Shown piece after piece: positions 1-64,000 of a DNA stretch of 64,000 nt. The stretch is taken from positions 7,003,001 to 7,067,000 of the forward strand of contig NZ_AP023360.1 in assembly GCF_018326265.1 (NCBI RefSeq). Direction: 5' to 3'. Made by a program: the position numbers and the translations under genes. Within the stretch, counting starts at the first letter, position 1; each line of letters begins with the position of its first letter. The notes below the pieces were generated by a model. It saw nothing but the letters and a program-made list of their open reading frames with translations, was not told the origin of the DNA and did no database searches. Origin of the DNA: Catellatospora sp. IY07-71 (GTDB lineage Bacteria > Actinomycetota > Actinomycetes > Mycobacteriales > Micromonosporaceae).

Positions 1-467
1 CTCACGCCGCGCTGCCGGGCGTACCTTTGGTCCTCAACCGCTCCGAGGCGGCCGGGTCCGCTCCACACCACACGGCGCGGGCGGACGACTCCGCCACAGG
101 CGGCAACCCAGAAGTTGCCGAGGCAACCCAGGTGTCGCCGACCGCACCGGAGACCATGCCACCCCGCCACGCGGCAGGCGACGACCCAGCAGCAGGCGAC
201 CATCGCGCGGCAGCCCACAACTTCTGGGATGTAGGTACATCCCAGAAGTTGTGGCCCACGGACGCGGACCTCGCCGCGGTCGGCGTGCGGCTGGTGCTGC
301 ACCCGGTGTCGCCCCTGCTCGCCGCGCTGCGCGCCGCCGCCGACGCCTACGCCGCGATCGCCGCCACCAGTCACGCCACGGGCGTCGACCGGATGGCCTG
401 GTCCGCCTTCACCTCCCTGGTCGGCCAGGACGACGCGCTCGCCCTCGACGCCCGCTACGCCGTCTAG
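1..467 (+). CDS. PEP mutase / isocitrate lyase family protein, C-terminal part (5' end outside window)
   Basis: The reading frame is open from the first base and ends at 467, so only the C-terminal ~155 residues are present. The start LPGVPLVLNR and the end LAAVGVRLVLHPVSPLLAA resemble the last beta strands and C-terminal helices of the PEP mutase/isocitrate lyase superfamily (2-methylisocitrate lyase, oxaloacetate decarboxylase). Between these conserved parts lies a low-complexity stretch of about 65 residues that the family lacks. It contains the peptide HNFWDVGTSQKLW, encoded by the palindrome at 215-254, so a repeat element appears to have been accommodated in frame. It lies 16 bp before an FAD monooxygenase and an aldehyde dehydrogenase and probably shares a transcript with them. 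The substrate is unknown. Confidence 0.6.
   Translation, partial: HAALPGVPLVLNRSEAAGSAPHHTARADDSATGGNPEVAEATQVSPTAPETMPPRHAAGDDPAAGDHRAAAHNFWDVGTSQKLWPTDADLAAVGVRLVLHPVSPLLAALRAAADAYAAIAATSHATGVDRMAWSAFTSLVGQDDALALDARYAV
102..134 (+). repeat. Secondary hairpin of in-frame repeat element, copy A
   Basis: GGCAAC (102-107) and GTTGCC (114-119) form a 6-bp stem, followed by GGCAACCCAGGTG. A matching unit with a compensated stem (CGCAAC/GTTGCG) lies at 33067-33099. Both units lie 113-116 bp before a large palindrome, so they look like two parts of one composite element. Confidence 0.6.
215..254. repeat. Palindromic element, family 1, copy A (in frame in a CDS)
   Basis: The 19-bp arms are perfectly complementary around a GG spacer; the left arm begins CCACAACTTCTGGGATGTA. 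The element is read in frame as HNFWDVGTSQKLW. Related copies lie at 18029-18076, 26515-26554 and 33183-33222. Confidence 0.85.
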
Positions 468-483
468 CCCGCGAGGAGAACTC

Positions 484-1635
484 ATGACCCACGTCGCCGT
501 CGCCGGTGCCGGGCCGGTCGGGCTGACCGCCGCCCTCGCCCTCGCCCGGCAGGGTGCCCGCGTGACCGTCCTGGAGGCGGGCGAGGGCCTGGCCGCCGAG
601 TCGCGGGCGTCCACGTTCCACCCGCCCACCCTGGAGATACTCGCCGAGCTGGGCGCTGTCGACGAGGTGCTGGCCCGGGGCCTGACCGCGCCGACGTTCG
701 CCTACCGCGACCGCGCCGCCGGACACGTCGCCACCCTCGACCTGGCCGTGCTCGCCGGGGACACCCCGTACCCGTACCGGGTGCAGCTCGAACAGTCCAA
801 ACTCACCCCGATCCTGGCCGAGCACCTCGGCCGCCTGGGTGGTCAGATCCGCTTCGGGCAGGCGGTCACCGGGGCGGAGACCACCACCACGGGGGTACGC
901 GTCCACGCGGGTGACACGACCCTCGACGCCGACTGGCTCATCGCCGCCGACGGAGCGCACTCGGCGGTGCGCCGCAGCCTCGGCGCCGAGTTCGCCGGCA
1001 TCACCTACCCCGAGCGCTTCCTGGTCGCCTCGACCGACGAGGACCTGCACGCGCTGCTCGACGCGCTCGCCGAGGTCAATTACGTGTTCGACCCGGTGGA
1101 CTGGTCGGTGCTGCTGCGTACGCCCGATCATTGGCGGGTGCTGCTGCCCACCCCGGACGGCTCGCCCGACGAGGCCGAGCTGGCCCGGCTCGGCGCGCGG
1201 CTGCGGCAGATCGCCGACCCGGGGCGGCCGTGGCGGGTCGCGCACGCCAGCATCTACCGCGTCCACCAGCGGGTGGCCGTGTCGTTCCAGCACGGCCGGG
1301 TGCTGCTGGCCGGGGACGCCGCGCACGTCAACAACCCGCTCGGCGGGCTCGGCATGAACTCCGGCATCCACGACGCCGTCGCGTACGCCGCCGCCCTGGC
1401 CGGTCCGGACCCGGAGCAGGCCGTCGCCGCCGCGGCCGCCGACCGCCGCCGGATCGCGCTGGAGTACGTGCAGACCGTCTCCCACCGCAACTACGAGCGC
1501 CTCACCGCCACCGACCCCGCCGCCCGCGCCGCCCACCTCGACGAGCTGCGCGCCATCGCCGCCGACCCCGCCCGATCACGGGCGTACCTGCTGCGCGCCT
1601 GCATGATCGCGTCGCTGCGCCCGGTGACCGCGTGA
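484..1635 (+). CDS. FAD-dependent monooxygenase (PHBH/UbiH-like)
   Basis: 383 residues, the usual length for a single-component aromatic or phenol-type flavoprotein hydroxylase. The N-terminal GAGPVG (8-13) is the FAD-binding GxGxxG. ADGAHSAVRR (about 154-163) is the DG motif binding FAD and NAD(P)H, and LLAGDAAHVNNPLGG (from about 274) is the GD motif contacting the FAD ribityl chain. It probably hydroxylates a small organic acid or aromatic with NAD(P)H and O2 in the cytoplasm. Its TGA overlaps the GTG start of the downstream aldehyde dehydrogenase, so the two are translationally coupled and probably act in one catabolic route. The substrate cannot be read from sequence. Confidence 0.85.
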   Translation: MTHVAVAGAGPVGLTAALALARQGARVTVLEAGEGLAAESRASTFHPPTLEILAELGAVDEVLARGLTAPTFAYRDRAAGHVATLDLAVLAGDTPYPYRVQLEQSKLTPILAEHLGRLGGQIRFGQAVTGAETTTTGVRVHAGDTTLDADWLIAADGAHSAVRRSLGAEFAGITYPERFLVASTDEDLHALLDALAEVNYVFDPVDWSVLLRTPDHWRVLLPTPDGSPDEAELARLGARLRQIADPGRPWRVAHASIYRVHQRVAVSFQHGRVLLAGDAAHVNNPLGGLGMNSGIHDAVAYAAALAGPDPEQAVAAAAADRRRIALEYVQTVSHRNYERLTATDPAARAAHLDELRAIAADPARSRAYLLRACMIASLRPVTA

Positions 1636-3116
1636 GTCCCGTGCCGCTGTCCGGGCCGGCGGCCGCCGACACCGGCGGGCAGGTCGCGCGATACAACCCC
1701 GCGCGGGTGTACGAGCTGGTCGGGACCGTGCCCGCCGCCTCACCGGAGCAGGTGGACCGGCTGGTCCGGGCCGCCGACGCCGCGCAGCGCCCGTGGGCCG
1801 CGACCCCGGTGCGCGAGCGCGCCGCACTGCTGCGGGCCGCGGCCGATGCCGTCGAGCCCCACCTGCCGACCCTCGCCGAACTGCTGGCCCGCGAGTCCGG
1901 CAAGGTGCTGGCGGACTGCCGCGGCGAGATCGGCTTCGCGCTGACGTTCCTGCGCTGGGTCGCCGGCCGGGCGCCCGAGGTGCTCGCCGACACCGAGGTC
2001 GACGACACGGCCGGACGCCTGCTGCAAAGGCGCCGCCCGTACGGGGTCGTCGCCGCGATCACCCCCTGGAACGCCCCGATCATCCTGTCCCTGCTGAAGA
2101 TCGGCCCCGCGCTGGCCACCGGGAACACCGTCGTGGTCAAGCCGTCGCCGCTGGCACCGCTCACCATCGACCGCGTGGTACGCCTGCTCGCCGGGGCGCT
2201 GCCCGCGGACGTGCTGCACACCGTGCACGGCGGCACTGAGGCCGGCGCGGCCCTGGTCGGGCACCCGCTGGTGCGCAAGGTCGCGTTCACCGGCGGCGAT
2301 CGGGCCGCCCGGCACGTCGCCGCGACCGCCGCCACGCAGACCACGCCGACCGTGCTGGAGCTGGGCGGCAACGATCCGGTGCTGCTGCTCGACGACGCCG
2401 ACCTGTCCCCGGAGCCGATGCGCCGCCTGGTCATGGCGTCGTTCGCGACCAGCGGGCAGGTGTGCATGGCCGCCAAACGGCTCTACCTGCCCGAATCACG
2501 GCGTGCGGAGTTCCTCGACGCCTACCTCGACGCGGCGCGGAAGGTGCTGTGCCTGGGCGACCCGCTCGCCGACGGCGTGAGCATGGGCCCGGTCGTCACC
2601 GCCGAGGCGGCCGCACGAGTGAACGGGCTGGTCGAGGATGCCGTGGCACGCGGCGGCAGCGCACTGCCCCTGGGCCGCGTCGACCCCGGCACCGACCTGC
2701 GTGCCGGTCACTTCGTCACGCCGACGCTGCTGGTGGGCGTACCAGAGGATGCTCCGGTCGTGACGGAGGAACAGTTCGGGCCGACGGTGCCCCTGCTGCT
2801 GTACCGCGACGAGTCCGATCTGGTCGCCCGCGCCAACGCGGGCGAGCTCGGGCTCGGCGCATCGGTGTGGTCGGCCGACGAGGAACGTGCGTTCGCCCTG
2901 GCCCGCCGCCTGGAGGCAGGCTTCGTCTTCGTCAACACGCACAACCGGACCGGCATGTCGCTGCGCGCCCCGTTCGGCGGCGTGAAGCGCTCCGGCTACG
3001 GCCGCGAATACGGCGACGAGGGCATCACCGAGTACACCCAGACCTGCGTGGTACACGCCCCAGCCGCCTTCCGGACCGGTGGCGCCGGTGCGGCGGCCAA
3101 CGCCTACCCGGCCTGA
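1632..3116 (+). CDS. Aldehyde dehydrogenase (NAD(P)+-dependent)
   Basis: 494 residues, full length for the ALDH superfamily. TPWNAPIILS is the cofactor-site loop, ELGGNDP carries the general-base Glu at about residue 243, and SGQVCMAAKRL carries the catalytic Cys at about residue 278; APFGGVKRSGYGRE is the typical C-terminal motif. The open frame extends far upstream, but GTG at 1632, overlapping the preceding TGA, is chosen because the protein then starts just before the usual N-terminus. It should oxidise an aldehyde to the acid, probably the product of the FAD monooxygenase step or its cleavage. The gene ends 23 bp before the IS66 target duplication. Confidence 0.88.
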   Translation: MSPVPLSGPAAADTGGQVARYNPARVYELVGTVPAASPEQVDRLVRAADAAQRPWAATPVRERAALLRAAADAVEPHLPTLAELLARESGKVLADCRGEIGFALTFLRWVAGRAPEVLADTEVDDTAGRLLQRRRPYGVVAAITPWNAPIILSLLKIGPALATGNTVVVKPSPLAPLTIDRVVRLLAGALPADVLHTVHGGTEAGAALVGHPLVRKVAFTGGDRAARHVAATAATQTTPTVLELGGNDPVLLLDDADLSPEPMRRLVMASFATSGQVCMAAKRLYLPESRRAEFLDAYLDAARKVLCLGDPLADGVSMGPVVTAEAAARVNGLVEDAVARGGSALPLGRVDPGTDLRAGHFVTPTLLVGVPEDAPVVTEEQFGPTVPLLLYRDESDLVARANAGELGLGASVWSADEERAFALARRLEAGFVFVNTHNRTGMSLRAPFGGVKRSGYGREYGDEGITEYTQTCVVHAPAAFRTGGAGAAANAYPA

Positions 3117-3139
3117 TCCGCTCGCGAAGATCGCTGTTC

Positions 3140-3147
3140 CGTGTCCA
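3140..3147. repeat. IS66 target-site duplication, left copy
   Basis: CGTGTCCA directly precedes the left inverted repeat and is repeated exactly at 4624-4631. Eight bp is the usual duplication size for IS66-family elements. Confidence 0.9.
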
Positions 3148-4623
3148 GTAACTATTCAGGTCGGCGTGTCGGTTCCACGTTTGGGCGATCGATGGCGATG
3201 ATCGTCGGGTGTCGTCTGAGCGGGTTCCGTCGTATGAGCAGTTGGCTGCTCTGGTCGTGGAACAGGCCGCGCTGATCGAGCGGTTGACGGCGCGGGTGGC
3301 CGAGCTGGAACGTCGGCTCGGCCTCAACTCGCGTAACTCGTCGAAGCCGCCGTCGTCGGACGGGCAGGCCAAGCCGCCGCCGCGGTCGCTGCGGGAGCGT
3401 TCGGGCCGCCGTCCGGGTGGGCAGCCCGGCGCGGACGGGACGACGTTGCGGCAGGTCGCTGTGCCTGACGAGGTGGTCGAGCACCGGCCGGACGCGTGTG
3501 GGCGGTGCCGGGCGGGACTGGCGGGAGCCGCGGTGGCCTCGGTCGTGGCGCGGCAGGTCTTCGACGTGCCGCCGATCCGGGTCCGGGTGACCGAGCACCG
3601 GATGGTGGCCTGCCGGTGCTCGGGCTGCGGGGCGGTGACCGGTGCGCCGGCTCCGGCCGGGGTGGGCGCGCCGGTGCAGTACGGGCCGGGCATCGCCGCG
3701 ATCGTGGTGTACCTGGCGGTTCGTCAGCACATCCCGGTGGCGCGGCTGGCCGAGTTGTGCGCCGAGGTGCTGGGCGTGGACGTGTCGACCGGCTGGATCG
3801 CCGGTCGGCTGCGCCCGGCCGCCCGGTCGCTTTCCGGGTTCGCCGACCGGGTCCAGGCCGCGCTACGGGCCGCGCCCGTGGCCCACTTCGACGAGTCCGG
3901 GGCCAGGGTCGAGGGCCGCAACCGGTGGGTGCACTCGGCCTCGACCCCCACCCTGACCTGGTTCCACCTCGACGACAAGCGCGGCAAGGCCGCGATGGAC
4001 GCCGCAGCGATCCTGCCCGCCTTCGCCGGTGTGGCCGTGCACGACTGCTGGCCGGCCTACTTCCGCTACACCAGCCTGGAGCACGCGGTCTGCAACGCCC
4101 ACATCCTGCGGGAGCTGACCGGCTGGCACGAGACCGACCCCGACCGCCAAACCTGGGCCAAAACCACCGCCGACCTGCTACGCGAAGCACACCGGGCTGT
4201 CGTGGCCGCCCGCGCAGGCGGACACGACAGCCTCGACACCGCCCGGCTGGCCGACTACGACCGCCGCTGGGGCCAACAGATCGCCGCCGCGTACACGGTC
4301 AACCCCCGCCCCGAGCAAGGGCGCGGGGTGCGCATCGTCGCGCTCATCGACCGGCTGCGCACCGCCACCACCGAGATCTGGCGCTTCACCCGCGACTTCA
4401 CCGTCCCGTTCGACAACAACCAGGCCGAACGCGACATCCGCATGGTCAAACTCCAGATCAAGATCTCCGGGACCTGGCGCACTGTCGACGGCGCCCGCGA
4501 CTGGCTGACCATCCGCGCCTACATCTCCACCGTCGCCAAGAACGGACTCAACGTCTACCAGGCAATCCGCGACGCCCTCACGGGAAACGCCTGGCTACCG
4601 CCACTCCCCACCTGAACAGTTAC
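3148..4623 (+). mobile_element. IS66-family insertion sequence (single-ORF, ISBst12-like), complete
   Basis: A 1476-bp element with terminal inverted repeats GTAACTATTCAGGT (3148-3161) and, reverse-complemented, GTAACTGTTCAGGT (4610-4623), one mismatch in 14. GTAA ends are typical of IS66. It is flanked by the exact 8-bp duplication CGTGTCCA and carries one intact transposase. There are no tnpA/tnpB accessory ORFs, as in the ISBst12 subgroup. Both ends, the duplication and the ORF are intact, so the insertion looks recent. Confidence 0.93.
3209..4615 (+). CDS. IS66 family transposase
   Basis: 468 residues, GTG start. The N-terminus has a coiled coil (ALIERLTARVAELERRLG) followed by NSRNSSKPPSSDG, a signature of IS66 TnpC proteins, then a basic linker and a zinc-finger-like region with CGRCRAG and CRCSGCG. 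The catalytic DDE residues are in HFDESGARVEG (about residue 227), VHDCWPAYF (about 279) and NNQAERDIRMVK (Glu near 407). The TGA stop lies inside the right inverted repeat. The protein catalyses transposition of its own element; no partner ORF is present. Confidence 0.93.
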   Translation: MSSERVPSYEQLAALVVEQAALIERLTARVAELERRLGLNSRNSSKPPSSDGQAKPPPRSLRERSGRRPGGQPGADGTTLRQVAVPDEVVEHRPDACGRCRAGLAGAAVASVVARQVFDVPPIRVRVTEHRMVACRCSGCGAVTGAPAPAGVGAPVQYGPGIAAIVVYLAVRQHIPVARLAELCAEVLGVDVSTGWIAGRLRPAARSLSGFADRVQAALRAAPVAHFDESGARVEGRNRWVHSASTPTLTWFHLDDKRGKAAMDAAAILPAFAGVAVHDCWPAYFRYTSLEHAVCNAHILRELTGWHETDPDRQTWAKTTADLLREAHRAVVAARAGGHDSLDTARLADYDRRWGQQIAAAYTVNPRPEQGRGVRIVALIDRLRTATTEIWRFTRDFTVPFDNNQAERDIRMVKLQIKISGTWRTVDGARDWLTIRAYISTVAKNGLNVYQAIRDALTGNAWLPPLPT

Positions 4624-4631
4624 CGTGTCCA
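4624..4631. repeat. IS66 target-site duplication, right copy
   Basis: CGTGTCCA, identical to 3140-3147, directly follows the right inverted repeat of the element. Confidence 0.9.
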
Positions 4632-4758
4632 AAAGTGCGCTCAGAGCCCACGTTTCGACACCAAACAGCGATCTTCATCAACTCAAGCCTTGATCTGGGA
4701 GGCTAGACCGCGAAGGGCTGGCGCACCTGGGCGCCGAAGGATACTGCGAGGGGCGGCC

Positions 4759-5514
4759 ATGGCAGCGTTCACCAGGTCCGACGACCTGCGGGGGGCGAGG
4801 TTCACCGGCGTGGACCTGCGCGGCGCCCGTTTCGTCGAGGCCGACCTGTCCGGCGCGGTGATGCGCGGGGTCGAGGTGCGGCAGGCGGACATCGACGCGC
4901 CGTGGCTCGCCCACAGCGGGAGCCTCCTCGTCAACGGCGTCGACGTGATCCCACTGGTCGAGGCCGAGCTGGACCGCCGCTTCCCCGGCCGGGCCGAGCG
5001 GCGCGCCGCCGACCCGGCGGGCCTGCGCGCGGCTTGGGCGGCGCTCGAACAGGCCTGGTCGGCCGCGCTCGACCGGGCCGCGGCGATGCCCCCGGGCACG
5101 GTGGACGTCTCCGTGGACGGTGAGTGGTCGTTTGCGCAGACGCTGCGGCACCTGGTCCTGGCCACGGACACGTGGCTGCGCCGGGCGATCCTGGCAATCG
5201 AGCAGCCCTTCCACCCGATCGGCCAGCTCGACGACGGCGCCGCCGGCAGCGGCCTCGACATGTCGGTCTTCGTGACGGCCGCGCCCTCGTACGCCGAGGT
5301 GCTCGATGTCCGGGCGGGCCGCGTCGCCATGGTCCGCGACTTCCTGGCCACCGTCACCCCGGACGAGCTGGCCGTCCCGCGCCGGAACCCGTGGGAGCCG
5401 GAGCACCCGGAGACCACCCTGTCCTGCCTGCACGTGATCCTCGAAGAGGAATGGGAGCACCTGCGCTACGCCCTGCGCGACCTCGACGCGATCGAGGCGA
5501 AGGCGGCGATCTAG
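4759..5514 (+). CDS. Pentapeptide-repeat/DinB-like domain protein
   Basis: 251 residues. The start is the ATG at 4759; the longer frame upstream is a read-through out of the IS. Residues ~8-40 show pentapeptide-like units (DLRGARFTGVDLRGARFVEADLSGA). The rest is a four-helix DinB/YfiT-like domain: EWSFAQTLRHLVLATDTWLRR contains the first metal-site His and EEEWEHLRYALRDLD the last. Such proteins often transfer thiols or act as mycothiol-dependent enzymes, but no specific reaction can be assigned. The small hydrolase downstream starts 10 bp after its stop, so the two are probably cotranscribed. Confidence 0.75.
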   Translation: MAAFTRSDDLRGARFTGVDLRGARFVEADLSGAVMRGVEVRQADIDAPWLAHSGSLLVNGVDVIPLVEAELDRRFPGRAERRAADPAGLRAAWAALEQAWSAALDRAAAMPPGTVDVSVDGEWSFAQTLRHLVLATDTWLRRAILAIEQPFHPIGQLDDGAAGSGLDMSVFVTAAPSYAEVLDVRAGRVAMVRDFLATVTPDELAVPRRNPWEPEHPETTLSCLHVILEEEWEHLRYALRDLDAIEAKAAI

Positions 5515-5523
5515 GCTGCGCGC

Positions 5524-6051
5524 ATGGCGAGCGTGCTGATCCTGCCCGGTTTCGAGAACTCCGGCCCGGCCCACTGGCAGAGCCGATGGGAGGCCGAGCA
5601 CCCGGAGTACCGGCGCGTCGAGCAGGCCGACTGGTTCCGCCCGCAGGTCGGCGACTGGGTCGACACCCTGGCCGCCGCGGTCGCCGCCGCGCCCGAGCCG
5701 GTGGTGCTGGTCGCGCACAGCCTGGGCTGCGTGACCGTGGCGCACTGGGTGGCCCGGGGCGGCGACACCGCCCGGGTGCGCGGTGCGCTGCTGGCGGCCC
5801 CGGCCGACGTCGACACGGCCGAGGTGCCCGAGCTGGTGAACTTCCGCCCGGTGCCGCTGGTGCCGCTGCCGTTCCCGAGCATCGTCATCGCCGGGGACGA
5901 CGACCCGTGGGCGGCGCTGCCGCGCTGCCGGATGTTCGCGGCGGCATGGGGTTCGCGGCTGGTCGTCATCCCGGGCGGTGGCCACGTCAACGCCGACTCT
6001 GGCCTCGGCTCCTGGCCACAGGGCAAGGAACTGCTCGCCGAGCTGGCCTGA
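5524..6051 (+). CDS. RBBP9/YdeN-type serine hydrolase
   Basis: 175 residues, the normal size of this short alpha/beta-hydrolase family. LILPGFENSGPAHWQSRWE is the typical start, VAHSLGCV the nucleophile elbow (Ser), GDDDPWA carries the acid and GGGHVNADSGLGSWPQG the catalytic His. It probably hydrolyses a small ester; the substrate is unknown. It lies 10 bp after the DinB-like gene and is convergent with the AraC-type regulator. A broken copy of the same family remains at 16256-16351. Confidence 0.85.
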   Translation: MASVLILPGFENSGPAHWQSRWEAEHPEYRRVEQADWFRPQVGDWVDTLAAAVAAAPEPVVLVAHSLGCVTVAHWVARGGDTARVRGALLAAPADVDTAEVPELVNFRPVPLVPLPFPSIVIAGDDDPWAALPRCRMFAAAWGSRLVVIPGGGHVNADSGLGSWPQGKELLAELA

Positions 6052-6078
6052 CGCTCCCGGCTCACCGGCCGGCGAACG

Positions 6079-7017
6079 TCACGCCCTGCGGAAGGTGCGG
6101 CGGTAGGTGTCCGGGGGCACGCCGACCGCCCGGTGGAAGTGCCGCCGCAGGGTCGTGGCGGTGCCCAGCCCGGCGGCCTCCGCGATGACGTCGATCCCGT
6201 CGTCGGTGTTCTCCAGCAGCTCCTGGGCGCGGCGGATGCGCTGCGCGGACAGCCACTGCAGCGGGGTGGTGCCGGTCGCCGACCGGAAGTGCCGGGCCAG
6301 GTTGCGGGAGCTCATGTTCGCCTGCCGGGCCAGGTCCTCCACGGTCAGCGGCCGGTCGAGCCGCGCCATCGTCCAGCCGAACAGGTTCGCGAGCGGGTGG
6401 TCCTCGCGGGCGGGCACGGGTGTGGTGACGAACTGGGCCTGGCCACCGGCCCGGTGCGGGGGGACGACCAGGCGGCGGGCGACGGCGTTGGCGACGGTCG
6501 AGCCGTGGTCCCGGCGGATCAGGTGCAGGCAGAGGTCGATCGCGGCGGCCTTGCCCGCGGAGGACAGCACGTTGCCGTTGTCCACGTAGAGCACGTCGGG
6601 GTCGACCTCGACCCGCGGATAGCGGGCGGCGAGCACATCGGTGTGGGCCCAGTGCGTGGTGGTGCGCAGGCCGTCCAGCACCCCGGCGGCGGCCAGCACG
6701 AAGGCGCCGGTGCACAGCGAGACGAGCCGCGCGCCCGCGTCGTGGGCGGCGTGTACGGCGTCGACGAGGCCCGGTGGCAGGTCCGCGTCGACGTCCTCGA
6801 TCGCCGGGATGATCACGGTGTGGGCGTGGACGAGCCGGTCCAGCCCCGAGTCCGGTTCCATGTGGAAGCGTCCGACCTGGACCGGGCCGGGTCCGCAGAC
6901 CACGAGGTCGTACCAGGGGTCGGCCAGGCCGGAGGGGTCGCGGGTGAAGATCTCGAAGACCGTGGCTAGCTCGAAGTGCAGCATTCCGTCGGTGGCGGCG
7001 AGCGCGACAGTGGTCAT
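6079..7017 (-). CDS. GlxA-type transcriptional regulator (DJ-1/PfpI domain + AraC HTH)
   Basis: 312 residues. Residues ~1-170 form a DJ-1/PfpI-like sensor domain (VSLCTGAFVLAAAGVLDG carries the nucleophile-elbow Cys). Residues ~215-310 are an AraC DNA-binding domain (SRNLARHFRSATGTTPLQW, then AAGLGTATTLRRHFHRAVGVPP). This architecture is typical of GlxA/FtrA regulators that activate a neighbouring operon. The gene is divergent from the saccharopine dehydrogenase-like gene across 100 bp (7018-7117), its most likely target besides itself. Confidence 0.9.
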   Translation of the reverse strand: MTTVALAATDGMLHFELATVFEIFTRDPSGLADPWYDLVVCGPGPVQVGRFHMEPDSGLDRLVHAHTVIIPAIEDVDADLPPGLVDAVHAAHDAGARLVSLCTGAFVLAAAGVLDGLRTTTHWAHTDVLAARYPRVEVDPDVLYVDNGNVLSSAGKAAAIDLCLHLIRRDHGSTVANAVARRLVVPPHRAGGQAQFVTTPVPAREDHPLANLFGWTMARLDRPLTVEDLARQANMSSRNLARHFRSATGTTPLQWLSAQRIRRAQELLENTDDGIDVIAEAAGLGTATTLRRHFHRAVGVPPDTYRRTFRRA

Positions 7018-7117
7018 GTCCGAAAGTGTATGGAGGATGGCGTTCCCGACACTCGCGGGCGGCGTCCGCCCGGTGGAGGATTTCCTCAGTCGATCTCTTC
7101 GGGTGGAGGAACAGCAG

Positions 7118-8176
7118 ATGGGTACGGGTCAGACGGTTGCGGTGTTCGGCGCCTACGGGCACACCGGCCGGTTCCTGGTGGCGGAGTTGCGGGCCCGCGG
7201 ATTCGTCCCGCTGGCGCTCGGGCGCGACGAGAACAGGCTCCGGGAGCTGGCGGCGGGGACGGGCCTCGCCTACCGGGTGGCGTCGGCCGACGACCCGGCC
7301 TCGCTCGACGCGGCGCTGGCCGGTGCGGCGGCTGTCGTCAACGCCGCGGGCCCGTTCGCCTCGACCGCGGCTCCGGTGATCGAGGCCGCGCTGCGCGCCG
7401 GGGTCCCGTACGTGGACGTGGCGGCCGAGATCGAGGCCAACGCCGACACGTTCGCGCACTTCGGCGACCGCGCCGAGGCGGCCGGGGTGGCGGTGGTCCC
7501 GGCGATGGCGTTCTTCGGCGGCCTCGGCGACCTGCTGGTGACGGCGGCGATGGGCGACTGGACCCACGCCGACGAGGCGCACGTCGCGTACGGCCTGAGC
7601 AGCTGGCACCCCACGGCGGGGACGCTGTCCTCCGGCACGGTGTCCCGTGACCGCCGCGACGGCAGGCGCGTCCGCTTCACCGGCGGCCGCCTGGAGTACT
7701 ACGCCGCCGAGGGCGCGCTGCCGACCCTCGACTGGGACTTCCCCGCGCCGCTGGGCCGCCGGCCGGTATTCGGCGAGTTCACGATGGCCGATGTCGTCAC
7801 CGTGCCCAGCCACCTGCCCATCCCGGAGGTGCGCACGTACATGACCACGGTCGCGGCCACCGACCTGGCCACACCGGGCACCCCGGCACCGGCGGCGGTC
7901 GACGCGTCCGGCCGGTCGGCGCAGACGTTCACCGTCGACGTCGTCGTGCGCTCCGGCGGCACGCGGCGGCGCATCGTCGCGCACGGGCAGGACATCTACG
8001 CGATCAGCGCACCGCTGGCGGTCGAGGCGGTCCGCCGCCTGCTCGCCGGTGAGGTCAAGGCGACCGGCGTCGCCTCGGCCGGGAAGATCTTCGACGCCTC
8101 CGGCTTCCTGAGCGCGCTGTCCGGGCACCTCACCGTCGAGCAGCACGGCGAGTCCCGCGTGCCGCAGTTCGCGTGA
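7118..8176 (+). CDS. Saccharopine dehydrogenase-like NAD(P)-binding oxidoreductase
   Basis: 352 residues from the ATG at 7118, preceded by a good ribosome site (GGTGGAGGA). The Rossmann fold begins VAVFGAYGHTGRFLVAELRARG; VVNAAGPFASTAAPVIEAAL and PYVDVAAEIE match the saccharopine dehydrogenase/trans-acting enoyl reductase family. These bacterial members are usually reductases of uncertain substrate rather than lysine enzymes. Divergent from the GlxA-type regulator, which probably controls it. Confidence 0.82.
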   Translation: MGTGQTVAVFGAYGHTGRFLVAELRARGFVPLALGRDENRLRELAAGTGLAYRVASADDPASLDAALAGAAAVVNAAGPFASTAAPVIEAALRAGVPYVDVAAEIEANADTFAHFGDRAEAAGVAVVPAMAFFGGLGDLLVTAAMGDWTHADEAHVAYGLSSWHPTAGTLSSGTVSRDRRDGRRVRFTGGRLEYYAAEGALPTLDWDFPAPLGRRPVFGEFTMADVVTVPSHLPIPEVRTYMTTVAATDLATPGTPAPAAVDASGRSAQTFTVDVVVRSGGTRRRIVAHGQDIYAISAPLAVEAVRRLLAGEVKATGVASAGKIFDASGFLSALSGHLTVEQHGESRVPQFA

Positions 8177-8194
8177 CCGTGACCCCCGCCGCGG

Positions 8195-10330
8195 TCAGCC
8201 CTTCATCGGGGCGCCGACGGCGGGGTCGCGGTCGTTGGTGAGGAACGTGGTGGCCGGCAGGCCGCCACCGGCGGGCCGGGCCCGCTGCGCGCCCGCCGGG
8301 TCGTCCTCGACCAGGGCGTCGGTGCTCCAGCCGGACTGGTTCCAGGAGTTGCCGTCCTGCACGGCGGTCGTGGACAGCCGCGCCTCGCGGGAGTTGCCCA
8401 GCGCCAGGTTGCCGCGGAACACCGCGCCGGAGTAGAAGAACGCGAACCCGTCCTTGCCGTTGCGGTACGCGGTGTTGCTGGTCAGCCGCAGCGTGCCCCG
8501 GTTGGCGCTCTCGGTGAAGCCGTAGCCGGTGTTGTCCCAGGCGGCGCTGTTGGTGACGACGTGCGCCACGGCGGGGGCCGGGTCGCCACCGCCGAGCCGG
8601 AAGCCGTTGCCCGCGCCGGGCACCGCCTTGGCCGGGTCCCGCCAGAGGTCGACGCCGTTGCCGTACGCCCAGCTGCGGTCGATCGTCACCGGGTCGGCGA
8701 AGTCGTGCAGGTCCAGCCCGTCGTCGACGTTGCCCCAGAACCGGCACCCGCGCACGGTGTTGCCGCCGCCGGTGCCGTACCTGACCGACAGCCCGTCGGC
8801 GTCGCCGCCCGCGTCGCGGTTGCGATAGAAGTCGCCGTCCACCACCTGGTTGTGCTCGGTGCCGGCGTCGCGCAGGGTCAAGCCGGTGCCGCCGTTGTCG
8901 TGCACGGACAGCCGCTCGAACACGTTGTGCCGGCAGGCCCCGCACACATACGCGTTGCGCGGCGCGTTGCGGATCTCCAGCCCGCGTACGGTCCAGTAGT
9001 CGGCGGTCTGCGTGATGAACCAGCTGTTGGAGCGCAGGTCGGCGGCGTCGAACACCGGCCGCTCCCCCGGCGCGGCGGTCAGCGTGATCCGCTGCTGGGC
9101 GGTGCCGTCGGTCTCGATCACGACCGGGTCGACGGCCCGGTAGGTGCCGCCCCGCGCGACGATCGTCTGGCCGGGCCGCGCCACGGAGACGGCCTTGGCC
9201 AGGCTCGCGTACGGGCGCGCGGCGCTGCCGTCGCCGTCGTCGCTGCCGTCCGGTGCCAGCTGGACCTCCAGCCGCACCGCGGCGGCGGTCGCCGACGGCG
9301 CGACCGACGGGGACGCCGCCGCGCTGCTCGCCGGGACCACCGATGGTGACGGGCTGGGCGGTGCGGCCTCCACCTGCGGTGACGTCTTCCCCGGCAGCAG
9401 TACGAGGACGGCGGCGACAGCCGCGGCCGTCCCGGCTGCGGTGCCCGCGGTCAGCGCCGGCTTCGCCCACAACGGCGCCAGCAGGCGCCCCCACCACCCC
9501 GCCTGCCCTGCCGCGAGCGCCGCGGCACCCGCGCCCGGGGCGGCCGCGTTCGCCAGCGCGGCGAGCAGTTCGTCGAGCGCCCCGGCGGAGACGGGCACCA
9601 ACCCGAGTCCGCCGAGGACGGCCTCGGTCGTGACCGGCGGGCGGCTCACCGCCTGGCAGCTCGGGCATTGCTCGATGTGCCGGTGCAGCCGCTTCTGCCA
9701 GCGGGGTTCGGCGCTGCCGTCCCAGCCGCGAGCCGCCGCGACGAGATCCTCGCAGCGGGGACGGGCCCGCCACGCGGCGAGCACGGCGCGGGCACGGATG
9801 AGGTGGGCGCGCATGCGCTGGATGCGTACCCCCGCGTGGGCGACCGTCAGACCGAGGGCGTCGGCGACCTCGGCGCGGCTGAGCGAGCCCGCGATCTCCT
9901 GCCACCACAGCGCCAGGACCCGGCGTTCCTCGGCGTCGAGCCAGCGGCTCGCGGCGAGCACGACCTCGCGCTCGGCGGCCAGCCGCACCCGGGCCAGGGT
10001 GTCGTCGGCGAAGTCGGCGTCCGGGTCGGGCAGCTCCGGCACGGTGCGGGCCTGGTCGGTGCGGCGCGCGCGTTCGCGGTCCTGGATCTGGCGGACGGCG
10101 ATGGCGACCAGCCACGACCGGAAGCGTTCCGGTTCGCGCAGCGACGGCAGCGCCTGCACGGCGCGCAGCATCGTCTCCTGGACCACGTCGTCGACGTCGG
10201 GGTGGCCGTGCAGGGCCCGGCCCACGATGTTGTACACGAGCTGCAGGTGCTCGGCGAGCAGCCGGGCCACGGCCTGCCGGTCCCCGGCTCTGGCCGCGAC
10301 GACGAGCGCGGGGTCCGCGAGCGTGTTCAT
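8195..10330 (-). CDS. Fused ECF sigma factor - zinc finger - transmembrane - pectate-lyase-like protein
   Basis: 711 residues from the ATG at 10330, chosen because GGCAGGAG lies just upstream; an in-frame ATG 36 bp further out has no such site. Residues ~10-95 are sigma region 2 (HPDVDDVVQETMLRAVQALP), ~125-190 region 4, and HIEQCPSCQ (~215-225) resembles an anti-sigma HxxxCxxC finger. One hydrophobic helix (~290-313) and a Pro/Ser/Ala linker follow, then a right-handed beta-helix with DUF1565/PL9-like features (DGSAARPYASLAKAV; repeated N-rich turns). This predicts a cytoplasmic sigma/anti-sigma unit tethered to an outside pectin-acting or pectin-sensing domain. Related ECF families with fused extracytoplasmic carbohydrate domains are known; whether this lyase domain is active is uncertain. 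It is divergent from a secreted pectate lyase, its natural target. Confidence 0.85.
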   Translation of the reverse strand: MNTLADPALVVAARAGDRQAVARLLAEHLQLVYNIVGRALHGHPDVDDVVQETMLRAVQALPSLREPERFRSWLVAIAVRQIQDRERARRTDQARTVPELPDPDADFADDTLARVRLAAEREVVLAASRWLDAEERRVLALWWQEIAGSLSRAEVADALGLTVAHAGVRIQRMRAHLIRARAVLAAWRARPRCEDLVAAARGWDGSAEPRWQKRLHRHIEQCPSCQAVSRPPVTTEAVLGGLGLVPVSAGALDELLAALANAAAPGAGAAALAAGQAGWWGRLLAPLWAKPALTAGTAAGTAAAVAAVLVLLPGKTSPQVEAAPPSPSPSVVPASSAAASPSVAPSATAAAVRLEVQLAPDGSDDGDGSAARPYASLAKAVSVARPGQTIVARGGTYRAVDPVVIETDGTAQQRITLTAAPGERPVFDAADLRSNSWFITQTADYWTVRGLEIRNAPRNAYVCGACRHNVFERLSVHDNGGTGLTLRDAGTEHNQVVDGDFYRNRDAGGDADGLSVRYGTGGGNTVRGCRFWGNVDDGLDLHDFADPVTIDRSWAYGNGVDLWRDPAKAVPGAGNGFRLGGGDPAPAVAHVVTNSAAWDNTGYGFTESANRGTLRLTSNTAYRNGKDGFAFFYSGAVFRGNLALGNSREARLSTTAVQDGNSWNQSGWSTDALVEDDPAGAQRARPAGGGLPATTFLTNDRDPAVGAPMKG

Positions 10331-10636
10331 CGATGCAACTCCTGCCGCGAAACGGTCCACGAACAAGATCTATTGAGGACCGCCGCCATCGTGACACGCC
10401 TCCGATCAGGCTGTAAAGACATCGGCGACCGCCATTGCTTCGGCTGGCGTTCAAACAAACCTCGCCGATTTCTGTTACGGCGAGGTGACCGGCCCGTCTA
10501 CCAGACAGCGACCCCGGCCGTGCCCGCGGCCGGACCGTCGCTACCGCCGGACGACCGGGCCGTCCGGCACCTTCCGTCCCGCGGCGGCGGCGTCCAGGCA
10601 GCGCCGCCCCGCAACCCTGTCCCGAAAGGACCAGCG
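10331..10636. promoter_or_regulatory. Divergent regulatory region between ECF-lyase fusion and pectate lyase
   Basis: 306 bp between two divergent starts. It contains an inverted repeat CCTCGCCG/CGGCGAGG (10460-10467 and 10478-10485, 10-nt spacer) that could be an operator or leader hairpin, and the ribosome site AAAGGA (10625-10630) of the pectate lyase. Promoters for both genes must lie here; I cannot assign -35/-10 boxes with confidence. Confidence 0.45.
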
Positions 10637-12142
10637 ATGCCCAGATCATCCCCGCCGACCGGCGTGCCCGGGCGGGGCCGCTCCCCGTGGCGCCGCCTGC
10701 TCTCCGGCGGTGTCGTGCTCGCGGCCACGGCGGCCACCGTCCTGGCCGTCGGCATGTCCACCGCCGAAGCGGCGACCCCGGCCGACGGCGGCGTCTACAC
10801 CCTGTCCTCGGCCTCCAGCGGCAAGTGCGTGAACGTGGCCGGCGCCTCGGCCGACAACGGCGCGCTGCTGCAGCAGATCGCCTGCAACAGCGCCCTCACC
10901 GAGCAGCAGTTCCGCGCCGCCGCCCAGTCCGGCGGCTACAACCTGGTCAACGTCAGGAGCGGCCGCTGCGTCGACGTGCCGAACAGCTCCACCACCTCCG
11001 GCACCCAGCTGCAGCAGTGGGGCTGCGGCGACGGCACCAAGACCAACCAGCAGTGGGTCTTCACCCCGTCGTCGGCGGCCGCCGGCAAGTACCTGATCCG
11101 CAGCGTCGCCACCAACCTCTGCCTCAGCAACAAGGACGGCTCCACGTCGGGCGGCAACCCGATCGTCCAGGAGACCTGCTCCGACATCGCCCGTCTGCAG
11201 TGGGCGTTCAACGCCGTCGGCACCGCCCCGTCCCCCTCCCCGACGTCGGGCCGGACCTGGTCCAACACCGCCGACGGGTTCGCCGCGGGCACCACCGGCG
11301 GCGCGGGCGGCACCACCGTCACCGTCACCAACCAGGCCGACCTGGTCCGCTACGCCGCCGCGAGCGAGGCGTACGTCATCCGGGTCAACGCCACGATCAC
11401 GGTGACGCCGTACGGCATGGAGATCCCGGTCAAGTCGAACAAGACGATCATCGGCGTGGGGAAGAACGGCCGGATCAAGAACGGCGGCTTCTTCCTCGGC
11501 GCGGGCACCCGCAACGTCGTCATCCGCAACCTCACCATCGGCGACACGCTGATGGCCGCGGACGACCCCGACGACAAGGACTACGACTACGACGGCATCC
11601 AGATGGACACGGCCGACCACATCTGGATCGACCACAACACCATCAGCCGCACTAACGACGGCCTGATCGACAGCCGCAAGGACACCTCGTACCTGACCGT
11701 GTCCTGGAACAACCTCGGCAACACCAACAAGGCGTTCGGCATCGGCTGGACCGAGAACGTAACCGCGCGGATGACGGTCCACCACAACTGGATCCACGAC
11801 ACCAACCAGCGCAACCCCAGCACCGACAACGTGGCGTACGCCCACCTGTACAACAACTACCTGCAGAACATCGCGTCGTACGGCAACCTGTCGCGCGGCG
11901 CGACGAAGATGGTGCTGGAGAACAGCTACTTCGAGAACGTGGCCAACCCGTACTACCCGGACACCAGCGCCGCGCAGCTGCGGGAGTCGGGCAGCATCCG
12001 GGTGAACTGCACCGGCAAGGCGTCGACCAACGGGTCGGCGTTCACTCCGGGCAGCTTCTACTCGTACACCCTCGACCCGGCCGCGAACGTGCCCGCGCTG
12101 CTGCGCACGTACACCGGACCGCAGGCCGACATCGGCAACTGA
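10637..12142 (+). CDS. Secreted pectate lyase (PL1) with ricin-type carbohydrate-binding domain
   Basis: 501 residues. A basic N-terminus and hydrophobic core with an Ala-rich cleavage region (to about residue 46) form a signal peptide. Residues ~47-190 are a CBM13/ricin-B domain with repeated Q-x-W units (QLQQWGCGDGTKTNQQWVF). Residues ~205-501 are a pectate lyase 1 beta-helix: DGIQMDTADHIWIDHNTIS carries the WIDH motif, followed by TNDGLIDSRKDTSYLTVSWN. It cleaves polygalacturonate by beta-elimination outside the cell. ATG at 10637 follows AAAGGA. It is divergent from the ECF sigma-lyase fusion, which may control it. A strong hairpin at 12149-12192 follows the gene. Confidence 0.92.
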   Translation: MPRSSPPTGVPGRGRSPWRRLLSGGVVLAATAATVLAVGMSTAEAATPADGGVYTLSSASSGKCVNVAGASADNGALLQQIACNSALTEQQFRAAAQSGGYNLVNVRSGRCVDVPNSSTTSGTQLQQWGCGDGTKTNQQWVFTPSSAAAGKYLIRSVATNLCLSNKDGSTSGGNPIVQETCSDIARLQWAFNAVGTAPSPSPTSGRTWSNTADGFAAGTTGGAGGTTVTVTNQADLVRYAAASEAYVIRVNATITVTPYGMEIPVKSNKTIIGVGKNGRIKNGGFFLGAGTRNVVIRNLTIGDTLMAADDPDDKDYDYDGIQMDTADHIWIDHNTISRTNDGLIDSRKDTSYLTVSWNNLGNTNKAFGIGWTENVTARMTVHHNWIHDTNQRNPSTDNVAYAHLYNNYLQNIASYGNLSRGATKMVLENSYFENVANPYYPDTSAAQLRESGSIRVNCTGKASTNGSAFTPGSFYSYTLDPAANVPALLRTYTGPQADIGN

Positions 12143-12148
12143 CGAACG

Positions 12149-12192
12149 AGGCGGCCTGCCGTGCGTACCTGGTGACGCACGGCCGGCCGCCT
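12149..12192. terminator. Bidirectional hairpin terminator
   Basis: 18-bp arms (12149-12166 and 12175-12192) pair with one mismatch around an 8-nt loop. It lies exactly between the convergent pectate lyase and TPR-like gene. There is no T-tract. Confidence 0.7.
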
Positions 12193-12195
12193 GCG

Positions 12196-13164
12196 TCAGG
12201 GCTGATCTGCGCCGGCTAGGTCGGCGGCCAGTGTCTCGGCCTCCGCCAGGCGGCGGGCGCAACGGCCGGGATGCTGCGCCTCGATCCGGCCGAGCATGTC
12301 CACCGCGCGGCGCGCGAAGCCGGCGGCCGGGCCGGGATCGAACGGGCGCAGCGCGTACCCCATGAAGAAGAGCGACGCCGCGAGCCCTTCATTGACCGGC
12401 TCGTACACGCCGCGGTCGGTCAGACCCTGCCAGACCGCCAGCGCGTCGGCCGCGGCCTCCCGGCCGTCCTGCCCCGCGTCGGTCAGGGTCAGCGCGAGCG
12501 CCCCGTGTGCCCAGCCGGCGCTGCCCTCGACGTACGGCGGGAATTTCGCGTACGCGACACGGCGGGCCAGCTCGACGGTCTCCCGGGCCAGGGCGAGGGC
12601 CTCGTCTCCCACACCGGCCCGGCGCAGCGCCATGGCCAGGTTCGCGTGCACGTGCACGCGCTCGACGTCCAGCGACGAGTCCAGCGGATACATCGCGAAG
12701 CTCACCACGATGTGGCGCCGCGCCTGCCGGAACCGGTACACGGCGCCCCTGTCGTCACCGAGACCGCTCAGCAGCAGGCCCAGGGTGAGGCTGGGACTGA
12801 TCGCGTGCCGGGGGTGGCGTTCGGCCAGCTTGTCGGCCGAGTCCGCCGCCTCTGCCGCGTACGGCACCGCCTCGGCGAGCCGGCCCATCAGGTGCAGCTG
12901 GTGGGCCATGAGCCGCAGCAGGCTGATGTGCCGCAACCGGTCCGCGCTCGAGATGATGTTGCCACGGGACCGGTCCAGCTCACGGCCGATCAGGTCGATC
13001 GCCTCGTCCGGGCGACCCGCGTCATGCAGCGTCTCCGCCCAGTCCGCCATGTCCGACGGCTGCCGGGCGGCGATCGTGCGGCGCCGGACGATGCTGTAGA
13101 TCCAGAACAGGCCGAGGGCCACCAGGAAGACGATGAAGAACCAGAACGACAGGTCGACGGACAT
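12196..13164 (-). CDS. Membrane-anchored TPR-like protein
   Basis: 322 residues. One N-terminal transmembrane helix (FWFFIVFLVALGLFWIYSIV, 7-26) is followed by a basic stop-transfer patch. The rest is all-helical with TPR-like pairs (ADWAETLHDAGRPDEAIDLI; LAMALRRAGVGDEALALARE; HGALALTLTDAGQDGREAA). It probably serves as a cytoplasmic protein-interaction scaffold at the membrane. The function is not recognised. Convergent with the pectate lyase; a second unknown minus-strand gene lies 93 bp upstream. Confidence 0.65.
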   Translation of the reverse strand: MSVDLSFWFFIVFLVALGLFWIYSIVRRRTIAARQPSDMADWAETLHDAGRPDEAIDLIGRELDRSRGNIISSADRLRHISLLRLMAHQLHLMGRLAEAVPYAAEAADSADKLAERHPRHAISPSLTLGLLLSGLGDDRGAVYRFRQARRHIVVSFAMYPLDSSLDVERVHVHANLAMALRRAGVGDEALALARETVELARRVAYAKFPPYVEGSAGWAHGALALTLTDAGQDGREAAADALAVWQGLTDRGVYEPVNEGLAASLFFMGYALRPFDPGPAAGFARRAVDMLGRIEAQHPGRCARRLAEAETLAADLAGADQP

Positions 13165-13257
13165 GAGGCAAGATCATAGGTGCCGGACAGCCCGGCCGTG
13201 GTCCTCCGTTGCGGCATACTCGCACCGGCCCGCGCGGCCGGAGACGTCCACCGTGAG

Positions 13258-14016
13258 CTACCGGTCCGGCCGTTCCTGCACCGCGCCGAGCACCGTGGTC
13301 GCGATGCGGGCAGCCGCGCCGGGTGGCACCTCAGCGTCCTGAGCCCGAGCCCCGCGGACCAGCAGCCGTAGCTCCTCGCCCAGCGCCGACGCCCGGTCCC
13401 AGCCCAGATCCGGAGCCAGCCAGCGCAGCCACTCGACGATACGTCCGATCTCGTGACGCTCCAACCAGGGACGGGCAGGGTCTGGACCGGACAGCAGGCC
13501 GATCGCCGTCCGCAGCCGCGCGTGGGGCACGTCGTGACCGTCCAGCACCAGACCCAGCTCCGCCGGCCGGGCCAGGTCACCTGTCTCGGCCGACAGCACC
13601 TCGAACAGCACCGGGCCGCCCGCCGGCGGCACCGCCCTGACCTGCGCCCCGCGGTCGATGTCGAGCCCGACGTGCACCCGCGAGGCATGCAGCGGATCGT
13701 CGACGCACACGACGACCCGCTGCACACCGGTCTGGTTGATCCGCTGCGCCCAGCGGCCGAGCCGTTCCAGGTCACCGACCCAGATCGTGTGGTCGGCGAG
13801 GTCGAGCTGACCGTCGAAGACCGGCTCACCGAGCAGCGGCATGGCGCCCGACCAGATGGCGACGCGCGTCAGCGCGGTCTGGCCGCGCGTCCGGATCACC
13901 ACGTGCCGGCCGTCGGCGCTCCCGGGCCCGTCGTCCCAGACCAGCTCGGGCCACTCCCCCGAGCCGATGATCACGAACGCGTGGTTGGCGTACACCTCCA
14001 CCGCTCCCGTCAGCAC
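13258..14016 (-). CDS. Hypothetical protein
   Basis: 252 residues, no recognised domain. The N-terminus is beta-rich (VEVYANHAFVIIGSG; VFDGQLDLADHTIWVGDLERL) and the middle has a possible ligand-binding stretch (RVVVCVDDPLHASRVHVGLDI). No signal peptide or membrane helix is visible. It is transcribed with or just before the TPR-like gene and is divergent from the YjbR-type gene at 14151. Confidence 0.55.
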   Translation of the reverse strand: MLTGAVEVYANHAFVIIGSGEWPELVWDDGPGSADGRHVVIRTRGQTALTRVAIWSGAMPLLGEPVFDGQLDLADHTIWVGDLERLGRWAQRINQTGVQRVVVCVDDPLHASRVHVGLDIDRGAQVRAVPPAGGPVLFEVLSAETGDLARPAELGLVLDGHDVPHARLRTAIGLLSGPDPARPWLERHEIGRIVEWLRWLAPDLGWDRASALGEELRLLVRGARAQDAEVPPGAAARIATTVLGAVQERPDR

Positions 14017-14150
14017 CAGTCCCTCCTCGGCTCCGGTCCGTGCGGGCCGGCGGTCCGCGACTGCGCAGCATAGGGCGTGGGCGCGACACCGGTTGCCGGC
14101 CCACCGATACGCTGTGGGCGTGCGGGAGCGGACTGGCGAGCGTGATCGTG

Positions 14151-14543
14151 ATGGCTGACGCCGACGACGTGCGCCGCCTGGCGCTCGCCCTGCCGGAGGT
14201 GGTCGAGATCGACAGCGAGGGCTTCGACTTCCGGGTCGCGAACAAGGGCTTCGTCTGGTCGTATCCGGAGCGCCTGCCGGGCCGCCCCCGGGTCATCCGC
14301 GCCGACATCGCCGTGCTCTATGTCGGCGACGAGGCGGAGAAGCAGGCGCTGCTGCTCGGAGAGCCGCAACGCTTCTTCACCACTCCGGCCTACGACGGCC
14401 TGCCCCTGGTCATGCTGCGGCTGGCACAGGTCGACGCCGAGCGCCTCGCCGAACTGGTCACCGACGCCTGGCGCATGCGCGCACCCGAAGAACTCGCCGC
14501 AGGCTTCGTCGAACCCGCACCACGGGACGTTGGACCGCACTGA
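14151..14543 (+). CDS. MmcQ/YjbR family protein
   Basis: 130 residues. The YjbR/CyaY-like fold is indicated by VRRLALALPEVVEIDSEGFD at the start, FRVANKGFVWSY, and the C-terminal LVTDAWRMRAPEELAAGF. The family is widespread and double-wing DNA-binding-like, but its role is unknown. The ATG at 14151 is chosen because family members begin with this helix; a GTG nine bases earlier is also possible. The next 149 bp contain a degenerate copy of the GTGTCGAAAC-type hairpin near 14600-14650. Confidence 0.75.
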   Translation: MADADDVRRLALALPEVVEIDSEGFDFRVANKGFVWSYPERLPGRPRVIRADIAVLYVGDEAEKQALLLGEPQRFFTTPAYDGLPLVMLRLAQVDAERLAELVTDAWRMRAPEELAAGFVEPAPRDVGPH

Positions 14544-14692
14544 ACGGCCGGTCACCCTAGGACGGCAGCCAGGCACCGCCGGACGATGCTCGCCACCTCG
14601 TGTCCGGACCTGATCCCAACGCCCACCTTCGGACACGAACTCGTGATCACGGCCGGTCCCGCGATCACCGGATCAGCCCTAAGCTGCCACCC

Positions 14693-15346
14693 GTGACGAA
14701 CGTGTACGACCTCGCGGCCGGGTTGCCTTCGATCGAGGTGCTGCGGCAGCGCGTCCAGGCGCTCGCCGTCCTGGACCGGATAATCGGCGGCGACTTCCCG
14801 TACTACGCGTATACCGGCTGGGGCCAGGACGAGGCCGGGTTGATGAGCGACGGCAGCGGCAACGAGTGGGCGATCGTGTTCAGCGCCGACGGCGCGTTCA
14901 TCCGCGTGTTCGACCACGAGTCGCCCATGTCCCCGTACCGCGATGCCGACCGCGAGTTGTGGCCCGGCCTGCTCGACGGCCTCCCGGCCCTGTTCGCCGC
15001 TCAACTGGACGAACCGGCGTTCGCGGACGAGGAAGGCGGGTTCCTGGCAACCGCGGTGCTGTGGCGGCACGGCACCGACGACCGGTGGCACGCCGGGACG
15101 GGCATCGACTTCCCCGGCCCGGACGGCTCGGAGCTGCTGGCGATCCTGCTCGACGACATCGCCGACCGGTACGTCGCGTTCGCCGAGGACTACTACGAGA
15201 CCGCGATCGACCGGTCGGCGGTCGCGCACGTGGTCGCCCACCAGCCCCTCACCGAGGCCGTGGTCCGCTCCCTGGACTCCCGCGCGTCCTTCGCCGAGCT
15301 GCGGGACGACGTCGCCGCGCTCGGCTACCCGGTCGCGGCCGGGTGA
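14693..15346 (+). CDS. Hypothetical protein
   Basis: 217 residues from the GTG at 14693; an upstream ATG at 14600 would add a low-complexity Arg-rich leader and run through a repeat remnant, so it is less likely. The protein is acidic and mixed alpha/beta (GSGNEWAIVFSADGAFIRVFDHESPMSPY; DRYVAFAEDYYETAID), similar in feel to Imm/SUKH-like cytosolic proteins but not assigned. Its TGA overlaps the GTG of the next gene, implying coupled translation. Confidence 0.55.
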   Translation: MTNVYDLAAGLPSIEVLRQRVQALAVLDRIIGGDFPYYAYTGWGQDEAGLMSDGSGNEWAIVFSADGAFIRVFDHESPMSPYRDADRELWPGLLDGLPALFAAQLDEPAFADEEGGFLATAVLWRHGTDDRWHAGTGIDFPGPDGSELLAILLDDIADRYVAFAEDYYETAIDRSAVAHVVAHQPLTEAVVRSLDSRASFAELRDDVAALGYPVAAG

Positions 15347-16236
15347 GGGCGGTGCGTCGGCTCAGGTCGTCCGAGGTCGCTGAACTTCCGGCGGCCGACG
15401 AGGAGGTCTGCGCGGCGACGGTCACGCTCTGGGGCCAGGTCGCCGTGCTGACCCGGGCGCGCTCCGTCGCGGAGACGCCGGTTCCGGGGACCGTCCACCT
15501 CGGCGACGGCGACGGGGGCTGGTCGGCGGTCGTGCTGCGCGGCCCGTCGGTCGGCTTCCCGCTCCTGGAGGTGCTGCCCGGTGGTGAGATCCTCGTGGTC
15601 GACGCGCGATGCCGGAGGTATCGGGACGGCACGGCCGACGACAACGCGCACGTCTTCGACGCCTCCGGCGCGCACGTGCGGTCGTTCTGCCTGGGGGACG
15701 GCATCGAGCAGATCGGCGTGGACGCCGCCGGCTCGATCTGGGTCGCTTACTTCGACGAGGGCGTCTTCGGCAATCTGGGCTGGTCTGACCCGCTCGGCGC
15801 GGCGGGGCTGGTGCGCTTCGCCGACGACGGCCGGCGGCTGTGGTCGTTCCAGCCGCCGCCGGGCACGGACATGATCGCCGACTGTTATGCCCTCAACGTC
15901 GACGCCCACACCACGTGGTTGTGTTACTACACCGACTTCCCGGTCGTACGGGTCACCGACGGCCGGGCACAGCTGCTCGGCTCGGCCCCCGTGCGGGGAA
16001 GCCGTGCGCTGGTGGCGTGCCGCGACGAGGTCGTCCTCGTGGGGAGCTATGACGACCCCTGCCTGCTGACCGGCTGCGAGCTGGCCGCGGACGGACTACG
16101 CGAGCAGGGCGCCACGGTGCTCCTCGACCCTGACGGCGCACCACTCAGCCTGTTTCGCGTCGTAGCCACCAGAGGAAGCCGGCTGTACGTGCGCGACGGC
16201 CGCCGAATCCTCTGCGCCGACCTCGCCGACCGGTAG
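15343..16236 (+). CDS. Hypothetical beta-propeller-like protein
   Basis: 297 residues from the GTG at 15343, overlapping the previous stop; a GTG at 15352 is an alternative. Repeated blade-like strands are visible (FPLLEVLPGGEILVVDARC; GIEQIGVDAAGSIWVAYFDEGVFG; GRLVRF-type and RVVATRGSRLYVRDG), as in NHL/WD-like propellers. No signal peptide or catalytic motif is seen. It forms a two-gene unit with the preceding unknown gene. A pseudogene fragment and a long hairpin follow. Confidence 0.55.
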   Translation: MRAVRRLRSSEVAELPAADEEVCAATVTLWGQVAVLTRARSVAETPVPGTVHLGDGDGGWSAVVLRGPSVGFPLLEVLPGGEILVVDARCRRYRDGTADDNAHVFDASGAHVRSFCLGDGIEQIGVDAAGSIWVAYFDEGVFGNLGWSDPLGAAGLVRFADDGRRLWSFQPPPGTDMIADCYALNVDAHTTWLCYYTDFPVVRVTDGRAQLLGSAPVRGSRALVACRDEVVLVGSYDDPCLLTGCELAADGLREQGATVLLDPDGAPLSLFRVVATRGSRLYVRDGRRILCADLADR

Positions 16237-16255
16237 CGGTCCGCGCTGGGGCCGG

Positions 16256-16351
16256 TCAGGTGGCCAGTGCGGCGGCCAGGCGGTCGCCGTCGGGCCACGG
16301 GCCGTGGCCGCTGGCGGACTCGATGTGCCCGGCGTCGCCCGCGTCGAACAT
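16256..16351 (-). pseudogene. Fragment of an RBBP9-type hydrolase (C-terminus only)
   Basis: A 31-residue frame reads MFDAGDAGHIESASGHGPWP, then DGDRLAAALAT and stop. This matches the catalytic-His end of the RBBP9/YdeN family, as in the intact gene at 5524-6051 (GGGHVNADSGLGSWPQG). The rest of the gene is missing; the frame upstream is broken and runs into the hairpin at 16393. It is best read as a decayed remnant. Confidence 0.65.
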
Positions 16352-16392
16352 AGAACTCCGTCACCGCCACCACCGGCCCCGCGGACCACGCG

Positions 16393-16457
16393 ATGATCGC
16401 GAGTTCGTGTCGAAACCTATGGCCAGACCTCAGGTTTCGACACGAACTCGCGATCAT
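16393..16457. terminator. Long hairpin (26-bp perfect arms), GTGTCGAAAC family
   Basis: 16393-16418 pairs perfectly with 16432-16457 around a 13-nt loop. It lies at a convergent junction between the propeller-like gene and the Dabb gene. Related hairpins occur at 25416-25482 and, split by the IS, at 3126-4676. No T-tract follows, so it may be a repeat element that also stops transcription. Confidence 0.75.
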
Positions 16458-16518
16458 GGGGCGAGGGGCGGTGCAGCGCGAGCGTGGCGCGGTGCGAGGG
16501 GCGGGCGGCCGGGGCGGG

Positions 16519-16800
16519 TCAGGTGGTGTAGTCGACGACGACGCGGGCGGCGAGGCGGGGGCGGAGCCACTGGGCGATCTCCAGGTGGGCCGGGTGCTTC
16601 TGGTATCCGGCCAGGCCCTCGGCGTCGGCGTGGGTGCTGACCATGCACAGGTGCGCCGAGACGGGAGTGTGCAGCTCATCGAGGTGCACACGCAAGCTGA
16701 GAATCTCCGGAACGTCACCGACCAGGCCTTCCAAAAGATCCTTAGCCTTGGCAGCATCGGCTGCGTCGGTGAACGTCATCAGCACTACGTGAGAAAGCAT
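16519..16800 (-). CDS. Dabb (stress-responsive A/B barrel) family protein
   Basis: 93 residues, the standard size of the dimeric alpha/beta-barrel Dabb family. MLSHVVLMTFTDAADAAKAK, HLCMVSTHADAEGLAGYQKHPAHLEI and the C-terminal VVVDYTT are typical, including the conserved HP before the last helix. Family members include olivetolic acid cyclase and stress proteins. It is divergent from the tetrapyrrole-like operon across 90 bp that hold a shared motif and a good -10 for this gene, so it may be a co-regulated ligand-binding or cyclase-like partner. Confidence 0.88.
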   Translation of the reverse strand: MLSHVVLMTFTDAADAAKAKDLLEGLVGDVPEILSLRVHLDELHTPVSAHLCMVSTHADAEGLAGYQKHPAHLEIAQWLRPRLAARVVVDYTT

Positions 16801-16841
16801 CACGACCCCTCTGGTCGACCCCTGTTGCGAACGCTCCGGCG

Positions 16842-16881
16842 AGTGTAGTTTTGGGAAACAGCGTTTCGCTAGGGGAACCGG
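16842..16881 (-). promoter_or_regulatory. Promoter/operator shared with the MFS gene
   Basis: The 28-bp block 16854-16881 differs at two positions from 39050-39077; both start GGAAACAGCGTTTCGCTA. On the minus strand, six bases after GTTTCC comes TACACT (16842-16847), a TANNNT -10; the MFS copy has TACGAT at the same spacing. The block therefore looks like an operator or activator site at the -35 region of the Dabb promoter, and it ends 10 bp before the start codon of the plus-strand operon. Confidence 0.6.
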
Positions 16882-16890
16882 AGACAGTGC

Positions 16891-18597
16891 ATGGCTCCAG
16901 TACGGGTCGCCGCGGTGCAGCTCGCCGCGTCGCAGGATGTCGACGGCAACCTCGCCGCGTGCCTGCGTCTCATCGACGACGCCGCCGCACAGGGCGCACA
17001 GCTCATCGTGCTGCCTGAATTCTGCAACCACTTGTCCTACTACGCCGACCGGGCACAGGCGCACCAGATCGCGACCAGGCCCGGGGACCCGTTCCTGACC
17101 GCGGTCGCCGACCGCGCCCGCAGGCACGGCGTACACATAAAGATCAACGTGACCCACGCGCACCCGGACGGGCGCACCGGCGGGACGAACTTCCTGTTCG
17201 GCCCGGACGGCGCGGTGCTCGGCCAGTGCGACAAGCAGACCCTGATGGGCGCCGAGAACGACCATCTCGACCCGGCCACCGAGGTCGGCCCGGTCATCGA
17301 GACGCCGCTCGGCCGCCTCGGCATGTACGCCTGCATGGAGGGCGTCATCAACGAGGTCGCCCGCGGTCTCGCGCTGCGCGGCGCGCAGGTGCTGCTGAAC
17401 AGCCTGAACTCGTTCGCGCTGGACGAGGCGAGCCTGCACATCCCGGTCCGCGCGGCCGAGAACAAGGTGTGGGTCGTCGCCGCGAACAAGGTCGGGCCGC
17501 TGCTGCCGGAGGAGCACCTGCCCCGGCTCAGCGCCGCCCTCGGCGTACCGGCGGAGTGGCTGCACGGCGCCGGCGAGAGCCAGATCGTCGCCCCCGACGG
17601 GACGGTGCTGGCCAAGGGGCCCCGCACCGGCGAGGCGGTGGTCATCGCCGACATCGACCCCGACCTGGCCGACGGCAAGCACCGCCCCGACGGCACCGAC
17701 ATCTTCGCCACCCGCCGCCCCGAGCTCTACACCGAGATCGCCGAGCCCCCGCACGGCCGCCGCCGCCCGCCGGGCGCGGACAACATCCAGGTCGCGGTGG
17801 TACGCGGCGACGCCGCCACCGCCGAGCGCGAGACCGCCCTGGCCGCCGCCTCCGGTGCCGACCTCGTCGTCATCCACGACGGAGATCCGGCCAGGCTGGC
17901 CGCGGCGCTCGACGGAACGCGCGCCCATGCCGTGGTCGGCACGCCGGCGGGGCCGGTGCTCATCGACGCCAATGGCGTCGTGGCACGCCAGCCCGCGTTG
18001 CACGGTGCGGCGGCAGACCACTCCGCCACGGCCGACAACTTCTGGGATGTAGCTACATCCCAGAAGTTGTCGGCCGCGCAGGAGACCGGTGCCCGCGGCA
18101 CCGCACCTGAGCCCGGCACGCAGGCCGCAACGGATCCCGCGACCGAGGCAGCCGCGCTGGTCACGGTCGACCTGGCCTGGGGGCGGCTGGCGATGATGGC
18201 CGGCGGCGACTCGATCTACCCGGAGCTGTTCCGGGTCGCGGCGCTGCGGGACGTCGACGTGGTCGCCGTGACCGTGGAGACCGCGGAGACCTGGGAGCTC
18301 GCCCTCGGGCTGCCGGAGCGGGCGGCGGAGAACCGGCTCAACGTGGTCGCGGCTACGCCGGTGCATCAGGAGGCGGCGGTGTTCGCGCTGTCGCCCGACT
18401 TCACGCTGTGGACCGCGTGGCAGGGGCCGTTCACCGGGCGGATCAGCCACCCGGTGGTCACGGCCGTGCCGGCGGGCCAGGCCGCGGGGCGCGCGGACGT
18501 CGCCCCCGCCCAGGCCGCCAACCGGCTGGTCTCCCGCCAGACCGATCTCGTCGACGGCCGCCCGTGGCGGCTGGTGCACGCCCTCATAGAAAGGTAG
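16891..18597 (+). CDS. Nitrilase-family hydrolase, tandem domains, with in-frame repeat insertion
   Basis: 568 residues, about twice a normal nitrilase. The first domain (1-285) has the complete triad: Glu43 in LPEFCNH, Lys115 in CDKQT and Cys148 in MYACMEG. It should hydrolyse a C-N bond in an amide, nitrile or carbamoyl group. The second domain (~300-568) keeps the fold (GRLAMMAGGDSIYPELFRVA; LPERAAENRLNVVAATP) but has Gly in place of the Cys, so it is probably non-catalytic. In its middle, residues ~370-420 are low-complexity and include DNFWDVATSQKLS (382-394), encoded by the palindrome 18029-18076. It is the first gene of the nine-gene operon and starts 10 bp after the shared operator. 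Confidence 0.85.
   Translation: MAPVRVAAVQLAASQDVDGNLAACLRLIDDAAAQGAQLIVLPEFCNHLSYYADRAQAHQIATRPGDPFLTAVADRARRHGVHIKINVTHAHPDGRTGGTNFLFGPDGAVLGQCDKQTLMGAENDHLDPATEVGPVIETPLGRLGMYACMEGVINEVARGLALRGAQVLLNSLNSFALDEASLHIPVRAAENKVWVVAANKVGPLLPEEHLPRLSAALGVPAEWLHGAGESQIVAPDGTVLAKGPRTGEAVVIADIDPDLADGKHRPDGTDIFATRRPELYTEIAEPPHGRRRPPGADNIQVAVVRGDAATAERETALAAASGADLVVIHDGDPARLAAALDGTRAHAVVGTPAGPVLIDANGVVARQPALHGAAADHSATADNFWDVATSQKLSAAQETGARGTAPEPGTQAATDPATEAAALVTVDLAWGRLAMMAGGDSIYPELFRVAALRDVDVVAVTVETAETWELALGLPERAAENRLNVVAATPVHQEAAVFALSPDFTLWTAWQGPFTGRISHPVVTAVPAGQAAGRADVAPAQAANRLVSRQTDLVDGRPWRLVHALIER
18029..18076. repeat. Palindromic element, family 1, copy B (in frame in nitrilase-like CDS)
   Basis: A perfect 48-bp palindrome centred between 18052 and 18053 (centre TAGCTA). 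It is the longest of the four copies and is extended outward by CGGCC/GGCCG. It reads in frame as DNFWDVATSQKLS. Confidence 0.9.
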
Positions 18598-18603
18598 GCC
18601 ACG

Positions 18604-19407
18604 GTGGCCGAAACGCTCCGGCACGTCGAGGACATGGTCGACAACTCGCCCGTCATCGACGTCCACGACACCTTCCACCAGTATCAGCAGCTGCTCGCCG
18701 AGCTGAAGGCGAAGATCGACGCCCGGTTCGAGCTGCACCGCGACGAGTCGACCCTGGAGCTGGAGTCGTACGGGCAGTACCCGGACGGCCCCGGCGGCTC
18801 GCTGGCCGCGTACAGCGGGCCGGAGGTGGACTGGATGGTGCACTCCTGGCTCGGCAACCCGGGCGCGAGCTTCGCCAACCTGCACCTGACCGTGTGGCTC
18901 GGGCCGCAGGTCAAGGTGCCGCACCTGGGCCTGGCCCTGCTGGTGTGGCCCGAGGGCTGGTTCTACCTCGACTCGGTGCCGCGGGTGAACATGGTCGAGG
19001 ACGGCGAGTACTACGACCGCTACTACGCCCCGCTGGACGAGGAGTGGCTGGCGCGCCGCGCCGACCCGGAATTCGAGTACTTCGTCAGCCGGGCCGGGTT
19101 CATCCGGGCCAGCCTGAGCCCGACGGCGTACTGCTACTCGTTCAAGCGCAGCACCCGGAACCTCGACATCGTCCGGGAGCTGACGCACGCGCACGTGGAC
19201 CGGTGGCTGCGCTGGGTCGACGAGGCCGAGCCGGTGCCGGTCGAGGAGCGCGCCGCGCTGGCCGAGACGGACCTGCGGATCCGGCGCAACATCGCCGACC
19301 GCGACCCCGCCAACGTGATGGGCGTGCGCTTCTTCGGCCAGGAGACCACCGACAAGCTGGTCCGCGGCCTGTGGGGCGGGGACCGGAAGTCGGAGCCGCC
19401 GCGATGA
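18604..19407 (+). CDS. Red chlorophyll catabolite reductase-like protein, paralogue 1
   Basis: 267 residues. The core VPHLGLALLVWPEGWFYLDS, VPRVNMVEDGEYYDRYY, then AGFIRASLSPTAYCYSF, HAHVDRWLRWV, ETDLRIRRNIADRDP and FFGQETTDKLVRGLWG follows the order of motifs I recall in plant RCC reductase (ACD2): APNFVVELI, LDLPHRKDLVLNPDYLKEYY, RSAFSPTAS, HV..VLEVWLE, RRDKSFRR, MFGEEVSSRVV. RCC reductase belongs to the ferredoxin-dependent bilin reductase fold and reduces an open tetrapyrrole without a flavin. I infer a bilin-type reductase; the electron donor is not in the window. A second, diverged copy lies at 21570-22292. The start is an in-frame GTG at 18604, 6 bp after the nitrilase stop. Confidence 0.7.
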   Translation: MAETLRHVEDMVDNSPVIDVHDTFHQYQQLLAELKAKIDARFELHRDESTLELESYGQYPDGPGGSLAAYSGPEVDWMVHSWLGNPGASFANLHLTVWLGPQVKVPHLGLALLVWPEGWFYLDSVPRVNMVEDGEYYDRYYAPLDEEWLARRADPEFEYFVSRAGFIRASLSPTAYCYSFKRSTRNLDIVRELTHAHVDRWLRWVDEAEPVPVEERAALAETDLRIRRNIADRDPANVMGVRFFGQETTDKLVRGLWGGDRKSEPPR

Positions 19408-20372
19408 GCACGATCCGTTCGGTGTGGTGGGCGGCCACCATGCCCGGCCACGAGCCGCCGTTCGACACCGCCCACCTGCGCGTCTACTACCCGGCCGTGC
19501 CGGACGGCTCGGATCGCGAGCGGCTGTCGGGGGTGATGGCGGCGGACACGTCCGGCGCGCCGTACCCGGTGGCGCTGATCGTGTCCGGGGTGAACGTGGG
19601 CCAGGAGGCGTACCGCTGGCTGGCCTGCGCGCTGGCCGAGCGGGGCATCGTCGCGGTGACCTACGACTGGGTGGGCACGCTGTTCGGGGGGCTGCACGGG
19701 ATCACGCCGGGCGTGGACCTGGACGCGGCCAAGCCGGACGGGTACGGCACCCGGCCGACCTGCCCGTCGCTGCGGCCGGTGCTGGACGCGCTGGCCACGA
19801 TGACCGGGCCGGTGGCGGGGCTGCTGGACCTGGACCGGGTGGCGCTGATCGGCCACTCGGCGGGCGGCACGGTGGCGCTGCAGTCGGCGCGCTTCCTGCC
19901 GGAGATCAAGGCGGTCGCGACGTACGGCGCGCACACCATGGTCGCCACGATGCTGGGCTGGCCGGCGGGCACGGTGCTGCCGGCCCAGGCCGACTGCCCG
20001 GTGCTGCTGGTCGCGGGCGAGAACGACGGCGTGATCAACGGCTCGGCGGACCGCTACGGCGAGGACGCGGCGACCCGGCGGGACCCGATCACGCGCACGT
20101 TCGACGAGGCGCTGCCCGACCGGGACGGCGCGAACCTGCTGGTGCGGCTCGCGGGGGCGAACCACTTCGGGATCGTGCACCCGGTCGACCACACGGCGGC
20201 GCGGGCGTTCCTGGACCTGCCCGCCGAGGGGGATCCGGCCGAGCACCGCGCGCTGCTGGCGGATCTGGTCGGCGCGTTCTGCCGTACGCACCTGCGCGGC
20301 GGCCCGGACGCGCAGGCTGAGCTGGACAAACTTATCGAAAATCCCGGCGTCGCCGCGGTCCGGCGGAGGTAG
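19404..20372 (+). CDS. Alpha/beta hydrolase, chlorophyllase/dienelactone-hydrolase-like
   Basis: 322 residues from the ATG at 19404, overlapping the previous TGA. PYPVALIVSGVNVGQEAYRW, LAERGIVAVTYDWVG and the nucleophile elbow LIGHSAGGTVAL fit the chlorophyllase/PET-hydrolase branch, where the motif is GHSxGG. Asp in VAGENDGVI and His in AGANHFGIVHP complete the triad. In context it may cleave the phytyl or methyl ester of a tetrapyrrole, but hydrolysis of another ester is equally possible from sequence alone. It is followed after 4 bp by the Rieske oxygenase. Confidence 0.75.
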   Translation: MSTIRSVWWAATMPGHEPPFDTAHLRVYYPAVPDGSDRERLSGVMAADTSGAPYPVALIVSGVNVGQEAYRWLACALAERGIVAVTYDWVGTLFGGLHGITPGVDLDAAKPDGYGTRPTCPSLRPVLDALATMTGPVAGLLDLDRVALIGHSAGGTVALQSARFLPEIKAVATYGAHTMVATMLGWPAGTVLPAQADCPVLLVAGENDGVINGSADRYGEDAATRRDPITRTFDEALPDRDGANLLVRLAGANHFGIVHPVDHTAARAFLDLPAEGDPAEHRALLADLVGAFCRTHLRGGPDAQAELDKLIENPGVAAVRRR

Positions 20373-20376
20373 AGCC

Positions 20377-21573
20377 ATGTTGAAGAACTTCTGGTACGCG
20401 GTCGAGTTCGCCGACCGGGTGACCACCAAACCCGCCCGGGTCACCGTGCTCGGCCAGCACCTCGCCCTCTACCGCACGCCGAAGGGGCGCCCGGTGGCGC
20501 TGTCGGACCTGTGCGTGCACCGCGGCGCGGCGCTGTCGGGCGGCTGGACCAAGGACGGCTGCATCGTGTGCCCGTACCACGGCTGGGAGTACGACGCCGA
20601 CGGCCAGTGCACGAAGATCCCGGCGAACCTGCCGGGCCGGGGCATCCCGAAGAAGGCCCGCGTCGACTCGTACCCGGTGCAGGAGAAGTACGGCTTCGTC
20701 TGGGTGTTCATGGGCGATCTGCCCGAGGAGGAGCGCCCGCCGCTGCCGGTGTGGCCGGAGTTCGACGACCTGAAGGAGAACGGCGGCCGCTTCCGGGCGG
20801 TGACCGGCGAGTTCCTGTGGAAGGCGAACTACGAGCGCATCCTGGAGAACGGCTGCGACATCGCGCACGCGCCGTTCGTGCACGCGGGCGCGTTCGGCAA
20901 CCCGGAGCGCCCGGAGGTCGCCGAGTACGAGCTGGAGACGCCGGACGAGTGGTCGGCGTTCGCGACGGTGGACCTCTACCCGCCGCGGCCGCGGGGCATC
21001 TGGGCGGCGCTGAACCGCAACAAGGCCGACCTGGCCAATCGGCCGCCGGTGCGCACCTCGGCCGGCTGGATGCTGCCGAACATGATCAAGCTGCACGTGC
21101 GGCTGCCGATCGGCGAGCTGATCATCTACGACACGAACATCCCGATCGACGAGACGACCACGCTGGTCAAGTGGGTGGCGCTGCGCACCTTCTTCACCGG
21201 CAAGTGGGCCGACAAGAACGCGATCAACCGTACCCTCAAGATCTTCTACGAGGACGCGGAGGTCGTGAACAAGGTCCGGCCCGAGCTGCTGCCCTTCGAC
21301 CTGGGCGCGGAGCTGCACATCAAGAGCGACCTGATCGCCGTGCACTACCGGCGCCGCCGCCAGGAGCTGGCCGAGAAGGGCTGGCTGCTGTCCGAGGAGG
21401 ACAGCATCACCGGTGACGTGCCGCGCCGCACCGCGACCGTGATCGCCTCCCCGGCCCGCCGGGAGAACCCCGAACTGGCCCGCGCGTGGGTGCACAAGGC
21501 CCGCGGCGAGCACCCCACCGTCCAGGCCGCCTGGGACGCCGCCCAGGCCGCCGAGTCCGAGGAGAAGCCGTGA
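20377..21573 (+). CDS. Rieske non-heme iron oxygenase
   Basis: 398 residues. The Rieske cluster ligands are Cys46-x-His48 (CVHRGAALSGG) and Cys65-x2-His68 (CPYHGW). The mononuclear iron site is Asp161, His164 and His169 in NGCDIAHAPFVH. This matches the single-component terminal oxygenase group that includes vanillate demethylase, TIC55 and phaeophorbide a oxygenase. I see no C-terminal CxxC as in plant PAO, so PAO function is an inference from the neighbours. It needs an external ferredoxin/reductase, not encoded here. Its stop overlaps the GTG start of the next gene. Confidence 0.9.
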   Translation: MLKNFWYAVEFADRVTTKPARVTVLGQHLALYRTPKGRPVALSDLCVHRGAALSGGWTKDGCIVCPYHGWEYDADGQCTKIPANLPGRGIPKKARVDSYPVQEKYGFVWVFMGDLPEEERPPLPVWPEFDDLKENGGRFRAVTGEFLWKANYERILENGCDIAHAPFVHAGAFGNPERPEVAEYELETPDEWSAFATVDLYPPRPRGIWAALNRNKADLANRPPVRTSAGWMLPNMIKLHVRLPIGELIIYDTNIPIDETTTLVKWVALRTFFTGKWADKNAINRTLKIFYEDAEVVNKVRPELLPFDLGAELHIKSDLIAVHYRRRRQELAEKGWLLSEEDSITGDVPRRTATVIASPARRENPELARAWVHKARGEHPTVQAAWDAAQAAESEEKP

Positions 21574-22292
21574 GCCTGCCCGCCGACCTGTGCGAGCGCA
21601 CCCTGAACCGCATCCTCGCCGCCCACCCCGACCTGGTCGAGCAGGAGACGCCGCTGGCGTCGCTGACCAGCCCGATGTCGCCCGCGCCGGTCGGCTCGGT
21701 GCGCGTCTTCAGGGGCTCGGCCGTGGCGAAGGTGGTGTACGTCGGCCTGGTCGTCCCGATGATCCAGCTCGACAGCCACATGATCTTCGCGTTCACCCCG
21801 GAGGACTCGGCCGTCCCGCACTTCACCCTGGACTCGGTGTACGGCGGCGCGTACCACGCGTTCCACCTGGACCTGATCCCGCGCGCCGACCTGGCCTCGC
21901 ACCTGCCCTACCTGGACGCGGCGTTCCACCCGCTGAGCCCGGTGTTCGAGTCGGCGGCGGGCATCGAGGGCCTGACGCCGGCCGCGATCGGGCCCCGGCA
22001 GCGCGCCATCATGTCGCCGTGGATGCTGGTCAACCGGGCGTCGGAGGAGGCGTTCGCGGCGATCACCGAGCACGTCGACGCGTACGCCGCGCACTGGTCG
22101 GGGCTGGTCGACAAGGGCCTGCCCGACGACGTGCTGGCCGGGCTCGCCGACACCGACCTGGCCGCCCGGGACGCCGCGGTGCGCGCGAACATCTTCAGCC
22201 GCGACGTCGACCCGGTCTGGGCGCAGGTGTCCCGCCTGCTCGGCGACGAGAAGACCGACGCCATCCGCGCCGAGCTGGTGGCCAATGGCTGA
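21570..22292 (+). CDS. Red chlorophyll catabolite reductase-like protein, paralogue 2
   Basis: 240 residues from the GTG at 21570. It shares the order of motifs with the gene at 18604: VPHFTLDSVYGGAYHAFHLD, LIPRADLASHLPYLDAAF, a SPW segment, HVDAYAAHWSGLVDKGL, LADTDLAARDAAVRANIFSR and a C-terminal LLGDEKTDAI. PHF..D and LDLIPRADL are closest to RCC reductase. Two diverged copies in one operon suggest a heterodimer or two successive reductions, as when a bilin is reduced in two steps. It overlaps the upstream Rieske gene (GTGA) and the downstream gene by 8 bp. Confidence 0.7.
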   Translation: MSLPADLCERTLNRILAAHPDLVEQETPLASLTSPMSPAPVGSVRVFRGSAVAKVVYVGLVVPMIQLDSHMIFAFTPEDSAVPHFTLDSVYGGAYHAFHLDLIPRADLASHLPYLDAAFHPLSPVFESAAGIEGLTPAAIGPRQRAIMSPWMLVNRASEEAFAAITEHVDAYAAHWSGLVDKGLPDDVLAGLADTDLAARDAAVRANIFSRDVDPVWAQVSRLLGDEKTDAIRAELVANG

Positions 22293-23235
22293 GCCCAGCG
22301 AGTGGCAGAAGCGCATCACCGGGGAGTGGCACGGCCGGCCGTCGCTGTTCGACGCCACCGGCACGTGGTGCGGGTACGAGGACATCCGCCGCTCCTCGGT
22401 GTTCGAGAACGGCGTCACCACGTACTACATGGACGGCGGGCTGACCGGGGGCGGGCCGCTGGCCGGGCAGTTCCGGCTCGGCGCGCCGTTCGCATTCGGG
22501 GTCAAGGACGCCGACGACAACCGCGTCTACACCGGACCGGACTTCTACGGCACCGGGCAGCCCTACGGCTCGTTCGTGGACTCGCACTACTACGGGCCGG
22601 GCTGGCAGGTGGACCTGAACACCTGGAACCAGATCCTGCCCGACGGCCAGACGCAGGTGTACTCGTCCGTGCTCTACCAGGGCTGGTCCGTGGTGGGCTG
22701 CTTCAACGGCGTCTACACGCGTTCGCACGACCACGACGAGAACCCCGAGACACAGGCCAGGGTCGCCGACTTCCTGGCGGCCGAGACCCGCCGCGGGCCC
22801 GTCCCGCACATCATGCCCACCAAGCAGGCCGGGGCGTATGCGGGCAGCGTCGAACTCTGGGGCGCCGACCAGAAACTGCGCGGCACGGTCGACATCCGGC
22901 TCGCCCTCGAACCGGTCGACCTGCTGCACACCCGCCGCACCGTCACCTGGTCGGGCGCGCTGAACCGCACCGCCACCGCCGTGGCCCGGCGCGACGGCAA
23001 CCGGCTGTTCCACGAGGGCCCCGAGGTGTGGGGCAACGCGATCGCGTTCGGCCGGGCCGCGTTCGGGTCGCTGCACTTCACCGACGTGGTGAAGGTGAAG
23101 ACCCGCGAGGTCCTCATAGACGCCGAGCCGGGCATGTCGGCCGGTAGGCAGCTGGCCGTCGTGTACGAGCTGTTCGACGGCAACGTGCTCGACGGCGTCA
23201 TGCACGGCCTGCTGGAGTGGGAGGACGCGGCATGA
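22285..23235 (+). CDS. Uncharacterised beta-rich (calycin/DUF3598-like) protein
   Basis: 316 residues, no signal peptide or membrane helix. The opening EWQKRITGEWHGRPSLFDAT and repeated Trp/Tyr-rich strands (YGPGWQVDLNTWNQILPDG, SVLYQGWSVVGCFNGVYTR, TRRTVTWSGALNRTATAV) suggest a lipocalin-like barrel, weakly reminiscent of DUF3598 proteins. If so, it could bind a tetrapyrrole intermediate; this is speculation from fold and context. Its start overlaps the preceding stop by 8 bp and its stop overlaps the SDR start (ATGA). Confidence 0.5.
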   Translation: MAEPSEWQKRITGEWHGRPSLFDATGTWCGYEDIRRSSVFENGVTTYYMDGGLTGGGPLAGQFRLGAPFAFGVKDADDNRVYTGPDFYGTGQPYGSFVDSHYYGPGWQVDLNTWNQILPDGQTQVYSSVLYQGWSVVGCFNGVYTRSHDHDENPETQARVADFLAAETRRGPVPHIMPTKQAGAYAGSVELWGADQKLRGTVDIRLALEPVDLLHTRRTVTWSGALNRTATAVARRDGNRLFHEGPEVWGNAIAFGRAAFGSLHFTDVVKVKTREVLIDAEPGMSAGRQLAVVYELFDGNVLDGVMHGLLEWEDAA

Positions 23236-24005
23236 GCAAGGTGGTCGTCGTAACGGGCGGCACCAGGGGCATCGGCCTCGGGCTGGTGCGGGAGCTGGTC
23301 GCGCGCGGCGCGCAGGTCGTCTACTGCGGACGGTCGGTCGACTCGGTCAAGCGCGCGGGCGAGCAGGTGCCGCAGGCGTACGGCGTCGTCGCCGACGTCA
23401 CCGACCGCGACGCGGTGCGCAACCTCTGGGACGCGGCCGTCGAGAAGCACGGGCGCGTCGACGTCTGGATCAACAACGCGGGCATGTCCCCCGCCCGCCA
23501 CAAGCTGTGGGAGCTGCCGCCCGGTGAGCTGGACGCCACCGTGGACCTGAACCTGCGCGGGCTGCTGCACGCGAGCGCGGTGGTGCTGGCCGGGATGACC
23601 GCCCAGGGCCACGGCGCGCTGTGGAACATGGAGGGCTTCGGCTCCAACGGCATGATCCGGCCCGGCCTGACCGTGTACGGCGCCACCAAGCGCGCCGTCA
23701 CGTACACCACGGACAGCCTGGCCAAGGAGGTGGCGGGCACCGGCGTGACCGTGCACCACCTGTCTCCCGGCATGGTCGTCACCGATCTGCTGACGCACGA
23801 CTACACGCCGGAGGAGCTGGCCCAGGCGAAGAAGATCTTCAACATCCTGGCCGACCGGGTCGAGACCGTCACGCCGTGGCTGGCGGACAAGGTGCTGGCC
23901 GGGGCCTCCAACGGGGCCCGGGTGGCGTGGCTGACCCGGGGCAAGGCGTTCTGGCGGTTCATGACCGCGTTCCGTAAGCGAGACGTGTTCGGGGAGAACG
24001 AGTGA
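23232..24005 (+). CDS. SDR oxidoreductase resembling chlorophyll b reductase (NYC1/NOL)
   Basis: 257 residues from the ATG at 23232. TGGTRGIG (8-15) binds NAD(P)H, and Tyr149/Lys153 (VYGATKRA) are catalytic. Beyond generic SDR motifs it has VDVWINNAG, LWNMEGFGSNG, LSPGMVVTDLL and KKIFNILADRVETVTPWLADKV. Plant NYC1/NOL, as I recall them, carry INIWINNAG, FNMDGAGSGG, ASPGMVLTELL and KQMFNIICELPETVARTLVP at the same places. NYC1/NOL reduce the 7-formyl group of chlorophyll(ide) b. Here it could reduce a tetrapyrrole formyl or keto group. This is the strongest single link of the operon to tetrapyrrole catabolism. Confidence 0.75.
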   Translation: MSKVVVVTGGTRGIGLGLVRELVARGAQVVYCGRSVDSVKRAGEQVPQAYGVVADVTDRDAVRNLWDAAVEKHGRVDVWINNAGMSPARHKLWELPPGELDATVDLNLRGLLHASAVVLAGMTAQGHGALWNMEGFGSNGMIRPGLTVYGATKRAVTYTTDSLAKEVAGTGVTVHHLSPGMVVTDLLTHDYTPEELAQAKKIFNILADRVETVTPWLADKVLAGASNGARVAWLTRGKAFWRFMTAFRKRDVFGENE

Positions 24006-24667
24006 ACGTCAACGACTACCCGGTGATCATGGCGCTGGAGGACTACGTCCCGACGCTGCTGGCGCTGGCCGGGTTCTGGGTGCTGGGCGGCGCGTCCCAG
24101 CGGATCGACCCGCTCGCGGCCATGCTCGGCCGGGCCGGGGCCGTGCTCATCGGCCTGGGCGGCGTCGCCAAGTCGACGTGGAAGCTGGTGCTGTCCGCGT
24201 TCGGCCACGACTGGCCGTGGCTGGAGCAGTCCCTGTTCCCGCTGATGGCGACCGGTGCGCTGCTGGTGCTGTGGTCGCTGACCACCACGCTGCGCGGCAA
24301 GGTCACCCCGTGGTGGCCGTACGCGCTGATCGGGGTGGCCGTCGCCGGAGCCGCAGTCGGCACGGGCAGCCTGCAGCCGGCGTTCATCACCGCGACCGCG
24401 GGCGTGACGCTGATCAGCGTGCTCGGCGCGGTGCTGGCCGGACGCCACCGGGCCTGGCTCGCGGTGGCGCTGTTCGTGCTCGGCATCGTCGCGGTCACCT
24501 CGCTGGTGCCGCTGCGCAGCCACCCGGAGCACCACACGGTCGCCTTCCAGTGGATGGAGCAGGGCATCAACACCGTGGCGCAGGCGATCTTCCTGGTCGC
24601 GGCGCTGCTGACCGTACGCGCGGCCCGCACCGCCGCCGCGCCCGCGCCGAGGGAGGCGCTGGCATGA
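24002..24667 (+). CDS. Integral membrane protein
   Basis: 221 residues, GTG start overlapping the SDR stop. About six hydrophobic helices are visible (TLLALAGFWVLGG, AGAVLIGLGGV, SLFPLMATGALLVLWSL, ALIGVAVAGAAVG, LAVALFVLGIVAVTSLV, AIFLVAALLTV). No family is recognised. As part of the operon it may move a substrate or product or house a step at the membrane. Its stop overlaps the next ATG. Confidence 0.65.
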   Translation: MNVNDYPVIMALEDYVPTLLALAGFWVLGGASQRIDPLAAMLGRAGAVLIGLGGVAKSTWKLVLSAFGHDWPWLEQSLFPLMATGALLVLWSLTTTLRGKVTPWWPYALIGVAVAGAAVGTGSLQPAFITATAGVTLISVLGAVLAGRHRAWLAVALFVLGIVAVTSLVPLRSHPEHHTVAFQWMEQGINTVAQAIFLVAALLTVRAARTAAAPAPREALA

Positions 24668-25407
24668 CCGACGCGCTCGGCTGGCGGCGCAAGTTCGGCG
24701 TCATCGCCCCGTCCACGAACACGATCGTCGAGCCGGACTTCTACTCGATGACGGTGCCGGGCGTGACCGCGCACTTCTCCCGCATCCACATCCGCAACCA
24801 GGACCTCTCCGACGACGCGAACTTCGAGCACCTGCTGGTGCAGATCCGCGACGAGATCGGCGCAGCCTGCGAGCGGGTGCTGACCTGCGAGCCCGACTAC
24901 ATGGTCATGGGCATGTCGGCGGAGACGTTCTGGGGCGGGGTCGAGGGCAACCGCGAGTTCGTACGCCAGATCAAGGCCATCACCGGCCTGGAGGTGGCCA
25001 CGGGCGCCGAGGCGTGCGAGCGCGCGCTGAAGCTGTACGGGGCGCGCCGTATCGGCGTGGTCACCCCGTATCAGCCGGTCGGCGACCAGAACGTGGTCAA
25101 GTTCTTCTCCGAGATCGGGTTCGAGGTCACCGCGATCGAGGGCCTCAAGTGCCCGACGGCGGTGGCGATCGCGCACGTCACCGAGGACGAGCTGCGGGAC
25201 GCGATCCGCAAGGTCGACGGCCCGGACGTGGACGCGATCGTGCAGTGCGGCACGAACCTGTCCATGGTCCGCCTGGCCGACGAGGCCGAGCGCTGGCTCG
25301 GCAAGCCCGTCATCGCCATCAACGCCGCCACCTGGTGGATGGCCCTGCGCGACAACGGCATCACCGACAAGGTGTACGGAGCGGGCTCCCTCCTCCGGGA
25401 GCACTGA
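24664..25407 (+). CDS. Maleate isomerase / arylmalonate decarboxylase-like (Asp/Glu racemase superfamily)
   Basis: 247 residues. The start GVIAPSTNTIVEPDFY and the segments GVEGNREFVRQI, ARRIGVVTPYQPVGDQNVV and DAIVQCGTNLSMV are typical of maleate cis-trans isomerases. The second active-site Cys is present (Cys195), but the first is Ser85 (MGMSAETFW), so the protein may resemble one-Cys arylmalonate decarboxylases rather than two-Cys isomerases. Maleimides are classic tetrapyrrole breakdown products; together with the nitrilase-type hydrolase this could open and process such a ring. It is the last gene of the operon, followed by a long hairpin. Confidence 0.75.
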   Translation: MTDALGWRRKFGVIAPSTNTIVEPDFYSMTVPGVTAHFSRIHIRNQDLSDDANFEHLLVQIRDEIGAACERVLTCEPDYMVMGMSAETFWGGVEGNREFVRQIKAITGLEVATGAEACERALKLYGARRIGVVTPYQPVGDQNVVKFFSEIGFEVTAIEGLKCPTAVAIAHVTEDELRDAIRKVDGPDVDAIVQCGTNLSMVRLADEAERWLGKPVIAINAATWWMALRDNGITDKVYGAGSLLREH

Positions 25408-25415
25408 CCCCGAGA

Positions 25416-25482
25416 GTTGATCGCGAGTTCGTGTCGAAACCTGTGGCTGGACCGCATGTTCTGACACGACTCGCGATCAACC
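25416..25482. terminator. Long imperfect hairpin, GTGTCGAAAC family
   Basis: The left arm begins at GTTGATCGCGAGTTCGTGTC and the right arm ends CTCGCGATCAAC at 25482; the arms pair with one single-base deletion and a few mismatches. It closes the nine-gene operon and contains the stop codon of the convergent gene. Same core as 16393-16457. Confidence 0.7.
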
Positions 25483-26496
25483 CGTTCTGGCCGGTCCCCT
25501 GCGGCGGCGCAGTGCGGAGAGGTTGCGTTCCAGGTCGTCGCCGTGGACCTGGAGCGGGTAGACGATGAAGTCGTCGGTGACGGCGATCGTGCCGGTCCAG
25601 TCGTGCTCGTTGAGGGCGTGGGCGACGTCCAGCAGCAGGCGGTGTACGCGGTCGCCCGGACCGGCCAGGGACAGTTCCTGGTCGAGCAGCCGGGCGGCCT
25701 CGTGTAGTTCCGGATCACCGGCGTCCAGCGGGTCGCTGTCGAAGAGCTCGAAATCGGCCGGGCTCCACAGAAGGTCATCGGGATCGTCCTGCTCGCGCAG
25801 CCACAGCTCCCGCTCGGCCTGCGAGCCCAGCCCCCACATCGGCAGGCACTGATCGGGGTAGTAGACCAGCGCCAGGCAGTAGAACGGGCCTTCAGCCCCG
25901 CCGGCGGCGACCACGCGGGGCAGCCGGTCGACCAGCAGCGCGGCGACCGTGCGGCAGCGCTCGGCCAGGCTCACGCGCCGGACCGGCCGCTGATAGGTCA
26001 GCTCGGTGTACGCCCTGCCCTGCAGGTGTGTCGTCTCGATTCGCGCCGGCCGGCCAGCGCTGTCGTAGCCGACGGCGATCCGCTGGGTGGGCCGCCCGCC
26101 GTGGGTCACGTCGATGCCGGTGACCCGGCCGTCGGTGTAGTGGTAGGTCTCGTCGCCGTAGCCGCCGCGGGCGGCCTTCGACCAGCGGCGCAGCAGACCT
26201 TCGGCGTACTCGTAGCGGTCGGCGTAGATCTGTGCGCCGTCGGCGTCGACCGCGACCTCCTCGATCACGTCGTCGCGGTAGGTGCGCGTGGTGGTGCCGG
26301 TCCGGCGTCCGTTGAGAAAGCCGGAGTACCGCGCCATCACCACGGGACGGTTCTGGTCGTCGAAGCCGTAGCGCACGGCGTCACGCGTGGACGGCGGCCG
26401 TTGCGCAAGGGGCCTGCCGGGCCGCGGCGACCTGGCGCGTTCCTGCCACAGCGGGCGCAACTCGAAGGCCTCGTCGGTGTACCACTCCCAGCGCAT
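25477..26496 (-). CDS. Hypothetical protein with RHS/YD-like repeats
   Basis: 339 residues. The N-terminal half has short YD-like strands (AVRYGFDDQNRPVVMARYSG, TTTRTYRDD, YHYTDGRVTGIDVTHGG, IAVGYDSAGRPARIE) like RHS repeats, without a toxin-type C-terminus. The C-terminal half is acidic and helical (LHEAARLLDQELSLAG; LERNLSALRRRRG). No signal peptide is seen. The function is unknown. It is convergent with the tetrapyrrole-like operon and its stop lies inside the shared hairpin. Confidence 0.55.
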   Translation of the reverse strand: MRWEWYTDEAFELRPLWQERARSPRPGRPLAQRPPSTRDAVRYGFDDQNRPVVMARYSGFLNGRRTGTTTRTYRDDVIEEVAVDADGAQIYADRYEYAEGLLRRWSKAARGGYGDETYHYTDGRVTGIDVTHGGRPTQRIAVGYDSAGRPARIETTHLQGRAYTELTYQRPVRRVSLAERCRTVAALLVDRLPRVVAAGGAEGPFYCLALVYYPDQCLPMWGLGSQAERELWLREQDDPDDLLWSPADFELFDSDPLDAGDPELHEAARLLDQELSLAGPGDRVHRLLLDVAHALNEHDWTGTIAVTDDFIVYPLQVHGDDLERNLSALRRRRGPARTG

Positions 26497-26514
26497 CCAG
26501 GCAGGCTACTCGGC

Positions 26515-26554
26515 TCACAACTTCTGGGTTGTACCTACAACCCAGAAGTTGTGA
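26515..26554. repeat. Palindromic element, family 1, copy C (intergenic)
   Basis: 19-bp perfect arms around CC; the left arm is TCACAACTTCTGGGTTGTA. It is the only copy outside a CDS, 17 bp after the stop of the minus-strand gene at 26572, where it could act as a terminator. The inner bases (TT..AA for AT..AT) and outer bases differ from copies A and B by paired changes. Confidence 0.85.
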
Positions 26555-26571
26555 ACTCTGGAACGGAGTGG

Positions 26572-27171
26572 TCAGGCGGGCGCGGCGGCGCGGCGGCGGC
26601 GGGGCAGGAGCAGCAGGAAGCCGATGCCCGGCAGCAGCAGCGCCGTGCCGGCCAGCACGATGTACCAGTGCTCGTCGCCGGGGCCGGTCTTGGCGAGGTT
26701 GCCTCCGCCGCCGCCCGACGACGCGGTCGGTGCGGCCGAGCTGCCCGAGGAGGTGCCGAAGGAGATCTTCACGCTGGTCGCGTTGGCCTTGACGATGTCG
26801 TCGGAGGCCGACGACGGCAGGATCTGCGCCGCGATCACGCACTGCCGCTTGGTGCAGTCGAACGAGCCGAACTTCTTCGCGACCCGCAGCGTCACCGCCG
26901 GGATCTTGCCGCTGGCGTCCGCGTTGACGAACTGCGCGCCGCCGGCCAGGTTGCAGTCGGTCGGCCCCTTCACCTCCGCGATGCACTGCCCGATGGCGAT
27001 CTGCTTCAGGCTCGCGGTGAAGCCCGAACCGTTGACGGTGATCTGCGAGCCGTCGGACAGGCCGCTGGACTTGCTCAGCCGCAGCGTCGGCTTGGCGGCG
27101 GCGGGATGGGCGGTCAGGGACACGGCCACCGCCACGACGGCGAGGACCGCGACCACACGTGCTCTCCACAT
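26572..27171 (-). CDS. Neocarzinostatin-fold surface protein with LAxTG sorting signal
   Basis: 199 residues. ATG at 27171 follows AAGGAGGAGA. The signal peptide covers about 1-26 (VVAVLAVVAVAVSLTAHPAAA). The mature domain (SSGLSDGSQITVNGSGFTA, then QC, DC and FDCTKRQCVIAA) matches the neocarzinostatin/macromomycin family, including paired cysteines. The C-terminus has a Gly/Ser linker, LAKTGPGDEHW, a hydrophobic helix and an Arg-rich tail, a class E-type sortase substrate. It is the last gene of the seven-gene operon. No enediyne biosynthesis genes are nearby, so it is probably a structural or ligand-binding envelope protein. Confidence 0.8.
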   Translation of the reverse strand: MWRARVVAVLAVVAVAVSLTAHPAAAKPTLRLSKSSGLSDGSQITVNGSGFTASLKQIAIGQCIAEVKGPTDCNLAGGAQFVNADASGKIPAVTLRVAKKFGSFDCTKRQCVIAAQILPSSASDDIVKANATSVKISFGTSSGSSAAPTASSGGGGGNLAKTGPGDEHWYIVLAGTALLLPGIGFLLLLPRRRRAAAPA

Positions 27172-27184
27172 GGGATTCTCCTCC

Positions 27185-29965
27185 TTAGACGGGTACGCCG
27201 GAGCGGTGCACCGCCGCGGCATCGGTGCCCAGGTACGCGGCGACCACGGCGGGGTGCTCGCGCACCTGGCCGGGGGTGCCGTCGGCGATGATCCGGCCGG
27301 CGTCCATGGCGACCATCCGCCGCGCCAGCCGGGACAGCAGCGGCAGGTCGTGCTCGATCACCAGCAGCGCGACACCCAGCTCCTGGTTGACCCGCAGCAG
27401 CAGGCTCGCCAGCGCCACCCCGTCGGCCTGGGACACGCCCGACGACGGCTCGTCGAGCAGCAGCAGGGCCGGTTCGAGGGCGAGCAGGCAGGCCAGCTCG
27501 GCGGTGCGGCGGGTGCCGGTGGACAGCGCCCCGACCGGCCGGTCGGCGACCTCGCCGAGGTCGAACAGGTCGAGCAGCTCGGCGGCGCGGGCGGCCTGCC
27601 GCCGCTGCGGCCCGCGCCCGCCCAGCGCCGCCGTGAGCAGCCCCTCGGGTGCGCTGCGGGCAGCGGCGACCATGAGCGATTCGCGTACGGTCAGCGTCGG
27701 GAACAGCCGCGAGTCCTGGAACGAGCGGACCAGCCCGAGCCGTGCCCGGCGCTGCGGGCTGTACGCGGTCACGTCGCGCCCGGCGAACTCGACCCGCCCG
27801 GCGTCCGGCCTGGTGAACCCGGCGAGGATCTCGAACAGCGTGGTCTTGCCCGCGCCGTTCGGCCCGATGATGCCGACCACCTCCCCCGCCGCCACGCTCA
27901 GGTCCACCCCGCCGACGGCCTGCACCCCGCCGAACGCGCGCGCGACCCCGCCCGCCCGCAGCAGCGGCCCGTCCCCCACCGCGAGCGGCCTGGTCCGTGC
28001 GGGCAGCCGCACGCCGCGCCCGGTGGCTGACGTCTGATCGAATCCCGAGGCCGCCGTCGACGGTTCCGGTGCCGGGTGTCTGCGCGGCAGCGGTGGGGGC
28101 GGCGTCGCAGGTGCCGCACCGGCCGGCTCCGTGCGGTCGCCACGCCTGCCGGGCAGGCGGCGGAGGAGGCGGGCGAGCGGTTCGCCGAGGCCGCCGGGGA
28201 GCAGGACGACGACGAGCAGCCAGCCCAGGGTGAGCGCGGCCTGGCCGATGATGCCCAGCTCGACCAGGCCGGGGATGCCGACCAGCAGCAGCGCGCCGAG
28301 GATCGGGCCGCCGAGCAGGCCGAGCCCGCCGACGACGGTGAGCGCGACCGCGTCGATGCCCGCCACGGCCGGGAAGCTGTTGACGGTGACCTGCGTCTGG
28401 CCGTGCGCGATGACGACGCCGCCCAGCCCGGCCAGCGCCCCGGCGGCGGCGTACACCTGCAGCTTGCGCAGCGGGGCGGGCACGCCCAGCGCCCGCGCCG
28501 CGTCCTCGTTGTCGCGCAGCGCGAGCACGGTGCGGCCGAACCCGCCCGCCCGCAGCCGGTGCGCCAGCCACAGCGCGAGCACCAGCATCAGCAGCGCGAA
28601 CAGGTAGTAGTCCTTGGCGAGCACCAGCACGTACCCGGTCCAGGCGGGTTTGGGGGCGCTGACGCCGTCGCCGAGCAGCACGGGCAGCCGCAGCAGCCAC
28701 GCCTCGGCGGCCAGCGCGAACGCGAGGGTGGTCGCGGCGAGCGCGACGCCGCGCAGGCGCAGCGCGGGCAGGCCGACCAGCGCGGCGGCCCCGGCCGCGG
28801 CGGCGCACCCGGCGACCGCGCCGGTGAAGAAGTTGCCGGTGGACGCCGACACGTGCACGGATACGGCCGCGCCGACGCCCGCGAAGGCGAACTGGCCCAG
28901 CGACAGCTCCCCGGCCAGCCCGGTCACCAGCAGCACGGACAGCCCGACCACGGCGAAGCCGGCCACCGCGGTCAGCGCGGACGCGGTCTCGTTGCTGATC
29001 AGGTACGCCGCACCGGCCGCCGCGAGCAGCCCGGCGGCCGCCGCGATCCGGGTGGCGGGGGTGCCCGGCACGGGCACGGCACGCGGCCAGCGCACCTGCT
29101 CGCCGTCGCGCCGCCCGAGCCGGGGCTGGGACAGCAGCGCCACCAGGATGAACAGGGCCAGCGCGAGCGACACGCCGCCGCGGCCCGCGCCCATGGCCAG
29201 CAGCAGCTGCTCGCCGACGCCGACGGCCAGGCAGGCGGCGAACGCGATGGGCAGCGACGCCATCCGGGCGGCGACCGCCCCGGCCAGGCCGCGCAGCAGC
29301 AGCTCGGGGCCGAGCGTGTCGATGGACTGGGCGCCCTGGGTGGGGGTGACCAGGATCGCCGAGAACGCGGCGACCGCACCGGCGATCGCCCAGGCCAGGG
29401 TGGTCATCCGGGCGGCGGGGATGCCGTCGAGCCGGGCGGTGTCGGCGTCGTCGGCGGCGGCGCGTACGGCCAGCCCGAACCGGCTGCGCCGCAGGAACAG
29501 CGCCAGCCCGCCCAGCAGCAGCGGCGACAGCAGCGCCATCGCGGTGAACGCGGGCCCGACCGGGGTGCGGCCCAGCGTGAACGACGGCATGCCGGGCGGC
29601 TTCGGGAACGTCAGGCCGCTCAGCCCCTGGCTGTTCACCAGCAGCGCGAGCACCAGCACGAACTGCGACAGGCCCAGCGTCACGATCATGCCGGTGACCG
29701 CGGGGCGGCCGCGCAGGCGGCGGACGACCCCGGCCTCGATCGCGGCGGACACGCCTCCGGCGACCAGCAGGGCGGGCACGAACGCGAGCCAGTACGGCAC
29801 ACCGGCCCCGTCGACCAGGCGGCCGAGCACGGCGGCGCCGAACACGCCGACCGAGCCGTGGGCGAAGTTGAGGAACCGGCTGGACCGGTAGACGAGCACC
29901 AGACCGACGGCGAGCAGGCCGTAGGTGAGCCCGGTGAACAGGCCGAGGACGATCGGGTCGATCAT
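27185..29965 (-). CDS. Triple fusion of branched-chain-type ABC importer: LivH-LivM permeases and LivG ATPase
   Basis: 926 residues. About 1-290 is a LivH-like permease (VYRSSRFLNFAHGSVGVFGA), about 310-610 a LivM-like permease (GLAGELSLGQFAFAGVGAA; LALRDNEDAARALGV), then a Pro-rich linker, and about 690-926 an ATPase with Walker A GPNGAGKTT and Walker B LLLLDEPSSG. The ABC signature is unusual (LSTGTRRTAEL for LSGGQ-like). These three subunits are usually separate proteins. It should import an amino acid or other small carboxylate with the LivF-type ATPase next to it. It overlaps that gene by 4 bp and is followed after 13 bp by the neocarzinostatin-fold gene. Confidence 0.9.
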   Translation of the reverse strand: MIDPIVLGLFTGLTYGLLAVGLVLVYRSSRFLNFAHGSVGVFGAAVLGRLVDGAGVPYWLAFVPALLVAGGVSAAIEAGVVRRLRGRPAVTGMIVTLGLSQFVLVLALLVNSQGLSGLTFPKPPGMPSFTLGRTPVGPAFTAMALLSPLLLGGLALFLRRSRFGLAVRAAADDADTARLDGIPAARMTTLAWAIAGAVAAFSAILVTPTQGAQSIDTLGPELLLRGLAGAVAARMASLPIAFAACLAVGVGEQLLLAMGAGRGGVSLALALFILVALLSQPRLGRRDGEQVRWPRAVPVPGTPATRIAAAAGLLAAAGAAYLISNETASALTAVAGFAVVGLSVLLVTGLAGELSLGQFAFAGVGAAVSVHVSASTGNFFTGAVAGCAAAAGAAALVGLPALRLRGVALAATTLAFALAAEAWLLRLPVLLGDGVSAPKPAWTGYVLVLAKDYYLFALLMLVLALWLAHRLRAGGFGRTVLALRDNEDAARALGVPAPLRKLQVYAAAGALAGLGGVVIAHGQTQVTVNSFPAVAGIDAVALTVVGGLGLLGGPILGALLLVGIPGLVELGIIGQAALTLGWLLVVVLLPGGLGEPLARLLRRLPGRRGDRTEPAGAAPATPPPPLPRRHPAPEPSTAASGFDQTSATGRGVRLPARTRPLAVGDGPLLRAGGVARAFGGVQAVGGVDLSVAAGEVVGIIGPNGAGKTTLFEILAGFTRPDAGRVEFAGRDVTAYSPQRRARLGLVRSFQDSRLFPTLTVRESLMVAAARSAPEGLLTAALGGRGPQRRQAARAAELLDLFDLGEVADRPVGALSTGTRRTAELACLLALEPALLLLDEPSSGVSQADGVALASLLLRVNQELGVALLVIEHDLPLLSRLARRMVAMDAGRIIADGTPGQVREHPAVVAAYLGTDAAAVHRSGVPV

Positions 29966-30681
29966 GCGTGACCGCCCAGCACCAGGGAACGGACCAGCTC
30001 GGGGCGCGCGGCCAGCTCCTGCGGGCGGTGCTCGGCGGCGATCGCGCCGCGCTCCATGAAGTACACGCGGTCCACCAGGGACAGGGCGACGTTGACGGAC
30101 TGCTCGACGACCAGGATCGCCATGCCGGTGGCGTGCAGCCGCCGCAGCATCTCCAGCAACCCGCCGACCACGATCGGGGCCAGCCCGAGGGACAGCTCGT
30201 CGACGAGCAGCACCCTCGGCCGCTGCACCAGCGCCCTGGCCAGCGCGAGCATCTGCCGCTCGCCGCCGGACAGGGTGGAGGCGGGCTGCCCGGCCCGCTG
30301 CGCGAGACGCGGGAACACCGCCAGCGCCGCGTCCACAGCTTCACGGACCTGAGCCGCCGGGAGGGCGTACCCGTGCAGCCGCAGGTTGTCCAGCACCGAC
30401 AGGGAGCCGAACGTGGCCTGCCCGACGACCGTGGACAGGCCGAGCCGCACCCGGCGCACGGCGGAGACGGCGGTGACGTCGTCCCCGTACAGCTCGATGC
30501 GGCCCGCGGTGGGCCGGTGCAGGCCGGACAGCACCCGCAGCAGCGTGGACTTGCCGACGCCATTCGGCCCGCACAGGCCGACCAGCTCACCGGGCGCGAC
30601 CCGCAGGTCCACCCCGAACAGCGCCCGGACCGGGCCGTACGCGGCCTCGATCCCGGTGGCGCGCAGCGCGTCAGCCGGCAA
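29962..30681 (-). CDS. Branched-chain-type ABC transporter ATPase (LivF-like)
   Basis: 239 residues from a proposed TTG at 30681, which overlaps the end of the upstream binding-protein gene by 11 bp; no better start lies between this and the conserved LRATGIEAAYGPVRAL. Walker A is GPNGVGKST, the signature LSGGERQML, Walker B VLLVDELSLGLAP and the H-loop region ILVVEQSVNVAL, all LivF-like. It should pair with the ATPase domain of the triple-fusion protein to energise uptake. It overlaps the fusion gene by 4 bp. Confidence 0.88.
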   Translation of the reverse strand: MPADALRATGIEAAYGPVRALFGVDLRVAPGELVGLCGPNGVGKSTLLRVLSGLHRPTAGRIELYGDDVTAVSAVRRVRLGLSTVVGQATFGSLSVLDNLRLHGYALPAAQVREAVDAALAVFPRLAQRAGQPASTLSGGERQMLALARALVQRPRVLLVDELSLGLAPIVVGGLLEMLRRLHATGMAILVVEQSVNVALSLVDRVYFMERGAIAAEHRPQELAARPELVRSLVLGGHA

Positions 30682-32008
30682 AGCGCACCTCCTCGCCGCG
30701 GTAGCCGAAGCACCGGCACCCGGTGTCGTACGCGAGCACCCGGTAGCCGTTGCCGGCGGTGCGCCGCTCGCCGCCGAGCAGGCCGCTGGTGCCCGCCGCG
30801 GGCGTGAACCGGTCGCCGAGCGCCGCGGCGGCCTGCGCGAACGCGGCGGCGTTGAGGTTCGGCCCGAGGTCCTTGGCGGCGGCGTGCAGCAGCAGCGCGG
30901 CGTCGCAGTAGGTGAACGCGACGCGCGCGTTCTCCCTGGTCGGGAACGTCTGCCCACCAGCGGCGAAGATGTCCAGGCAGGCGCGCTCGGCGTCGCCGCC
31001 GGGGAACGGGAACCCGCTGTCGGGCACGTCCTGGCTCGGGTTGAACCCGATGCCGATCATCCCTTCGAGCGCGGCGGCGGGGATGGTCTCCGGGTTGTTC
31101 ACCAGGAACCCCGGGTTGTCGAAGCTGGACACGGCGTAGCGGGCGGTGTAGCTCTGCGCGGCGGCCGTGGTCAGGAAGAACGAGGCGAGCCGCGCGCCGC
31201 CGAGGAACAGCACCCGGTTGACGCCCTTGCTGCGGAAGTCGACGACGGCCTGGTTGAGCCCCGCGTTCAGGGTGCCCAGATCGGTGGTGTCGATCCAGGA
31301 GACGGTGGGGGCGACCCCGAGGCGGGTCAGCTCGGGTTCGGCCAGGCGCTGGTACACCGCGCGGTTGCTCGGGGTGTCCGCCGCGACCACGCCCGCACCG
31401 GTGGCACCTTCGAAGAAGTCCTGTTCGGACAGGGTACGCAGCAGCGCGGTGACGAACTCGTCGTAGCTCGGGTAGCTGGCCGACCACAGGTAGGGCGAGA
31501 GCGTGGCGTAGGTGGCGTCGTCTGTGGCGACCACCGTGGCGTCGAGCATCAGCGTGCGGCGCTGGGCGTAGCAGGGCCGGGCGTTGGCCTGGAACTGCCC
31601 GGTCAGCACCACGGCGAACGCCCGGTCGTCCTGGGTGATCTGGTTGCAGAGCTTCTCCTCGGCGGCCGGGGAGTCGTTGCTGGCCTCGTACCGGCGGAAC
31701 ACGGCCTCCATCCGGCGCCCGGCGATGCCGCCGTTCGCGTTGACGTACGTCTCCAGCGCCTTGACCTGGGCTGGGAGGTCACCGGCGGAGGCGGTGCGGA
31801 AGCCGAGGCTGCTGCCGGTGGTGCCGAGGTCGACGCCGACGAACACCACCTTCACGGTGCTGTCGGTGACGCCGGGGCCGGTGCCGGTCAGCGCCGTGCC
31901 GGGCGGGCCGCCGTCGAGCGCGCCGGGCATGACGGCCGAGCATCCGGTGAACGCCACCGCCGCCACCACCGCCGCGGCGGCCGCGCGCAGGGCCGTCGAT
32001 CTGTCCAA
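30671..32008 (-). CDS. ABC transporter substrate-binding lipoprotein (branched-chain/urea type)
   Basis: 445 residues, TTG start at 32008 with AGGTGA five bases upstream. The lipobox VAFTGCS (Cys ~23) anchors it outside the membrane. The mature part is a periplasmic-binding type I fold (VKVVFVGVDLGTTGSSLGF; TYVNANGGIAGRRMEAVFR; VAADTPSNRAVYQRLAEPEL). Cysteine pairs at CNQITQ/CYAQ and a C-terminal CRCFGYRGEE are unusual for the family. It should deliver the substrate to the LivHMG/LivF transporter. It lies between surface-protein genes and the transporter, in one operon. Confidence 0.85.
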   Translation of the reverse strand: MDRSTALRAAAAAVVAAVAFTGCSAVMPGALDGGPPGTALTGTGPGVTDSTVKVVFVGVDLGTTGSSLGFRTASAGDLPAQVKALETYVNANGGIAGRRMEAVFRRYEASNDSPAAEEKLCNQITQDDRAFAVVLTGQFQANARPCYAQRRTLMLDATVVATDDATYATLSPYLWSASYPSYDEFVTALLRTLSEQDFFEGATGAGVVAADTPSNRAVYQRLAEPELTRLGVAPTVSWIDTTDLGTLNAGLNQAVVDFRSKGVNRVLFLGGARLASFFLTTAAAQSYTARYAVSSFDNPGFLVNNPETIPAAALEGMIGIGFNPSQDVPDSGFPFPGGDAERACLDIFAAGGQTFPTRENARVAFTYCDAALLLHAAAKDLGPNLNAAAFAQAAAALGDRFTPAAGTSGLLGGERRTAGNGYRVLAYDTGCRCFGYRGEEVRFAG

Positions 32009-32012
32009 GGGG

Positions 32013-33341
32013 TCACCTGCTTTCGCGGAAGGTGAGGAAGGTGTCGAGCGCGTCCAGGTCGACGACGGCGGTGGGCTGCTGCACGTCGCGTGCCAGCAGG
32101 CGGCGCAGGTCCTCCGGGCTCAGCCGCCCGCCGGACAGCCGCCGGATGCGGCCCGCGCCGGGCGCGTCGTCGAACACCAGGTACGCGCCGAGGTCGGGCA
32201 GCCGTACTACGGCGGGCAGCAGCACCGGCCCGTCGACGGCCAGCTGCGGCCCGTGGCCCCGTTCGCGCCGGCGGCGCAGCAGCCGCCGCACCCCGAAGGC
32301 GATCATGACCAGGCCGAGCACGTTGAGCACCAGCAGGCCCCACGGCCAGGCCTCGTGCACCGCACGCGCCTGCCCCAGCCCGCCCATCTCCACGGTCACC
32401 GGATAGTCCCCGATCGCCGCGAACGGGATCGGCACGGACACCTGATAGGTCCGGGTCTCGCCGGGCCGCAGCTCCCCCGTCGCCGGGCCGGGCACCGCGT
32501 CGGCCCCGTTGCCGACGCGCACGGTCAGCGGCACCCCCGACAGCGTCTGCGTCCCCGCGTTGCGCACCGTGTACACGAGCGTCCGCCGGTGCGGCGCGCC
32601 CAGCCAGGCCGCGAGCGACCCACCGCCGGTGAGCCGCGCCTCCACGACGTCGAGCCGCGCCGGGGTGCGCGCCGGGGTGGGCACCGGTCCGGTCGGGTGC
32701 CCGGAGATCTCGATGGGCGCGTCCACGTGGCCGCCGCCCCCCGTGCCGACCGCGGACACGTGCACCACGCAGGGGCAGGGCCGGGGCGGCTCGCCGACGG
32801 TCAGCGTGACGGCGAACCCGCCGTCCCTGCCCACGGCGGTGGCCAGCGCCGCCCGCATGTCGCATGAGGACGATCCGGGCAGGGCCAGCTCCCCGCAGGT
32901 GACGAGCTGCACCAGCTGTCCGGCAGGCCAGTTCGCGCCGATCACCCGCACCCGGTCGCCCGGCCGGGCCCGCGCCGCCGACAGCGTGACGCTCCACCCG
33001 TCCCTGCGCGCCGTCGCCGCCACAGGGAGCGAGGTGGCGCTCTGGGCGGTGCTCCGCTGCGGAGTCCGCAACCCCGAAGTTGCGAAGGCAACCCAGATGC
33101 TGCGGCCGCCCACGGCACTGGTGGCCCCGAGCCCGGCCGCACGAGCGCCGATGGCGGCCGGGACGGTGTGCTCGCCGGTGGTCCACAACTTCTGGGTTGT
33201 AGGTACAACCCAGAAGTTGTGGCCTGCCACGGAAGCGGCCACCCGGGGCGTTTCAGCACTCACGCCCTCAGCGGCGGCCGCGCCGGGAGCGCCCGGCAGG
33301 AGGAGCCCGGCCAGTAGCGCGGCGGCGGCGCGGCGGATCAT
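32013..33341 (-). CDS. Secreted membrane-anchored protein with neocarzinostatin-like domain and in-frame repeat insertion
   Basis: 442 residues from the ATG at 33341. Signal peptide ~1-24; then a low-complexity stretch of ~80 residues holding HNFWVVPTTQKLW, encoded by the palindrome 33183-33222. Residues ~110-200 resemble the neocarzinostatin fold (DRVRVIGANWPAGQLVQLVTC, SSCDMR, CPCVVHVSA). A CARDB-like beta domain follows (TLVYTVRNAGTQTLSGVPLTV), then one transmembrane helix (LLVLNVLGLVMIAFGV), an Arg-rich stop and a cytoplasmic tail. The overlap with the DUF916-like gene (4 bp) and the 4-bp gap to the binding protein mean these are coexpressed. Confidence 0.7.
   Translation of the reverse strand: MIRRAAAALLAGLLLPGAPGAAAAEGVSAETPRVAASVAGHNFWVVPTTQKLWTTGEHTVPAAIGARAAGLGATSAVGGRSIWVAFATSGLRTPQRSTAQSATSLPVAATARRDGWSVTLSAARARPGDRVRVIGANWPAGQLVQLVTCGELALPGSSSCDMRAALATAVGRDGGFAVTLTVGEPPRPCPCVVHVSAVGTGGGGHVDAPIEISGHPTGPVPTPARTPARLDVVEARLTGGGSLAAWLGAPHRRTLVYTVRNAGTQTLSGVPLTVRVGNGADAVPGPATGELRPGETRTYQVSVPIPFAAIGDYPVTVEMGGLGQARAVHEAWPWGLLVLNVLGLVMIAFGVRRLLRRRRERGHGPQLAVDGPVLLPAVVRLPDLGAYLVFDDAPGAGRIRRLSGGRLSPEDLRRLLARDVQQPTAVVDLDALDTFLTFRESR
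33067..33099. repeat. Secondary hairpin of in-frame repeat element, copy D
   Basis: CGCAAC (33067-33072) pairs with GTTGCG (33079-33084), followed by AAGGCAACCCAGATG. Compared with 102-134 both stem arms changed together (G-C to C-G), and the distance to the main palindrome differs by exactly three bases. Confidence 0.6.
33183..33222. repeat. Palindromic element, family 1, copy D (in frame in a CDS)
   Basis: 19-bp perfect arms around GG, left arm CCACAACTTCTGGGTTGTA. The host gene is on the minus strand, opposite to the orientation in copy A, yet the frame stays open (HNFWVVPTTQKLW). Confidence 0.88.
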
Positions 33342-34282
33342 GCCAGGCCTCGCGGGCGGGGCATGCGGGCGCGACGGCGGCGGCGCAGCAGGACGGCGGC
33401 GACGGCCAGGAGCAGCGCCAGCACGGCCAGGGCGGGCCAGACCCCGACGAGGGCCGTGGTGCTCGACGTGGCGCGGACGCCGCCCTCGGCGGTGACGGTG
33501 ACGGTGGTCGTGACGATGTCGACGGGCCAGACGCCGGCCAGCGCGGCGCGCAGCCGGGTGCGGGCGCCGGGGACCAGGTCGAGGCGCGAGCCGGGACCGG
33601 CGGCGGTGACCCGGTGTCCGAACAGGCCGGAGGCGGTCACGGCGACGTCGGGCAGCAGGTGGGTGTTGCCGGTGTTGGCCAGGTCGTAGGCGAGCTGGGC
33701 GCGGTCGGCGGTGAGTTCGGTGACGGCGAGGCCGGGCACGGTCGGGCCGCTGACGCGCAGGTAGACGCGGGCCGCGACGGCGTGGGTGACGCCGACGGCC
33801 AGGCCGCCGGAGTCGAGCTGCCCGCTGGGCGCGGCCTCGGCGGCGACCACGCCGCCGACGTGGTCGCCGGGGGTGGCGTTGGCGGGCACGGTGATGGTGA
33901 ACGGGATGTCGGCCTGCCGTTTGGCGGGCACCACCACGTCGGCCAGGCCCAGCCGGGTCCAGGCGCCGATGCCCTGCTGCCGTTCGCTTTCCGGGCGCAG
34001 GCCGAAGCCGCCGTCGCTGCTGGTGTTGAACGCGTCCGCCCCGTACAGGCGCAGGGTCATCGGTTTGTCGGTGAGGTTGGCGACGCGGACCGAGTCGATG
34101 ACGGTCTGGCCGGGTGGCGATTCGAGGAAGAAGTACTGGCGCGGGGCCGGGCCGGGGTTGGCGGGCGGGGTGGGGGTGACCGCCCAGCGGCCGTTGCCCG
34201 CCGCGTGGGCCGGCGCGGGCAGGGCCCCCGCGAGCAGCGCGGCGGCGAGGGCGACCGCGGCGGTGCGCGACCAGATGGCCAT
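33338..34282 (-). CDS. DUF916-like (WxL-interacting) surface protein
   Basis: 314 residues. Signal peptide ~1-27 (AAVALAAALLAGALPAPAHA). The N-terminal domain (FFLESPPGQTVIDSVRVANL, then PMTLRLYGADAF and IPFTITVPANATPGDHVGG) matches the DUF916/WxL-interacting family, whose members bind WxL-domain proteins and peptidoglycan. A C-terminal helix (VWPALAVLALLLAVAAVLL) plus Arg-rich tail anchors it in the membrane. The gene just upstream encodes a WxL-like protein, as expected for the pair. It overlaps the next gene by 4 bp. Confidence 0.8.
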   Translation of the reverse strand: MAIWSRTAAVALAAALLAGALPAPAHAAGNGRWAVTPTPPANPGPAPRQYFFLESPPGQTVIDSVRVANLTDKPMTLRLYGADAFNTSSDGGFGLRPESERQQGIGAWTRLGLADVVVPAKRQADIPFTITVPANATPGDHVGGVVAAEAAPSGQLDSGGLAVGVTHAVAARVYLRVSGPTVPGLAVTELTADRAQLAYDLANTGNTHLLPDVAVTASGLFGHRVTAAGPGSRLDLVPGARTRLRAALAGVWPVDIVTTTVTVTAEGGVRATSSTTALVGVWPALAVLALLLAVAAVLLRRRRRARMPRPRGLA

Positions 34283-34352
34283 CGGCCTCTCCCGGGTGGT
34301 GGGATGGGAAGGACCGGTGGGGACGGATAGCGCCCGCCCCCACCGGTTCCGG

Positions 34353-36005
34353 TCAGCTCAGCGTGATCGTGAGCGTCGCGGAGTAGGCACCGGCCGGCTG
34401 GTTCGCCGGCACGGTCAGGGCGAGCGCCGCGGAGGCGTCGAAGCTGCCGCCGGTGCCCGCCGCGTCGGCCGGGGCCGAGCACAGCGTGGCGCCGTCCACC
34501 TGGCCCGCCGTGCCCGCGGCCGCGGTGACGGCGTTGGTGGCGCCGGCCGTCGCGGTGCAGGTGGGGGTCCAGGACAGGTTCGCCTTCGGGATGGTGCCGC
34601 CGGGGGTGCCGGTGAAGTCGGTGAGCGACCCGACCAGGCTCCAGCCGAAGGTGCTGCCGCGGTGGTCCGTCACCGTGATGACCGGCAGCGAGCCGGTGCT
34701 GGTGTGGACGGTGCCGTCGAGGGTGACCCCCGACAGCGTGAGGTTGCTGCCTCCCGCACGCGACATCGCCAGGTTCCCGGCGGTGATCGTCTGCGACAGG
34801 TTGTACGTCAACGCGCAGGACCCGGTGGTGGCCGCGCCCGCCTTGGCGACGCAGGCGTCGGCCGAGGCCGTCCACGCCGCGACGGCGAACAGGGTGCCGG
34901 GCCCGATCCCCGACGACGCGCCGACGTAGGCGGTTGCGGGGTCGTTGACGGTGTAGGTGGTGCTGATCCCGCCCGCGGCCGAGGCCGTGACGCTGACCGG
35001 GCCGTCCCCGGTCGGGTTCGGCGGCGGCGGTCCGGCCAGCGCCTGGTAGCCACGGATGGCCACGGTGCTGCCCGGGTTCCAGTTGGTGCCGGTCACCGCG
35101 ACCGAGGTGCCCGCGCCGCCGCCGCCGGGGTTGATGGCGATGGTCGGCGCGCCCAGGACGGTGATCGGCGCGAGGACGGTGTTGACGCCGTCGGAGACCG
35201 CGAGACTGCGGACCCCGGTGGTGGCGTCGGCCGGCACGGTGATGGTGCCCGTGCCGGACCCGTTTGCGGCGGTGGAGCCCGTTCCGGTGCCCTCCCCCGT
35301 GCCCGCGCCCGCGGCGTCCTTGAGGGACGCGGTGAGCGTGGCGTCGGGCGCCAGCCCGGACACGCTGAACGAGATGACGTTCCCCGCTCGCGCGTGCGTG
35401 GTGACGGTCTGGCCGGACACCGCGGTCACGGTGGCCGAGCCGTCGAACACGGTGAAGGACTCCACGATGGTGCTCGCCTGCGGGGCCGCCTTGTGGTCGC
35501 GGTCCCCGGCGTTCGAGCAGTACGTGGCCGCGGTGGCGTTGGCGAACTTCACCCGCGTCACCGTGGCCGTGGCCGCGCCCGCCGCACCGGCGGTGAAGGT
35601 GCCCGTCGCCGTGATCGCGCCGAGCTTGGTGTACGGGTCCTTCGCCGTGGCCGGGTACGGCGCCAGGTTCAGCGTGACCGTGCCCGACTGGGACCCGCCG
35701 AGAGCCACCGTGACGACCACCGGGACGTCTCCGGCGGACAGCGGGGCGGGCCCGTTGTCCGGTCCGGTGGCGGCGGTGAGCGTGACCGTGACGGTCTGCC
35801 CCGGTGCCGGGGTGACCGGCGACAGGGTCAGGCCGAACGTGTCGTTCCAGGTGGTCGGCGAGGAGCCCGTACCCGTGTCGCCGAAGTAGAGCCGGCAGCC
35901 CAGCGAATTCGCTGTCGGTCCGTACGCCTGCGCCGGTGCTTGCACCAGACCCAGGGTCGCGACTACAGCGATGCTGCTGGTGACGACCGCCCACTTTCTC
36001 CGCAT
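34353..36005 (-). CDS. Secreted WxL-like surface protein
   Basis: 550 residues, ATG at 36005 after GGGAGG. Signal peptide ~1-28. Ig-like beta domains follow (SPVTPAPGQTVTVTLTAATG; APTIAINPGGGGAGTSVAVTG). The C-terminal ~190 residues resemble a WxL domain (DHRGSTFGWSLVGSLTDF and the last strand AGAYSATLTITLS). It has no membrane helix, so it is probably held on the wall by the DUF916-like protein encoded 70 bp downstream. It is the first gene of the seven-gene operon. A palindrome at 36026-36044 lies 21 bp before the start and may be its operator. Confidence 0.72.
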   Translation of the reverse strand: MRRKWAVVTSSIAVVATLGLVQAPAQAYGPTANSLGCRLYFGDTGTGSSPTTWNDTFGLTLSPVTPAPGQTVTVTLTAATGPDNGPAPLSAGDVPVVVTVALGGSQSGTVTLNLAPYPATAKDPYTKLGAITATGTFTAGAAGAATATVTRVKFANATAATYCSNAGDRDHKAAPQASTIVESFTVFDGSATVTAVSGQTVTTHARAGNVISFSVSGLAPDATLTASLKDAAGAGTGEGTGTGSTAANGSGTGTITVPADATTGVRSLAVSDGVNTVLAPITVLGAPTIAINPGGGGAGTSVAVTGTNWNPGSTVAIRGYQALAGPPPPNPTGDGPVSVTASAAGGISTTYTVNDPATAYVGASSGIGPGTLFAVAAWTASADACVAKAGAATTGSCALTYNLSQTITAGNLAMSRAGGSNLTLSGVTLDGTVHTSTGSLPVITVTDHRGSTFGWSLVGSLTDFTGTPGGTIPKANLSWTPTCTATAGATNAVTAAAGTAGQVDGATLCSAPADAAGTGGSFDASAALALTVPANQPAGAYSATLTITLS

Positions 36006-36025
36006 GGAACCTCCCTTCTCCCATC

Positions 36026-36044
36026 CGTTTCGCTAGACGAAACG
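36026..36044. promoter_or_regulatory. Palindromic operator-like site upstream of WxL-like gene
   Basis: CGTTTCG and CGAAACG (7-bp arms) around CTAGA. Half of it (GTTTCGCTAG) matches the motif at 16854 and 39050. A looser relative, CGAAACGGCGTTCCG, lies at 36178-36192 before the divergent membrane-protein gene. Confidence 0.5.
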
Positions 36045-36216
36045 ACGTTCACTTCTGCGATACGTACATGAAGTCAGCGGGATCGGCGCTTGTCAACCGT
36101 CCGTCCGGCGAACGTTGCCGAACGATGCGAACACCCCTTGCGCCACCTGGCACCGGCGGCATAGCTTTCCATCAAACGAAACGGCGTTCCGATCCTCGAA
36201 ACACCGGACGGTCATC

Positions 36217-36900
36217 ATGATCTCGACTTTGCTGGCCCTGATCGCGCTGTGCATGCTGGCGCTCGCCGCGTCGGCCGTGCGCCTGCGCCGCGCCGCGCCG
36301 CTCGGCGCCCCGCTCGTCGCGGTGATCTGCGCCGGGCTCGCCTACGACTGCGCCGCCATCGCGATCGGGCCGGCCTTCGGCTTCGGACCCGCGCTGCACG
36401 CCGTCAACGAGCCCCGCTACTGGATCCACGCGCTGCTCACGCCGCTGATGATCCTGGCCGCGATGGACCTGGCGGGTCGCGCGGGCGTCGCCTCGCTCAC
36501 CCGCCGCCCGGTCCGGATCGGACTCGCCGCGCTCACGGCGGTGCTGGTCGCGCTGGGTGTCTCCGCCGACGTCGTGCGGCTGCGCCTGGAGCCGGAGACG
36601 TACGCGGACACCCTGCGCTACGTCAACACCGCCACCGAGGGACCGCCGGTGCCCGCGATCGTCACGATCCTCGTCCTGATCGGCATCGGCGCCGCGCTCT
36701 GGCGCCGGGCGGGCGTCGCCTGGCTCTGCCTCGGCTCGGTGACCATGTTCGTCGCCGCCGCCGCGGGCTTCGCCCACTTCTGGATCGGCAACCTGGGCGA
36801 ACTCGTCCTCCAGTGCGGCATCGCGGCCACCCTCATGGCCGTCGCCACCCGCACCCCGGCCGCCGCCGTTACGCCGCAACCGGCGCCCGAGACCGCGTAG
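36217..36900 (+). CDS. Hypothetical membrane protein
   Basis: 227 residues, ATG at 36217. About seven hydrophobic helices (LLALIALCMLALAASAV; PLVAVICAGLAYDCAAIAI; LIGIGAALW; LCLGSVTMFVAAAAGFAHFWIG). Conserved-looking polar points are EPRYWIHALLTPLMILAAMD and GFAHFWIGN. The family is not recognised. Divergent from the WxL operon, with related palindromic motifs before both genes, so co-regulation is possible. Confidence 0.6.
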   Translation: MISTLLALIALCMLALAASAVRLRRAAPLGAPLVAVICAGLAYDCAAIAIGPAFGFGPALHAVNEPRYWIHALLTPLMILAAMDLAGRAGVASLTRRPVRIGLAALTAVLVALGVSADVVRLRLEPETYADTLRYVNTATEGPPVPAIVTILVLIGIGAALWRRAGVAWLCLGSVTMFVAAAAGFAHFWIGNLGELVLQCGIAATLMAVATRTPAAAVTPQPAPETA

Positions 36901-36911
36901 CCCCACCCCAT

Positions 36912-36986
36912 GATCGTTCGACTTGCCAGGCAGCTGGGCGAAAGCGCGCTCAAGATACGCCCACCTGCCAGGCAAGTCGGATGATC
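36912..36986. terminator. Long imperfect hairpin at convergent junction
   Basis: 29-nt arms (36912-36940 and 36958-36986) pair at about 25 positions with a 17-nt loop. It separates the membrane-protein gene from the convergent aroH. No T-tract. Confidence 0.65.
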
Positions 36987-37024
36987 TAGGCGCTCGCGGG
37001 GCGCGGAGGTCCGGCGGTCGCGGG

Positions 37025-37414
37025 TCAGCTCGGGTCGTCGGCCTTGGCGTAGACGTGGGTGAGGTCGCGCCGGAGCGCGGCCGCGCCGTGCAGGTAGACG
37101 TGGGTGATCTCGTCGCGGGACAGGTCGGTCTCCACGTGCGCCATCAGGCGGATCACCAGCGGCATGGCGCCCTTGATGTCCAGCTCCTGGGCGCAGATCA
37201 GCGGCACGTCGGCCATCCCCATCAGGCGGGCCGCGTACGCCGGGAACTCCGAGTGGATGTCCGGGGTCGCGGTGAAGATCGCACTCACGAAGTCCTCGTC
37301 GGCGAGGTCGTTGGCGTGCAGGACCGCCTTGACGAGCTCGGCGACCCGCTCCAGCAGATGCTCGCGCTCGTCGACCTCAAGCTGGGTGGCACCTCGTACG
37401 GCACGGATCGGCAC
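37025..37414 (-). CDS. aroH: Chorismate mutase, AroH type
   Basis: 129 residues from the GTG at 37414 (VPIRAVRGATQ). AVRGATQLEVDEREHLLERV, SAIFTATPDIHSEFPAYAAR, PLICAQELDIKGAMPLVIRL and VYLHGAAALRRDL cover the whole AroH fold, including the active-site Arg in RGAT and the Glu in QELDIKG. It converts chorismate to prephenate for Phe/Tyr synthesis. No other aromatic amino-acid genes are adjacent. The longer upstream frame has no sensible N-terminus. Confidence 0.93.
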   Translation of the reverse strand: MPIRAVRGATQLEVDEREHLLERVAELVKAVLHANDLADEDFVSAIFTATPDIHSEFPAYAARLMGMADVPLICAQELDIKGAMPLVIRLMAHVETDLSRDEITHVYLHGAAALRRDLTHVYAKADDPS

Positions 37415-37562
37415 GTGATCAGTGTAAGCCGCCGCCCGGACCCGACACGGGTGGGGCGTCCCGGCACAGCGACGGCAGCCGAGGATCCGGTGCCGCCGCA
37501 CCGGCTCGCCGGACACCGCGCCACGCTGCCCACGGCCGTGCGCGTCGCCACCGCACCGCCCA

Positions 37563-37614
37563 CATGGTCAAGCGCCCGCCATGCCGTCCAGAGCATGGCG
37601 AGCGCTTTCGACCA
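37563..37614. terminator. Imperfect hairpin downstream of MFS gene
   Basis: ATGGTCAAGCGCCCGCCATGC pairs with a gap against the stretch ending CTTTCGACCAC. It lies 6 bp after the stop of the minus-strand MFS gene and probably terminates it. The remaining 37415-37562 region shows no gene. Confidence 0.5.
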
Positions 37615-37619
37615 CGGGC

Positions 37620-39011
37620 TCAGGCAGCAGCGTCGGCCGTCGAGCCTTCGCTCAGGGCCGCCGCGGCGTCGGCGTCGTAGGTGCGCCAGGCGGCCAGCAC
37701 CACCAGGCTGCCGATCACCAGGGGCGCGATGACGACGGCGTACGCCCAGCGCAGCGAACCCGTCGCGTCCGACGCCTCGCCGATCAGCCACGGACCCAGC
37801 GCACCGCCCAGGGTGATCAGGCCCTGCAGCACCGCGAACCCGAGTCCGCGCCGGGCGGCGGGCACCACGTCGGCGTTGGCCGCGGTCAGGTTGGCGATCG
37901 CGCCCGCGAAGCCGACGTTGGCCAGCCCGAAGCACACCACCTGCGGCACGAACGGCCCGATCGACACCGCTCCGGCCAGCGCCGCCGTGCCCGCCAGCAG
38001 CGACCAGCCGCCGAACGCCACCCGCCAGCCGGCCCGCCTCCCGTGCCGGCGGTCGCCGAGCCAGCTGCCCACGCCGATGCCCGCAAGGATGCCGACCAGG
38101 CCCGCGCCCCCGCCGACGGCCGCCGCGGCGGCCTCGTCCAGGCCGTACTCCCGCTGGTAGAACGACGGCATCCAGAAGAACAGGCCGCCCAGCCCGAAGA
38201 ACAGGATGCTCAGCCCGATCACGACCGAGCGCAGCGTGCTGATCCGCCACAGCTCCCGCACCTGCGCGGTGATCGACGCCTGCACGGGCGCGGTCTGGGG
38301 CACGGCAGCAGAAGTCGAGGCGGCCGCCTCCGTGCCCGCGTACCAGGTGCTGAGCCGGTCGCCGATGCCGCGCACCGGCTCGCGCACAGTCAGCATCAGC
38401 GCCGCGATGATCGCGCCGGGCACAGCGATGAGGAAGAAGCCGGTACGCCAGCCCACGGCCTCGGCCAGCGCGCCGCCCGCGATGACGCCGATGGGCAGCC
38501 CGGCGAAGTACGCGGCGCGCTCCAGGCCGTACGCGCGGGCGCGGCTCGGGCCCGGGTAGAGGTCGCCGAGCAGGCTGGACGCGGGCGGGTTGTACAGCTG
38601 CCCGGCCGCACCGAGCAGCACCCGCACCCCGAACAGCACGGCGTACGACCCGGCCAGGCCGGTGCCGACGGTGAGCAGCGCCCAGACGGCGACGACGGCG
38701 GAGACGGTCCAGGTGCGCCGCCCGGTGTCGGCCAGCCGCCCGGCGGGCAGCAGCAGAAGCACGGCGGCGATGGCGCCCGCGGTGGCGATCGCGCCGGCCG
38801 CGCCGTCGTCGAAGCCGAACTCGCGCTGGATGGCGGGCAGCGCCCCGGCGAGCAGGTTGTACTCGATCCGGTCGACGAGCGCGACCAGCGCGATGGCCAG
38901 CGCGGGCCACCACCCGAACGGCGCGGCCCGGCCGCGGCGCACCCGCACCGGCGGCCGTCCCTCGTACGCGGTGATCTCGCGGGTCTCCTCGCTGACGGTA
39001 TCGACCGCCAT
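37620..39011 (-). CDS. MFS transporter (spinster-like)
   Basis: 463 residues with 12 predicted helices. LVDRIEYNLLAGALPAIQREF, GRLADTGRRTWTVSA (the MFS loop 2-3 motif) and LGAAGQLYNPPASSLLGDLYP resemble spinster-like members that carry lipids, bile-acid-like or aromatic acids. The region upstream (39038-39077) holds the same 28-bp motif and spaced -10 as the Dabb/tetrapyrrole operon promoter, so it is a candidate importer or exporter for that pathway. The substrate is unknown. Confidence 0.85.
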   Translation of the reverse strand: MAVDTVSEETREITAYEGRPPVRVRRGRAAPFGWWPALAIALVALVDRIEYNLLAGALPAIQREFGFDDGAAGAIATAGAIAAVLLLLPAGRLADTGRRTWTVSAVVAVWALLTVGTGLAGSYAVLFGVRVLLGAAGQLYNPPASSLLGDLYPGPSRARAYGLERAAYFAGLPIGVIAGGALAEAVGWRTGFFLIAVPGAIIAALMLTVREPVRGIGDRLSTWYAGTEAAASTSAAVPQTAPVQASITAQVRELWRISTLRSVVIGLSILFFGLGGLFFWMPSFYQREYGLDEAAAAAVGGGAGLVGILAGIGVGSWLGDRRHGRRAGWRVAFGGWSLLAGTAALAGAVSIGPFVPQVVCFGLANVGFAGAIANLTAANADVVPAARRGLGFAVLQGLITLGGALGPWLIGEASDATGSLRWAYAVVIAPLVIGSLVVLAAWRTYDADAAAALSEGSTADAAA

Positions 39012-39037
39012 GGCGCACCTCCGGGGGGTAGGGCGCC

Positions 39038-39077
39038 ATCGTAGATTCTGGAAACAGCGTTTCGCTACAGGAACCGG
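39038..39077 (-). promoter_or_regulatory. MFS promoter with motif shared with 16842-16881
   Basis: 39050-39077 contains GGAAACAGCGTTTCGCTA and GGAACCGG; it differs from 16854-16881 by two bases. On the minus strand TACGAT follows GTTTCC after six bases, the same layout as the Dabb promoter. Confidence 0.6.
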
Positions 39078-39089
39078 CCTGCGGAACGG

Positions 39090-39605
39090 TCAGGGCCGGT
39101 CGGCGGCGTCCCGGCGCGCGGCCTCACGCTCGGCGACGACCGCGCCGGTCATCCGGCGGATCACCTCGGCCGCGATCAGCAGGTCCTCGGTGGACAGATC
39201 CGCCACCGCCTCGGCCATCCGCCGGCCGAGGGGCTGGAAGAACCCGCGGGCCATCGCCAGCGCGGCCGGCCGCATGGCGAGGGTGACGCGGCGGCGGTCG
39301 CGCGGGTCGCGGGTGCGCTCGACGTGCCCGGCCGCCTCCAGCCGGTCGATGAGCGAGGTGGTGGCAGGGGCACCCAGGCCGAGCTTGCCCGCCAGCTCTC
39401 CGGCGGTCAGCGGGCGGTCGGCCTCGGCGGTGACGGCGATCCACATGATCGCGTTGAGGTCGCTGCGCCCGAGGCCGTGGGAGCGCGCGAAGGCGTCGAC
39501 GAACACGTCGTTCTCGACCGTGTTGGTCTGCAGCGCCCGCCTGACCTGGTCCAGCGCGTCCGTTCGGCGCGGAGGCCCCCCTCGCGTCTCCATGGCGCTG
39601 ATCAT
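39090..39605 (-). CDS. MarR family transcriptional regulator
   Basis: 171 residues. The winged helix (LNAIMWIAVTAEADRPLTAG, ELAGKLGLGAPATTSLIDRL, HVERTRDPRDRRRVTLAM) is typical of MarR repressors; flanking helices form the dimer. An alternative ATG is at 39593. It is divergent from the MMPL transporter, and a perfect 13-bp inverted repeat lies between the two genes, so it most likely represses both and responds to a ligand exported by the pump. Confidence 0.9.
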   Translation of the reverse strand: MISAMETRGGPPRRTDALDQVRRALQTNTVENDVFVDAFARSHGLGRSDLNAIMWIAVTAEADRPLTAGELAGKLGLGAPATTSLIDRLEAAGHVERTRDPRDRRRVTLAMRPAALAMARGFFQPLGRRMAEAVADLSTEDLLIAAEVIRRMTGAVVAEREAARRDAADRP

Positions 39606-39612
39606 ATATCAT

Positions 39613-39641
39613 TTCGATCGTCGAACTTTTCGACGATCGAA
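39613..39641. promoter_or_regulatory. Predicted MarR operator
   Basis: TTCGATCGTCGAA and TTCGACGATCGAA are exact reverse complements separated by CTT. The site sits between the divergent marR-like and MMPL genes. Confidence 0.75.
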
Positions 39642-39684
39642 CAACTGCGGGCGTTGCCCGCCTCACGTCAGGAGTCGCCCCACC

Positions 39685-41826
39685 ATGGGTGAGCGTTTCG
39701 CCTCGTGGATCACGAGCCGGATCGGCGCGGCCGTCGTGCTGCTGTCGACCGTGGCCCTGTCCGCGCTGGTGTTCCTCGGCAGCCCGGACCAGCCCGCGCC
39801 CGGGCCCGTCACGGGCCTGCCCGAGGGCAGACAGTCCACCCGCGTCACCGAGCTGCGGGACCGTTTCCCCGGCGGGCGCGCCGAGTCGGCGCTGGTCGTC
39901 TTCGAACGCGCCGGTGCGCCGCTCGGCGAGGCCGACCGCACGGCCATCGAGGCCGCGCAGCGCACGGCGGCGGCGGTCACGCACGTCGCCGACGTGCCCC
40001 CGGCCCGGTTCAGCGACGACGGCCGCGCCGCCCTGCTGCCGGTGCCGTTCGACGCCGGGCTGGACGCCCCGACCCGCAACGCCACCGTCGACGAGCTGCG
40101 CGCCGCGCTGCGCGGCACCGGGTCCGCGCTGCCGGACGGGCTGACCGCGCAGGTCACCGGCGGCGCCGCGTTCGGCCGGGACATCTCGGCGGCGTTCGAG
40201 GGCGCCGACGTGACGCTGCTGGCCGCCACCGCGATCGTGGTGGCGCTGCTGCTGCTCGTCACGTACCGCAGCCCGTTCCTGTGGATCGTCCCGCTGGCCG
40301 TGATCGGCCTCGGCGACCAGGTCACCGCCAAGCTGCTGCCCTGGCTGGGCCAGCTGATCGGCGAGCCGACCGACGCGTCCATCGCGGGCATCGTCTCGGT
40401 GCTCGTGTTCGGCGCCGGCACCGACTACGCGCTGCTGCTCATCTCCCGCTACCGCGAGGAGCTGCGGCGTACGCCCGACCGCCGGGCCGCGCTGGCCGCA
40501 GCCGTACGCGCCGCCGGACCTGCCATCGTCGGCAGCGCTGGCACCGTGATCCTGGCGTTGCTCACGCTGCTGACGGCGGTGCTCACCAGCAACCGCACGC
40601 TGGGACTCGCGGCCGCGGCCGGCGTCGCCGTGGCGCTGGTGTTCGGCCTGGTCGTGCTCCCGGCCGCGCTGGCGTTCCTGCCGCGTGGTGCGTTCTGGCC
40701 GCTCGTGCCCACGGTCGGCAGCGCCGACAGCAGCGCCACCGGCATCTGGGCCCGGGTCGCCGGGATCGTCGGCCGCCGCCCCCGGCTGGTGCTCGCCGGT
40801 GCCGCGCTCGTGCTCATCGCGCTGTCGGCGGGCCTGCTCACCACGAAGATCGGCCTGTCGCAGACCGAGCAGTTCCGCACCGAGGTCGAATCCGTGCAGG
40901 CGCAGGAGGTCCTGGCGGCCCACTTCCCCGCCGGGTCGTCCCAGCCGCTGACCGTCGTCGCGAACGCCGCGGCGGCCGACGCGGTCACCGCGACGGTGCG
41001 CACCACCCCGGGCGTCGCGGCGGTCGGCAAGCCTGAGGTATCGACCGACGGCGCGCTCGTCCAGCTGACCGCGCAGCTCGACCACGAGTCCGGCACCCCG
41101 GACGCGGACCGCACCGTCACCGCGCTGCGCGAGGGCCTGGCCGCGCTGGACGGCGCCGAGGCGCTCGTGGGCGGGCAGCCCGCGGCCGACCTCGACCAGC
41201 GCGACGCCAACGCGCGCGACAACGCGGTGGTCGCGCCGCTGGTCCTGGGCGTCGTGCTGCTGGTGCTCATCGTGCTGCTGCGCTCGATCGTGGCGCCGCT
41301 GCTCCTGCTGCTCACGGTCGTGGTCAGCTTCGCGGCGAGCCTCGGCGCGGCGAGCCTGGTCTTCGCCGCGCTCGACATCCCGGCGCTCGCGTCCAGCGTG
41401 CCGCTGCTGTCGTTCCTGTTCCTGGTCGCGCTGGGCGTGGACTACAACATCTTCCTGGTCAGCCGGGCCCGCGAAGAGGCTGCTTTGCGCGGCGACACCC
41501 GCGCGGGGATGCTGCGTGCGCTTTCGGCCACCGGTGGTGTGATCACCTCGGCCGGGGTGCTGCTCGCAGCGGTGTTCACCGTGCTGGGCGTGCTGCCGGT
41601 GATCGTGCTGACCCAGCTGGGCGTCATCGTCGGCGTCGGCGTGCTGCTGGACACGCTACTGGTGCGCACTCTCGTGGTCCCCGCGCTGGCGATGCTGCTG
41701 AGCGAGCGCTTCTGGTGGCCGTCCCGGCCGTCCGGCCACGGTCCCGTGAACGCGCCGCGTGAGCCGGTCGCCGCCCTGCTGCGGCAGACCGACCAGGATC
41801 CGGTGAAGGCGGTTGCCGGCAGCTGA
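39685..41826 (+). CDS. MMPL family (RND-type) transporter
   Basis: 713 residues. A first helix (GAAVVLLSTVALSALVFLG), a large outside domain, then two bundles: IVSVLVFGAGTDYALLLISR is the GxxxDY motif of MMPL proton relay, repeated as LVALGVDYNIFLVSRAREE in the second half. It exports lipids, peptides or drugs using proton motive force. ATG at 39685 is preceded by AGGAG; longer upstream frames are antisense to marR. Its likely controller is the divergent MarR protein. Confidence 0.9.
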   Translation: MGERFASWITSRIGAAVVLLSTVALSALVFLGSPDQPAPGPVTGLPEGRQSTRVTELRDRFPGGRAESALVVFERAGAPLGEADRTAIEAAQRTAAAVTHVADVPPARFSDDGRAALLPVPFDAGLDAPTRNATVDELRAALRGTGSALPDGLTAQVTGGAAFGRDISAAFEGADVTLLAATAIVVALLLLVTYRSPFLWIVPLAVIGLGDQVTAKLLPWLGQLIGEPTDASIAGIVSVLVFGAGTDYALLLISRYREELRRTPDRRAALAAAVRAAGPAIVGSAGTVILALLTLLTAVLTSNRTLGLAAAAGVAVALVFGLVVLPAALAFLPRGAFWPLVPTVGSADSSATGIWARVAGIVGRRPRLVLAGAALVLIALSAGLLTTKIGLSQTEQFRTEVESVQAQEVLAAHFPAGSSQPLTVVANAAAADAVTATVRTTPGVAAVGKPEVSTDGALVQLTAQLDHESGTPDADRTVTALREGLAALDGAEALVGGQPAADLDQRDANARDNAVVAPLVLGVVLLVLIVLLRSIVAPLLLLLTVVVSFAASLGAASLVFAALDIPALASSVPLLSFLFLVALGVDYNIFLVSRAREEAALRGDTRAGMLRALSATGGVITSAGVLLAAVFTVLGVLPVIVLTQLGVIVGVGVLLDTLLVRTLVVPALAMLLSERFWWPSRPSGHGPVNAPREPVAALLRQTDQDPVKAVAGS

Positions 41827-41839
41827 TGCGCTGCTGCCG

Positions 41840-41892
41840 CTTTGCTCTGCACACAAATACGCGACGGTTGCGTATTTGTGTGCAGAGCAAAG
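41840..41892. terminator. Perfect 23-bp hairpin
   Basis: 41840-41862 and 41870-41892 are exact reverse complements around GACGGTT. It lies between the convergent MMPL and cydB genes and should stop transcription from both sides. There is no T-tract, and it differs in sequence from the other hairpins. Confidence 0.8.
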
Positions 41893-41905
41893 GCCGGCTG
41901 GTGGC

Positions 41906-42928
41906 TCACTCCGGGATGTGCTGGGTGCCGATGCGCTTGCGGAAGACCCAGTAGGTCCAGCCCTGGTACAGCACGACGATCGGCGCGAAGACCACCGCCA
42001 CCCAGGACATGATCTTCAGCGTGTACGGCGTCGACGACGCGTTCGCCACGGTCAGGCTGTTGGCAGCGGCGTCCACCGTGGACGGCAGCACGTTCGGGTA
42101 GAGCCCCGCGAACAGCGACGCCACCGCCAGCGCGATCGCCAGCGCGGTGCCCGCGAACGCCCAGCCCTCGCGGCGCCCCTCGGCGTCGGTGCGCGACGGC
42201 AGCCGGTTGGCCACCAGCGCCCCGGCCAGGCACAGCACGGCCAGGGCGGACAGCACGAGCGCGGCCGGGGTGGACCGGTGCGCCAGCGTCAGCCCGAGGA
42301 ACAGCACGGCCAGCACGGCCGCGACCAGCCCGAATCGCTCGGCGAGCCGGTTGGCGCGGGTCCGGATGTCCCCAGCCGTCTTCAGCGCCAGGAAGATCGC
42401 CCCGTGGGTGAGGAACAGCGCCGTCGTGGTCAGCCCGCCCAGCAGCGCGTACGGGTTCAGCAGGTCGAACAGTCCGCCGGTGAAGTTGTGCCCGGCGTCC
42501 AGCGGCACCCCGCGCACGATGTTGGCGAACGCCACGCCCCAGATGAACGCGGGCACCGCCGAGCCGAACACGATCGCCGCGTCCCAGCGCCGCCGCCAGG
42601 CCGCCTCCGGCCGCTTGCCCCGGTAGTCGAACGCGACGCCGCGCAGGATCAGCGCCAGCAGGATCAGCAGCAGGGGCAGGTAGAACCCGGAGAACAGGGT
42701 CGCGTACCACTCCGGGAACGCGGCGAACATCGCCCCGCCCGCGGTGATCAGCCACACCTCGTTGCCGTCCCACAGCGGCCCGATGGTGTTGATGACCACG
42801 CGCCGCTCGCGGTCGTCCCGGCCCAGCACCGGCACCAGCATGCCCACGCCGAAGTCGAACCCCTCCAGCACGAAGTACCCGACGAACAGGCCTGCGATCA
42901 GCAGGAACCACAGTGTCGACAGTTCCAT
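41906..42928 (-). CDS. cydB: Cytochrome bd ubiquinol/menaquinol oxidase subunit II
   Basis: 340 residues with about eight helices. ELSTLWFLLIAGLFVGYFVL, EGFDFGVGMLVPVLGRDDRE and NTIGPLWDGNEVWLITAGGA are classic CydB sequences. It partners CydA in the high-affinity, proton-motive terminal oxidase. It starts 10 bp after cydA on the minus strand. No cydDC assembly genes follow in the window. Confidence 0.95.
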   Translation of the reverse strand: MELSTLWFLLIAGLFVGYFVLEGFDFGVGMLVPVLGRDDRERRVVINTIGPLWDGNEVWLITAGGAMFAAFPEWYATLFSGFYLPLLLILLALILRGVAFDYRGKRPEAAWRRRWDAAIVFGSAVPAFIWGVAFANIVRGVPLDAGHNFTGGLFDLLNPYALLGGLTTTALFLTHGAIFLALKTAGDIRTRANRLAERFGLVAAVLAVLFLGLTLAHRSTPAALVLSALAVLCLAGALVANRLPSRTDAEGRREGWAFAGTALAIALAVASLFAGLYPNVLPSTVDAAANSLTVANASSTPYTLKIMSWVAVVFAPIVVLYQGWTYWVFRKRIGTQHIPE

Positions 42929-42938
42929 GTCGCCCCTC

Positions 42939-44348
42939 CTAGTAAGCGAACGCCAGCGGGCGGTCTTCGTCGGACTCGGCTTCCTGCTCCACCGGCGGGC
43001 TGACGTCGGGCAGCCCCGCGCGGGCGTACTTGAGCAGCAGCCGCACCTCGATCACGGCGAGCACGCCGTACAGCAGCGTGAACACGGCCAGGGAGGTGAC
43101 CAGGTAGCCGACGCTGACGTTGGGCGAGTTGGCGGCGGCCGTCTTCATCTCGCCGAAGACGACCCACGGCTGGCGGCCCATCTCGGTGAAGATCCAGCCG
43201 GTGGAGTTGGCCACCAGCGGCAGCAGGGGCAGCAGCGGCAGCGCCCGCACCAGCCAGCGCGAGGTGGGGGTACGCCCGCGCCGGGTGGCCCAGAGGATCC
43301 ACAGCGCGAGCAGCGCGGCGGCCGCACCGAGGCCGATCATGAGCCGGAACGTCCAGTAGGTGAGCGGGATGTTCGGCTTGTACTCGCCGGGACCGTACTT
43401 CTGCTCGTACTCGTGCTGCAGGTCGTTGATGCCCTCGACACGGCCGTCGAAGCTGCCGGTGCCGAGGAACGACAGCAGGCCGGGGATCTCCACCGACCAC
43501 ACCGGACGGTCGCCGTCCAGCGTGCCGACGGTGAACACGGAGAACGGGGCGGGCTGCTCGGACTCGTAGAGGGCCTCGGCGGCGGCCATCTTCATCGGCT
43601 GCACCTCGGTCATGATCTTGCCCTGGATGTCGCCGGTGAGCAGCATCGCGCCCATCGCGACCAGCGTGGTCCACGCGCCGATCTTCGCCGCGCTGCGGAA
43701 CGCGGCGGTGTCGGTGCCCGCGCGCCGGACCAGGTGCCACACGGCGACGGCGGCGACCAGGCCGCCCGCGACCAGGAAGCAGCCGGCGATCGTATGCGGC
43801 ACGGTGATCAGCGCGACCTTGTTGGTGAGCACCGCCACGATGTCGGTCAGCTCGGCCCGGCCCGTCTGCGGGTCGATGCGGTAGCCGACCGGGTTCTGCA
43901 TCCACGAGTTCGCGGCGAGGATGAAGTACGCGCTGAGCACGGTGCCGACCGCGACGGTCCAGATGCAGGCGAGGTGGATCTTCTTCGGCAGCCGGTCCCA
44001 GCCGAAGATCCAGAGCCCGAGGAACGTGGACTCCAGGAAGAACGCGACGAGCGCCTCCATAGCCAGCGGCGCGCCGAACACGTCACCGACGAAGCGCGAG
44101 TACTCGCTCCAGTTCATGCCGAACTGGAACTCCTGCACGATGCCCGTGACCAGGCCCATCGCGAAGTTGATGAGGAACAGCTTGCCGAAGAACTTCGTCA
44201 GCTTGAGCCACTTCTCGTCGCCGGTGCGCACCCACGCGGTCTGGAATGCGGCGACCAGCCACACCAGGCCGACGGTAAGCGGCACGAAGAGGAAGTGGTA
44301 GACGGTGGTGATGCCGAACTGCCAGCGGGCCAGCTCCAGCGCATCCAT
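42939..44348 (-). CDS. cydA: Cytochrome bd oxidase subunit I
   Basis: 469 residues. The N-terminal LARWQFGITTVYHFLFVPLT carries the haem b595 ligand His18; a His in TVPHTIAGC and a Met in FTEMGRQPW are the b558 ligands. The quinol loop is of the short type usual in actinobacteria. It oxidises quinol and reduces O2 to water at low oxygen. The 217 bp upstream (44349-44565), divergent from the hisD-like gene, show no clear Rex-type palindrome. Confidence 0.95.
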   Translation of the reverse strand: MDALELARWQFGITTVYHFLFVPLTVGLVWLVAAFQTAWVRTGDEKWLKLTKFFGKLFLINFAMGLVTGIVQEFQFGMNWSEYSRFVGDVFGAPLAMEALVAFFLESTFLGLWIFGWDRLPKKIHLACIWTVAVGTVLSAYFILAANSWMQNPVGYRIDPQTGRAELTDIVAVLTNKVALITVPHTIAGCFLVAGGLVAAVAVWHLVRRAGTDTAAFRSAAKIGAWTTLVAMGAMLLTGDIQGKIMTEVQPMKMAAAEALYESEQPAPFSVFTVGTLDGDRPVWSVEIPGLLSFLGTGSFDGRVEGINDLQHEYEQKYGPGEYKPNIPLTYWTFRLMIGLGAAAALLALWILWATRRGRTPTSRWLVRALPLLPLLPLVANSTGWIFTEMGRQPWVVFGEMKTAAANSPNVSVGYLVTSLAVFTLLYGVLAVIEVRLLLKYARAGLPDVSPPVEQEAESDEDRPLAFAY

Positions 44349-44491
44349 GCCCGGACTCCTGCCTGTGTGAGGCTACTGGCGTCAGCGTCCTCCCTGGAAA
44401 AAGCGTGAACGACGGCGTATGCCACCAATGGGACCTGGGTCACGGGCATAGATCACTGGAACCGATCGGACGTTTCCTGCGACGCGCCGCT

Positions 44492-44510
44492 ATGGAAACC
44501 GCGTTTCCAT
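44492..44510 (+). promoter_or_regulatory. Palindromic operator upstream of hisD-like operon
   Basis: ATGGAAAC and GTTTCCAT are 8-bp arms around CGC. A TAGCCT -10-like hexamer follows after seven bases. It resembles the GAAACNGCGTTTC core at 16855 and 39051 and may bind a related (LacI- or IclR-type) regulator. Confidence 0.5.
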
Positions 44511-44565
44511 CTTGCTAGCCTGTCGGCACGCGCGCCTGCGGCGCCCCGACGGAGAGCGAGCCGTG

Positions 44566-45912
44566 ATGCACCGACAGCTCAAGGCCCCTGCGGAGAGTCC
44601 GGCGCGCGGCGCCGACCCCGAGGTACGGGCCACCGTCGCGGCGATCATCGACGACGTGCGTGCCCGCGGCGACGACGCGGTCCGCGAGCTGTCGGCCCGA
44701 TTCGACGGCTGGTCGCCCGAACGGTTCCGGCTGGGCCCGGACGAGGTCGAGGCGATCGTGGCGACCGTGCCCGCGCAGGTGCTCGACGACATCCGCACGG
44801 TGCAGGCCAACGTACGCCGGTTCGCCGAGCACCAGCGGGCGTCGCTGCGCGACTTCGAGGTCGAGACGGAGCCCGGCGTGCTGCTCGGCCAGCGCAACAT
44901 CCCGGTCGCGGCGGCGGGCGCGTACGTGCCGGGCGGCCGCTACCCGCTGGTCGCGTCGGCGCACATGACCATCGTCACCGCGAAGACGGCCGGGGTGCCG
45001 CGGGTCGCCGCGTGCACGCCGCCGATCCGCGGCCAGGTGCCCGCCGCGACCGTGGCCGCCATGCACCTGGCCGGCGCCGACGAGATCTACCTGCTCGGCG
45101 GGGTGCAGGCGGTGGCGGCGCTGGCCCTGGGCACGGCGAGCATCCCGGCCGTGGACATCCTCACCGGGCCGGGCAACGCGTACGTCGCCGAGGCCAAGCG
45201 GCAGCTGTTCGGCGAGGTCGGCATCGACCTGCTCGCCGGGCCGACCGAGATCCTGATCATCGCCGACGCGTACGCCGACCCGTTCGTGGTCGCGGTGGAC
45301 CTGCTCAGCCAGGCCGAGCACGGCCCCGACTCCCCCGCCGTCCTGATCACCACCTCGGTGGACCTGGGAAGGCAGGTGCTCGACCACGTCGCCCGGATCC
45401 TGCCCGGCATGCCGACCCGCGACTACGCCGAACCGGCCTGGCGCGACCACGGGCAGGTCATCGTCGTGGACGACCTGGACGCGGCGTACGCGCTGGCCGA
45501 CGAGTTCGCATTCGAGCACGTGCAGGTGCTGACCCGGCAGCCGCGCGAGGCGCTGGAGCGGATGCGCGACTACGGCGCGCTGTTCCTCGGCGAGGGCACC
45601 TGCGTGTCGTACGGCGACAAGGTCATCGGCACCAACCACACGCTGCCCACCCGGCGCGGCGCCCGGTACACGGGTGGGCTGTGGGTGGGCCGCTACCTCA
45701 AGACCGTCACCTACCAGGAGGTCGTCGACCCGGCGGCCAGCGTGGCGCTGGGGCGGCTGTGCGGCCGGGCCAGCCGGGTCGAGCTGTTCGAGGGCCACGC
45801 CCGCTCCGGCGACGTGCGCGCGGCCAAGTACGCGGGCGACCCGCTGCCGTGGGCCGATGCGCCCGCCGAGGCGGCGCTGTCCGCGCGGGTAGTGGCCGAG
45901 GCAGCCCCGTGA
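44566..45912 (+). CDS. Histidinol dehydrogenase paralogue (sulfopropanediol 3-dehydrogenase-like)
   Basis: 448 residues from the ATG at 44566 (GGAGAG nine bases upstream; a GTG three bases earlier is also possible). AAAGAYVPGGRYPLVASAHM, LTGPGNAYVAEAKRQLFG, LLAGPTEILIIAD, LSQAEHGPDSPAVLI and GTNHTLPTRRGARYTGG are HisD-family motifs, including the metal-site Gln and His. No other his genes are near; instead an SDR and a membrane protein follow. That context favours a catabolic paralogue such as HpsN, which oxidises sulfopropanediol, or another diol dehydrogenase. Confidence 0.8.
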   Translation: MHRQLKAPAESPARGADPEVRATVAAIIDDVRARGDDAVRELSARFDGWSPERFRLGPDEVEAIVATVPAQVLDDIRTVQANVRRFAEHQRASLRDFEVETEPGVLLGQRNIPVAAAGAYVPGGRYPLVASAHMTIVTAKTAGVPRVAACTPPIRGQVPAATVAAMHLAGADEIYLLGGVQAVAALALGTASIPAVDILTGPGNAYVAEAKRQLFGEVGIDLLAGPTEILIIADAYADPFVVAVDLLSQAEHGPDSPAVLITTSVDLGRQVLDHVARILPGMPTRDYAEPAWRDHGQVIVVDDLDAAYALADEFAFEHVQVLTRQPREALERMRDYGALFLGEGTCVSYGDKVIGTNHTLPTRRGARYTGGLWVGRYLKTVTYQEVVDPAASVALGRLCGRASRVELFEGHARSGDVRAAKYAGDPLPWADAPAEAALSARVVAEAAP

Positions 45913-46685
45913 CCGCCGATCGGGTGGCCGGGCGCACCGCGCTGGTCACCGGGGCGGGCAACGGGCTGGGCCGGGCGATCGCCCACGCGCTGTCGGCGGC
46001 CGGGGTCCGGGTGATCCTGGTCGGGCGCACCGCCGCGAAGCTGGAGCAGGTGGCGGGCGAGCTGCGGGACGCGGCGGCCGGGGTCCGCACGGCCGTCTGC
46101 GACACGGCTCAGCCCTGCGCGGTGGACGCGCTGCGGGCGGAGCTGTCCGATGAGGACGTGTCCATCCTGGTCAACAACGCCGGCATCGCCGGGCCGGTGC
46201 GTGAGCTGGTGGACGTCGAACCGGCCGAGTGGGACGAGGTGTTCGCGGTCAACGTGCGCGGGGTGTACCTGATGTGCCGCGCCTTCCTGCCCGCGATGAT
46301 CTCCCGCCGGAGCGGGGACGTGATCAACGTCGCGTCGGTGAGCGGCAAGCGGCCGCTGGCCCGGCGCACGCCGTACACCGCCTCGAAGATGGCCGTGCTG
46401 GGCCTGACCGTCACGCTGGCGCACGAGGTCGGCGAGCACGGCGTGCTGGTCAACTGCCTGTCGCCGGGGCCGGTGGCCGGGCCGCGGATGGAGCGCAACT
46501 TCCGACTGGAGGCCGAGCGCACCGGGGTCAGCTACGAGCAGGCCGAGCAGGCGTTCGTTTCGCGGGCGGCGTTGCAGCGCATGGTGACCGAGGAGGAGGT
46601 CGGCGCGGCGGCGCTGGCGATCCTGCGGATGCCCGGAATGACGGGCGCCGACATCGATCTGTCCGGTGGCATGATCGGACGGTGA
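45909..46685 (+). CDS. SDR family oxidoreductase
   Basis: 258 residues, GTG start overlapping the preceding TGA. TGAGNGLG is the cofactor loop, NNAGIAGPV the NNAG motif and YTASK the catalytic Tyr/Lys; the C-terminal ITGADIDLSGGM-type ending (MTGADIDLSGGMIG) is usual for classical SDRs of the FabG type. Coupled translation with the hisD-like gene suggests successive oxidations of one polyol-type substrate. Confidence 0.87.
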   Translation: MTADRVAGRTALVTGAGNGLGRAIAHALSAAGVRVILVGRTAAKLEQVAGELRDAAAGVRTAVCDTAQPCAVDALRAELSDEDVSILVNNAGIAGPVRELVDVEPAEWDEVFAVNVRGVYLMCRAFLPAMISRRSGDVINVASVSGKRPLARRTPYTASKMAVLGLTVTLAHEVGEHGVLVNCLSPGPVAGPRMERNFRLEAERTGVSYEQAEQAFVSRAALQRMVTEEEVGAAALAILRMPGMTGADIDLSGGMIGR

Positions 46686-46701
46686 CCCGGGGAGGAAAGC
46701 T

Positions 46702-47760
46702 GTGAACGGAAACGGCTGGCGCGCGGAGCGGGTCCTGGCGGGCGGCATCGCCGCGGGCCTGGTCATGACGGCGCTGATCGGCGTGAGCGGCTGGTGGCTG
46801 GCCCGCCCGGACTTCCTGCCCGACACCGGTCCGTCCTGGTACGTCTGGCAGCTGCCCGAGCGATCCACGCTCATCATGGCCGGCGTGTGGGGGCTCTACG
46901 CCCTGCACCAGGTCGGCTTCTGGGCGCTCATCTGGTACGGCCGGCAGCGGGTCGGCACGTACACCAAGGGCCTGCACCGGGTGAACGCGTGGGCGCTGGC
47001 CTTCAACGGCGTGTTCGTGCTGCTCCACTTCGCCCAGACGCAGCTGTGGTACGACGCGCTCGCCCAGGACGTGTCGATCTGGTCGTCGCAGTTCTCGGTG
47101 ATCATCCTGCTGGTCTGGGTGCTGCTGATGGAGAGCGATCGGCGCGGGCTGTTCTTCGGGCGGACCGTGCCCACGCCGGGCGGCGCGGGGGTCCGCGCGT
47201 GGGCGCGCAAGTACCACGGCTACTACTTCGCCTGGGCCGCGGTCTACACGTTCTGGTACCACCCGATGGAGACCACGGCCGGGCACCTGGTCGGCTTCCT
47301 GTACATGTTCCTGATCCTGCTGCAGGGCAGCCTGTTCCTGACCCGGGCGCACGTGAACCGGTGGTGGACGGTAACCCTGGAGCTGGCGGTGCTGTTCCAC
47401 GGCGCGATCGTGGCGCTGAACAGCCCGAAGCAGCTGTGGTTCCAGTTCGGCTGGGGTTTCGCCACCATCTTCGTGATCACCCAGATGCACGGCCTGGGCC
47501 TGCCCCGCTGGGCGAAGTGGCTGATCGGCTCGGCGTACGTCGTCTCGGCCGGCGTCGTCGTCTCGCTGATCGGCCCGCACAAGCTCGCCGAGCTGCCGCG
47601 CGTGCCCGCCGCCGAGTACGTCGGCGTCTTCATCCTCGCCGCCTTCTTCGCCCTCGCCCTCTGGATCGCCCGCCGCCTCCGCCCCACCCCGTCGGGGGCG
47701 GGGCCGAAGGCGGAGGTCAGCGGCTCTGCGCCAGGTATGGGGCCAGGCGGTCGAGGGTGA
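46702..47760 (+). CDS. Hypothetical membrane protein
   Basis: 352 residues, GTG start after GGGGAGGAAAG. About nine helices, with several aromatic-rich motifs (WYVWQLPERSTLIMAGVWGL, HFAQTQLWYDALAQDVSIW, KYHGYYFAWAAVYTFWYHPM). His/Trp clusters at the membrane face might bind a cofactor, but no family is recognised. It forms an operon with the hisD-like and SDR genes. Its last 44 bp overlap the convergent SRPBCC gene. Confidence 0.65.
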   Translation: MNGNGWRAERVLAGGIAAGLVMTALIGVSGWWLARPDFLPDTGPSWYVWQLPERSTLIMAGVWGLYALHQVGFWALIWYGRQRVGTYTKGLHRVNAWALAFNGVFVLLHFAQTQLWYDALAQDVSIWSSQFSVIILLVWVLLMESDRRGLFFGRTVPTPGGAGVRAWARKYHGYYFAWAAVYTFWYHPMETTAGHLVGFLYMFLILLQGSLFLTRAHVNRWWTVTLELAVLFHGAIVALNSPKQLWFQFGWGFATIFVITQMHGLGLPRWAKWLIGSAYVVSAGVVVSLIGPHKLAELPRVPAAEYVGVFILAAFFALALWIARRLRPTPSGAGPKAEVSGSAPGMGPGGRG

Positions 47761-48217
47761 AGTTCCAGCCGTGCCGGATGCCGAGGTCGAGCCAGCCCTT
47801 GACGTCCTCATCGCTGAGGTGGTCGGGGAAGTCGACCCGCAGGCTCATCTCGGTGGCGCTGCCGTCCGCCGCGAAGTCGAGGGTGACCAGCGGGTTGTCC
47901 TCCAGCCGGGCCGGGTCCAGCGCGGGCCAGCCGTCAACCGCGCCCCAGGCGAAGACCAGCCGTCGCGACGGGACGATCTCGCGGTAGACGCCGCCCGTGA
48001 CGTACGCCTTCCGCTCGTTCTCGATCATGTGCAGCCGCCACTGGCCGCCGACCCGCAGGTCCACGGTGGTGGGCAGGGCGGGCGGGGGCGCGGTCGGGTT
48101 GGCGAACCACTGCACCAGGTGCTCGGGCTCCGTCCAGGCCCGGAAGACGACCTCCGGAGGCGCGTCGAGGCGGCGCACGACGGTGAAGGTGCGCAGGGTG
48201 CCGGTGTGGGTGGTCAT
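47717..48217 (-). CDS. SRPBCC / AHSA1 domain protein
   Basis: 166 residues. FTVVRRLDAPPEVVFRAWTE, LVQWFANP, GGQWRLHMI and the C-terminal GWLDLGIRHGWNFTLDRLAPYL are typical of Aha1-like START-fold proteins. It starts within the stop of the ArsR gene (ATGA). The ArsR-SRPBCC pair is common in bacteria; the fold binds a hydrophobic ligand, but the role is unknown. Confidence 0.87.
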   Translation of the reverse strand: MTTHTGTLRTFTVVRRLDAPPEVVFRAWTEPEHLVQWFANPTAPPPALPTTVDLRVGGQWRLHMIENERKAYVTGGVYREIVPSRRLVFAWGAVDGWPALDPARLEDNPLVTLDFAADGSATEMSLRVDFPDHLSDEDVKGWLDLGIRHGWNFTLDRLAPYLAQSR

Positions 48218-48558
48218 CGTTGCTCCTCGGGTTCGGTCGGCAGCATGGTCTTGAGGTGCTCGGCAAGGCGGTCGAGGCGCTCGGTGAAGAAGGTCCGGTA
48301 GGGCGCCATCCAGTCGTCGACCTCGCGCAGCGGCGCCGGTTCCAGCCGGCACGGCCGCCACTGCGCGTCGCGGCCTTTCACCACGAGGCCGGCCCGCTCC
48401 AGGACCTTCAGGTGCCGGGAGATCGCGGGCAGGCTCATCGCGTGCGGCGCCGCCAGCTCGTTCACGGTGGCCTCGCCCTGCGCGAGCCGGGCCAGGATGG
48501 CCCGCCGGGTCGGGTCGGCCAGCGCCGCGAACGTGACGCTCAGCTGATCGTCGATCAT
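48214..48558 (-). CDS. ArsR family transcriptional regulator
   Basis: 114 residues from the ATG at 48558; a longer frame to 48603 would run through the operator repeats and is rejected. The winged helix is FAALADPTRRAILARLAQGE, ATVNELAAPHAMSLPAISRH, LKVLERAGLVVKGRD. The cysteines expected of a metal sensor are absent, as in the subgroup paired with SRPBCC genes. It probably represses its own two-gene operon through the direct repeats at 48563-48594. Confidence 0.88.
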   Translation of the reverse strand: MIDDQLSVTFAALADPTRRAILARLAQGEATVNELAAPHAMSLPAISRHLKVLERAGLVVKGRDAQWRPCRLEPAPLREVDDWMAPYRTFFTERLDRLAEHLKTMLPTEPEEQR

Positions 48559-48562
48559 GCAC

Positions 48563-48594
48563 TTAGCCGATCTGTTAATTAGCGGATGTGTTAA
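48563..48594. promoter_or_regulatory. Tandem 16-bp direct repeats, predicted ArsR operator
   Basis: TTAGCCGATCTGTTAA is followed without gap by TTAGCGGATGTGTTAA (two mismatches). The block is AT-rich compared with its surroundings, begins 5 bp before the ArsR start codon and probably overlaps its promoter. Confidence 0.65.
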
Positions 48595-48685
48595 ATAAAC
48601 CATCCGGGCGGCGGGCCGTCAAGCCCTCCCCCGGTTTCCGCGCCTCCACCACCGGGTACGACCTCCCGACACCGGAGGGGGAGAC

Positions 48686-49483
48686 ATGTCCGAGCTTGCA
48701 GAACGTCCACTGGCCGCGGTCACCGGTGCCTCCAGCGGCATCGGCCTCGCGCTGGCCCGCCAGTTCGCGCGGCACGGCTACGACCTGGTGATCGTCGCCG
48801 ACGATCCGGCCATCACGGCGGCAGCGGCCGAGCTGCGCGACGACGGCGCCTCGGTGCGCGCCGCCCAGCTGGACCTGACCTCGTACGACGCCGTCGAGCG
48901 CTTCTACGACCTCATCGTCGACGAGGGCCGGCCGTTGGAGGCGCTCGCCATCAACGCGGGCATCGGGGTGGGCGGCGCGTTCGTCGACAACGACCTGGCC
49001 GCCGAGATGCGGCTGATCGACCTGAACGTGGCCTCCGCCGTGCACCTGGCGCACCGCGCACTGGGTGACATGGCGCGGCAGGGACACGGTCGCGTACTGT
49101 TCACGTCGTCCATCGCCGCGACCATGCCCGGCCCGTACTTCGCCACGTACGCCGCCTCGAAGGCGTTCCTCCACTCCTTCGCCGAGGCGCTGCGCGCGGA
49201 GGTCGAGGACAGCGGCGTCCACGTGACGGCACTGCTGCCCGGACCCACGGACACCCCGTTCTTCGAGCGCGCGGGGATGCAGGACACCAAGGTCGCCACC
49301 GGCCCGAAGGACGATCCTGACGACGTGGCCCGGGAGGCGTACGACGCGCTCATGGCCGGGGAGGACCAGGTGGTGGCGGGCTCGTTCCGCAACAGGCTGC
49401 AGACCACGGCGGCCCGGGTGCTGCCGGAGAAGGTCAAGGCGCACCTGCACGGCCGGCAGACCGAGCCCGGCTCCGGCGACTGA
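48686..49483 (+). CDS. SDR family oxidoreductase
   Basis: 265 residues. TGASSGIG is the cofactor motif, INAGIGVGG the NAG region, and YAASK the catalytic Tyr/Lys. The C-terminal extension (DDPDDVAREAYDALMAGEDQ and RVLPEKVKAHLHGRQTEPG) is typical of the DltE-like actinobacterial SDRs with a helical tail. The substrate is unknown. A short gene fragment follows before the LigD-like gene. Confidence 0.87.
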   Translation: MSELAERPLAAVTGASSGIGLALARQFARHGYDLVIVADDPAITAAAAELRDDGASVRAAQLDLTSYDAVERFYDLIVDEGRPLEALAINAGIGVGGAFVDNDLAAEMRLIDLNVASAVHLAHRALGDMARQGHGRVLFTSSIAATMPGPYFATYAASKAFLHSFAEALRAEVEDSGVHVTALLPGPTDTPFFERAGMQDTKVATGPKDDPDDVAREAYDALMAGEDQVVAGSFRNRLQTTAARVLPEKVKAHLHGRQTEPGSGD

Positions 49484-49485
49484 GG

Positions 49486-49551
49486 AACCTCGAGGGCCGC
49501 GCGCAGATGACGAAGCAGGAGCTGCAGGACGCGCTGAAGTCGGCGGGCTGA
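49486..49551 (+). pseudogene. C-terminal fragment of a DUF7218/Rho-N-like small protein
   Basis: The frame reads NLEGRAQMTKQELQDALKSA then Gly and stop. This looks like the last helix pair of small actinobacterial proteins ending in a GRSxMTKDELIDAL-type motif. No upstream part remains: the SDR gene ends 3 bp before. A 14-residue ORF from 49507 could still be translated but is unlikely to be functional. Confidence 0.4.
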
Positions 49552-49609
49552 GCGCCGCCACCCGCGCCGGCCAGGCGTCGATCCCGGCCGGCGCGGGTAC
49601 GGCTGTCTC

Positions 49610-51229
49610 GTGAACGCGACAGCGACCGCGCCGGACCGGCTCACCGCGTACCGGCGGAAACGGGATTTCGAGCGCACGCCGGAGCCGGCCGGGCAGCCCG
49701 GGCCGGCGGCGGGCGACGGTTCCCGCGCCTTCGTGGTGCAGCGTCACCGCGCCCGCCGCACCCACTACGACTTCCGGCTGGAGATCGACGGGGTGCTGGT
49801 CAGCTGGGCGGTGCCGAAAGGCCCGACGCTGGATCCGGAGGTACGCCGGATCGCCGTCCACGTCGAGGACCACCCGCTGGAGTACTTCGACTTCGAGGGC
49901 GTCATCCCCGCCGGCCAGTACGGCGCCGGAGACGTGATCGTCTGGGACGCGGGCACCTGGCAGCCGGGACCCGGCAAGGGCGGCGAGACCGATCCGGGCC
50001 GCGCCGTACGCGCGGGCGAGCTGCACCTGGACCTGTTCGGGCAGAAGCTGCGCGGCAGGTTCGTGCTGGTGCGCACCGGCCCGGCGGGCTCGGGCAAGGA
50101 GGACTGGCTGCTGCTGCACAAGCACGACGAGTTCGCGGTGCCCGGCTGGAGCGCCGAGGAGCATCCGCGCTCGGTGCTGTCCGGCCGCACCAACGACGAC
50201 GTCAAGGCGGACCCGGACCGGTTGTGGCGCTCCGGCGCGCCGGCCGCGCGGGCCGCCGTGACCCTGCGGGCCCGCGAGGTGCGGCCCGACGAGCTGGCCG
50301 GCCTGGACGCGCTGCCCCCGGGTGGCGGCAGGTGGCATGTGTTCGGCCGGGACCTGCGGGTGACGAACCTCGACAAGATCCTGTTCCCGGGCCGCCCCGG
50401 TGAGGACGACCCGGTCAGCAAGCGCGACCTGCTGCGATATACCGCGCAGATCGCGCCGACCGCGCTGCCCTACCTGCTCCGGCGCGCCCTGAACCTGCAC
50501 CGCTACCCCAACGGCGCGCAGAGCAAGGGCTTCTGGCACAAGCAGCTGCCCGAACACGCGCCGGAGTGGCTGCCCCGCTGGGAGAACCCGGACGCGGATC
50601 CGGGCGAGACGACCACCTACCTGGTCGTGGACGAGCCTGCCGCGCTGCTGTGGGCGGCGAACTTCGGCGCGCTCGAGTGGCACCCGTGGACGTCCCTGGT
50701 CGAGCACCCGCAGCTGCCGACGTACGCGCTGGTCGACCTCGACCCCGGTGAGCGCACCGGCTGGGACGACCTGCTGGTGCTGGCGCGGCTGCACCGCACC
50801 GCGTTCGAGCACCTGGGGGTCACCGCGCGGGCCAAGGTGACCGGCCGCCGCGGCATCCAGATCTGGGTGCCGATCGCCGCCGGCCCGGACTTCGACGACA
50901 CGCGCGCCTGGGTGGAGCGGCTCTCGCGCACGGTGGGCGCGGTCGTGCCGGAGCTGGTCAGCTGGAAGTGGCAGAAGGCGCAGCGGGGCGGCCTGGCCCG
51001 GCTCGACTACACGCAGAACGCGATCAACAAGACGCTGGTCGGCCCGTACAGTCCCCGTCCGGCGCCCGGCGCACCCGTGTCGGCGCCGATCGCGTGGGAG
51101 GAGCTGGACGATCCGGCGCTGCGCCCGGACGGCTTCACCATCCGCACCATGCCGCAGCGGGTGGCCGAGCACGGCGACCTGTTCCACGACGTGCTCGACC
51201 ACCCGCAGCAACTGCCTGCGCTCGGCTAG
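49610..51229 (+). CDS. ligD: LigD-type protein: 3'-phosphoesterase + polymerase domains, no ligase domain
   Basis: 539 residues. About 38-200 is the phosphoesterase (FVVQRHRARRTHYDFRLEID, then GPTLDPEVRR, HVEDHPLEYFDFEG and IPAGQYGAGDV). About 245-530 is the primase-polymerase (LTNLDKILFPG-like LRVTNLDKILFPG, YPNGAQSKGFWHKQLP, and YALVDLDPGE near residue 377 with the metal-binding Asp pair). The ATP-dependent ligase domain of complete LigD is missing; it must be on another protein. It works with Ku in non-homologous end joining, resecting and filling breaks. It ends 4 bp into the convergent DUF3618 gene. Confidence 0.9.
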   Translation: MNATATAPDRLTAYRRKRDFERTPEPAGQPGPAAGDGSRAFVVQRHRARRTHYDFRLEIDGVLVSWAVPKGPTLDPEVRRIAVHVEDHPLEYFDFEGVIPAGQYGAGDVIVWDAGTWQPGPGKGGETDPGRAVRAGELHLDLFGQKLRGRFVLVRTGPAGSGKEDWLLLHKHDEFAVPGWSAEEHPRSVLSGRTNDDVKADPDRLWRSGAPAARAAVTLRAREVRPDELAGLDALPPGGGRWHVFGRDLRVTNLDKILFPGRPGEDDPVSKRDLLRYTAQIAPTALPYLLRRALNLHRYPNGAQSKGFWHKQLPEHAPEWLPRWENPDADPGETTTYLVVDEPAALLWAANFGALEWHPWTSLVEHPQLPTYALVDLDPGERTGWDDLLVLARLHRTAFEHLGVTARAKVTGRRGIQIWVPIAAGPDFDDTRAWVERLSRTVGAVVPELVSWKWQKAQRGGLARLDYTQNAINKTLVGPYSPRPAPGAPVSAPIAWEELDDPALRPDGFTIRTMPQRVAEHGDLFHDVLDHPQQLPALG

Positions 51230-51813
51230 ATGGCGCCGCCACTCCGCGGCGTCGTGCCGGTCTCCTCCCGTACGGTCGAGGCCGCGTCGCCCGCGCTGGC
51301 CTTCACCGACTCGACCGCCTGCTGCACCGGCTCGCGCAGGTGCTCCTTGACCTCGCCGGCCACCTCCGTGGCCTGCGCCTTGATGTCCTCGGCGTGCTCG
51401 GACAGGGTGTCCTTGAGCTGGCCCGCGATGCGCTGCTCGGGCTCGCTCGCCGGGATCAGCGACGAGATCAGCACCCCGGCGCCGAACGCGATGAGCCCGG
51501 CCGCCAGCGGGCTGCCCTGGGTCTGGGACAGCACCTTCTGCTGGGCGGCGCCCGCGGCGTCGCCGACCGAACCGGCCGCCGAAGACGCGCGCTCGGCCAG
51601 CGCCGACGCCGGGCCGCTGCTCGCCTCGATCGGGTGCTGCACGGTGCCCATGATCTTCTCGCGGACCGAGCGCGCCGCGCCGCGCACCCTGTCCACCCGC
51701 CGGCCGACGACCCGGGACGGGCTGACCCGGTCGGTCAGCGCGTCCACGTCGGTGCGCAGGTCCTCACGGGTGCGCTCGATGTCGCGGCGGATCTGCTGCG
51801 TGTCGGTGCTCAT
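51226..51813 (-). CDS. DUF3618 domain protein
   Basis: 195 residues. The N-terminal IRRDIERTREDLRTDVDALTDRVSP is the DUF3618 signature. A membrane-spanning stretch (PLAAGLIAFGAGVLISSLIP) lies in the middle, followed by an amphipathic Ala/Glu-rich helix like LEA/apolipoprotein tails. The family is envelope-linked and often stress-induced. It overlaps the Holin-X gene by 4 bp. Confidence 0.88.
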   Translation of the reverse strand: MSTDTQQIRRDIERTREDLRTDVDALTDRVSPSRVVGRRVDRVRGAARSVREKIMGTVQHPIEASSGPASALAERASSAAGSVGDAAGAAQQKVLSQTQGSPLAAGLIAFGAGVLISSLIPASEPEQRIAGQLKDTLSEHAEDIKAQATEVAGEVKEHLREPVQQAVESVKASAGDAASTVREETGTTPRSGGAI

Positions 51814-52256
51814 GTCGTCTTCCTCTCCTCCTCCGGATGCCCGCGCAGCGCGGAGGGCATCTGCTTGACCGTCTCCGCCGTCTGCGGCATCGGCCGCAGC
51901 TCGCGCAGGCGCGCGCGGCCGGTCGTGTACAGCACGGCCGCGGCGATGCCCCACAGGACGGCGACCAGCACGGCCGCCCAGCCCGGGTCCATCACGGCCG
52001 ACAGCAGCCGCCACAGCGCCAGCGAGACGAACAGCAGCATCAGGTTCGCCGCGACCGCCGCGCCGCCGAACATGCCGGCCGCCTTGCCCGCCTTGGCCGT
52101 CTCCTGGCGCAGCTCCGCCTTGGCCAGTTCCAACTCCTGCCGCATCAGCGTGGACAGGTCAGTGCTGATCTCGCCGAGCAGCTCGCCGATCGACTGCTGC
52201 GACGTCCCGCCCCCGCCGTCGGGGGTCAGGTCCGTGCGCAGCGGTTCCGTCCTCAT
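51810..52256 (-). CDS. Actinobacterial Holin-X family membrane protein
   Basis: 148 residues. SIGELLGEISTDLSTLMRQE, LELAKAELRQETAKAGKAAG and two helices (AAVAANLMLLFVSLALW, AAVLVAVLWGIAAAVLY) match the putative Actinobacterial Holin-X (phage_holin_3_6) group. There is no phage gene nearby; in actinobacteria these genes usually travel with DUF3618 genes and affect the envelope. It overlaps both neighbours by 4 bp. Confidence 0.87.
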   Translation of the reverse strand: MRTEPLRTDLTPDGGGGTSQQSIGELLGEISTDLSTLMRQELELAKAELRQETAKAGKAAGMFGGAAVAANLMLLFVSLALWRLLSAVMDPGWAAVLVAVLWGIAAAVLYTTGRARLRELRPMPQTAETVKQMPSALRGHPEEERKTT

Positions 52257-52999
52257 CGCGGCACCTCGCTCTCCCGCTCGTAGCGGCCCGCGCCGCCCGA
52301 GTACGCGAGCTCGTCCGGCGTCACATGCCCCGTGGTGGCGCCGATCCCGGTGGTGGTGGCGCCCGGCATGCCGGTGCCCGCGCCGATCGGCGTGGCCGGT
52401 GCGGGCAGGTGCACGTCGCGGTGCCCGTTGCCGCCCGCCGCGACGATGCCGCGGGTCAGCCGGCCCACGACCAGGCCCGCCGCGAGTGCCCCGAGCAGGA
52501 ACGTGCCCGGGTGCCGGCGCGCGTAGTCGCGTACCTCGTCGAGCAGCTGGCCGGGCTCGCGGTGCTCCAGCCAGTCCGCGGCGCGGTGGGCCCTGCTGGA
52601 GATCTCCTGCATCAGGTCGCCCGCCATCCGGTCGGATCCGTTGCCGGTGCGCATCGACGAGAGATCGTCGGCGAGCGTGCGCAGCCCCGATGCCACGCGT
52701 TCCTGCTGCGTGGCGGCCTGCCCGCGCAGCTCCTCGGTGGCCGAGCCGGCCAGGTTGCGCATCTGGCTGCCGGTCTCCTGGGCGACCTGCTTGGCCTGCT
52801 CCGTCGCCGACTTGGCGACCTCCTTGGCCTGCTCTCCGGTGGCCGTCTGGCTCCCGGAGGTGTGTTGCGGGTCGTACGTGCCGGTCGTCATGGCGGGCTC
52901 GTCGTCGAACGGCGGCTGCGCCGTGAAGCCGGTCGTGCCCTGGTCTATGCCGCTGCCGGGCCGGCCGGGGTCGGTCGTGCCCTGGTATTGCTGGGTCAT
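52253..52999 (-). CDS. Hypothetical envelope-associated protein
   Basis: 248 residues, ATG at 52999 after GGAGGGGGA. The N-terminus is polar and disordered; the middle is a long amphipathic helix (EQAKEVAKSATEQAKQVAQE, then VASGLRTLADDLSSM). A possible membrane segment is RRHPGTFLLGALAAGLVVGR. The tail is Gly/Thr-rich. This layout is common for the first gene of Holin-X/DUF3618 clusters. It heads the three-gene operon. Confidence 0.7.
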   Translation of the reverse strand: MTQQYQGTTDPGRPGSGIDQGTTGFTAQPPFDDEPAMTTGTYDPQHTSGSQTATGEQAKEVAKSATEQAKQVAQETGSQMRNLAGSATEELRGQAATQQERVASGLRTLADDLSSMRTGNGSDRMAGDLMQEISSRAHRAADWLEHREPGQLLDEVRDYARRHPGTFLLGALAAGLVVGRLTRGIVAAGGNGHRDVHLPAPATPIGAGTGMPGATTTGIGATTGHVTPDELAYSGGAGRYERESEVPR

Positions 53000-53110
53000 C
53001 GTGTTCCCCCTCCACACGGTGGAAGCGATCGCCGATCAGCTCCGATCAAGGCCCTGGTACGGCTCGCGACGCTCCTCCCAATTCGCCCCAAGTTCCCCGG
53101 CAGTGGCCGC

Positions 53111-53125
53111 CGAAACCCTGTTTCC
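53111..53125. promoter_or_regulatory. GAAAC-N3-GTTTC palindrome between envelope operon and small acidic gene
   Basis: CGAAACCCTGTTTCC; on the minus strand it differs by one base from GGAAACAGCGTTTCG at 16854 and 39050. On the plus strand GATAGT follows GTTTCC after six bases, the same spacing as in the Dabb and MFS promoters. On the minus strand GGTTTC with a downstream GGGGAA could instead be a stress-sigma promoter for the envelope operon. Confidence 0.4.
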
Positions 53126-53222
53126 GCTGGTGATAGTGCCTTTTTGGCGTTTGTGGCCGCCCGGCGGCGGGAATGCACGGCACGTCCTCACAGCCGTGAG
53201 CGATCGACGAACGGGGTGTGCC

Positions 53223-53369
53223 ATGAGCGAGCAGCCGATCGACGAGATCAGCGAGCAGGAGGCGGCCGAGGCCGACGAGGTCACCGAGGCCGAGCCGGGG
53301 CAGGACGAGGAGATGACCGAGGAGGAGGCGCTCGAGGCGACCAAGGAGGCCCTCGGCGAGAGCAGCTAG
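53223..53369 (+). CDS. Small acidic protein
   Basis: 48 residues, about 19 of them Glu or Asp (EISEQEAAEADEVTEAEPGQ, then DEEMTEEEALEATKEALGESS). No domain is recognised and no signal peptide is seen. The composition and position, between the envelope stress operon and a large catalase, suggest a stress-related protein, but nothing in the sequence proves it. A strong terminator hairpin follows 13 bp after the stop. Confidence 0.6.
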   Translation: MSEQPIDEISEQEAAEADEVTEAEPGQDEEMTEEEALEATKEALGESS

Positions 53370-53382
53370 CCCCCCGGCAGGC

Positions 53383-53414
53383 GCACCCCGCCCACGTGGA
53401 CGTGGGCGGGGTGC
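53383..53414. terminator. Bidirectional hairpin terminator
   Basis: GCACCCCGCCCACG pairs exactly with CGTGGGCGGGGTGC around TGGA. It lies between the small acidic gene and the convergent catalase gene. Confidence 0.8.
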
Positions 53415-53427
53415 CGGTCGCGGGCGG

Positions 53428-55593
53428 TCAGGCGGCGATGCCGGCGACCGGGCGGTCGTAGTGGCGGTGGGCGATGATCGCCTCGGTGACCTCGGCGAAG
53501 AAGGCGGCGTCGGGTGCCGCGTCCGGGGCCAGGAACACCACACCGTCCAGCGCGGCCGCGATCGGCTTGCTGGGCACGTCGCCGGTCCGGTCGGAGACCT
53601 CGTACACCGGCAGCCGGGCCGCCTGGACCAGCCGATCGCCGACGCCGAGCACGATCAGCGGCTTGGCGTGCTTGTAGGCCTCGGCGACGAAGTGCACCGC
53701 GACCCCGTCCGCGACCAGCACGTCGACCGCCGCGTCACCGCCGCCGACCGCGACCGCGTCGTACAGCACGGACGCCACCGTGTTCATCGCCTTGTCCACC
53801 GGCAGCACGCCGCCGGAGGCGGTGGTCACCGCGCCGTCGACCGGGGCCAGCACGTCCACCAAGGCCTCCTCGGCCAGCAGCCGCTCGCGCAGCGCCGCGA
53901 CGCCGATGTCGTCGACCCCGTCGGCGACCAGGATCGCGACCTTGCGGCCGCGTACGCCGGTGCTGCCCGGCATGGTGGTCTGGCTCAGCGCGGGCGAGAT
54001 GCGGCCGTGGTTGGGCGGGCCCGGCTCCCGGACCGCCACCCCGATGCCGGCGGCGACGGTGACGGCGAGTGTGTGGTCGATCTGGTTGAGGTGCTCGACC
54101 ATGCGCTCGCGGATGTGCATCGGCGCGACCTTGCCCAGCTCGAACTGGTACGCCGCGGCGATGTGCTCCTTCTCCCAGGCGCTCATGCTGTTCCAGAACA
54201 GGGTCGCCTGGCTGTAGTGGTCGGCGAAGGTCTCCGAGCGCTTGCGGCCCTTGTGCCCGTCGACCTGCTCGCGGAAGTGCACGTAGGTGTTCTGGTCAGG
54301 CGCGGTCAGGCCCGCGCCGGGCACGAACGGGCAGCCGCCGCCCAGCGAGTTCGGGTGGTAGTTGGCCTGCCCGAGCGGGATGTCGTCCTGGTGGAAGCCG
54401 TCCTGCTGGTGGTTGCGCACCGGCGCGACCGGCCGGTTGATCGGGATCTGCGGGAAGTTCGGCCCGCCGAGCCGGGTCAGCTGCGTGTCCAGGTACGAGA
54501 ACAGCCGGGCGTGCAGCAGCGGGTCGTCGGTGAAGTCGATGCCGGGCACCACGTTGCCGATGCAGAACGCGACCTGCTCGGTCTCGGCGAAGAAGTTGTC
54601 CGGGTTGCGGTCGAGCACCATGCGCCCCACGGGCGTGACCGGCACCCGCTCCTCCGGGACGATCTTCGTGGAGTCGAGCAGGTCGATGTCGTCGAAGGCG
54701 AACTCGTCGCTCTCGGCGATCAGCTGCAGGCCCAGCTCGTACTCCGGGAACACGCCGCCCTCGATGGACTCCCACAGGTCGCGGCGGTTGAAGTCGGGGT
54801 CCTTGCCGGAGATCTTCTGCGCCTCGTCCCACACCAGCGAGTGCGTCCCGGCCACCGGCGTCCAGTGGAACTTCACGAACGTCGACCGGCCCTCGGCGTT
54901 GACCAGCCGGAACGTGTGCACCCCGAACCCCTGCATGGTGCGGTAGCTGCGCGGGATGGCCCGGTCGGACATCAGCCAGATCAGGTGGTGCATGGTCTCC
55001 GGCTGCAGCGTCACGAAGTCCCAGAACGTGTCGTGCGCGGAGGCCGCCTGCGGCATCTCGTGGTGCGGCTCGGGCTTGAGCGCGTGCACCAGATCGGGGA
55101 ACTTGATCCCGTCCTGGATGAAGAAGACCGGCATGTTGTTGCCGACCAGGTCGAAGTTGCCCTGCTCGGTGTAGAACTTGGTGGCGAAGCCGCGCACGTC
55201 GCGCGGCGTGTCGGTGGACCCGCGCGAGCCCTGCACCGTGGAGAACCGCACGAACACCGGCGTACGCGTGTCCGGGTCGGTCAGGAACGGCGCCACCGTG
55301 TACTGCGCCAGCGCGGCGTCGTACGGCTGGAAGTAGCCGTGCGCCGCCGAGCCGCGCGCGTGCACCACCCGCTCGGGTATGCGCTCATGGTCGAAGCGCA
55401 TGATCTTCTCGCGCAGGTGGAAGTCCTCCAGCAGGCTGGGCCCGCGCGGCCCCGCCCGCAGCGTGTTGTCGGTGTCGTCGACGCCGATGCCCTGGTCGGT
55501 GGTCAGCGCCGTGCCGGTCTTGTCGACCCGGGCCAGGTCCAGCTGCAGCTGCTTGTCGTCCAGTTCGATGTCGATTTCCTCGTCGGTGCTCAT
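53428..55593 (-). CDS. katE: Large-subunit catalase (HPII type) with C-terminal DJ-1/GATase-like domain
   Basis: 721 residues, ATG at 55593 after GGGGGAGAG. The catalase core (~45-520) has the distal His78 in ERVVHARGSAAHG, the Asn in LVGNNMPVFFIQDG, and the proximal Tyr region RLFSYLDTQLTRLGG. The C-terminal ~150 residues (RKVAILVADGVDDIGVAALR, KPLIVLGVGDRLV) are the flavodoxin/DJ-1-like domain of HPII. It dismutes H2O2 in the cytoplasm and is typically a stationary-phase enzyme. Confidence 0.95.
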   Translation of the reverse strand: MSTDEEIDIELDDKQLQLDLARVDKTGTALTTDQGIGVDDTDNTLRAGPRGPSLLEDFHLREKIMRFDHERIPERVVHARGSAAHGYFQPYDAALAQYTVAPFLTDPDTRTPVFVRFSTVQGSRGSTDTPRDVRGFATKFYTEQGNFDLVGNNMPVFFIQDGIKFPDLVHALKPEPHHEMPQAASAHDTFWDFVTLQPETMHHLIWLMSDRAIPRSYRTMQGFGVHTFRLVNAEGRSTFVKFHWTPVAGTHSLVWDEAQKISGKDPDFNRRDLWESIEGGVFPEYELGLQLIAESDEFAFDDIDLLDSTKIVPEERVPVTPVGRMVLDRNPDNFFAETEQVAFCIGNVVPGIDFTDDPLLHARLFSYLDTQLTRLGGPNFPQIPINRPVAPVRNHQQDGFHQDDIPLGQANYHPNSLGGGCPFVPGAGLTAPDQNTYVHFREQVDGHKGRKRSETFADHYSQATLFWNSMSAWEKEHIAAAYQFELGKVAPMHIRERMVEHLNQIDHTLAVTVAAGIGVAVREPGPPNHGRISPALSQTTMPGSTGVRGRKVAILVADGVDDIGVAALRERLLAEEALVDVLAPVDGAVTTASGGVLPVDKAMNTVASVLYDAVAVGGGDAAVDVLVADGVAVHFVAEAYKHAKPLIVLGVGDRLVQAARLPVYEVSDRTGDVPSKPIAAALDGVVFLAPDAAPDAAFFAEVTEAIIAHRHYDRPVAGIAA

Positions 55594-55731
55594 GATGTCT
55601 CTCCCCCGCTGTGCGCACGTGGCCTGGGGAGCGGCACCGCGCTGGGCCGCCGCCCCGCCCGTCGTACCCACCCTGGCCAGGCCAAACACCTGGCCCTTGG
55701 CGGGACGGCGGATTCCTGCCAGGATCTGCGC

Positions 55732-56493
55732 ATGTCAGACGGGCAGCACGACCCCTTGTCGCATGACGGCTCCGCCGAGATCGGCGTGCTCGTCTGCCAC
55801 GGTTTCACCGGTTCGCCGCGCAGCATGCGCCCGTGGGCGCAGCACCTGGTCGAGCAGGGCTGGACGGTGCGGCTGCCGCTGCTGCCCGGCCACGGCACCA
55901 CCTGGCAGGAGGCGAACACCACCACCTGGCAGGACTGGTACGGCTGCGTCGACGCCGCCTTCGCCGAGCTGCGCGAGCGCTGCGAGCGCGTGTTCGTGGT
56001 GGGCCTGTCCATGGGCGGGGCGCTGACGCTGCGCCTGGCCGAGCAGCACGGCTCCGCGATCTCCGGCATCGTGCTGGTCAACCCGATCGTGGCGATGCTG
56101 CAGGCGCAGACCCGGCTGCTGCCGGTGGTGTCGCGCTTCGTGGCCTCGATGCCGGCCATCGGCAACGACATCGCGATGCCGGGCGTGCAGGAGGGGGCGT
56201 ACGAGCGCACCCCGCTGCGCGCGGCGGCGTCGCTGCGCAGCTTCCTGCGCCTGGTCCGGGCCGACCTGCCGAAGGTGGACCAGCCGCTGCGGCTGTTCCA
56301 CAGCACGCAGGACCACGTGGTCGAGCCGGAGAACAGCGCGATCATCCTGCGCGAGGTGAACAGCACCGACGTCGCCGAGATCGTGCTGGCCGACAGCTAC
56401 CACGTGGCGACCCTCGACTACGACGCGGAACGGATCTTCACCGGCAGCGTGGAGTTCATCAGGCAGGTCGGCGAGCAGGCCGAGGCCCGCTGA
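55732..56493 (+). CDS. Alpha/beta hydrolase (Est30-like carboxylesterase/monoacylglycerol lipase)
   Basis: 253 residues. EIGVLVCHGFTGSPRSMRPW carries the oxyanion HGF, VVGLSMGGALTL the nucleophile Ser, STQDHVVEP the Asp and DSYHVATLDYD the His. This spacing is that of Est30/MGL-type carboxylesterases acting on short-chain esters or monoglycerides. It stands alone: the upstream 138 bp carry the divergent katE start, and the convergent PIN gene ends 12 bp after it. Confidence 0.88.
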   Translation: MSDGQHDPLSHDGSAEIGVLVCHGFTGSPRSMRPWAQHLVEQGWTVRLPLLPGHGTTWQEANTTTWQDWYGCVDAAFAELRERCERVFVVGLSMGGALTLRLAEQHGSAISGIVLVNPIVAMLQAQTRLLPVVSRFVASMPAIGNDIAMPGVQEGAYERTPLRAAASLRSFLRLVRADLPKVDQPLRLFHSTQDHVVEPENSAIILREVNSTDVAEIVLADSYHVATLDYDAERIFTGSVEFIRQVGEQAEAR

Positions 56494-56505
56494 GCCGTCC
56501 GGCCG

Positions 56506-56940
56506 TCAGTCGGTCCAGGGTTTCTCCAGCAGGATCGCCGGCACACCGCCGTAGATCCGGGTGTAGCGCGAGGGGTCCTCGGTGAGGACGTACGCGTCCG
56601 CGCGCACGGCGAGCATCGTCACGTCCGAATCGGTGACGTCGTGCAGCGCGTGCGGCCCGGGACGGGTCAGCTCGAGGAAACGGCCGAGGGACACCCAGTC
56701 CTCGGTCGAGGTGACGGTCACGCAGCCGGCATGCGACTGCAGCAGCTGGACGAGAGCCGGGTCGGCGCCCTGCGCCAGCGCCTCGGCCAGGCAGGCGGTC
56801 GGCACGGCGAAGCACTCGTCCTCGTCCTGGATGTCGCCGATGATCTGCCCGACCGTCTCGTTCCCGCCGAACGCGCTGATCGCGGAGGCGTCCAGGATCA
56901 GCCGGATCGGCGGCTGCCCGTCGGCCGGGTCGTCGCTCAC
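56506..56940 (-). CDS. PIN-domain protein (putative toxin RNase)
   Basis: 144 residues. RLILDASAISAFGG holds the first acidic residue, CLAEAL the conserved Glu region, and DVTDSDVTMLAV plus VLTEDPSRY the later Asp residues of the PIN active site. It should cleave RNA with Mg2+ when free of its partner. Its start overlaps the stop of the upstream antitoxin-like gene by 4 bp, the usual order (antitoxin first) of type II pairs. The variant is diverged, so an RNase of another kind is possible. Confidence 0.78.
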   Translation of the reverse strand: MSDDPADGQPPIRLILDASAISAFGGNETVGQIIGDIQDEDECFAVPTACLAEALAQGADPALVQLLQSHAGCVTVTSTEDWVSLGRFLELTRPGPHALHDVTDSDVTMLAVRADAYVLTEDPSRYTRIYGGVPAILLEKPWTD

Positions 56941-57224
56941 TCGGCCCAGCCCATCAGGCGGCGCAGCTCATCGGTCGTGTCCCGGTGCTCGTCGGCGTGC
57001 CGGGCGGCGGCGGCGAGCTGCTCGCGGGACCACCGCTTCGCGCGTTCGCGGGCACGGTCGGACACCGGGTGGCCGTGGATGCGCTCGTAGGCCGAGGCCT
57101 CCTGCTCGCGCAGCCGCTCGCGCCGGACCAGCCTGGTGACGGTCGCGGAGGCGTTCGCGCTGGAGGCGAGGTATTCCAGCACGTCGGGCGGCAGGTAGAA
57201 GCTCTTCGTCCGGTTCTCGGCCAT
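56937..57224 (-). CDS. Antitoxin-like partner of the PIN protein
   Basis: 95 residues from the ATG at 57224. The N-terminus TKSFYLPPDVLEYLASSANA resembles a ribbon-helix-helix DNA-binding unit; the rest is a charged helix (RERLREQEASAYERIHGHPV, then RARERAKRWSREQLAAAARH) likely to wrap the toxin. A small inverted repeat AGAAT/ATTCT (57232-57248) around ACGCGT lies just upstream and may be its operator. Confidence 0.72.
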   Translation of the reverse strand: MAENRTKSFYLPPDVLEYLASSANASATVTRLVRRERLREQEASAYERIHGHPVSDRARERAKRWSREQLAAAARHADEHRDTTDELRRLMGWAE

Positions 57225-57231
57225 GCCCAAT

Positions 57232-57248
57232 AGAATACGCGTCATTCT
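57232..57248. promoter_or_regulatory. Possible antitoxin operator
   Basis: AGAAT and ATTCT flank a seven-base centre containing ACGCGT, 8 bp before the antitoxin start in a locally AT-rich stretch. Confidence 0.35.
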
Positions 57249-57279
57249 CTGTTAGGGCTAGGCGGCTGCCCCGGGCGAC

Positions 57280-57903
57280 GTGTTGCTCACGCTGCGTACG
57301 CTCAGGCGCGTGATCTCCGACCTGGTCGATGTCGTGGCCGCCTTCATCTCGATGGTCGCCGTCGTGGTGACCGCCTTGTTCGCGGTACGCCAGCTGCGCT
57401 CGGCGCAGACGGCGAACCACACGATCGTCGCGATCGAGTTGCTGACCCGCGTCCGCTCAAGCGATGAGTTCCAGGAGGCGGAGGATTACGTCATCAACCA
57501 CCTGGCCGCGGCGTATCCCGAGCCCGATGTCAGCGTCAGCGACCTGCCGCTGGAAACACGGCGCCTGGTCAGCCGCGTGGCGCTGTACTACAACGGTCTC
57601 GGCCAGATGCTCGCCTTCGCCGCGGTCGACCCGAGGCTGCTGATGAGCACGATCAGTTACCGTTCCCGGCAGGCGTGGCGCGCGCTGGAGCCCTACATCC
57701 TGGCCGAGCGCGCCCGCCGCGGCGAGACCTACCTGTCCCACTTCGAGCATCTCGTCCACACCGCCACCCACAACCCGTGGGACACCGCCGTCCGCAGGCT
57801 GAAGCTGGGCCGCTTCGCGACCTACCCCGCCGCACTCGGCCTGGCGGACCGGCCGAAGCAACCCGCCCCGCCGCGCGACGAGGAGCCGCAGCCTGCCGGC
57901 TGA
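57280..57903 (+). CDS. Membrane-anchored DUF4760-like protein
   Basis: 207 residues from the GTG at 57280; a GTG at 57310 is an equally possible start. One N-terminal helix (VVAAFISMVAVVVTALFAV) is followed by an amphipathic helix (RQLRSAQTANHTIVAIELLT) and a cytoplasmic helical domain (LETRRLVSRVALYYNGLGQM, LAFAAVDPRLLMSTISY), as in DUF4760 proteins. The function is unknown. It ends before a hairpin at 57916-57963. Confidence 0.6.
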   Translation: MLLTLRTLRRVISDLVDVVAAFISMVAVVVTALFAVRQLRSAQTANHTIVAIELLTRVRSSDEFQEAEDYVINHLAAAYPEPDVSVSDLPLETRRLVSRVALYYNGLGQMLAFAAVDPRLLMSTISYRSRQAWRALEPYILAERARRGETYLSHFEHLVHTATHNPWDTAVRRLKLGRFATYPAALGLADRPKQPAPPRDEEPQPAG

Positions 57904-57915
57904 CGGCCACGAGAC

Positions 57916-57963
57916 GATCGAGGTCCCGACGACCGGTTCCGGCAGCACGGCGGGACCTTGATC
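57916..57963. terminator. Hairpin at convergent junction
   Basis: GATCGAGGTCCCG pairs with CGGGACCTTGATC (one mismatch). The 22-nt interval holds a smaller CCGG-TT-CCGG stem. Confidence 0.6.
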
Positions 57964-57981
57964 ATGAAGCGCCCGCGCGCG

Positions 57982-58980
57982 TCACGGGAAACGCTTGGTA
58001 CGCAGGTCCAGCTCGTCGTCGAGCAGCTTGCCGAGCAGCATGGAGTCGAACCGGTACTCGATGCGCCCCAGACCCGCGATACCCGAGTAGCCGACCGGGT
58101 GGGTCGTGATGCCGGCGGCGTGGGAGATCAGCAACAGCCGTCCGCCCGCCAGCGCGACGATCACGCCGGCGAGCAGGCTGAGCTTGGCCCGCTGCCCCTG
58201 CCGCACCGGGATCCAGCCGGAGATCGCCGACTCCCGCCCGGTGTGCAGCGCGTGCGTGTTGCGGGGCAGCGCGACGTCGACGGGCCAGGGCTTGCTCTCC
58301 CGCCATTGGCCGAGCAGGTCATCCTGGTCGCTCGCACTCGCGACCCTGATCCAGGCGTAGAGCCCGCCGGACAGCGCCGACACGTCGTACGGCGAGAGAT
58401 GTGCGCCGACCTCGAACCGGTAGGACAGGAATCCGTCGGCGGGCGCCGGCTCGAAGACGTTGGTCCACTGCCACGTGTACCACCAGTGCTCCTCGTCCAG
58501 CGGCCCGCGGCCGTCCCGCTGCGCCAGCGGCGCGACCGGCGCCGCCGGGTCGAGGTCGTGCACGCTGTCGAGACCGACGCCCCCTGGGTACGGGCGCGGC
58601 CGCAGGAAGCCGTCCGTGGTCTCCGCGTTGGGCAGGTGGGTGTCCACGAGCACCATTCGCGGCACCCGCACCTGGTGCCAGTCACCGGCGAGCTGGTCGA
58701 GAATGCCGTCGAGGTCCCGCTCCCGCCACGACGGCCCGAGCGGCAGCCCCGACAGGTCCCTGGTCCGGTAGCCGTCCAGGGCGGACAGCCGCTCCTCGCG
58801 CCGTCCCAGCAGCTCGTCGGCGTAGGCGCGCGGCTCGGCGCCGGCGAACAGCGCGTGGCGGTGCAGCCCCGGGGCGTCGCCCAGGGCGTGGTCGAGGCTC
58901 GCCAGACGGGCGACCTCCAGCTGGTAGGAGCCTAGCTCCGCCAGGTTCTCTGCACTGATGTGCTGGTCAGCGTCGGTCAT
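57982..58980 (-). CDS. Hypothetical protein
   Basis: 332 residues from the ATG at 58980; a longer frame to 59016 lacks a ribosome site too. The middle is beta-rich (HWWYTWQWTNVFEPAPADGF; VGAHLSPYDVSALSGGLYAW), and the C-terminal third has one hydrophobic segment (LSLLAGVIVALAGGRLLLIS). No family is recognised and there is no signal peptide. Convergent with the DUF4760-like gene. Confidence 0.55.
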   Translation of the reverse strand: MTDADQHISAENLAELGSYQLEVARLASLDHALGDAPGLHRHALFAGAEPRAYADELLGRREERLSALDGYRTRDLSGLPLGPSWRERDLDGILDQLAGDWHQVRVPRMVLVDTHLPNAETTDGFLRPRPYPGGVGLDSVHDLDPAAPVAPLAQRDGRGPLDEEHWWYTWQWTNVFEPAPADGFLSYRFEVGAHLSPYDVSALSGGLYAWIRVASASDQDDLLGQWRESKPWPVDVALPRNTHALHTGRESAISGWIPVRQGQRAKLSLLAGVIVALAGGRLLLISHAAGITTHPVGYSGIAGLGRIEYRFDSMLLGKLLDDELDLRTKRFP

Positions 58981-59105
58981 AGGGTCATGAGAGCAGCGGT
59001 CGGCGCTGGCCGCCACGCTCAGTCATCATGCGGACAAATGCCGTGAAGATCGCGTGCGGGGACCAGATCCTCACTTTTGTCGGGGGCGCGGACTAGCCTT
59101 GCGCC

Positions 59106-59618
59106 GTGGGATACGCCGTGTGGCCCTCAGGGCGCCTGCACCTGCCGGAGCCGGCGGACGGCGCGGCGGTGGCCGCCGTGCTGGCGGCCTGGGCGGCGCG
59201 CGGCCGCCCGCTGGAGCCGGAGACGGCCGACCCGACCCTGGCGGACATCGTGTGGGCGGCGGCCGGCGCGCTCACCCGCGACGGCGACTGGATCGAGTTC
59301 GCCTTCGACGAGGAAGGCGATCCGAAGTGGTCCGACTCGGCCACCGCGTTCTACGTGGCCATCGCGCCGTTCGTGCGCGAAGGGACCGTCCACTTCGACG
59401 GCGAGGACGGCTCCCATTGGTCCTACACCTACACCGACGGCGGGATCACGCAGCAGGGCTGGAACGGGTGGGACGCCTCGGTCGAGCCCTTCGGCGAGGC
59501 CCGGGACGGGCCGGTCGAGCCCGACCCGCCCAGCAGCGCGGCGGCGCCACTCGTGGGGCTGTTCACCGCCGCGGCCGTGATCGCCGGGGCGGCGGTCTAC
59601 GTGGCGAAGGTGCTGTGA
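59106..59618 (+). CDS. Hypothetical protein with C-terminal membrane helix
   Basis: 170 residues, GTG start. A compact acidic N-terminal domain (LTRDGDWIEFAFDEEGDPKW; WSYTYTDGGITQQGWNGWD) is followed by one C-terminal helix (APLVGLFTAAAVIAGAAVYV). It is probably tail-anchored, facing the cytoplasm. No family is recognised. A short stem CCTGAC/GTCAGG at 59619-59639 follows it. Confidence 0.5.
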   Translation: MGYAVWPSGRLHLPEPADGAAVAAVLAAWAARGRPLEPETADPTLADIVWAAAGALTRDGDWIEFAFDEEGDPKWSDSATAFYVAIAPFVREGTVHFDGEDGSHWSYTYTDGGITQQGWNGWDASVEPFGEARDGPVEPDPPSSAAAPLVGLFTAAAVIAGAAVYVAKVL

Positions 59619-59634
59619 CCTGACGGACTTGCGG

Positions 59635-60255
59635 TCAGGACGTGGGCGGCAGCACCGTGTCCAGGGTCGCCGCCCACTGGCGCAGCACCCGCGCGCGCCG
59701 GGCGGTGTCGTCGCGCAGCAGCTCGCCCAGACCGAGGCCGCGGGCCAGGTCCAGGGTCGCCTGCACCGTCTCCCGGGCCCCGGGCGTCTCCTCGTCAACG
59801 CGCAGCAGCTCGACGGCCATCCGGTGCGCGGTGCGGCCCAGCTCCGCCTCCAGCGGCCGGACCTTGTCGCGCAGCGCCTCGTCGACCGCGGCGGCGGTCC
59901 ACACGTGCAGCGCGGCCCGGAACACCGGCCCGCGGTAGAGACCGACCAGCACGGTCAGCACCTGTTCGGTGCGGCGCGGGCCGCTGCGCAACCCGGCGGC
60001 GACCGACTCGATCTCGGCGGCGCGGACCTCGGTCATGTATTCGATGAGGCCGGTGACCAGGTCCTCGCGGGTCGGGAAGTGGTGCTGGGCGGCGCCGCGG
60101 GACACCCCGGCGCGCTCGGCGACCACCGCGACCGTCGTGCCGGACCACCCCAGCTCCGCCATGCAGCGCACCGACGCCTCCAGCAGCCGCTGGCGGGTGG
60201 CACGGCTGCGGTCCTGGCGGGGTTCGCGTACGGGGGTGGTCGGCACGGCGATCAC
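59635..60255 (-). CDS. TetR family transcriptional regulator
   Basis: 206 residues. The HTH is RQRLLEASVRCMAELGWSGT, TVAVVAERAGVSRGAAQHHF, PTREDLVTGLIEY. The C-terminal helices form the ligand pocket. It is the last gene of the carboxylase/acyl-CoA dehydrogenase operon (11 bp after the dehydrogenase) and probably represses it, responding to an acyl-CoA. GTG at 60255 or a GTG nine bases later could be the start. Confidence 0.9.
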   Translation of the reverse strand: MIAVPTTPVREPRQDRSRATRQRLLEASVRCMAELGWSGTTVAVVAERAGVSRGAAQHHFPTREDLVTGLIEYMTEVRAAEIESVAAGLRSGPRRTEQVLTVLVGLYRGPVFRAALHVWTAAAVDEALRDKVRPLEAELGRTAHRMAVELLRVDEETPGARETVQATLDLARGLGLGELLRDDTARRARVLRQWAATLDTVLPPTS

Positions 60256-60266
60256 GGTACCCGGGC

Positions 60267-61424
60267 TCAGTAGGACCGCGGCAGGCCCAGGCTGTGCTGG
60301 GCCACGAAGTTGAGGATCATCTCGCGGCTGACCGGCGCGATCCGGCCCAGCCGCGACGCGACCAGCAGCGTGGCCAGGCCGTACTCGGTGGCCAGGCCGT
60401 TGCCGCCGTGCGTCTGGATGGCCTGGTCCACGGCCTTGACCGTGGCCTCGCCGGCCGCGTACTTCGCCATGTTCGCCGCCTCGCCGGCGGCCTGGTCGTC
60501 GCCGCTGTCGTAGAGGTACGCAGCCTCGCGGGTCATCAGCCGGGCCAGCTCGACCTCGATGTGGCCGGCCGCGAGCGGGTGGCTGATCGCCTGGTGCGCG
60601 CCGATCGGCGGCCCCCAGACGGTGCGCGTCTTGGCGTAGTCGACCGCGCGCGACAGCGCGTAGCGGGCGATGCCCAGCGCGAACGCCGACGCCATGATGC
60701 GCTCGGGGTTAAGCCCGGCGAACAGCTGCAGCAGCCCCGCGTCGGGGTCGCCGACCAGGGCGTCGCCGGGCAGCCGCACCTCGTCGAAGAACAGGTTGTA
60801 CTGCTTCTCCGGCGCGACCAGCTCCGTCGGGATCTGCGTCGCGGTGAACCCGGGCGCGTCCGTCGGCACGATGAACAGCACCGGCTTGAGCCGCCCGGTG
60901 CGCTCGTCGGCGGTGCGCCCCACCACCAGCACCGCCTCGGCCTGGTCGATGCCCGAGATGTAGGTCTTGCGGCCGGTCAGCACCCAGCCGTCCCCGTCGC
61001 GGGTGGCCGTGGTGGTGAGTTTGTGCGCGTTGGATCCGGCGTCCGGCTCGGTGATCGCGAACGCGAAGATGCGGGTGCCGTCGGCCAGGCCCGGCAGCCA
61101 GCGCTGCTTCTGCTCGTCCGTGCCGAACCGGGCGATGACGGTGGCGCAGATCGCCGGGGAGACGACCATCATCAGCAGCGGGCAGCCCGCCGCGCCCAGC
61201 TCCTCGCAGACCGCGGCCAGGTCGCCGATGCCGCCGCCCCCGCCGCCGTACTCGACCGGCACGTGCACGCCGAGGTAGCCGAGCCGGCCCGCCTCCTGCC
61301 ACAGCTCGTCGGTCTTCTCGCCGCTGCGCGCGGTGCGCAGGTAGTACTCGTGGCCGTACTTGCCGGCCAGGTCGGACACGGCACGGCGCAGCGCGCGGCG
61401 CTCGTCGCTCTCCAGCGGGTTCAC
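60267..61424 (-). CDS. Acyl-CoA dehydrogenase
   Basis: 385 residues from the GTG at 61424, overlapping the carboxylase stop. FAFAITEPDAGSNAHKLTTT and WVLTGRKTYISG are the two family signatures; FGLPIGAHQAISHPLA-type sequence (WGPPIGAHQAISHPLAAGHI) and IQTHGGNGLATEYGLATL cover the FAD site and active-site loop. Together with the biotin carboxylase and carboxyl transferase this fits isovaleryl-CoA or another branched acyl-CoA dehydrogenase of leucine-type degradation. Confidence 0.9.
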   Translation of the reverse strand: MNPLESDERRALRRAVSDLAGKYGHEYYLRTARSGEKTDELWQEAGRLGYLGVHVPVEYGGGGGGIGDLAAVCEELGAAGCPLLMMVVSPAICATVIARFGTDEQKQRWLPGLADGTRIFAFAITEPDAGSNAHKLTTTATRDGDGWVLTGRKTYISGIDQAEAVLVVGRTADERTGRLKPVLFIVPTDAPGFTATQIPTELVAPEKQYNLFFDEVRLPGDALVGDPDAGLLQLFAGLNPERIMASAFALGIARYALSRAVDYAKTRTVWGPPIGAHQAISHPLAAGHIEVELARLMTREAAYLYDSGDDQAAGEAANMAKYAAGEATVKAVDQAIQTHGGNGLATEYGLATLLVASRLGRIAPVSREMILNFVAQHSLGLPRSY

Positions 61425-63565
61425 TCGGATGCCTCCGGGGTCGTCGGGGTGACGACGGCGAGCACCGCGCCGACCTCGACCTGGCGGCCGGTGGTCACGG
61501 GCAGGCTGGTGACGACGCCGTCGGTCGGGGCGGTGATCTCGTGCTGCATCTTCATGGCCTCCAGCCACAGCAGCGGCTGGCCGGCAGTGACCTGGTCGCC
61601 CTCGGCGACGGCGACGCGAATGACCGCCCCGGGCAGCGGCGCGAGCAGCGACCCGGTCGCCACCTGCGCCTCCGGCTCGGGGAAGCGCTCGACCGGCCGC
61701 AGCGCGACCGGCCCGAGCACCGAGTCCACGCAGACCAGCCCGTCGAACGCGGCGACGTCGAAGGCATACCGGACCGGCCCCCGCGACAGCTGGACCCGCG
61801 TCGGGCTGACGTCTCCGGCGGTCAGACCGTCATCCAGGTGTACGCCACCACGCCCGCCCCGGTAGGCGACGTCGATCCGCCCACACGGTGCCTGGTAGGA
61901 CCGGATCTGCGCGGCGGAGGCGACGTTGCGCCAGGCCGTGGGCAGCCCCGAGCCCACGGTCGCGTTCGCGCGCTCGGCGGCAGCGGCGGCCAGCGCGGCC
62001 GCGACGGCGGACAGCCGCTGCGCGTCCTCGTCGGCCAGCGGCTTGGCCAGCTCGTCCAGCCCGTGCCGGTCGAAGAACGCGGTGTCGGTCTCCCCCGCCA
62101 GGAACGCCGGGTGCCGCAGCACGTTGACCAGCAGGTCCCGGTTCGTGACCAGCCCATGCACCCGTGCCCCGGCCAGCGCCGACGCGAGTGCCCGCGCGGC
62201 CTGCGCCCTCGTCGGCGCCCAGACGATCACCTTGGCGAGCATCGGGTCGTAATGCGGCGTCACGACGTCCCCGGAGGTCACGCCGCTGTCCACCCGCACC
62301 ACCACGCCGGTCGCGCCGCCCGCGCCCGCCGCGTGGGCCACACTCGACCCGCTGGTCAAGCCCGGCCCGCCGGCCGCGCTCGCCGCCAACCCCGCGGAGG
62401 CGCCCTGCAGTTTCGGGGAAACTGCACCCGAGCCGACCCGAGTTCCTGCAGTTTCCCTGAAACCGGGGGCCGGCGACGCCGCCGGGGCGGGGTGGCCGAA
62501 CTCGGTGGTGGTGGTGGGGAGGGTGAAGGTGTGCAGGGGGCCGGTCTGGGGGCGCCAGGTGTGGGCGGGGTCCTCGGCGTAGAGGCGGACCTCGATGGCG
62601 TGGCCGGTCATGGTGGGCGGGGTGGGTGGGAGGGCGGCGCCCTCGGCGACGTCGAGCTGGAGGGCGACGAGGTCCAGGCCGGTGACCAGCTCGGTGACGG
62701 GGTGCTCGACCTGGAGGCGGGTGTTCATCTCCAGGAAGTGGAACGCGCCGTCGGCGCTCGCCAGAAACTCGACGGTGCCCGCGCCGACGTATCCGATCGC
62801 GGCCGCGGCCGCGGTGGCCGCCTGCTGCAGGCGTTCCCGCATCGCGGCGTCGACCAGCGGGGACGGGGCCTCCTCGACGACCTTCTGGTGACGGCGCTGG
62901 ATGGAGCACTCGCGCTCCCCCAGCGCCCACACGGTGCCGTCCGTGTCGGCCATGACCTGCACCTCGATGTGCCGGCCGGTGGCCAGATAGGGCTCGCAGA
63001 ACACCGTCGGGTCGCCGAACGCGGTCGCCGCCTCGGCGCGGGCGGCCTCGACCTGGCCGGGCAGCTCGGCGAGGGTGCGTACCACCCGCATGCCCCGGCC
63101 GCCGCCGCCCGCCGACGCCTTGATCAGCACCGGGAGGTCGGCCTCGGTGACCGCGGCCGGGTCGAGTTCGGGCAGCACGGGCACGCCCGCGGCGGCCATC
63201 AGCTTCTTCGACGCGATCTTCGAGCCCATCGCGTCGACGGCCTCCGGCGTCGGCCCGACCCAGGTCAGCCCGGCGTCGAGCACGGCCTGCGCGAACGCGG
63301 CGTTCTCGGACAGGAAGCCGTAGCCGGGGTGGACCGCGTCGGCCCCCGCCGCCCGCGCCGCCTCGATGATCAGGTCGGCGCGCAGGTACGTCTCGGCTGC
63401 GGTGACGCCGGGCAGGCGTACCGCGATGTCGGCCTCGCGGGCGTGCAGCGCGCGGGCGTCGGCGTCGGAGTAGACGGCGACGGTGGTGATGCCGCGCTCG
63501 CGGCAGGTCCGGAAGACCCGGCGGGCGATCTCACCACGGTTGGCGACCAGCAGTCTGGAGATCAT
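61421..63565 (-). CDS. Acyl-CoA carboxylase alpha subunit (biotin carboxylase + BCCP) with in-frame palindrome insertion
   Basis: 714 residues. LVANRGEIARRVFRTCRERG is the biotin carboxylase start, KASAGGGGRGMRVV the ATP loop, EMNTRLQVEHPVTE the active-site block, and EAMKMQHEI near the C-terminus carries the biotinyl Lys. Between TFTLPTTTTEFG and VRVDSGVTSGDVVTPHYDP about 60 extra low-complexity residues interrupt the carboxylase C domain, including GFRETAGTRVGSGAVSPKL encoded by a palindrome (62410-62463). It carboxylates biotin and passes CO2 to the neighbouring carboxyl transferase. Confidence 0.9.
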   Translation of the reverse strand: MISRLLVANRGEIARRVFRTCRERGITTVAVYSDADARALHAREADIAVRLPGVTAAETYLRADLIIEAARAAGADAVHPGYGFLSENAAFAQAVLDAGLTWVGPTPEAVDAMGSKIASKKLMAAAGVPVLPELDPAAVTEADLPVLIKASAGGGGRGMRVVRTLAELPGQVEAARAEAATAFGDPTVFCEPYLATGRHIEVQVMADTDGTVWALGERECSIQRRHQKVVEEAPSPLVDAAMRERLQQAATAAAAAIGYVGAGTVEFLASADGAFHFLEMNTRLQVEHPVTELVTGLDLVALQLDVAEGAALPPTPPTMTGHAIEVRLYAEDPAHTWRPQTGPLHTFTLPTTTTEFGHPAPAASPAPGFRETAGTRVGSGAVSPKLQGASAGLAASAAGGPGLTSGSSVAHAAGAGGATGVVVRVDSGVTSGDVVTPHYDPMLAKVIVWAPTRAQAARALASALAGARVHGLVTNRDLLVNVLRHPAFLAGETDTAFFDRHGLDELAKPLADEDAQRLSAVAAALAAAAAERANATVGSGLPTAWRNVASAAQIRSYQAPCGRIDVAYRGGRGGVHLDDGLTAGDVSPTRVQLSRGPVRYAFDVAAFDGLVCVDSVLGPVALRPVERFPEPEAQVATGSLLAPLPGAVIRVAVAEGDQVTAGQPLLWLEAMKMQHEITAPTDGVVTSLPVTTGRQVEVGAVLAVVTPTTPEASE
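62410..62463. repeat. Palindromic element, family 2 (in frame in acyl-CoA carboxylase)
   Basis: GTTTCGGGGAAACTGCA (62410-62426) pairs with TGCAGTTTCCCTGAAAC (62447-62463) with one mismatch and a 20-nt loop. The left half alone is also a stem: TGCAGTTTC-GGG-GAAACTGCA (62406-62426). The sequence is unrelated to family 1 but sits in frame in the same way. Confidence 0.75.
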
Positions 63566-63569
63566 GTCG

Positions 63570-64000
63570 TCACATCCGGAAGACGCCGTAGGGACCCGGG
63601 CCCGGGTCGGGAGCGGACTGCACCGCCGACAGGCACATGCCCAGCACGGTGCGGGTGTCGCGGGGGTCGATGACGCCGTCGTCGTAGCCGAGGCCGGACA
63701 GCACCATGGGCAGCGACTCGGCCTCGATCTGGTTCTCCACCATGGTCCGCACGACCGTGTCGGCGTCCTCGTCGTAGGGCCGCCCGGCCGCCGCCGCGGA
63801 CTGCCGCGCCACGATCGACAGCACGCCCGCGAGCTGCGCCCCGCCCATCACCGCCGACTTCGCCGACGGCCACGCGAACAGGAAGCGCGGATCGTACGCC
63901 CGCCCGCACATGCCGTAGTGCCCGGCGCCGTAGGACGCTCCGATCAGGACGGAGATGTGCGGCACGGTGCTGTTGGACACCGCGTTGATCATCATCGCGC
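63570..64000 (-). CDS. Acyl-CoA carboxylase beta subunit (carboxyl transferase), C-terminal part
   Basis: The frame runs off the window end; the last ~143 residues are present. VPHISVLIGASYGAGHYGMC, GRAYDPRFLFAWPSAKSAVM and the C-terminal GLGYDDGVIDPRDTRTVLGM are typical of methylcrotonyl/propionyl-CoA carboxylase beta subunits. It transfers CO2 from biotin to the acyl-CoA. It precedes the alpha subunit by 4 bp; the order beta, alpha, acyl-CoA dehydrogenase, TetR resembles leucine-degradation operons of actinomycetes. Confidence 0.92.
   Translation of the reverse strand, partial: AMMINAVSNSTVPHISVLIGASYGAGHYGMCGRAYDPRFLFAWPSAKSAVMGGAQLAGVLSIVARQSAAAAGRPYDEDADTVVRTMVENQIEAESLPMVLSGLGYDDGVIDPRDTRTVLGMCLSAVQSAPDPGPGPYGVFRM

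Follow-up and report, generated by a model that had tools for sequence, protein, structure and literature searches.

A conserved nine-gene actinobacterial operon with two RCC-reductase-superfamily proteins and a probable role in tetrapyrrole pigment catabolism

A run of nine genes lies on the forward strand of the 64,000-nucleotide stretch of DNA from the soil actinomycete Catellatospora sp. IY07-71 that we analyzed (the window), encoding, in order, a nitrilase-superfamily hydrolase, an RCC-reductase (RCCR) superfamily protein that we call RCCR1, an alpha/beta hydrolase, a Rieske oxygenase, a second RCCR-like protein (RCCR2), a protein of no known family, a short-chain dehydrogenase (SDR), a membrane protein, and an EutA-like protein. 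Each open reading frame has a start codon and a single terminal stop, and third-position GC content is high throughout (0.93 to 0.99). The eight junctions measure, in order, 6, −4, 4, −4, −8, −4, −4, and −4 nt; this span of −8 to +6 nt agrees with the initial annotation, which had described an operon with overlapping or nearly touching ends, and the nine-gene operon is real. Promoter-like sites (0, against 0.2 by chance) and terminator-like sites (3, against 1.9) are not clearly above chance, and the nine genes include no ferredoxin, haem oxygenase, or importer.

The operon is widely conserved. A PF06405 (RCC_reductase) match was found in 20 of the 201 genomes searched, this genome among them, and all 19 others carry the nine genes in unchanged order. 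For finer comparison we assembled 89 loci, comprising the window, the best 80 of 124 relatives obtained by scanning named genomes, and eight loci drawn from further families of actinobacteria, with RCCR1 as query and presence scored by tblastn at E ≤ 1e-5. RCCR1 is present in 89 of these loci, the Rieske gene in 87, RCCR2 in 86, genes 6 and 1 in 84 each, the EutA-like gene in 81, the SDR in 80, the gene 3 hydrolase in 77, and the membrane protein in 56, counts to which the best 80 of 124 named loci contribute without being independent, because many come from the same genera. The 89 also include one locus (L055) with a lone RCCR1-like gene (31%) and the other eight genes absent, one with the RCCR1 match alone (L100), and one lacking six of the nine genes (L088). 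Among seven distant clusters, tblastn found the SDR absent from six and the gene 3 hydrolase absent from all seven. A collection of 72,556 plasmid records held no RCCR1 relative at E ≤ 1e-3, and a phage collection returned only two matches to RCCR1, at chance level (E of 3).

RCCR1 (gene 2, 18604..19407) passes the gathering score of PF06405 (48.9 bits against 24.9; E, 6.6e-13) and matches plant RCCR by phmmer at 1.2e-6. The profile of its family reaches plant RCCR at 1.3e-15 over profile positions 28 to 257 and bilin reductase at 1.3e-7, and the protein itself falls under the gathering score of the bilin reductase family PF05996 (21.6 bits against 31). We take the catalytic acid pair of RCCR to be Glu154 and Asp291; at the equivalent RCCR1 positions, set by alignment, the first acid is replaced (A111 in 87 of 89 rows of the 89-locus set) and the second is kept (D234 in 89 of 89). 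RCCR2 (gene 5, 21570..22292) is a divergent paralogue, 26% identical to RCCR1 and joined to it by hhalign at 1.7e-12. The RCCR2 protein of the window is by itself below significance against Pfam and the PDB, scoring 12.4 bits against a PF06405 gathering score of 24.9; the earlier name for it, RCC-reductase-like protein 2, was right in kind. Among its family, 21 of 25 members match PF06405 at E ≤ 1, the best at 3.4e-6. D88 and D214 of RCCR2 are kept in 86 of 86 rows of the 89-locus set and lie at the positions of Asp-99 and Asp-219 of GtPEBB, the register of D214 being less sure than that of D88, as it is two residues off in the alignment to plant RCCR. Aspartates at these two positions are described as essential in GtPEBB (PMC6755814). 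By sequence comparison, then, both proteins belong to the superfamily of RCCR and ferredoxin-dependent bilin reductases (FDBR), as the initial annotation had supposed, RCCR1 through Pfam, phmmer, and its family profile, and RCCR2 through its family's matches and hhalign. An RCCR tree joins plant RCCR with RCCR1 on a long branch (support, 98/88), weak evidence because of long-branch warnings for plant RCCR, HY2, and L055 and because the grouping of bilin reductases with RCCR2 may be an artifact.

These catalytic positions bear on whether the substrate is a tetrapyrrole at all. The RCCR fold might have been recruited for a non-tetrapyrrole substrate, for instance a natural product with a pyrrole, imide, or maleimide unit or a different nitrogen heterocycle, making the operon one of ordinary heterocycle degradation. 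The lost first acid of RCCR1 speaks for this, and heterocycle catabolism commonly employs Rieske oxygenases, flavin monooxygenases, and amidases. Nocardioides, moreover, has a known lumichrome pathway that includes a Rieske oxygenase (PMC12746152). We nonetheless find this explanation unlikely: the RCCR2 aspartates are invariant, RCCR and coproporphyrinogen oxidase, named as the two other enzyme families of the bilin reductase fold, bind tetrapyrroles (PMC13193486), and the lumichrome paper uses neither “chlorophyll catabolite” nor “nitrilase” in its main text (PMC12746152). The lumichrome/riboflavin operon of Nocardioides simplex resembles ours in its multistep heterocycle catabolism, its Rieske oxygenase, and its end in central metabolites, but has a P450, a thiamin-dependent decarboxylase, a xanthine oxidase, and a four-component Rieske system of its own, with no RCCR-like protein described in the portion of the paper available (PMC12746152); we compared the two and rejected lumichrome catabolism as the identity of the operon. 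A tetrapyrrole remains our preferred class of substrate.

Catalytic positions are likewise conserved in the oxygenase, the hydrolases, and the SDR. Gene 4 (20377..21573) encodes a VanA-type Rieske oxygenase (PF00355, 1.6e-22; PF19112, VanA_C, 3.9e-28) whose Rieske [2Fe-2S] and mononuclear-iron ligand positions are complete in 86 of 87 rows, with one gap. Plant pheophorbide a oxygenase (PAO) has a C-terminal CxxC motif and a C-terminal domain that we take to be PF08417 (PaO); gene 4 shows no PaO match in Pfam at E ≤ 1 and no C-terminal CxxC, its sole CxxC starting at residue 62, within the Rieske domain. Gene 3 (19404..20372) passes the general Hydrolase_4 and DLH cut-offs and keeps S152, D208, and H254 in 77 of 77 rows each, but falls under the cut-off of chlorophyllase PF07224 (14.4 bits against 26). 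Gene 7 (23232..24005) is a classical SDR (PF00106, 1e-41) with its YxxxK active site intact (Y149 and K153, both 80 of 80 rows); in NCBIfam it comes closest to a generic model, PRK07231, without reaching the cut-off. Names such as PAO, chlorophyllase, and NYC1/NOL (chlorophyll b reductase) therefore proved too specific for genes 4, 3, and 7, the last showing no specific NYC1/NOL link and being missing from most of the distant clusters. The proposal that the operon holds homologue-like counterparts of all four plant chlorophyll breakdown enzymes must be narrowed accordingly: because the Rieske protein is VanA-type, gene 3 is below cut-off, and the SDR is generic, the plant parallel by homology is limited to the reductases. 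The broader names (CN_hydrolase for gene 1, RCC_reductase for gene 2, Rieske for gene 4, SDR for gene 7, and Amdase/EutA for gene 9) were borne out by profile matches.

Gene 1 (16891..18597) matches PF00795 at 6.4e-42 in two stretches. Its N-terminal E43, K115, and C148, which we take to be the nitrilase-superfamily triad, are kept in 82, 81, and 81 of 84 rows, the remainder being gaps; the second domain looks degenerate by eye. Gene 9 (24664..25407) belongs to the maleate isomerase/arylmalonate decarboxylase/EutA family, passing the PF17645 gathering score (76.8 bits against 25.9; E, 2.5e-21) and matching PDB entry 2xed at 3.4e-13, and lies below the cut-offs of the NCBIfam arylmal_decarb and EutA equivalogs. 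Maleate isomerase has two active-site cysteines and arylmalonate decarboxylase a single C-terminal one; gene 9 keeps one of the two (C195, 79 of 81 rows) and has methionine at the first maleate isomerase cysteine position (M84, 81 of 81). For gene 6 (22285..23235), the window protein has no Pfam match at E ≤ 1, 18 members of its family gave nothing better than 0.03 in Pfam, and NCBIfam gave no match at E ≤ 0.01; by eye alone, it resembles a two-barrel calycin-type protein. Gene 8 (24002..24667), a membrane protein by its hydrophobic segments, has a paralogue ~29.5 kb upstream (48% identical; E, 1.25e-41), beside a chlorophyllase-like hydrolase.

A companion operon straddling the window start is a new observation. 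It contains flavin monooxygenases, aldehyde dehydrogenases, a methylisocitrate-lyase-like enzyme, and IclR, with CitE, PrpD, and CaiB homologues further upstream. On the forward strand of the window it contributes the end of an isocitrate-lyase/PEP-mutase superfamily gene (1..467, starting 577 bases before the window, a name resting on a 60-aa fragment of a relative that is below the model cut-off), an FAD monooxygenase (484..1635; PF01494), and an aldehyde dehydrogenase (1632..3116; PF00171, 2.1e-134). Adjoining gene 1, on the reverse strand, is a divergent Dabb-domain gene (16519..16800; PF07876, 2.9e-16), with a tblastn match in 54 of the 89 loci; it is divergent and less than 800 bp from the nitrilase in 46 of 89, and in none of the seven distant clusters. 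The flanks of the best 80 of 124 named loci hold homologues of the two aldehyde dehydrogenases in 70 and 70 cases (counts that may include cross-matches between the two), of the FAD monooxygenase in 65, and of an ACAD-like monooxygenase in 49, all as raw counts; in the distant loci, FAD monooxygenase and aldehyde dehydrogenase homologues each flank two of seven. Near the core in the same best 80 of 124 are CitE (15 loci), HMGL (9), CaiB (5), isochorismatase (4), and PrpD (0). Across seven other-family actinobacterial genomes, the best CaiB lies on the cluster contig within ~12 kb or less in six (five of six without the query's genome; CaiB copies, 2 to 6 per genome at E ≤ 1e-40), and the best CitE is near the cluster in five of seven (four of six without the query's genome). 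The Catellatospora genome has only 2 CitE matches at E ≤ 1e-5 in its 8.6 Mb, and the better of them is 25 kb away from the operon. CaiB, CitE, and aldehyde dehydrogenases are generic families. A GC-based gene caller gives lower accessory counts than tblastn because it misplaces some genes.

These surroundings speak against a biosynthetic role for the cluster, with a modified bilin or some other pigment as its product. The hosts are often secondary-metabolite-rich actinomycetes and cyanobacterial bilin reductases are biosynthetic, but CaiB, CitE, PrpD, HMG-CoA-lyase, methylisocitrate-lyase-like, aldehyde dehydrogenase, and IclR proteins are mostly catabolic types that recur in part of the loci, and Pfam finds no synthase or transferase among the nine genes; we regard biosynthesis as very improbable.

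Because both RCCR-like proteins belong to the superfamily and the Rieske gene keeps company with them in surroundings of catabolic type, it is a good hypothesis that the operon serves tetrapyrrole catabolism, and this part of the original claim, that the operon degrades chlorophyll, phaeophorbide, or a related tetrapyrrole, stands apart from the four-enzyme plant parallel that accompanied it. We consider it probable that this is the core operon of actinobacterial tetrapyrrole pigment catabolism, its most likely substrate being a linear (bilin-type) tetrapyrrole that derives from chlorophyll or haem. Counting against this are the missing first acid of RCCR1, the lack of a PaO domain, the scores of the window RCCR2 alone, which are below significance, and the absence of ferredoxin, haem oxygenase, and importer genes from the operon. 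In our best reading, in which we infer the substrate, an open-chain tetrapyrrole is degraded by oxidation and reduction, and branched dicarboxylates are then cleaved. Esterases, a secreted-looking one outside the cell and gene 3 inside, would remove side-chain esters, and the VanA-type oxygenase would open or hydroxylate the tetrapyrrole, taking on by convergence the job of PAO in plants. RCCR2, with RCCR1 as partner or second reductase, would use ferredoxin electrons to reduce the reactive open bilin immediately. Flavin monooxygenases, the SDR, and aldehyde dehydrogenases may then cut the methine bridges and oxidize formyl groups, yielding beta-substituted pyrrole or maleimide units whose amides the nitrilase could hydrolyze. 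The EutA-like enzyme might isomerize or decarboxylate the resulting substituted maleates, and the CaiB-, PrpD-, CitE-, HMG-CoA-lyase-, and methylisocitrate-lyase-like enzymes would break branched dicarboxylates down to fragments of pyruvate and acyl-CoA size.

Whether chlorophyll is involved turns partly on the hydrolase between CitE and the operon. It exceeds the chlorophyllase PF07224 cut-off (31.2 bits against 26), matching only profile positions 41 to 138 of 301, and is a weak pointer to chlorophyll because of this partial match, because it clears the PAF-AH_p_II cut-off as well (26.6 against 20), and because its relative in locus L109 passes PETase and not chlorophyllase (24.9). Its start, by eye, resembles a signal peptide. 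Against chlorophyll, a search of 41 genomes, 27 carrying the cluster and 14 lacking it, found no Staygreen Mg-dechelatase (PF12638), although no control matched either. Alternatively, the substrate could be a haem-derived bilin (biliverdin or bilirubin), either taken up or produced in the cell by its haem oxygenase, with no chlorophyll involved; the Rieske enzyme would then hydroxylate the bilin instead of opening a macrocycle. The genome does encode a haem oxygenase (1.6e-52), a streptomycete produces biliverdin and bilirubin (PMC10060970), and the RCCR2 aspartates fit, as does the Mg-dechelatase result with its silent control; but measured along the contig, that haem oxygenase and the operon are 6.1 Mb apart (2.5 Mb if the contig is circular), RCCR1 scores closer to RCCR than to bilin reductases and, subject to the long-branch warning, also sits closer to it in the tree, and the upstream hydrolase would have no clear role. 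We rate an exclusively haem-derived substrate as unlikely. It is also a special case of the bilin-type tetrapyrrole catabolism that we favor, and the two probabilities overlap.

Chlorophyll breakdown is a process of global scale, and among the matches listed in the open-access literature no bacterial gene set taking a tetrapyrrole to central metabolites is described. The conserved set looks like an unstudied bacterial route from chlorophyll-like or haem-like pigments to ordinary metabolites. If so, each stage gains candidate genes and the RCCR family gains a bacterial setting; the operon would also exemplify convergent recruitment, with a different Rieske branch placed beside RCCR, and the two operons would form a directly testable system in strains some of which are kept in culture collections. 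A bolder version, full bacterial mineralization of chlorophyll-type tetrapyrroles by a secreted esterase, convergent VanA-type Rieske opening of the macrocycle, a two-protein RCCR/bilin-reductase system with RCCR1 as its catalytically reduced partner, oxidative cutting to dialkylmaleimides, and CoA/lyase cleavage of dialkylmaleates, we put forward tentatively, the more so because the upstream hydrolase also clears the cut-off of another esterase family, as a possibility that would explain how soil actinobacteria recycle leaf-pigment carbon and nitrogen and would place the RCCR-Rieske pairing outside plants.

The plant PAO/RCCR pathway, which yields linear phyllobilins (PMC8219035), shares with the operon a Rieske oxygenase beside an RCCR-superfamily reductase, hydrolase and SDR steps, and the long-branched grouping of plant RCCR with RCCR1; the operon differs in its two reductases in place of one, its VanA-type oxygenase without PaO, its companion genes of CoA/lyase chemistry, and the Mg-dechelatase result above, for which no control matched. 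With ferredoxin-dependent bilin reductases it shares a superfamily and, in RCCR2, the catalytic aspartate positions. Genes for haem oxygenase, V4R, Fe-S, and globin proteins are typical of the pre-PcyA clusters of heterotrophic bacteria, and the paper describing these clusters names neither Actinobacteria nor Nocardia in its main text (PMC10151467); Pfam detects none of these four gene types among the nine. A pair of RCCR-family genes close together in a bacterium is also seen in Npun_R3277 and Npun_R3279 of a plant-symbiotic Nostoc, which are highly similar to each other (PMC2716323), whereas the pair described here has diverged and sits in an operon of catabolic type.

The nine genes that the initial annotation described as tightly packed do lie on one strand, as forward ORFs spanning 16891-25407 with gaps of 6, −4, 4, −4, −8, −4, −4, and −4 nt, and their GC3 runs from 0.93 to 0.99 on a contig of 8.6 Mb. 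Pfam places gene 1 (nitrilase) in CN_hydrolase, gene 2 (RCCR1) in RCC_reductase, gene 4 in Rieske plus VanA_C, gene 7 (SDR) in adh_short, and gene 9 (EutA-like) in Amdase. The product of gene 3 belongs to the alpha/beta hydrolases, and genes 6 and 8 (the latter a membrane protein) match no Pfam family above its cutoff.

The presence of two RCC-reductase (RCCR)-like proteins, the products of genes 2 and 5, is borne out by sequence. RCCR1 scores 48.9 bits against RCC_reductase (cutoff, 24.9) and 21.6 bits against Fe_bilin_red, under the cutoff of 31; phmmer relates it to plant RCCR at 1.2e-6 and to the bilin reductase GtPEBB at 2.1e-5, values that become 1.3e-15 and 1.3e-7 with a profile of 14 RCCR1 proteins. 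The RCCR2 of the window yields no significant match when searched alone. Of its family, 21 of 25 members match PF06405 at E ≤ 1 (best, 3.4e-6), the family profile reaches plant RCCR at 0.0042, and hhalign aligns RCCR2 with RCCR1 at 1.7e-12 across 214 columns. Our tree, which carries long-branch warnings, joins plant RCCR to RCCR1 (98/88) and sets RCCR2 apart (98/96). Excerpts of earlier studies already record RCCR-like genes in the bacteria Nostoc and Anabaena (PMC2716323) and place Ca. Schekmanbacteria sequences inside the RCCR group that serves as outgroup to the bilin reductases (PMC10151467). The operon itself was described in none of the matches listed from the open-access literature.

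The two reductases differ at one catalytic position. GtPEBB requires Asp-99 and Asp-219, as excerpts of PMC6755814 state; these residues align with A111 and D234 in RCCR1 (conserved in 87/89 and 89/89 sequences) and with D88 and D214 in RCCR2 (both in 86/86), one alignment shifting D214 by two residues. Because D88 and D214 are kept, RCCR2 appears to be a competent reductase of the bilin type, whereas RCCR1, with alanine at the first Asp position, may use another proton donor or else serve as a binding partner.

Homologous counterparts of all four plant chlorophyll breakdown enzymes had been proposed for this operon; the claim stands for the reductases, and the Rieske protein, hydrolase, and SDR share enzyme class only. 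The Rieske protein keeps every cluster and iron ligand position in 86 of 87 rows (the remaining row is a gap) and carries a VanA_C domain (3.9e-28), but it has no Pfam PaO match at E ≤ 1, and among proteins of solved structure, those closest to it in sequence include SxtDIOX, SxtT, NdmA, and dicamba demethylase. Gene 3 falls under the chlorophyllase cutoff, and the SDR meets, among the matches listed, generic models only, all under their cutoffs.

The gene set itself is widely conserved. PF06405 matches were present in 20 of 201 genomes (the window's own genome, itself positive, and 200 relatives), and a search for the same gene order in other actinomycetes found all nine genes, order unchanged, in all 19 of the other positive genomes. 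An even phylum-wide sample gave 3 positives among 396 genomes, namely, our own and two new ones; a class sample around one of these gave 4/296, both new genomes among them, and a family sample around the other gave 4/33, itself counted. A scan of named genomes returned 124 relatives, the best 80 of which span Catellatospora, Actinoplanes, Micromonospora, Dactylosporangium, Actinomadura, Streptosporangium, Nonomuraea, Nocardia, Streptomyces, Yinghuangia, and other genera. We compared these 80 with the window and 8 loci from other families by tblastn at E ≤ 1e-5. RCCR1 was present in 89 of the 89 loci, Rieske in 87, RCCR2 in 86, gene 6 and nitrilase in 84 each, EutA-like in 81, SDR in 80, hydrolase in 77, and the membrane protein in 56. 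These counts mark out nitrilase, RCCR1, Rieske, RCCR2, and gene 6 as the stable core. At the same threshold, seven distant clusters from other families all lack the hydrolase and the membrane protein; six also lack the SDR, four the EutA-like gene, two the nitrilase, and one gene 6. The gene 6 family (window 22285-23235; 12378-13310 in compared locus L042) is strongly conserved, its best Pfam match among the members scanned being no better than 0.03, and as a guess we offer it as a candidate pigment-binding protein. One genome that holds the cluster (L054) also carries, at L055 9751-10518, an isolated RCCR1-like gene of greater divergence (31% identity), whose neighbors look unrelated by eye.

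A companion operon of six genes straddles the window start (−4372 to 3116), encoding, in order, a flavin reductase with a C-terminal tail, an acyl-CoA-dehydrogenase (ACAD)-like monooxygenase, an aldehyde dehydrogenase (ALDH), a methylisocitrate-lyase-like protein, an FAD monooxygenase, and a second ALDH, with a divergent IclR regulator at −5307 to −4444. The flavin reductase tail, which has no Pfam match in the window protein, resembles that of a protein from locus L085, itself similar to HMG-CoA lyase (4.5e-15). As raw counts over the 80 named loci, in flanks of up to 10 kb, each of the two ALDHs has homologues in 70, with cross-hits between them possible; the FAD monooxygenase has them in 65, the ACAD-like monooxygenase in 49, the flavin reductase in 31, the IclR regulator in 24, and the methylisocitrate-lyase-like protein in 20. 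The corresponding counts for the seven distant clusters are 2 and 2, 2, 1, 0, 3, and 0. Further upstream lie a gene 8 paralogue (48%), a hydrolase, a CitE, a PrpD (49%), and a CaiB homologue (37%); this CitE (48%), 25 kb upstream of the core operon, is the best of two matches at E ≤ 1e-5 in 8.6 Mb. The best CaiB-type CoA-transferase lies within ~12 kb of the cluster, on its contig, in 6/7 other-family genomes, and the best CitE-type lyase does likewise in 5/7 (in each case, one genome is the query source). The nearest model to the L042 CitE is the itaconate-pathway lyase RipC, far under its cutoff (142 versus 375 bits), and an HMG-CoA-lyase-like protein of locus L051 exceeds its subfamily cutoff (325 versus 246 bits). 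MmgE/PrpD and an isochorismatase-domain amidase are also among the accessory genes.

This enzyme set fits a stepwise breakdown of beta-substituted pyrroles. The oxygenase would act alongside the bilin-type reductase on a tetrapyrrole, followed by flavin monooxygenases and dehydrogenases; the amidase-type nitrilase and the maleate-isomerase/decarboxylase relative may serve among later steps, and lyases for branched dicarboxylates would complete the pathway. Dialkylmaleates derived from beta-substituted pyrroles would need such lyases. Excerpts of two studies tie the RCCR/bilin-reductase superfamily to tetrapyrroles (PMC13193486, PMC10151467). Haem is a possible source of the macrocycle, given that a haem oxygenase is encoded elsewhere in the genome and that Staygreen matches none of 41 genomes, though no control gave a match either. 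The RCCR affinity points to chlorophyll, as does, weakly, the upstream hydrolase, which has a signal-peptide-like start and exceeds the cutoff for chlorophyllase (31.2 versus 26) but also that for PAF-AH_p_II (26.6 versus 20). Relatives of this hydrolase at 46 to 56% identity occur in 12/80 loci, with 3 more weak matches (28 to 31%) at the expected gene 3 position. A possible uptake protein at 37653-38927 is a 57% homologue of an MFS transporter whose gene accompanies the cluster in 7/80 named loci.

An ORF at 3209-4615, resembling an IS66-type transposase by eye, separates the companion operon from the core operon. Of the eight further Catellatospora loci, six have FAD monooxygenase and ALDH homologues within the upstream sequence covered, and one of the other two covers only ~3 kb on that side. 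A repeat flanks the core operon on both sides (16394-16456 and 25418-25469), with its half-site, ATCGCGAGTTCGTGTCGAAACCT, forming an inverted pair at 16394-16456; at ≤2 mismatches, the genome holds 53 half-sites (reversed control, 0). A near-perfect 38-nt palindrome at 18034-18071 and 216-253 recurs at 7 genome places at ≤3 mismatches (control, 0), and is similar to in-frame palindromic elements known from other bacteria. Two of the seven lie in frame within pathway genes, in the nitrilase linker and the methylisocitrate-lyase-like gene, where they encode NFWDV(A/G)TSQKL.
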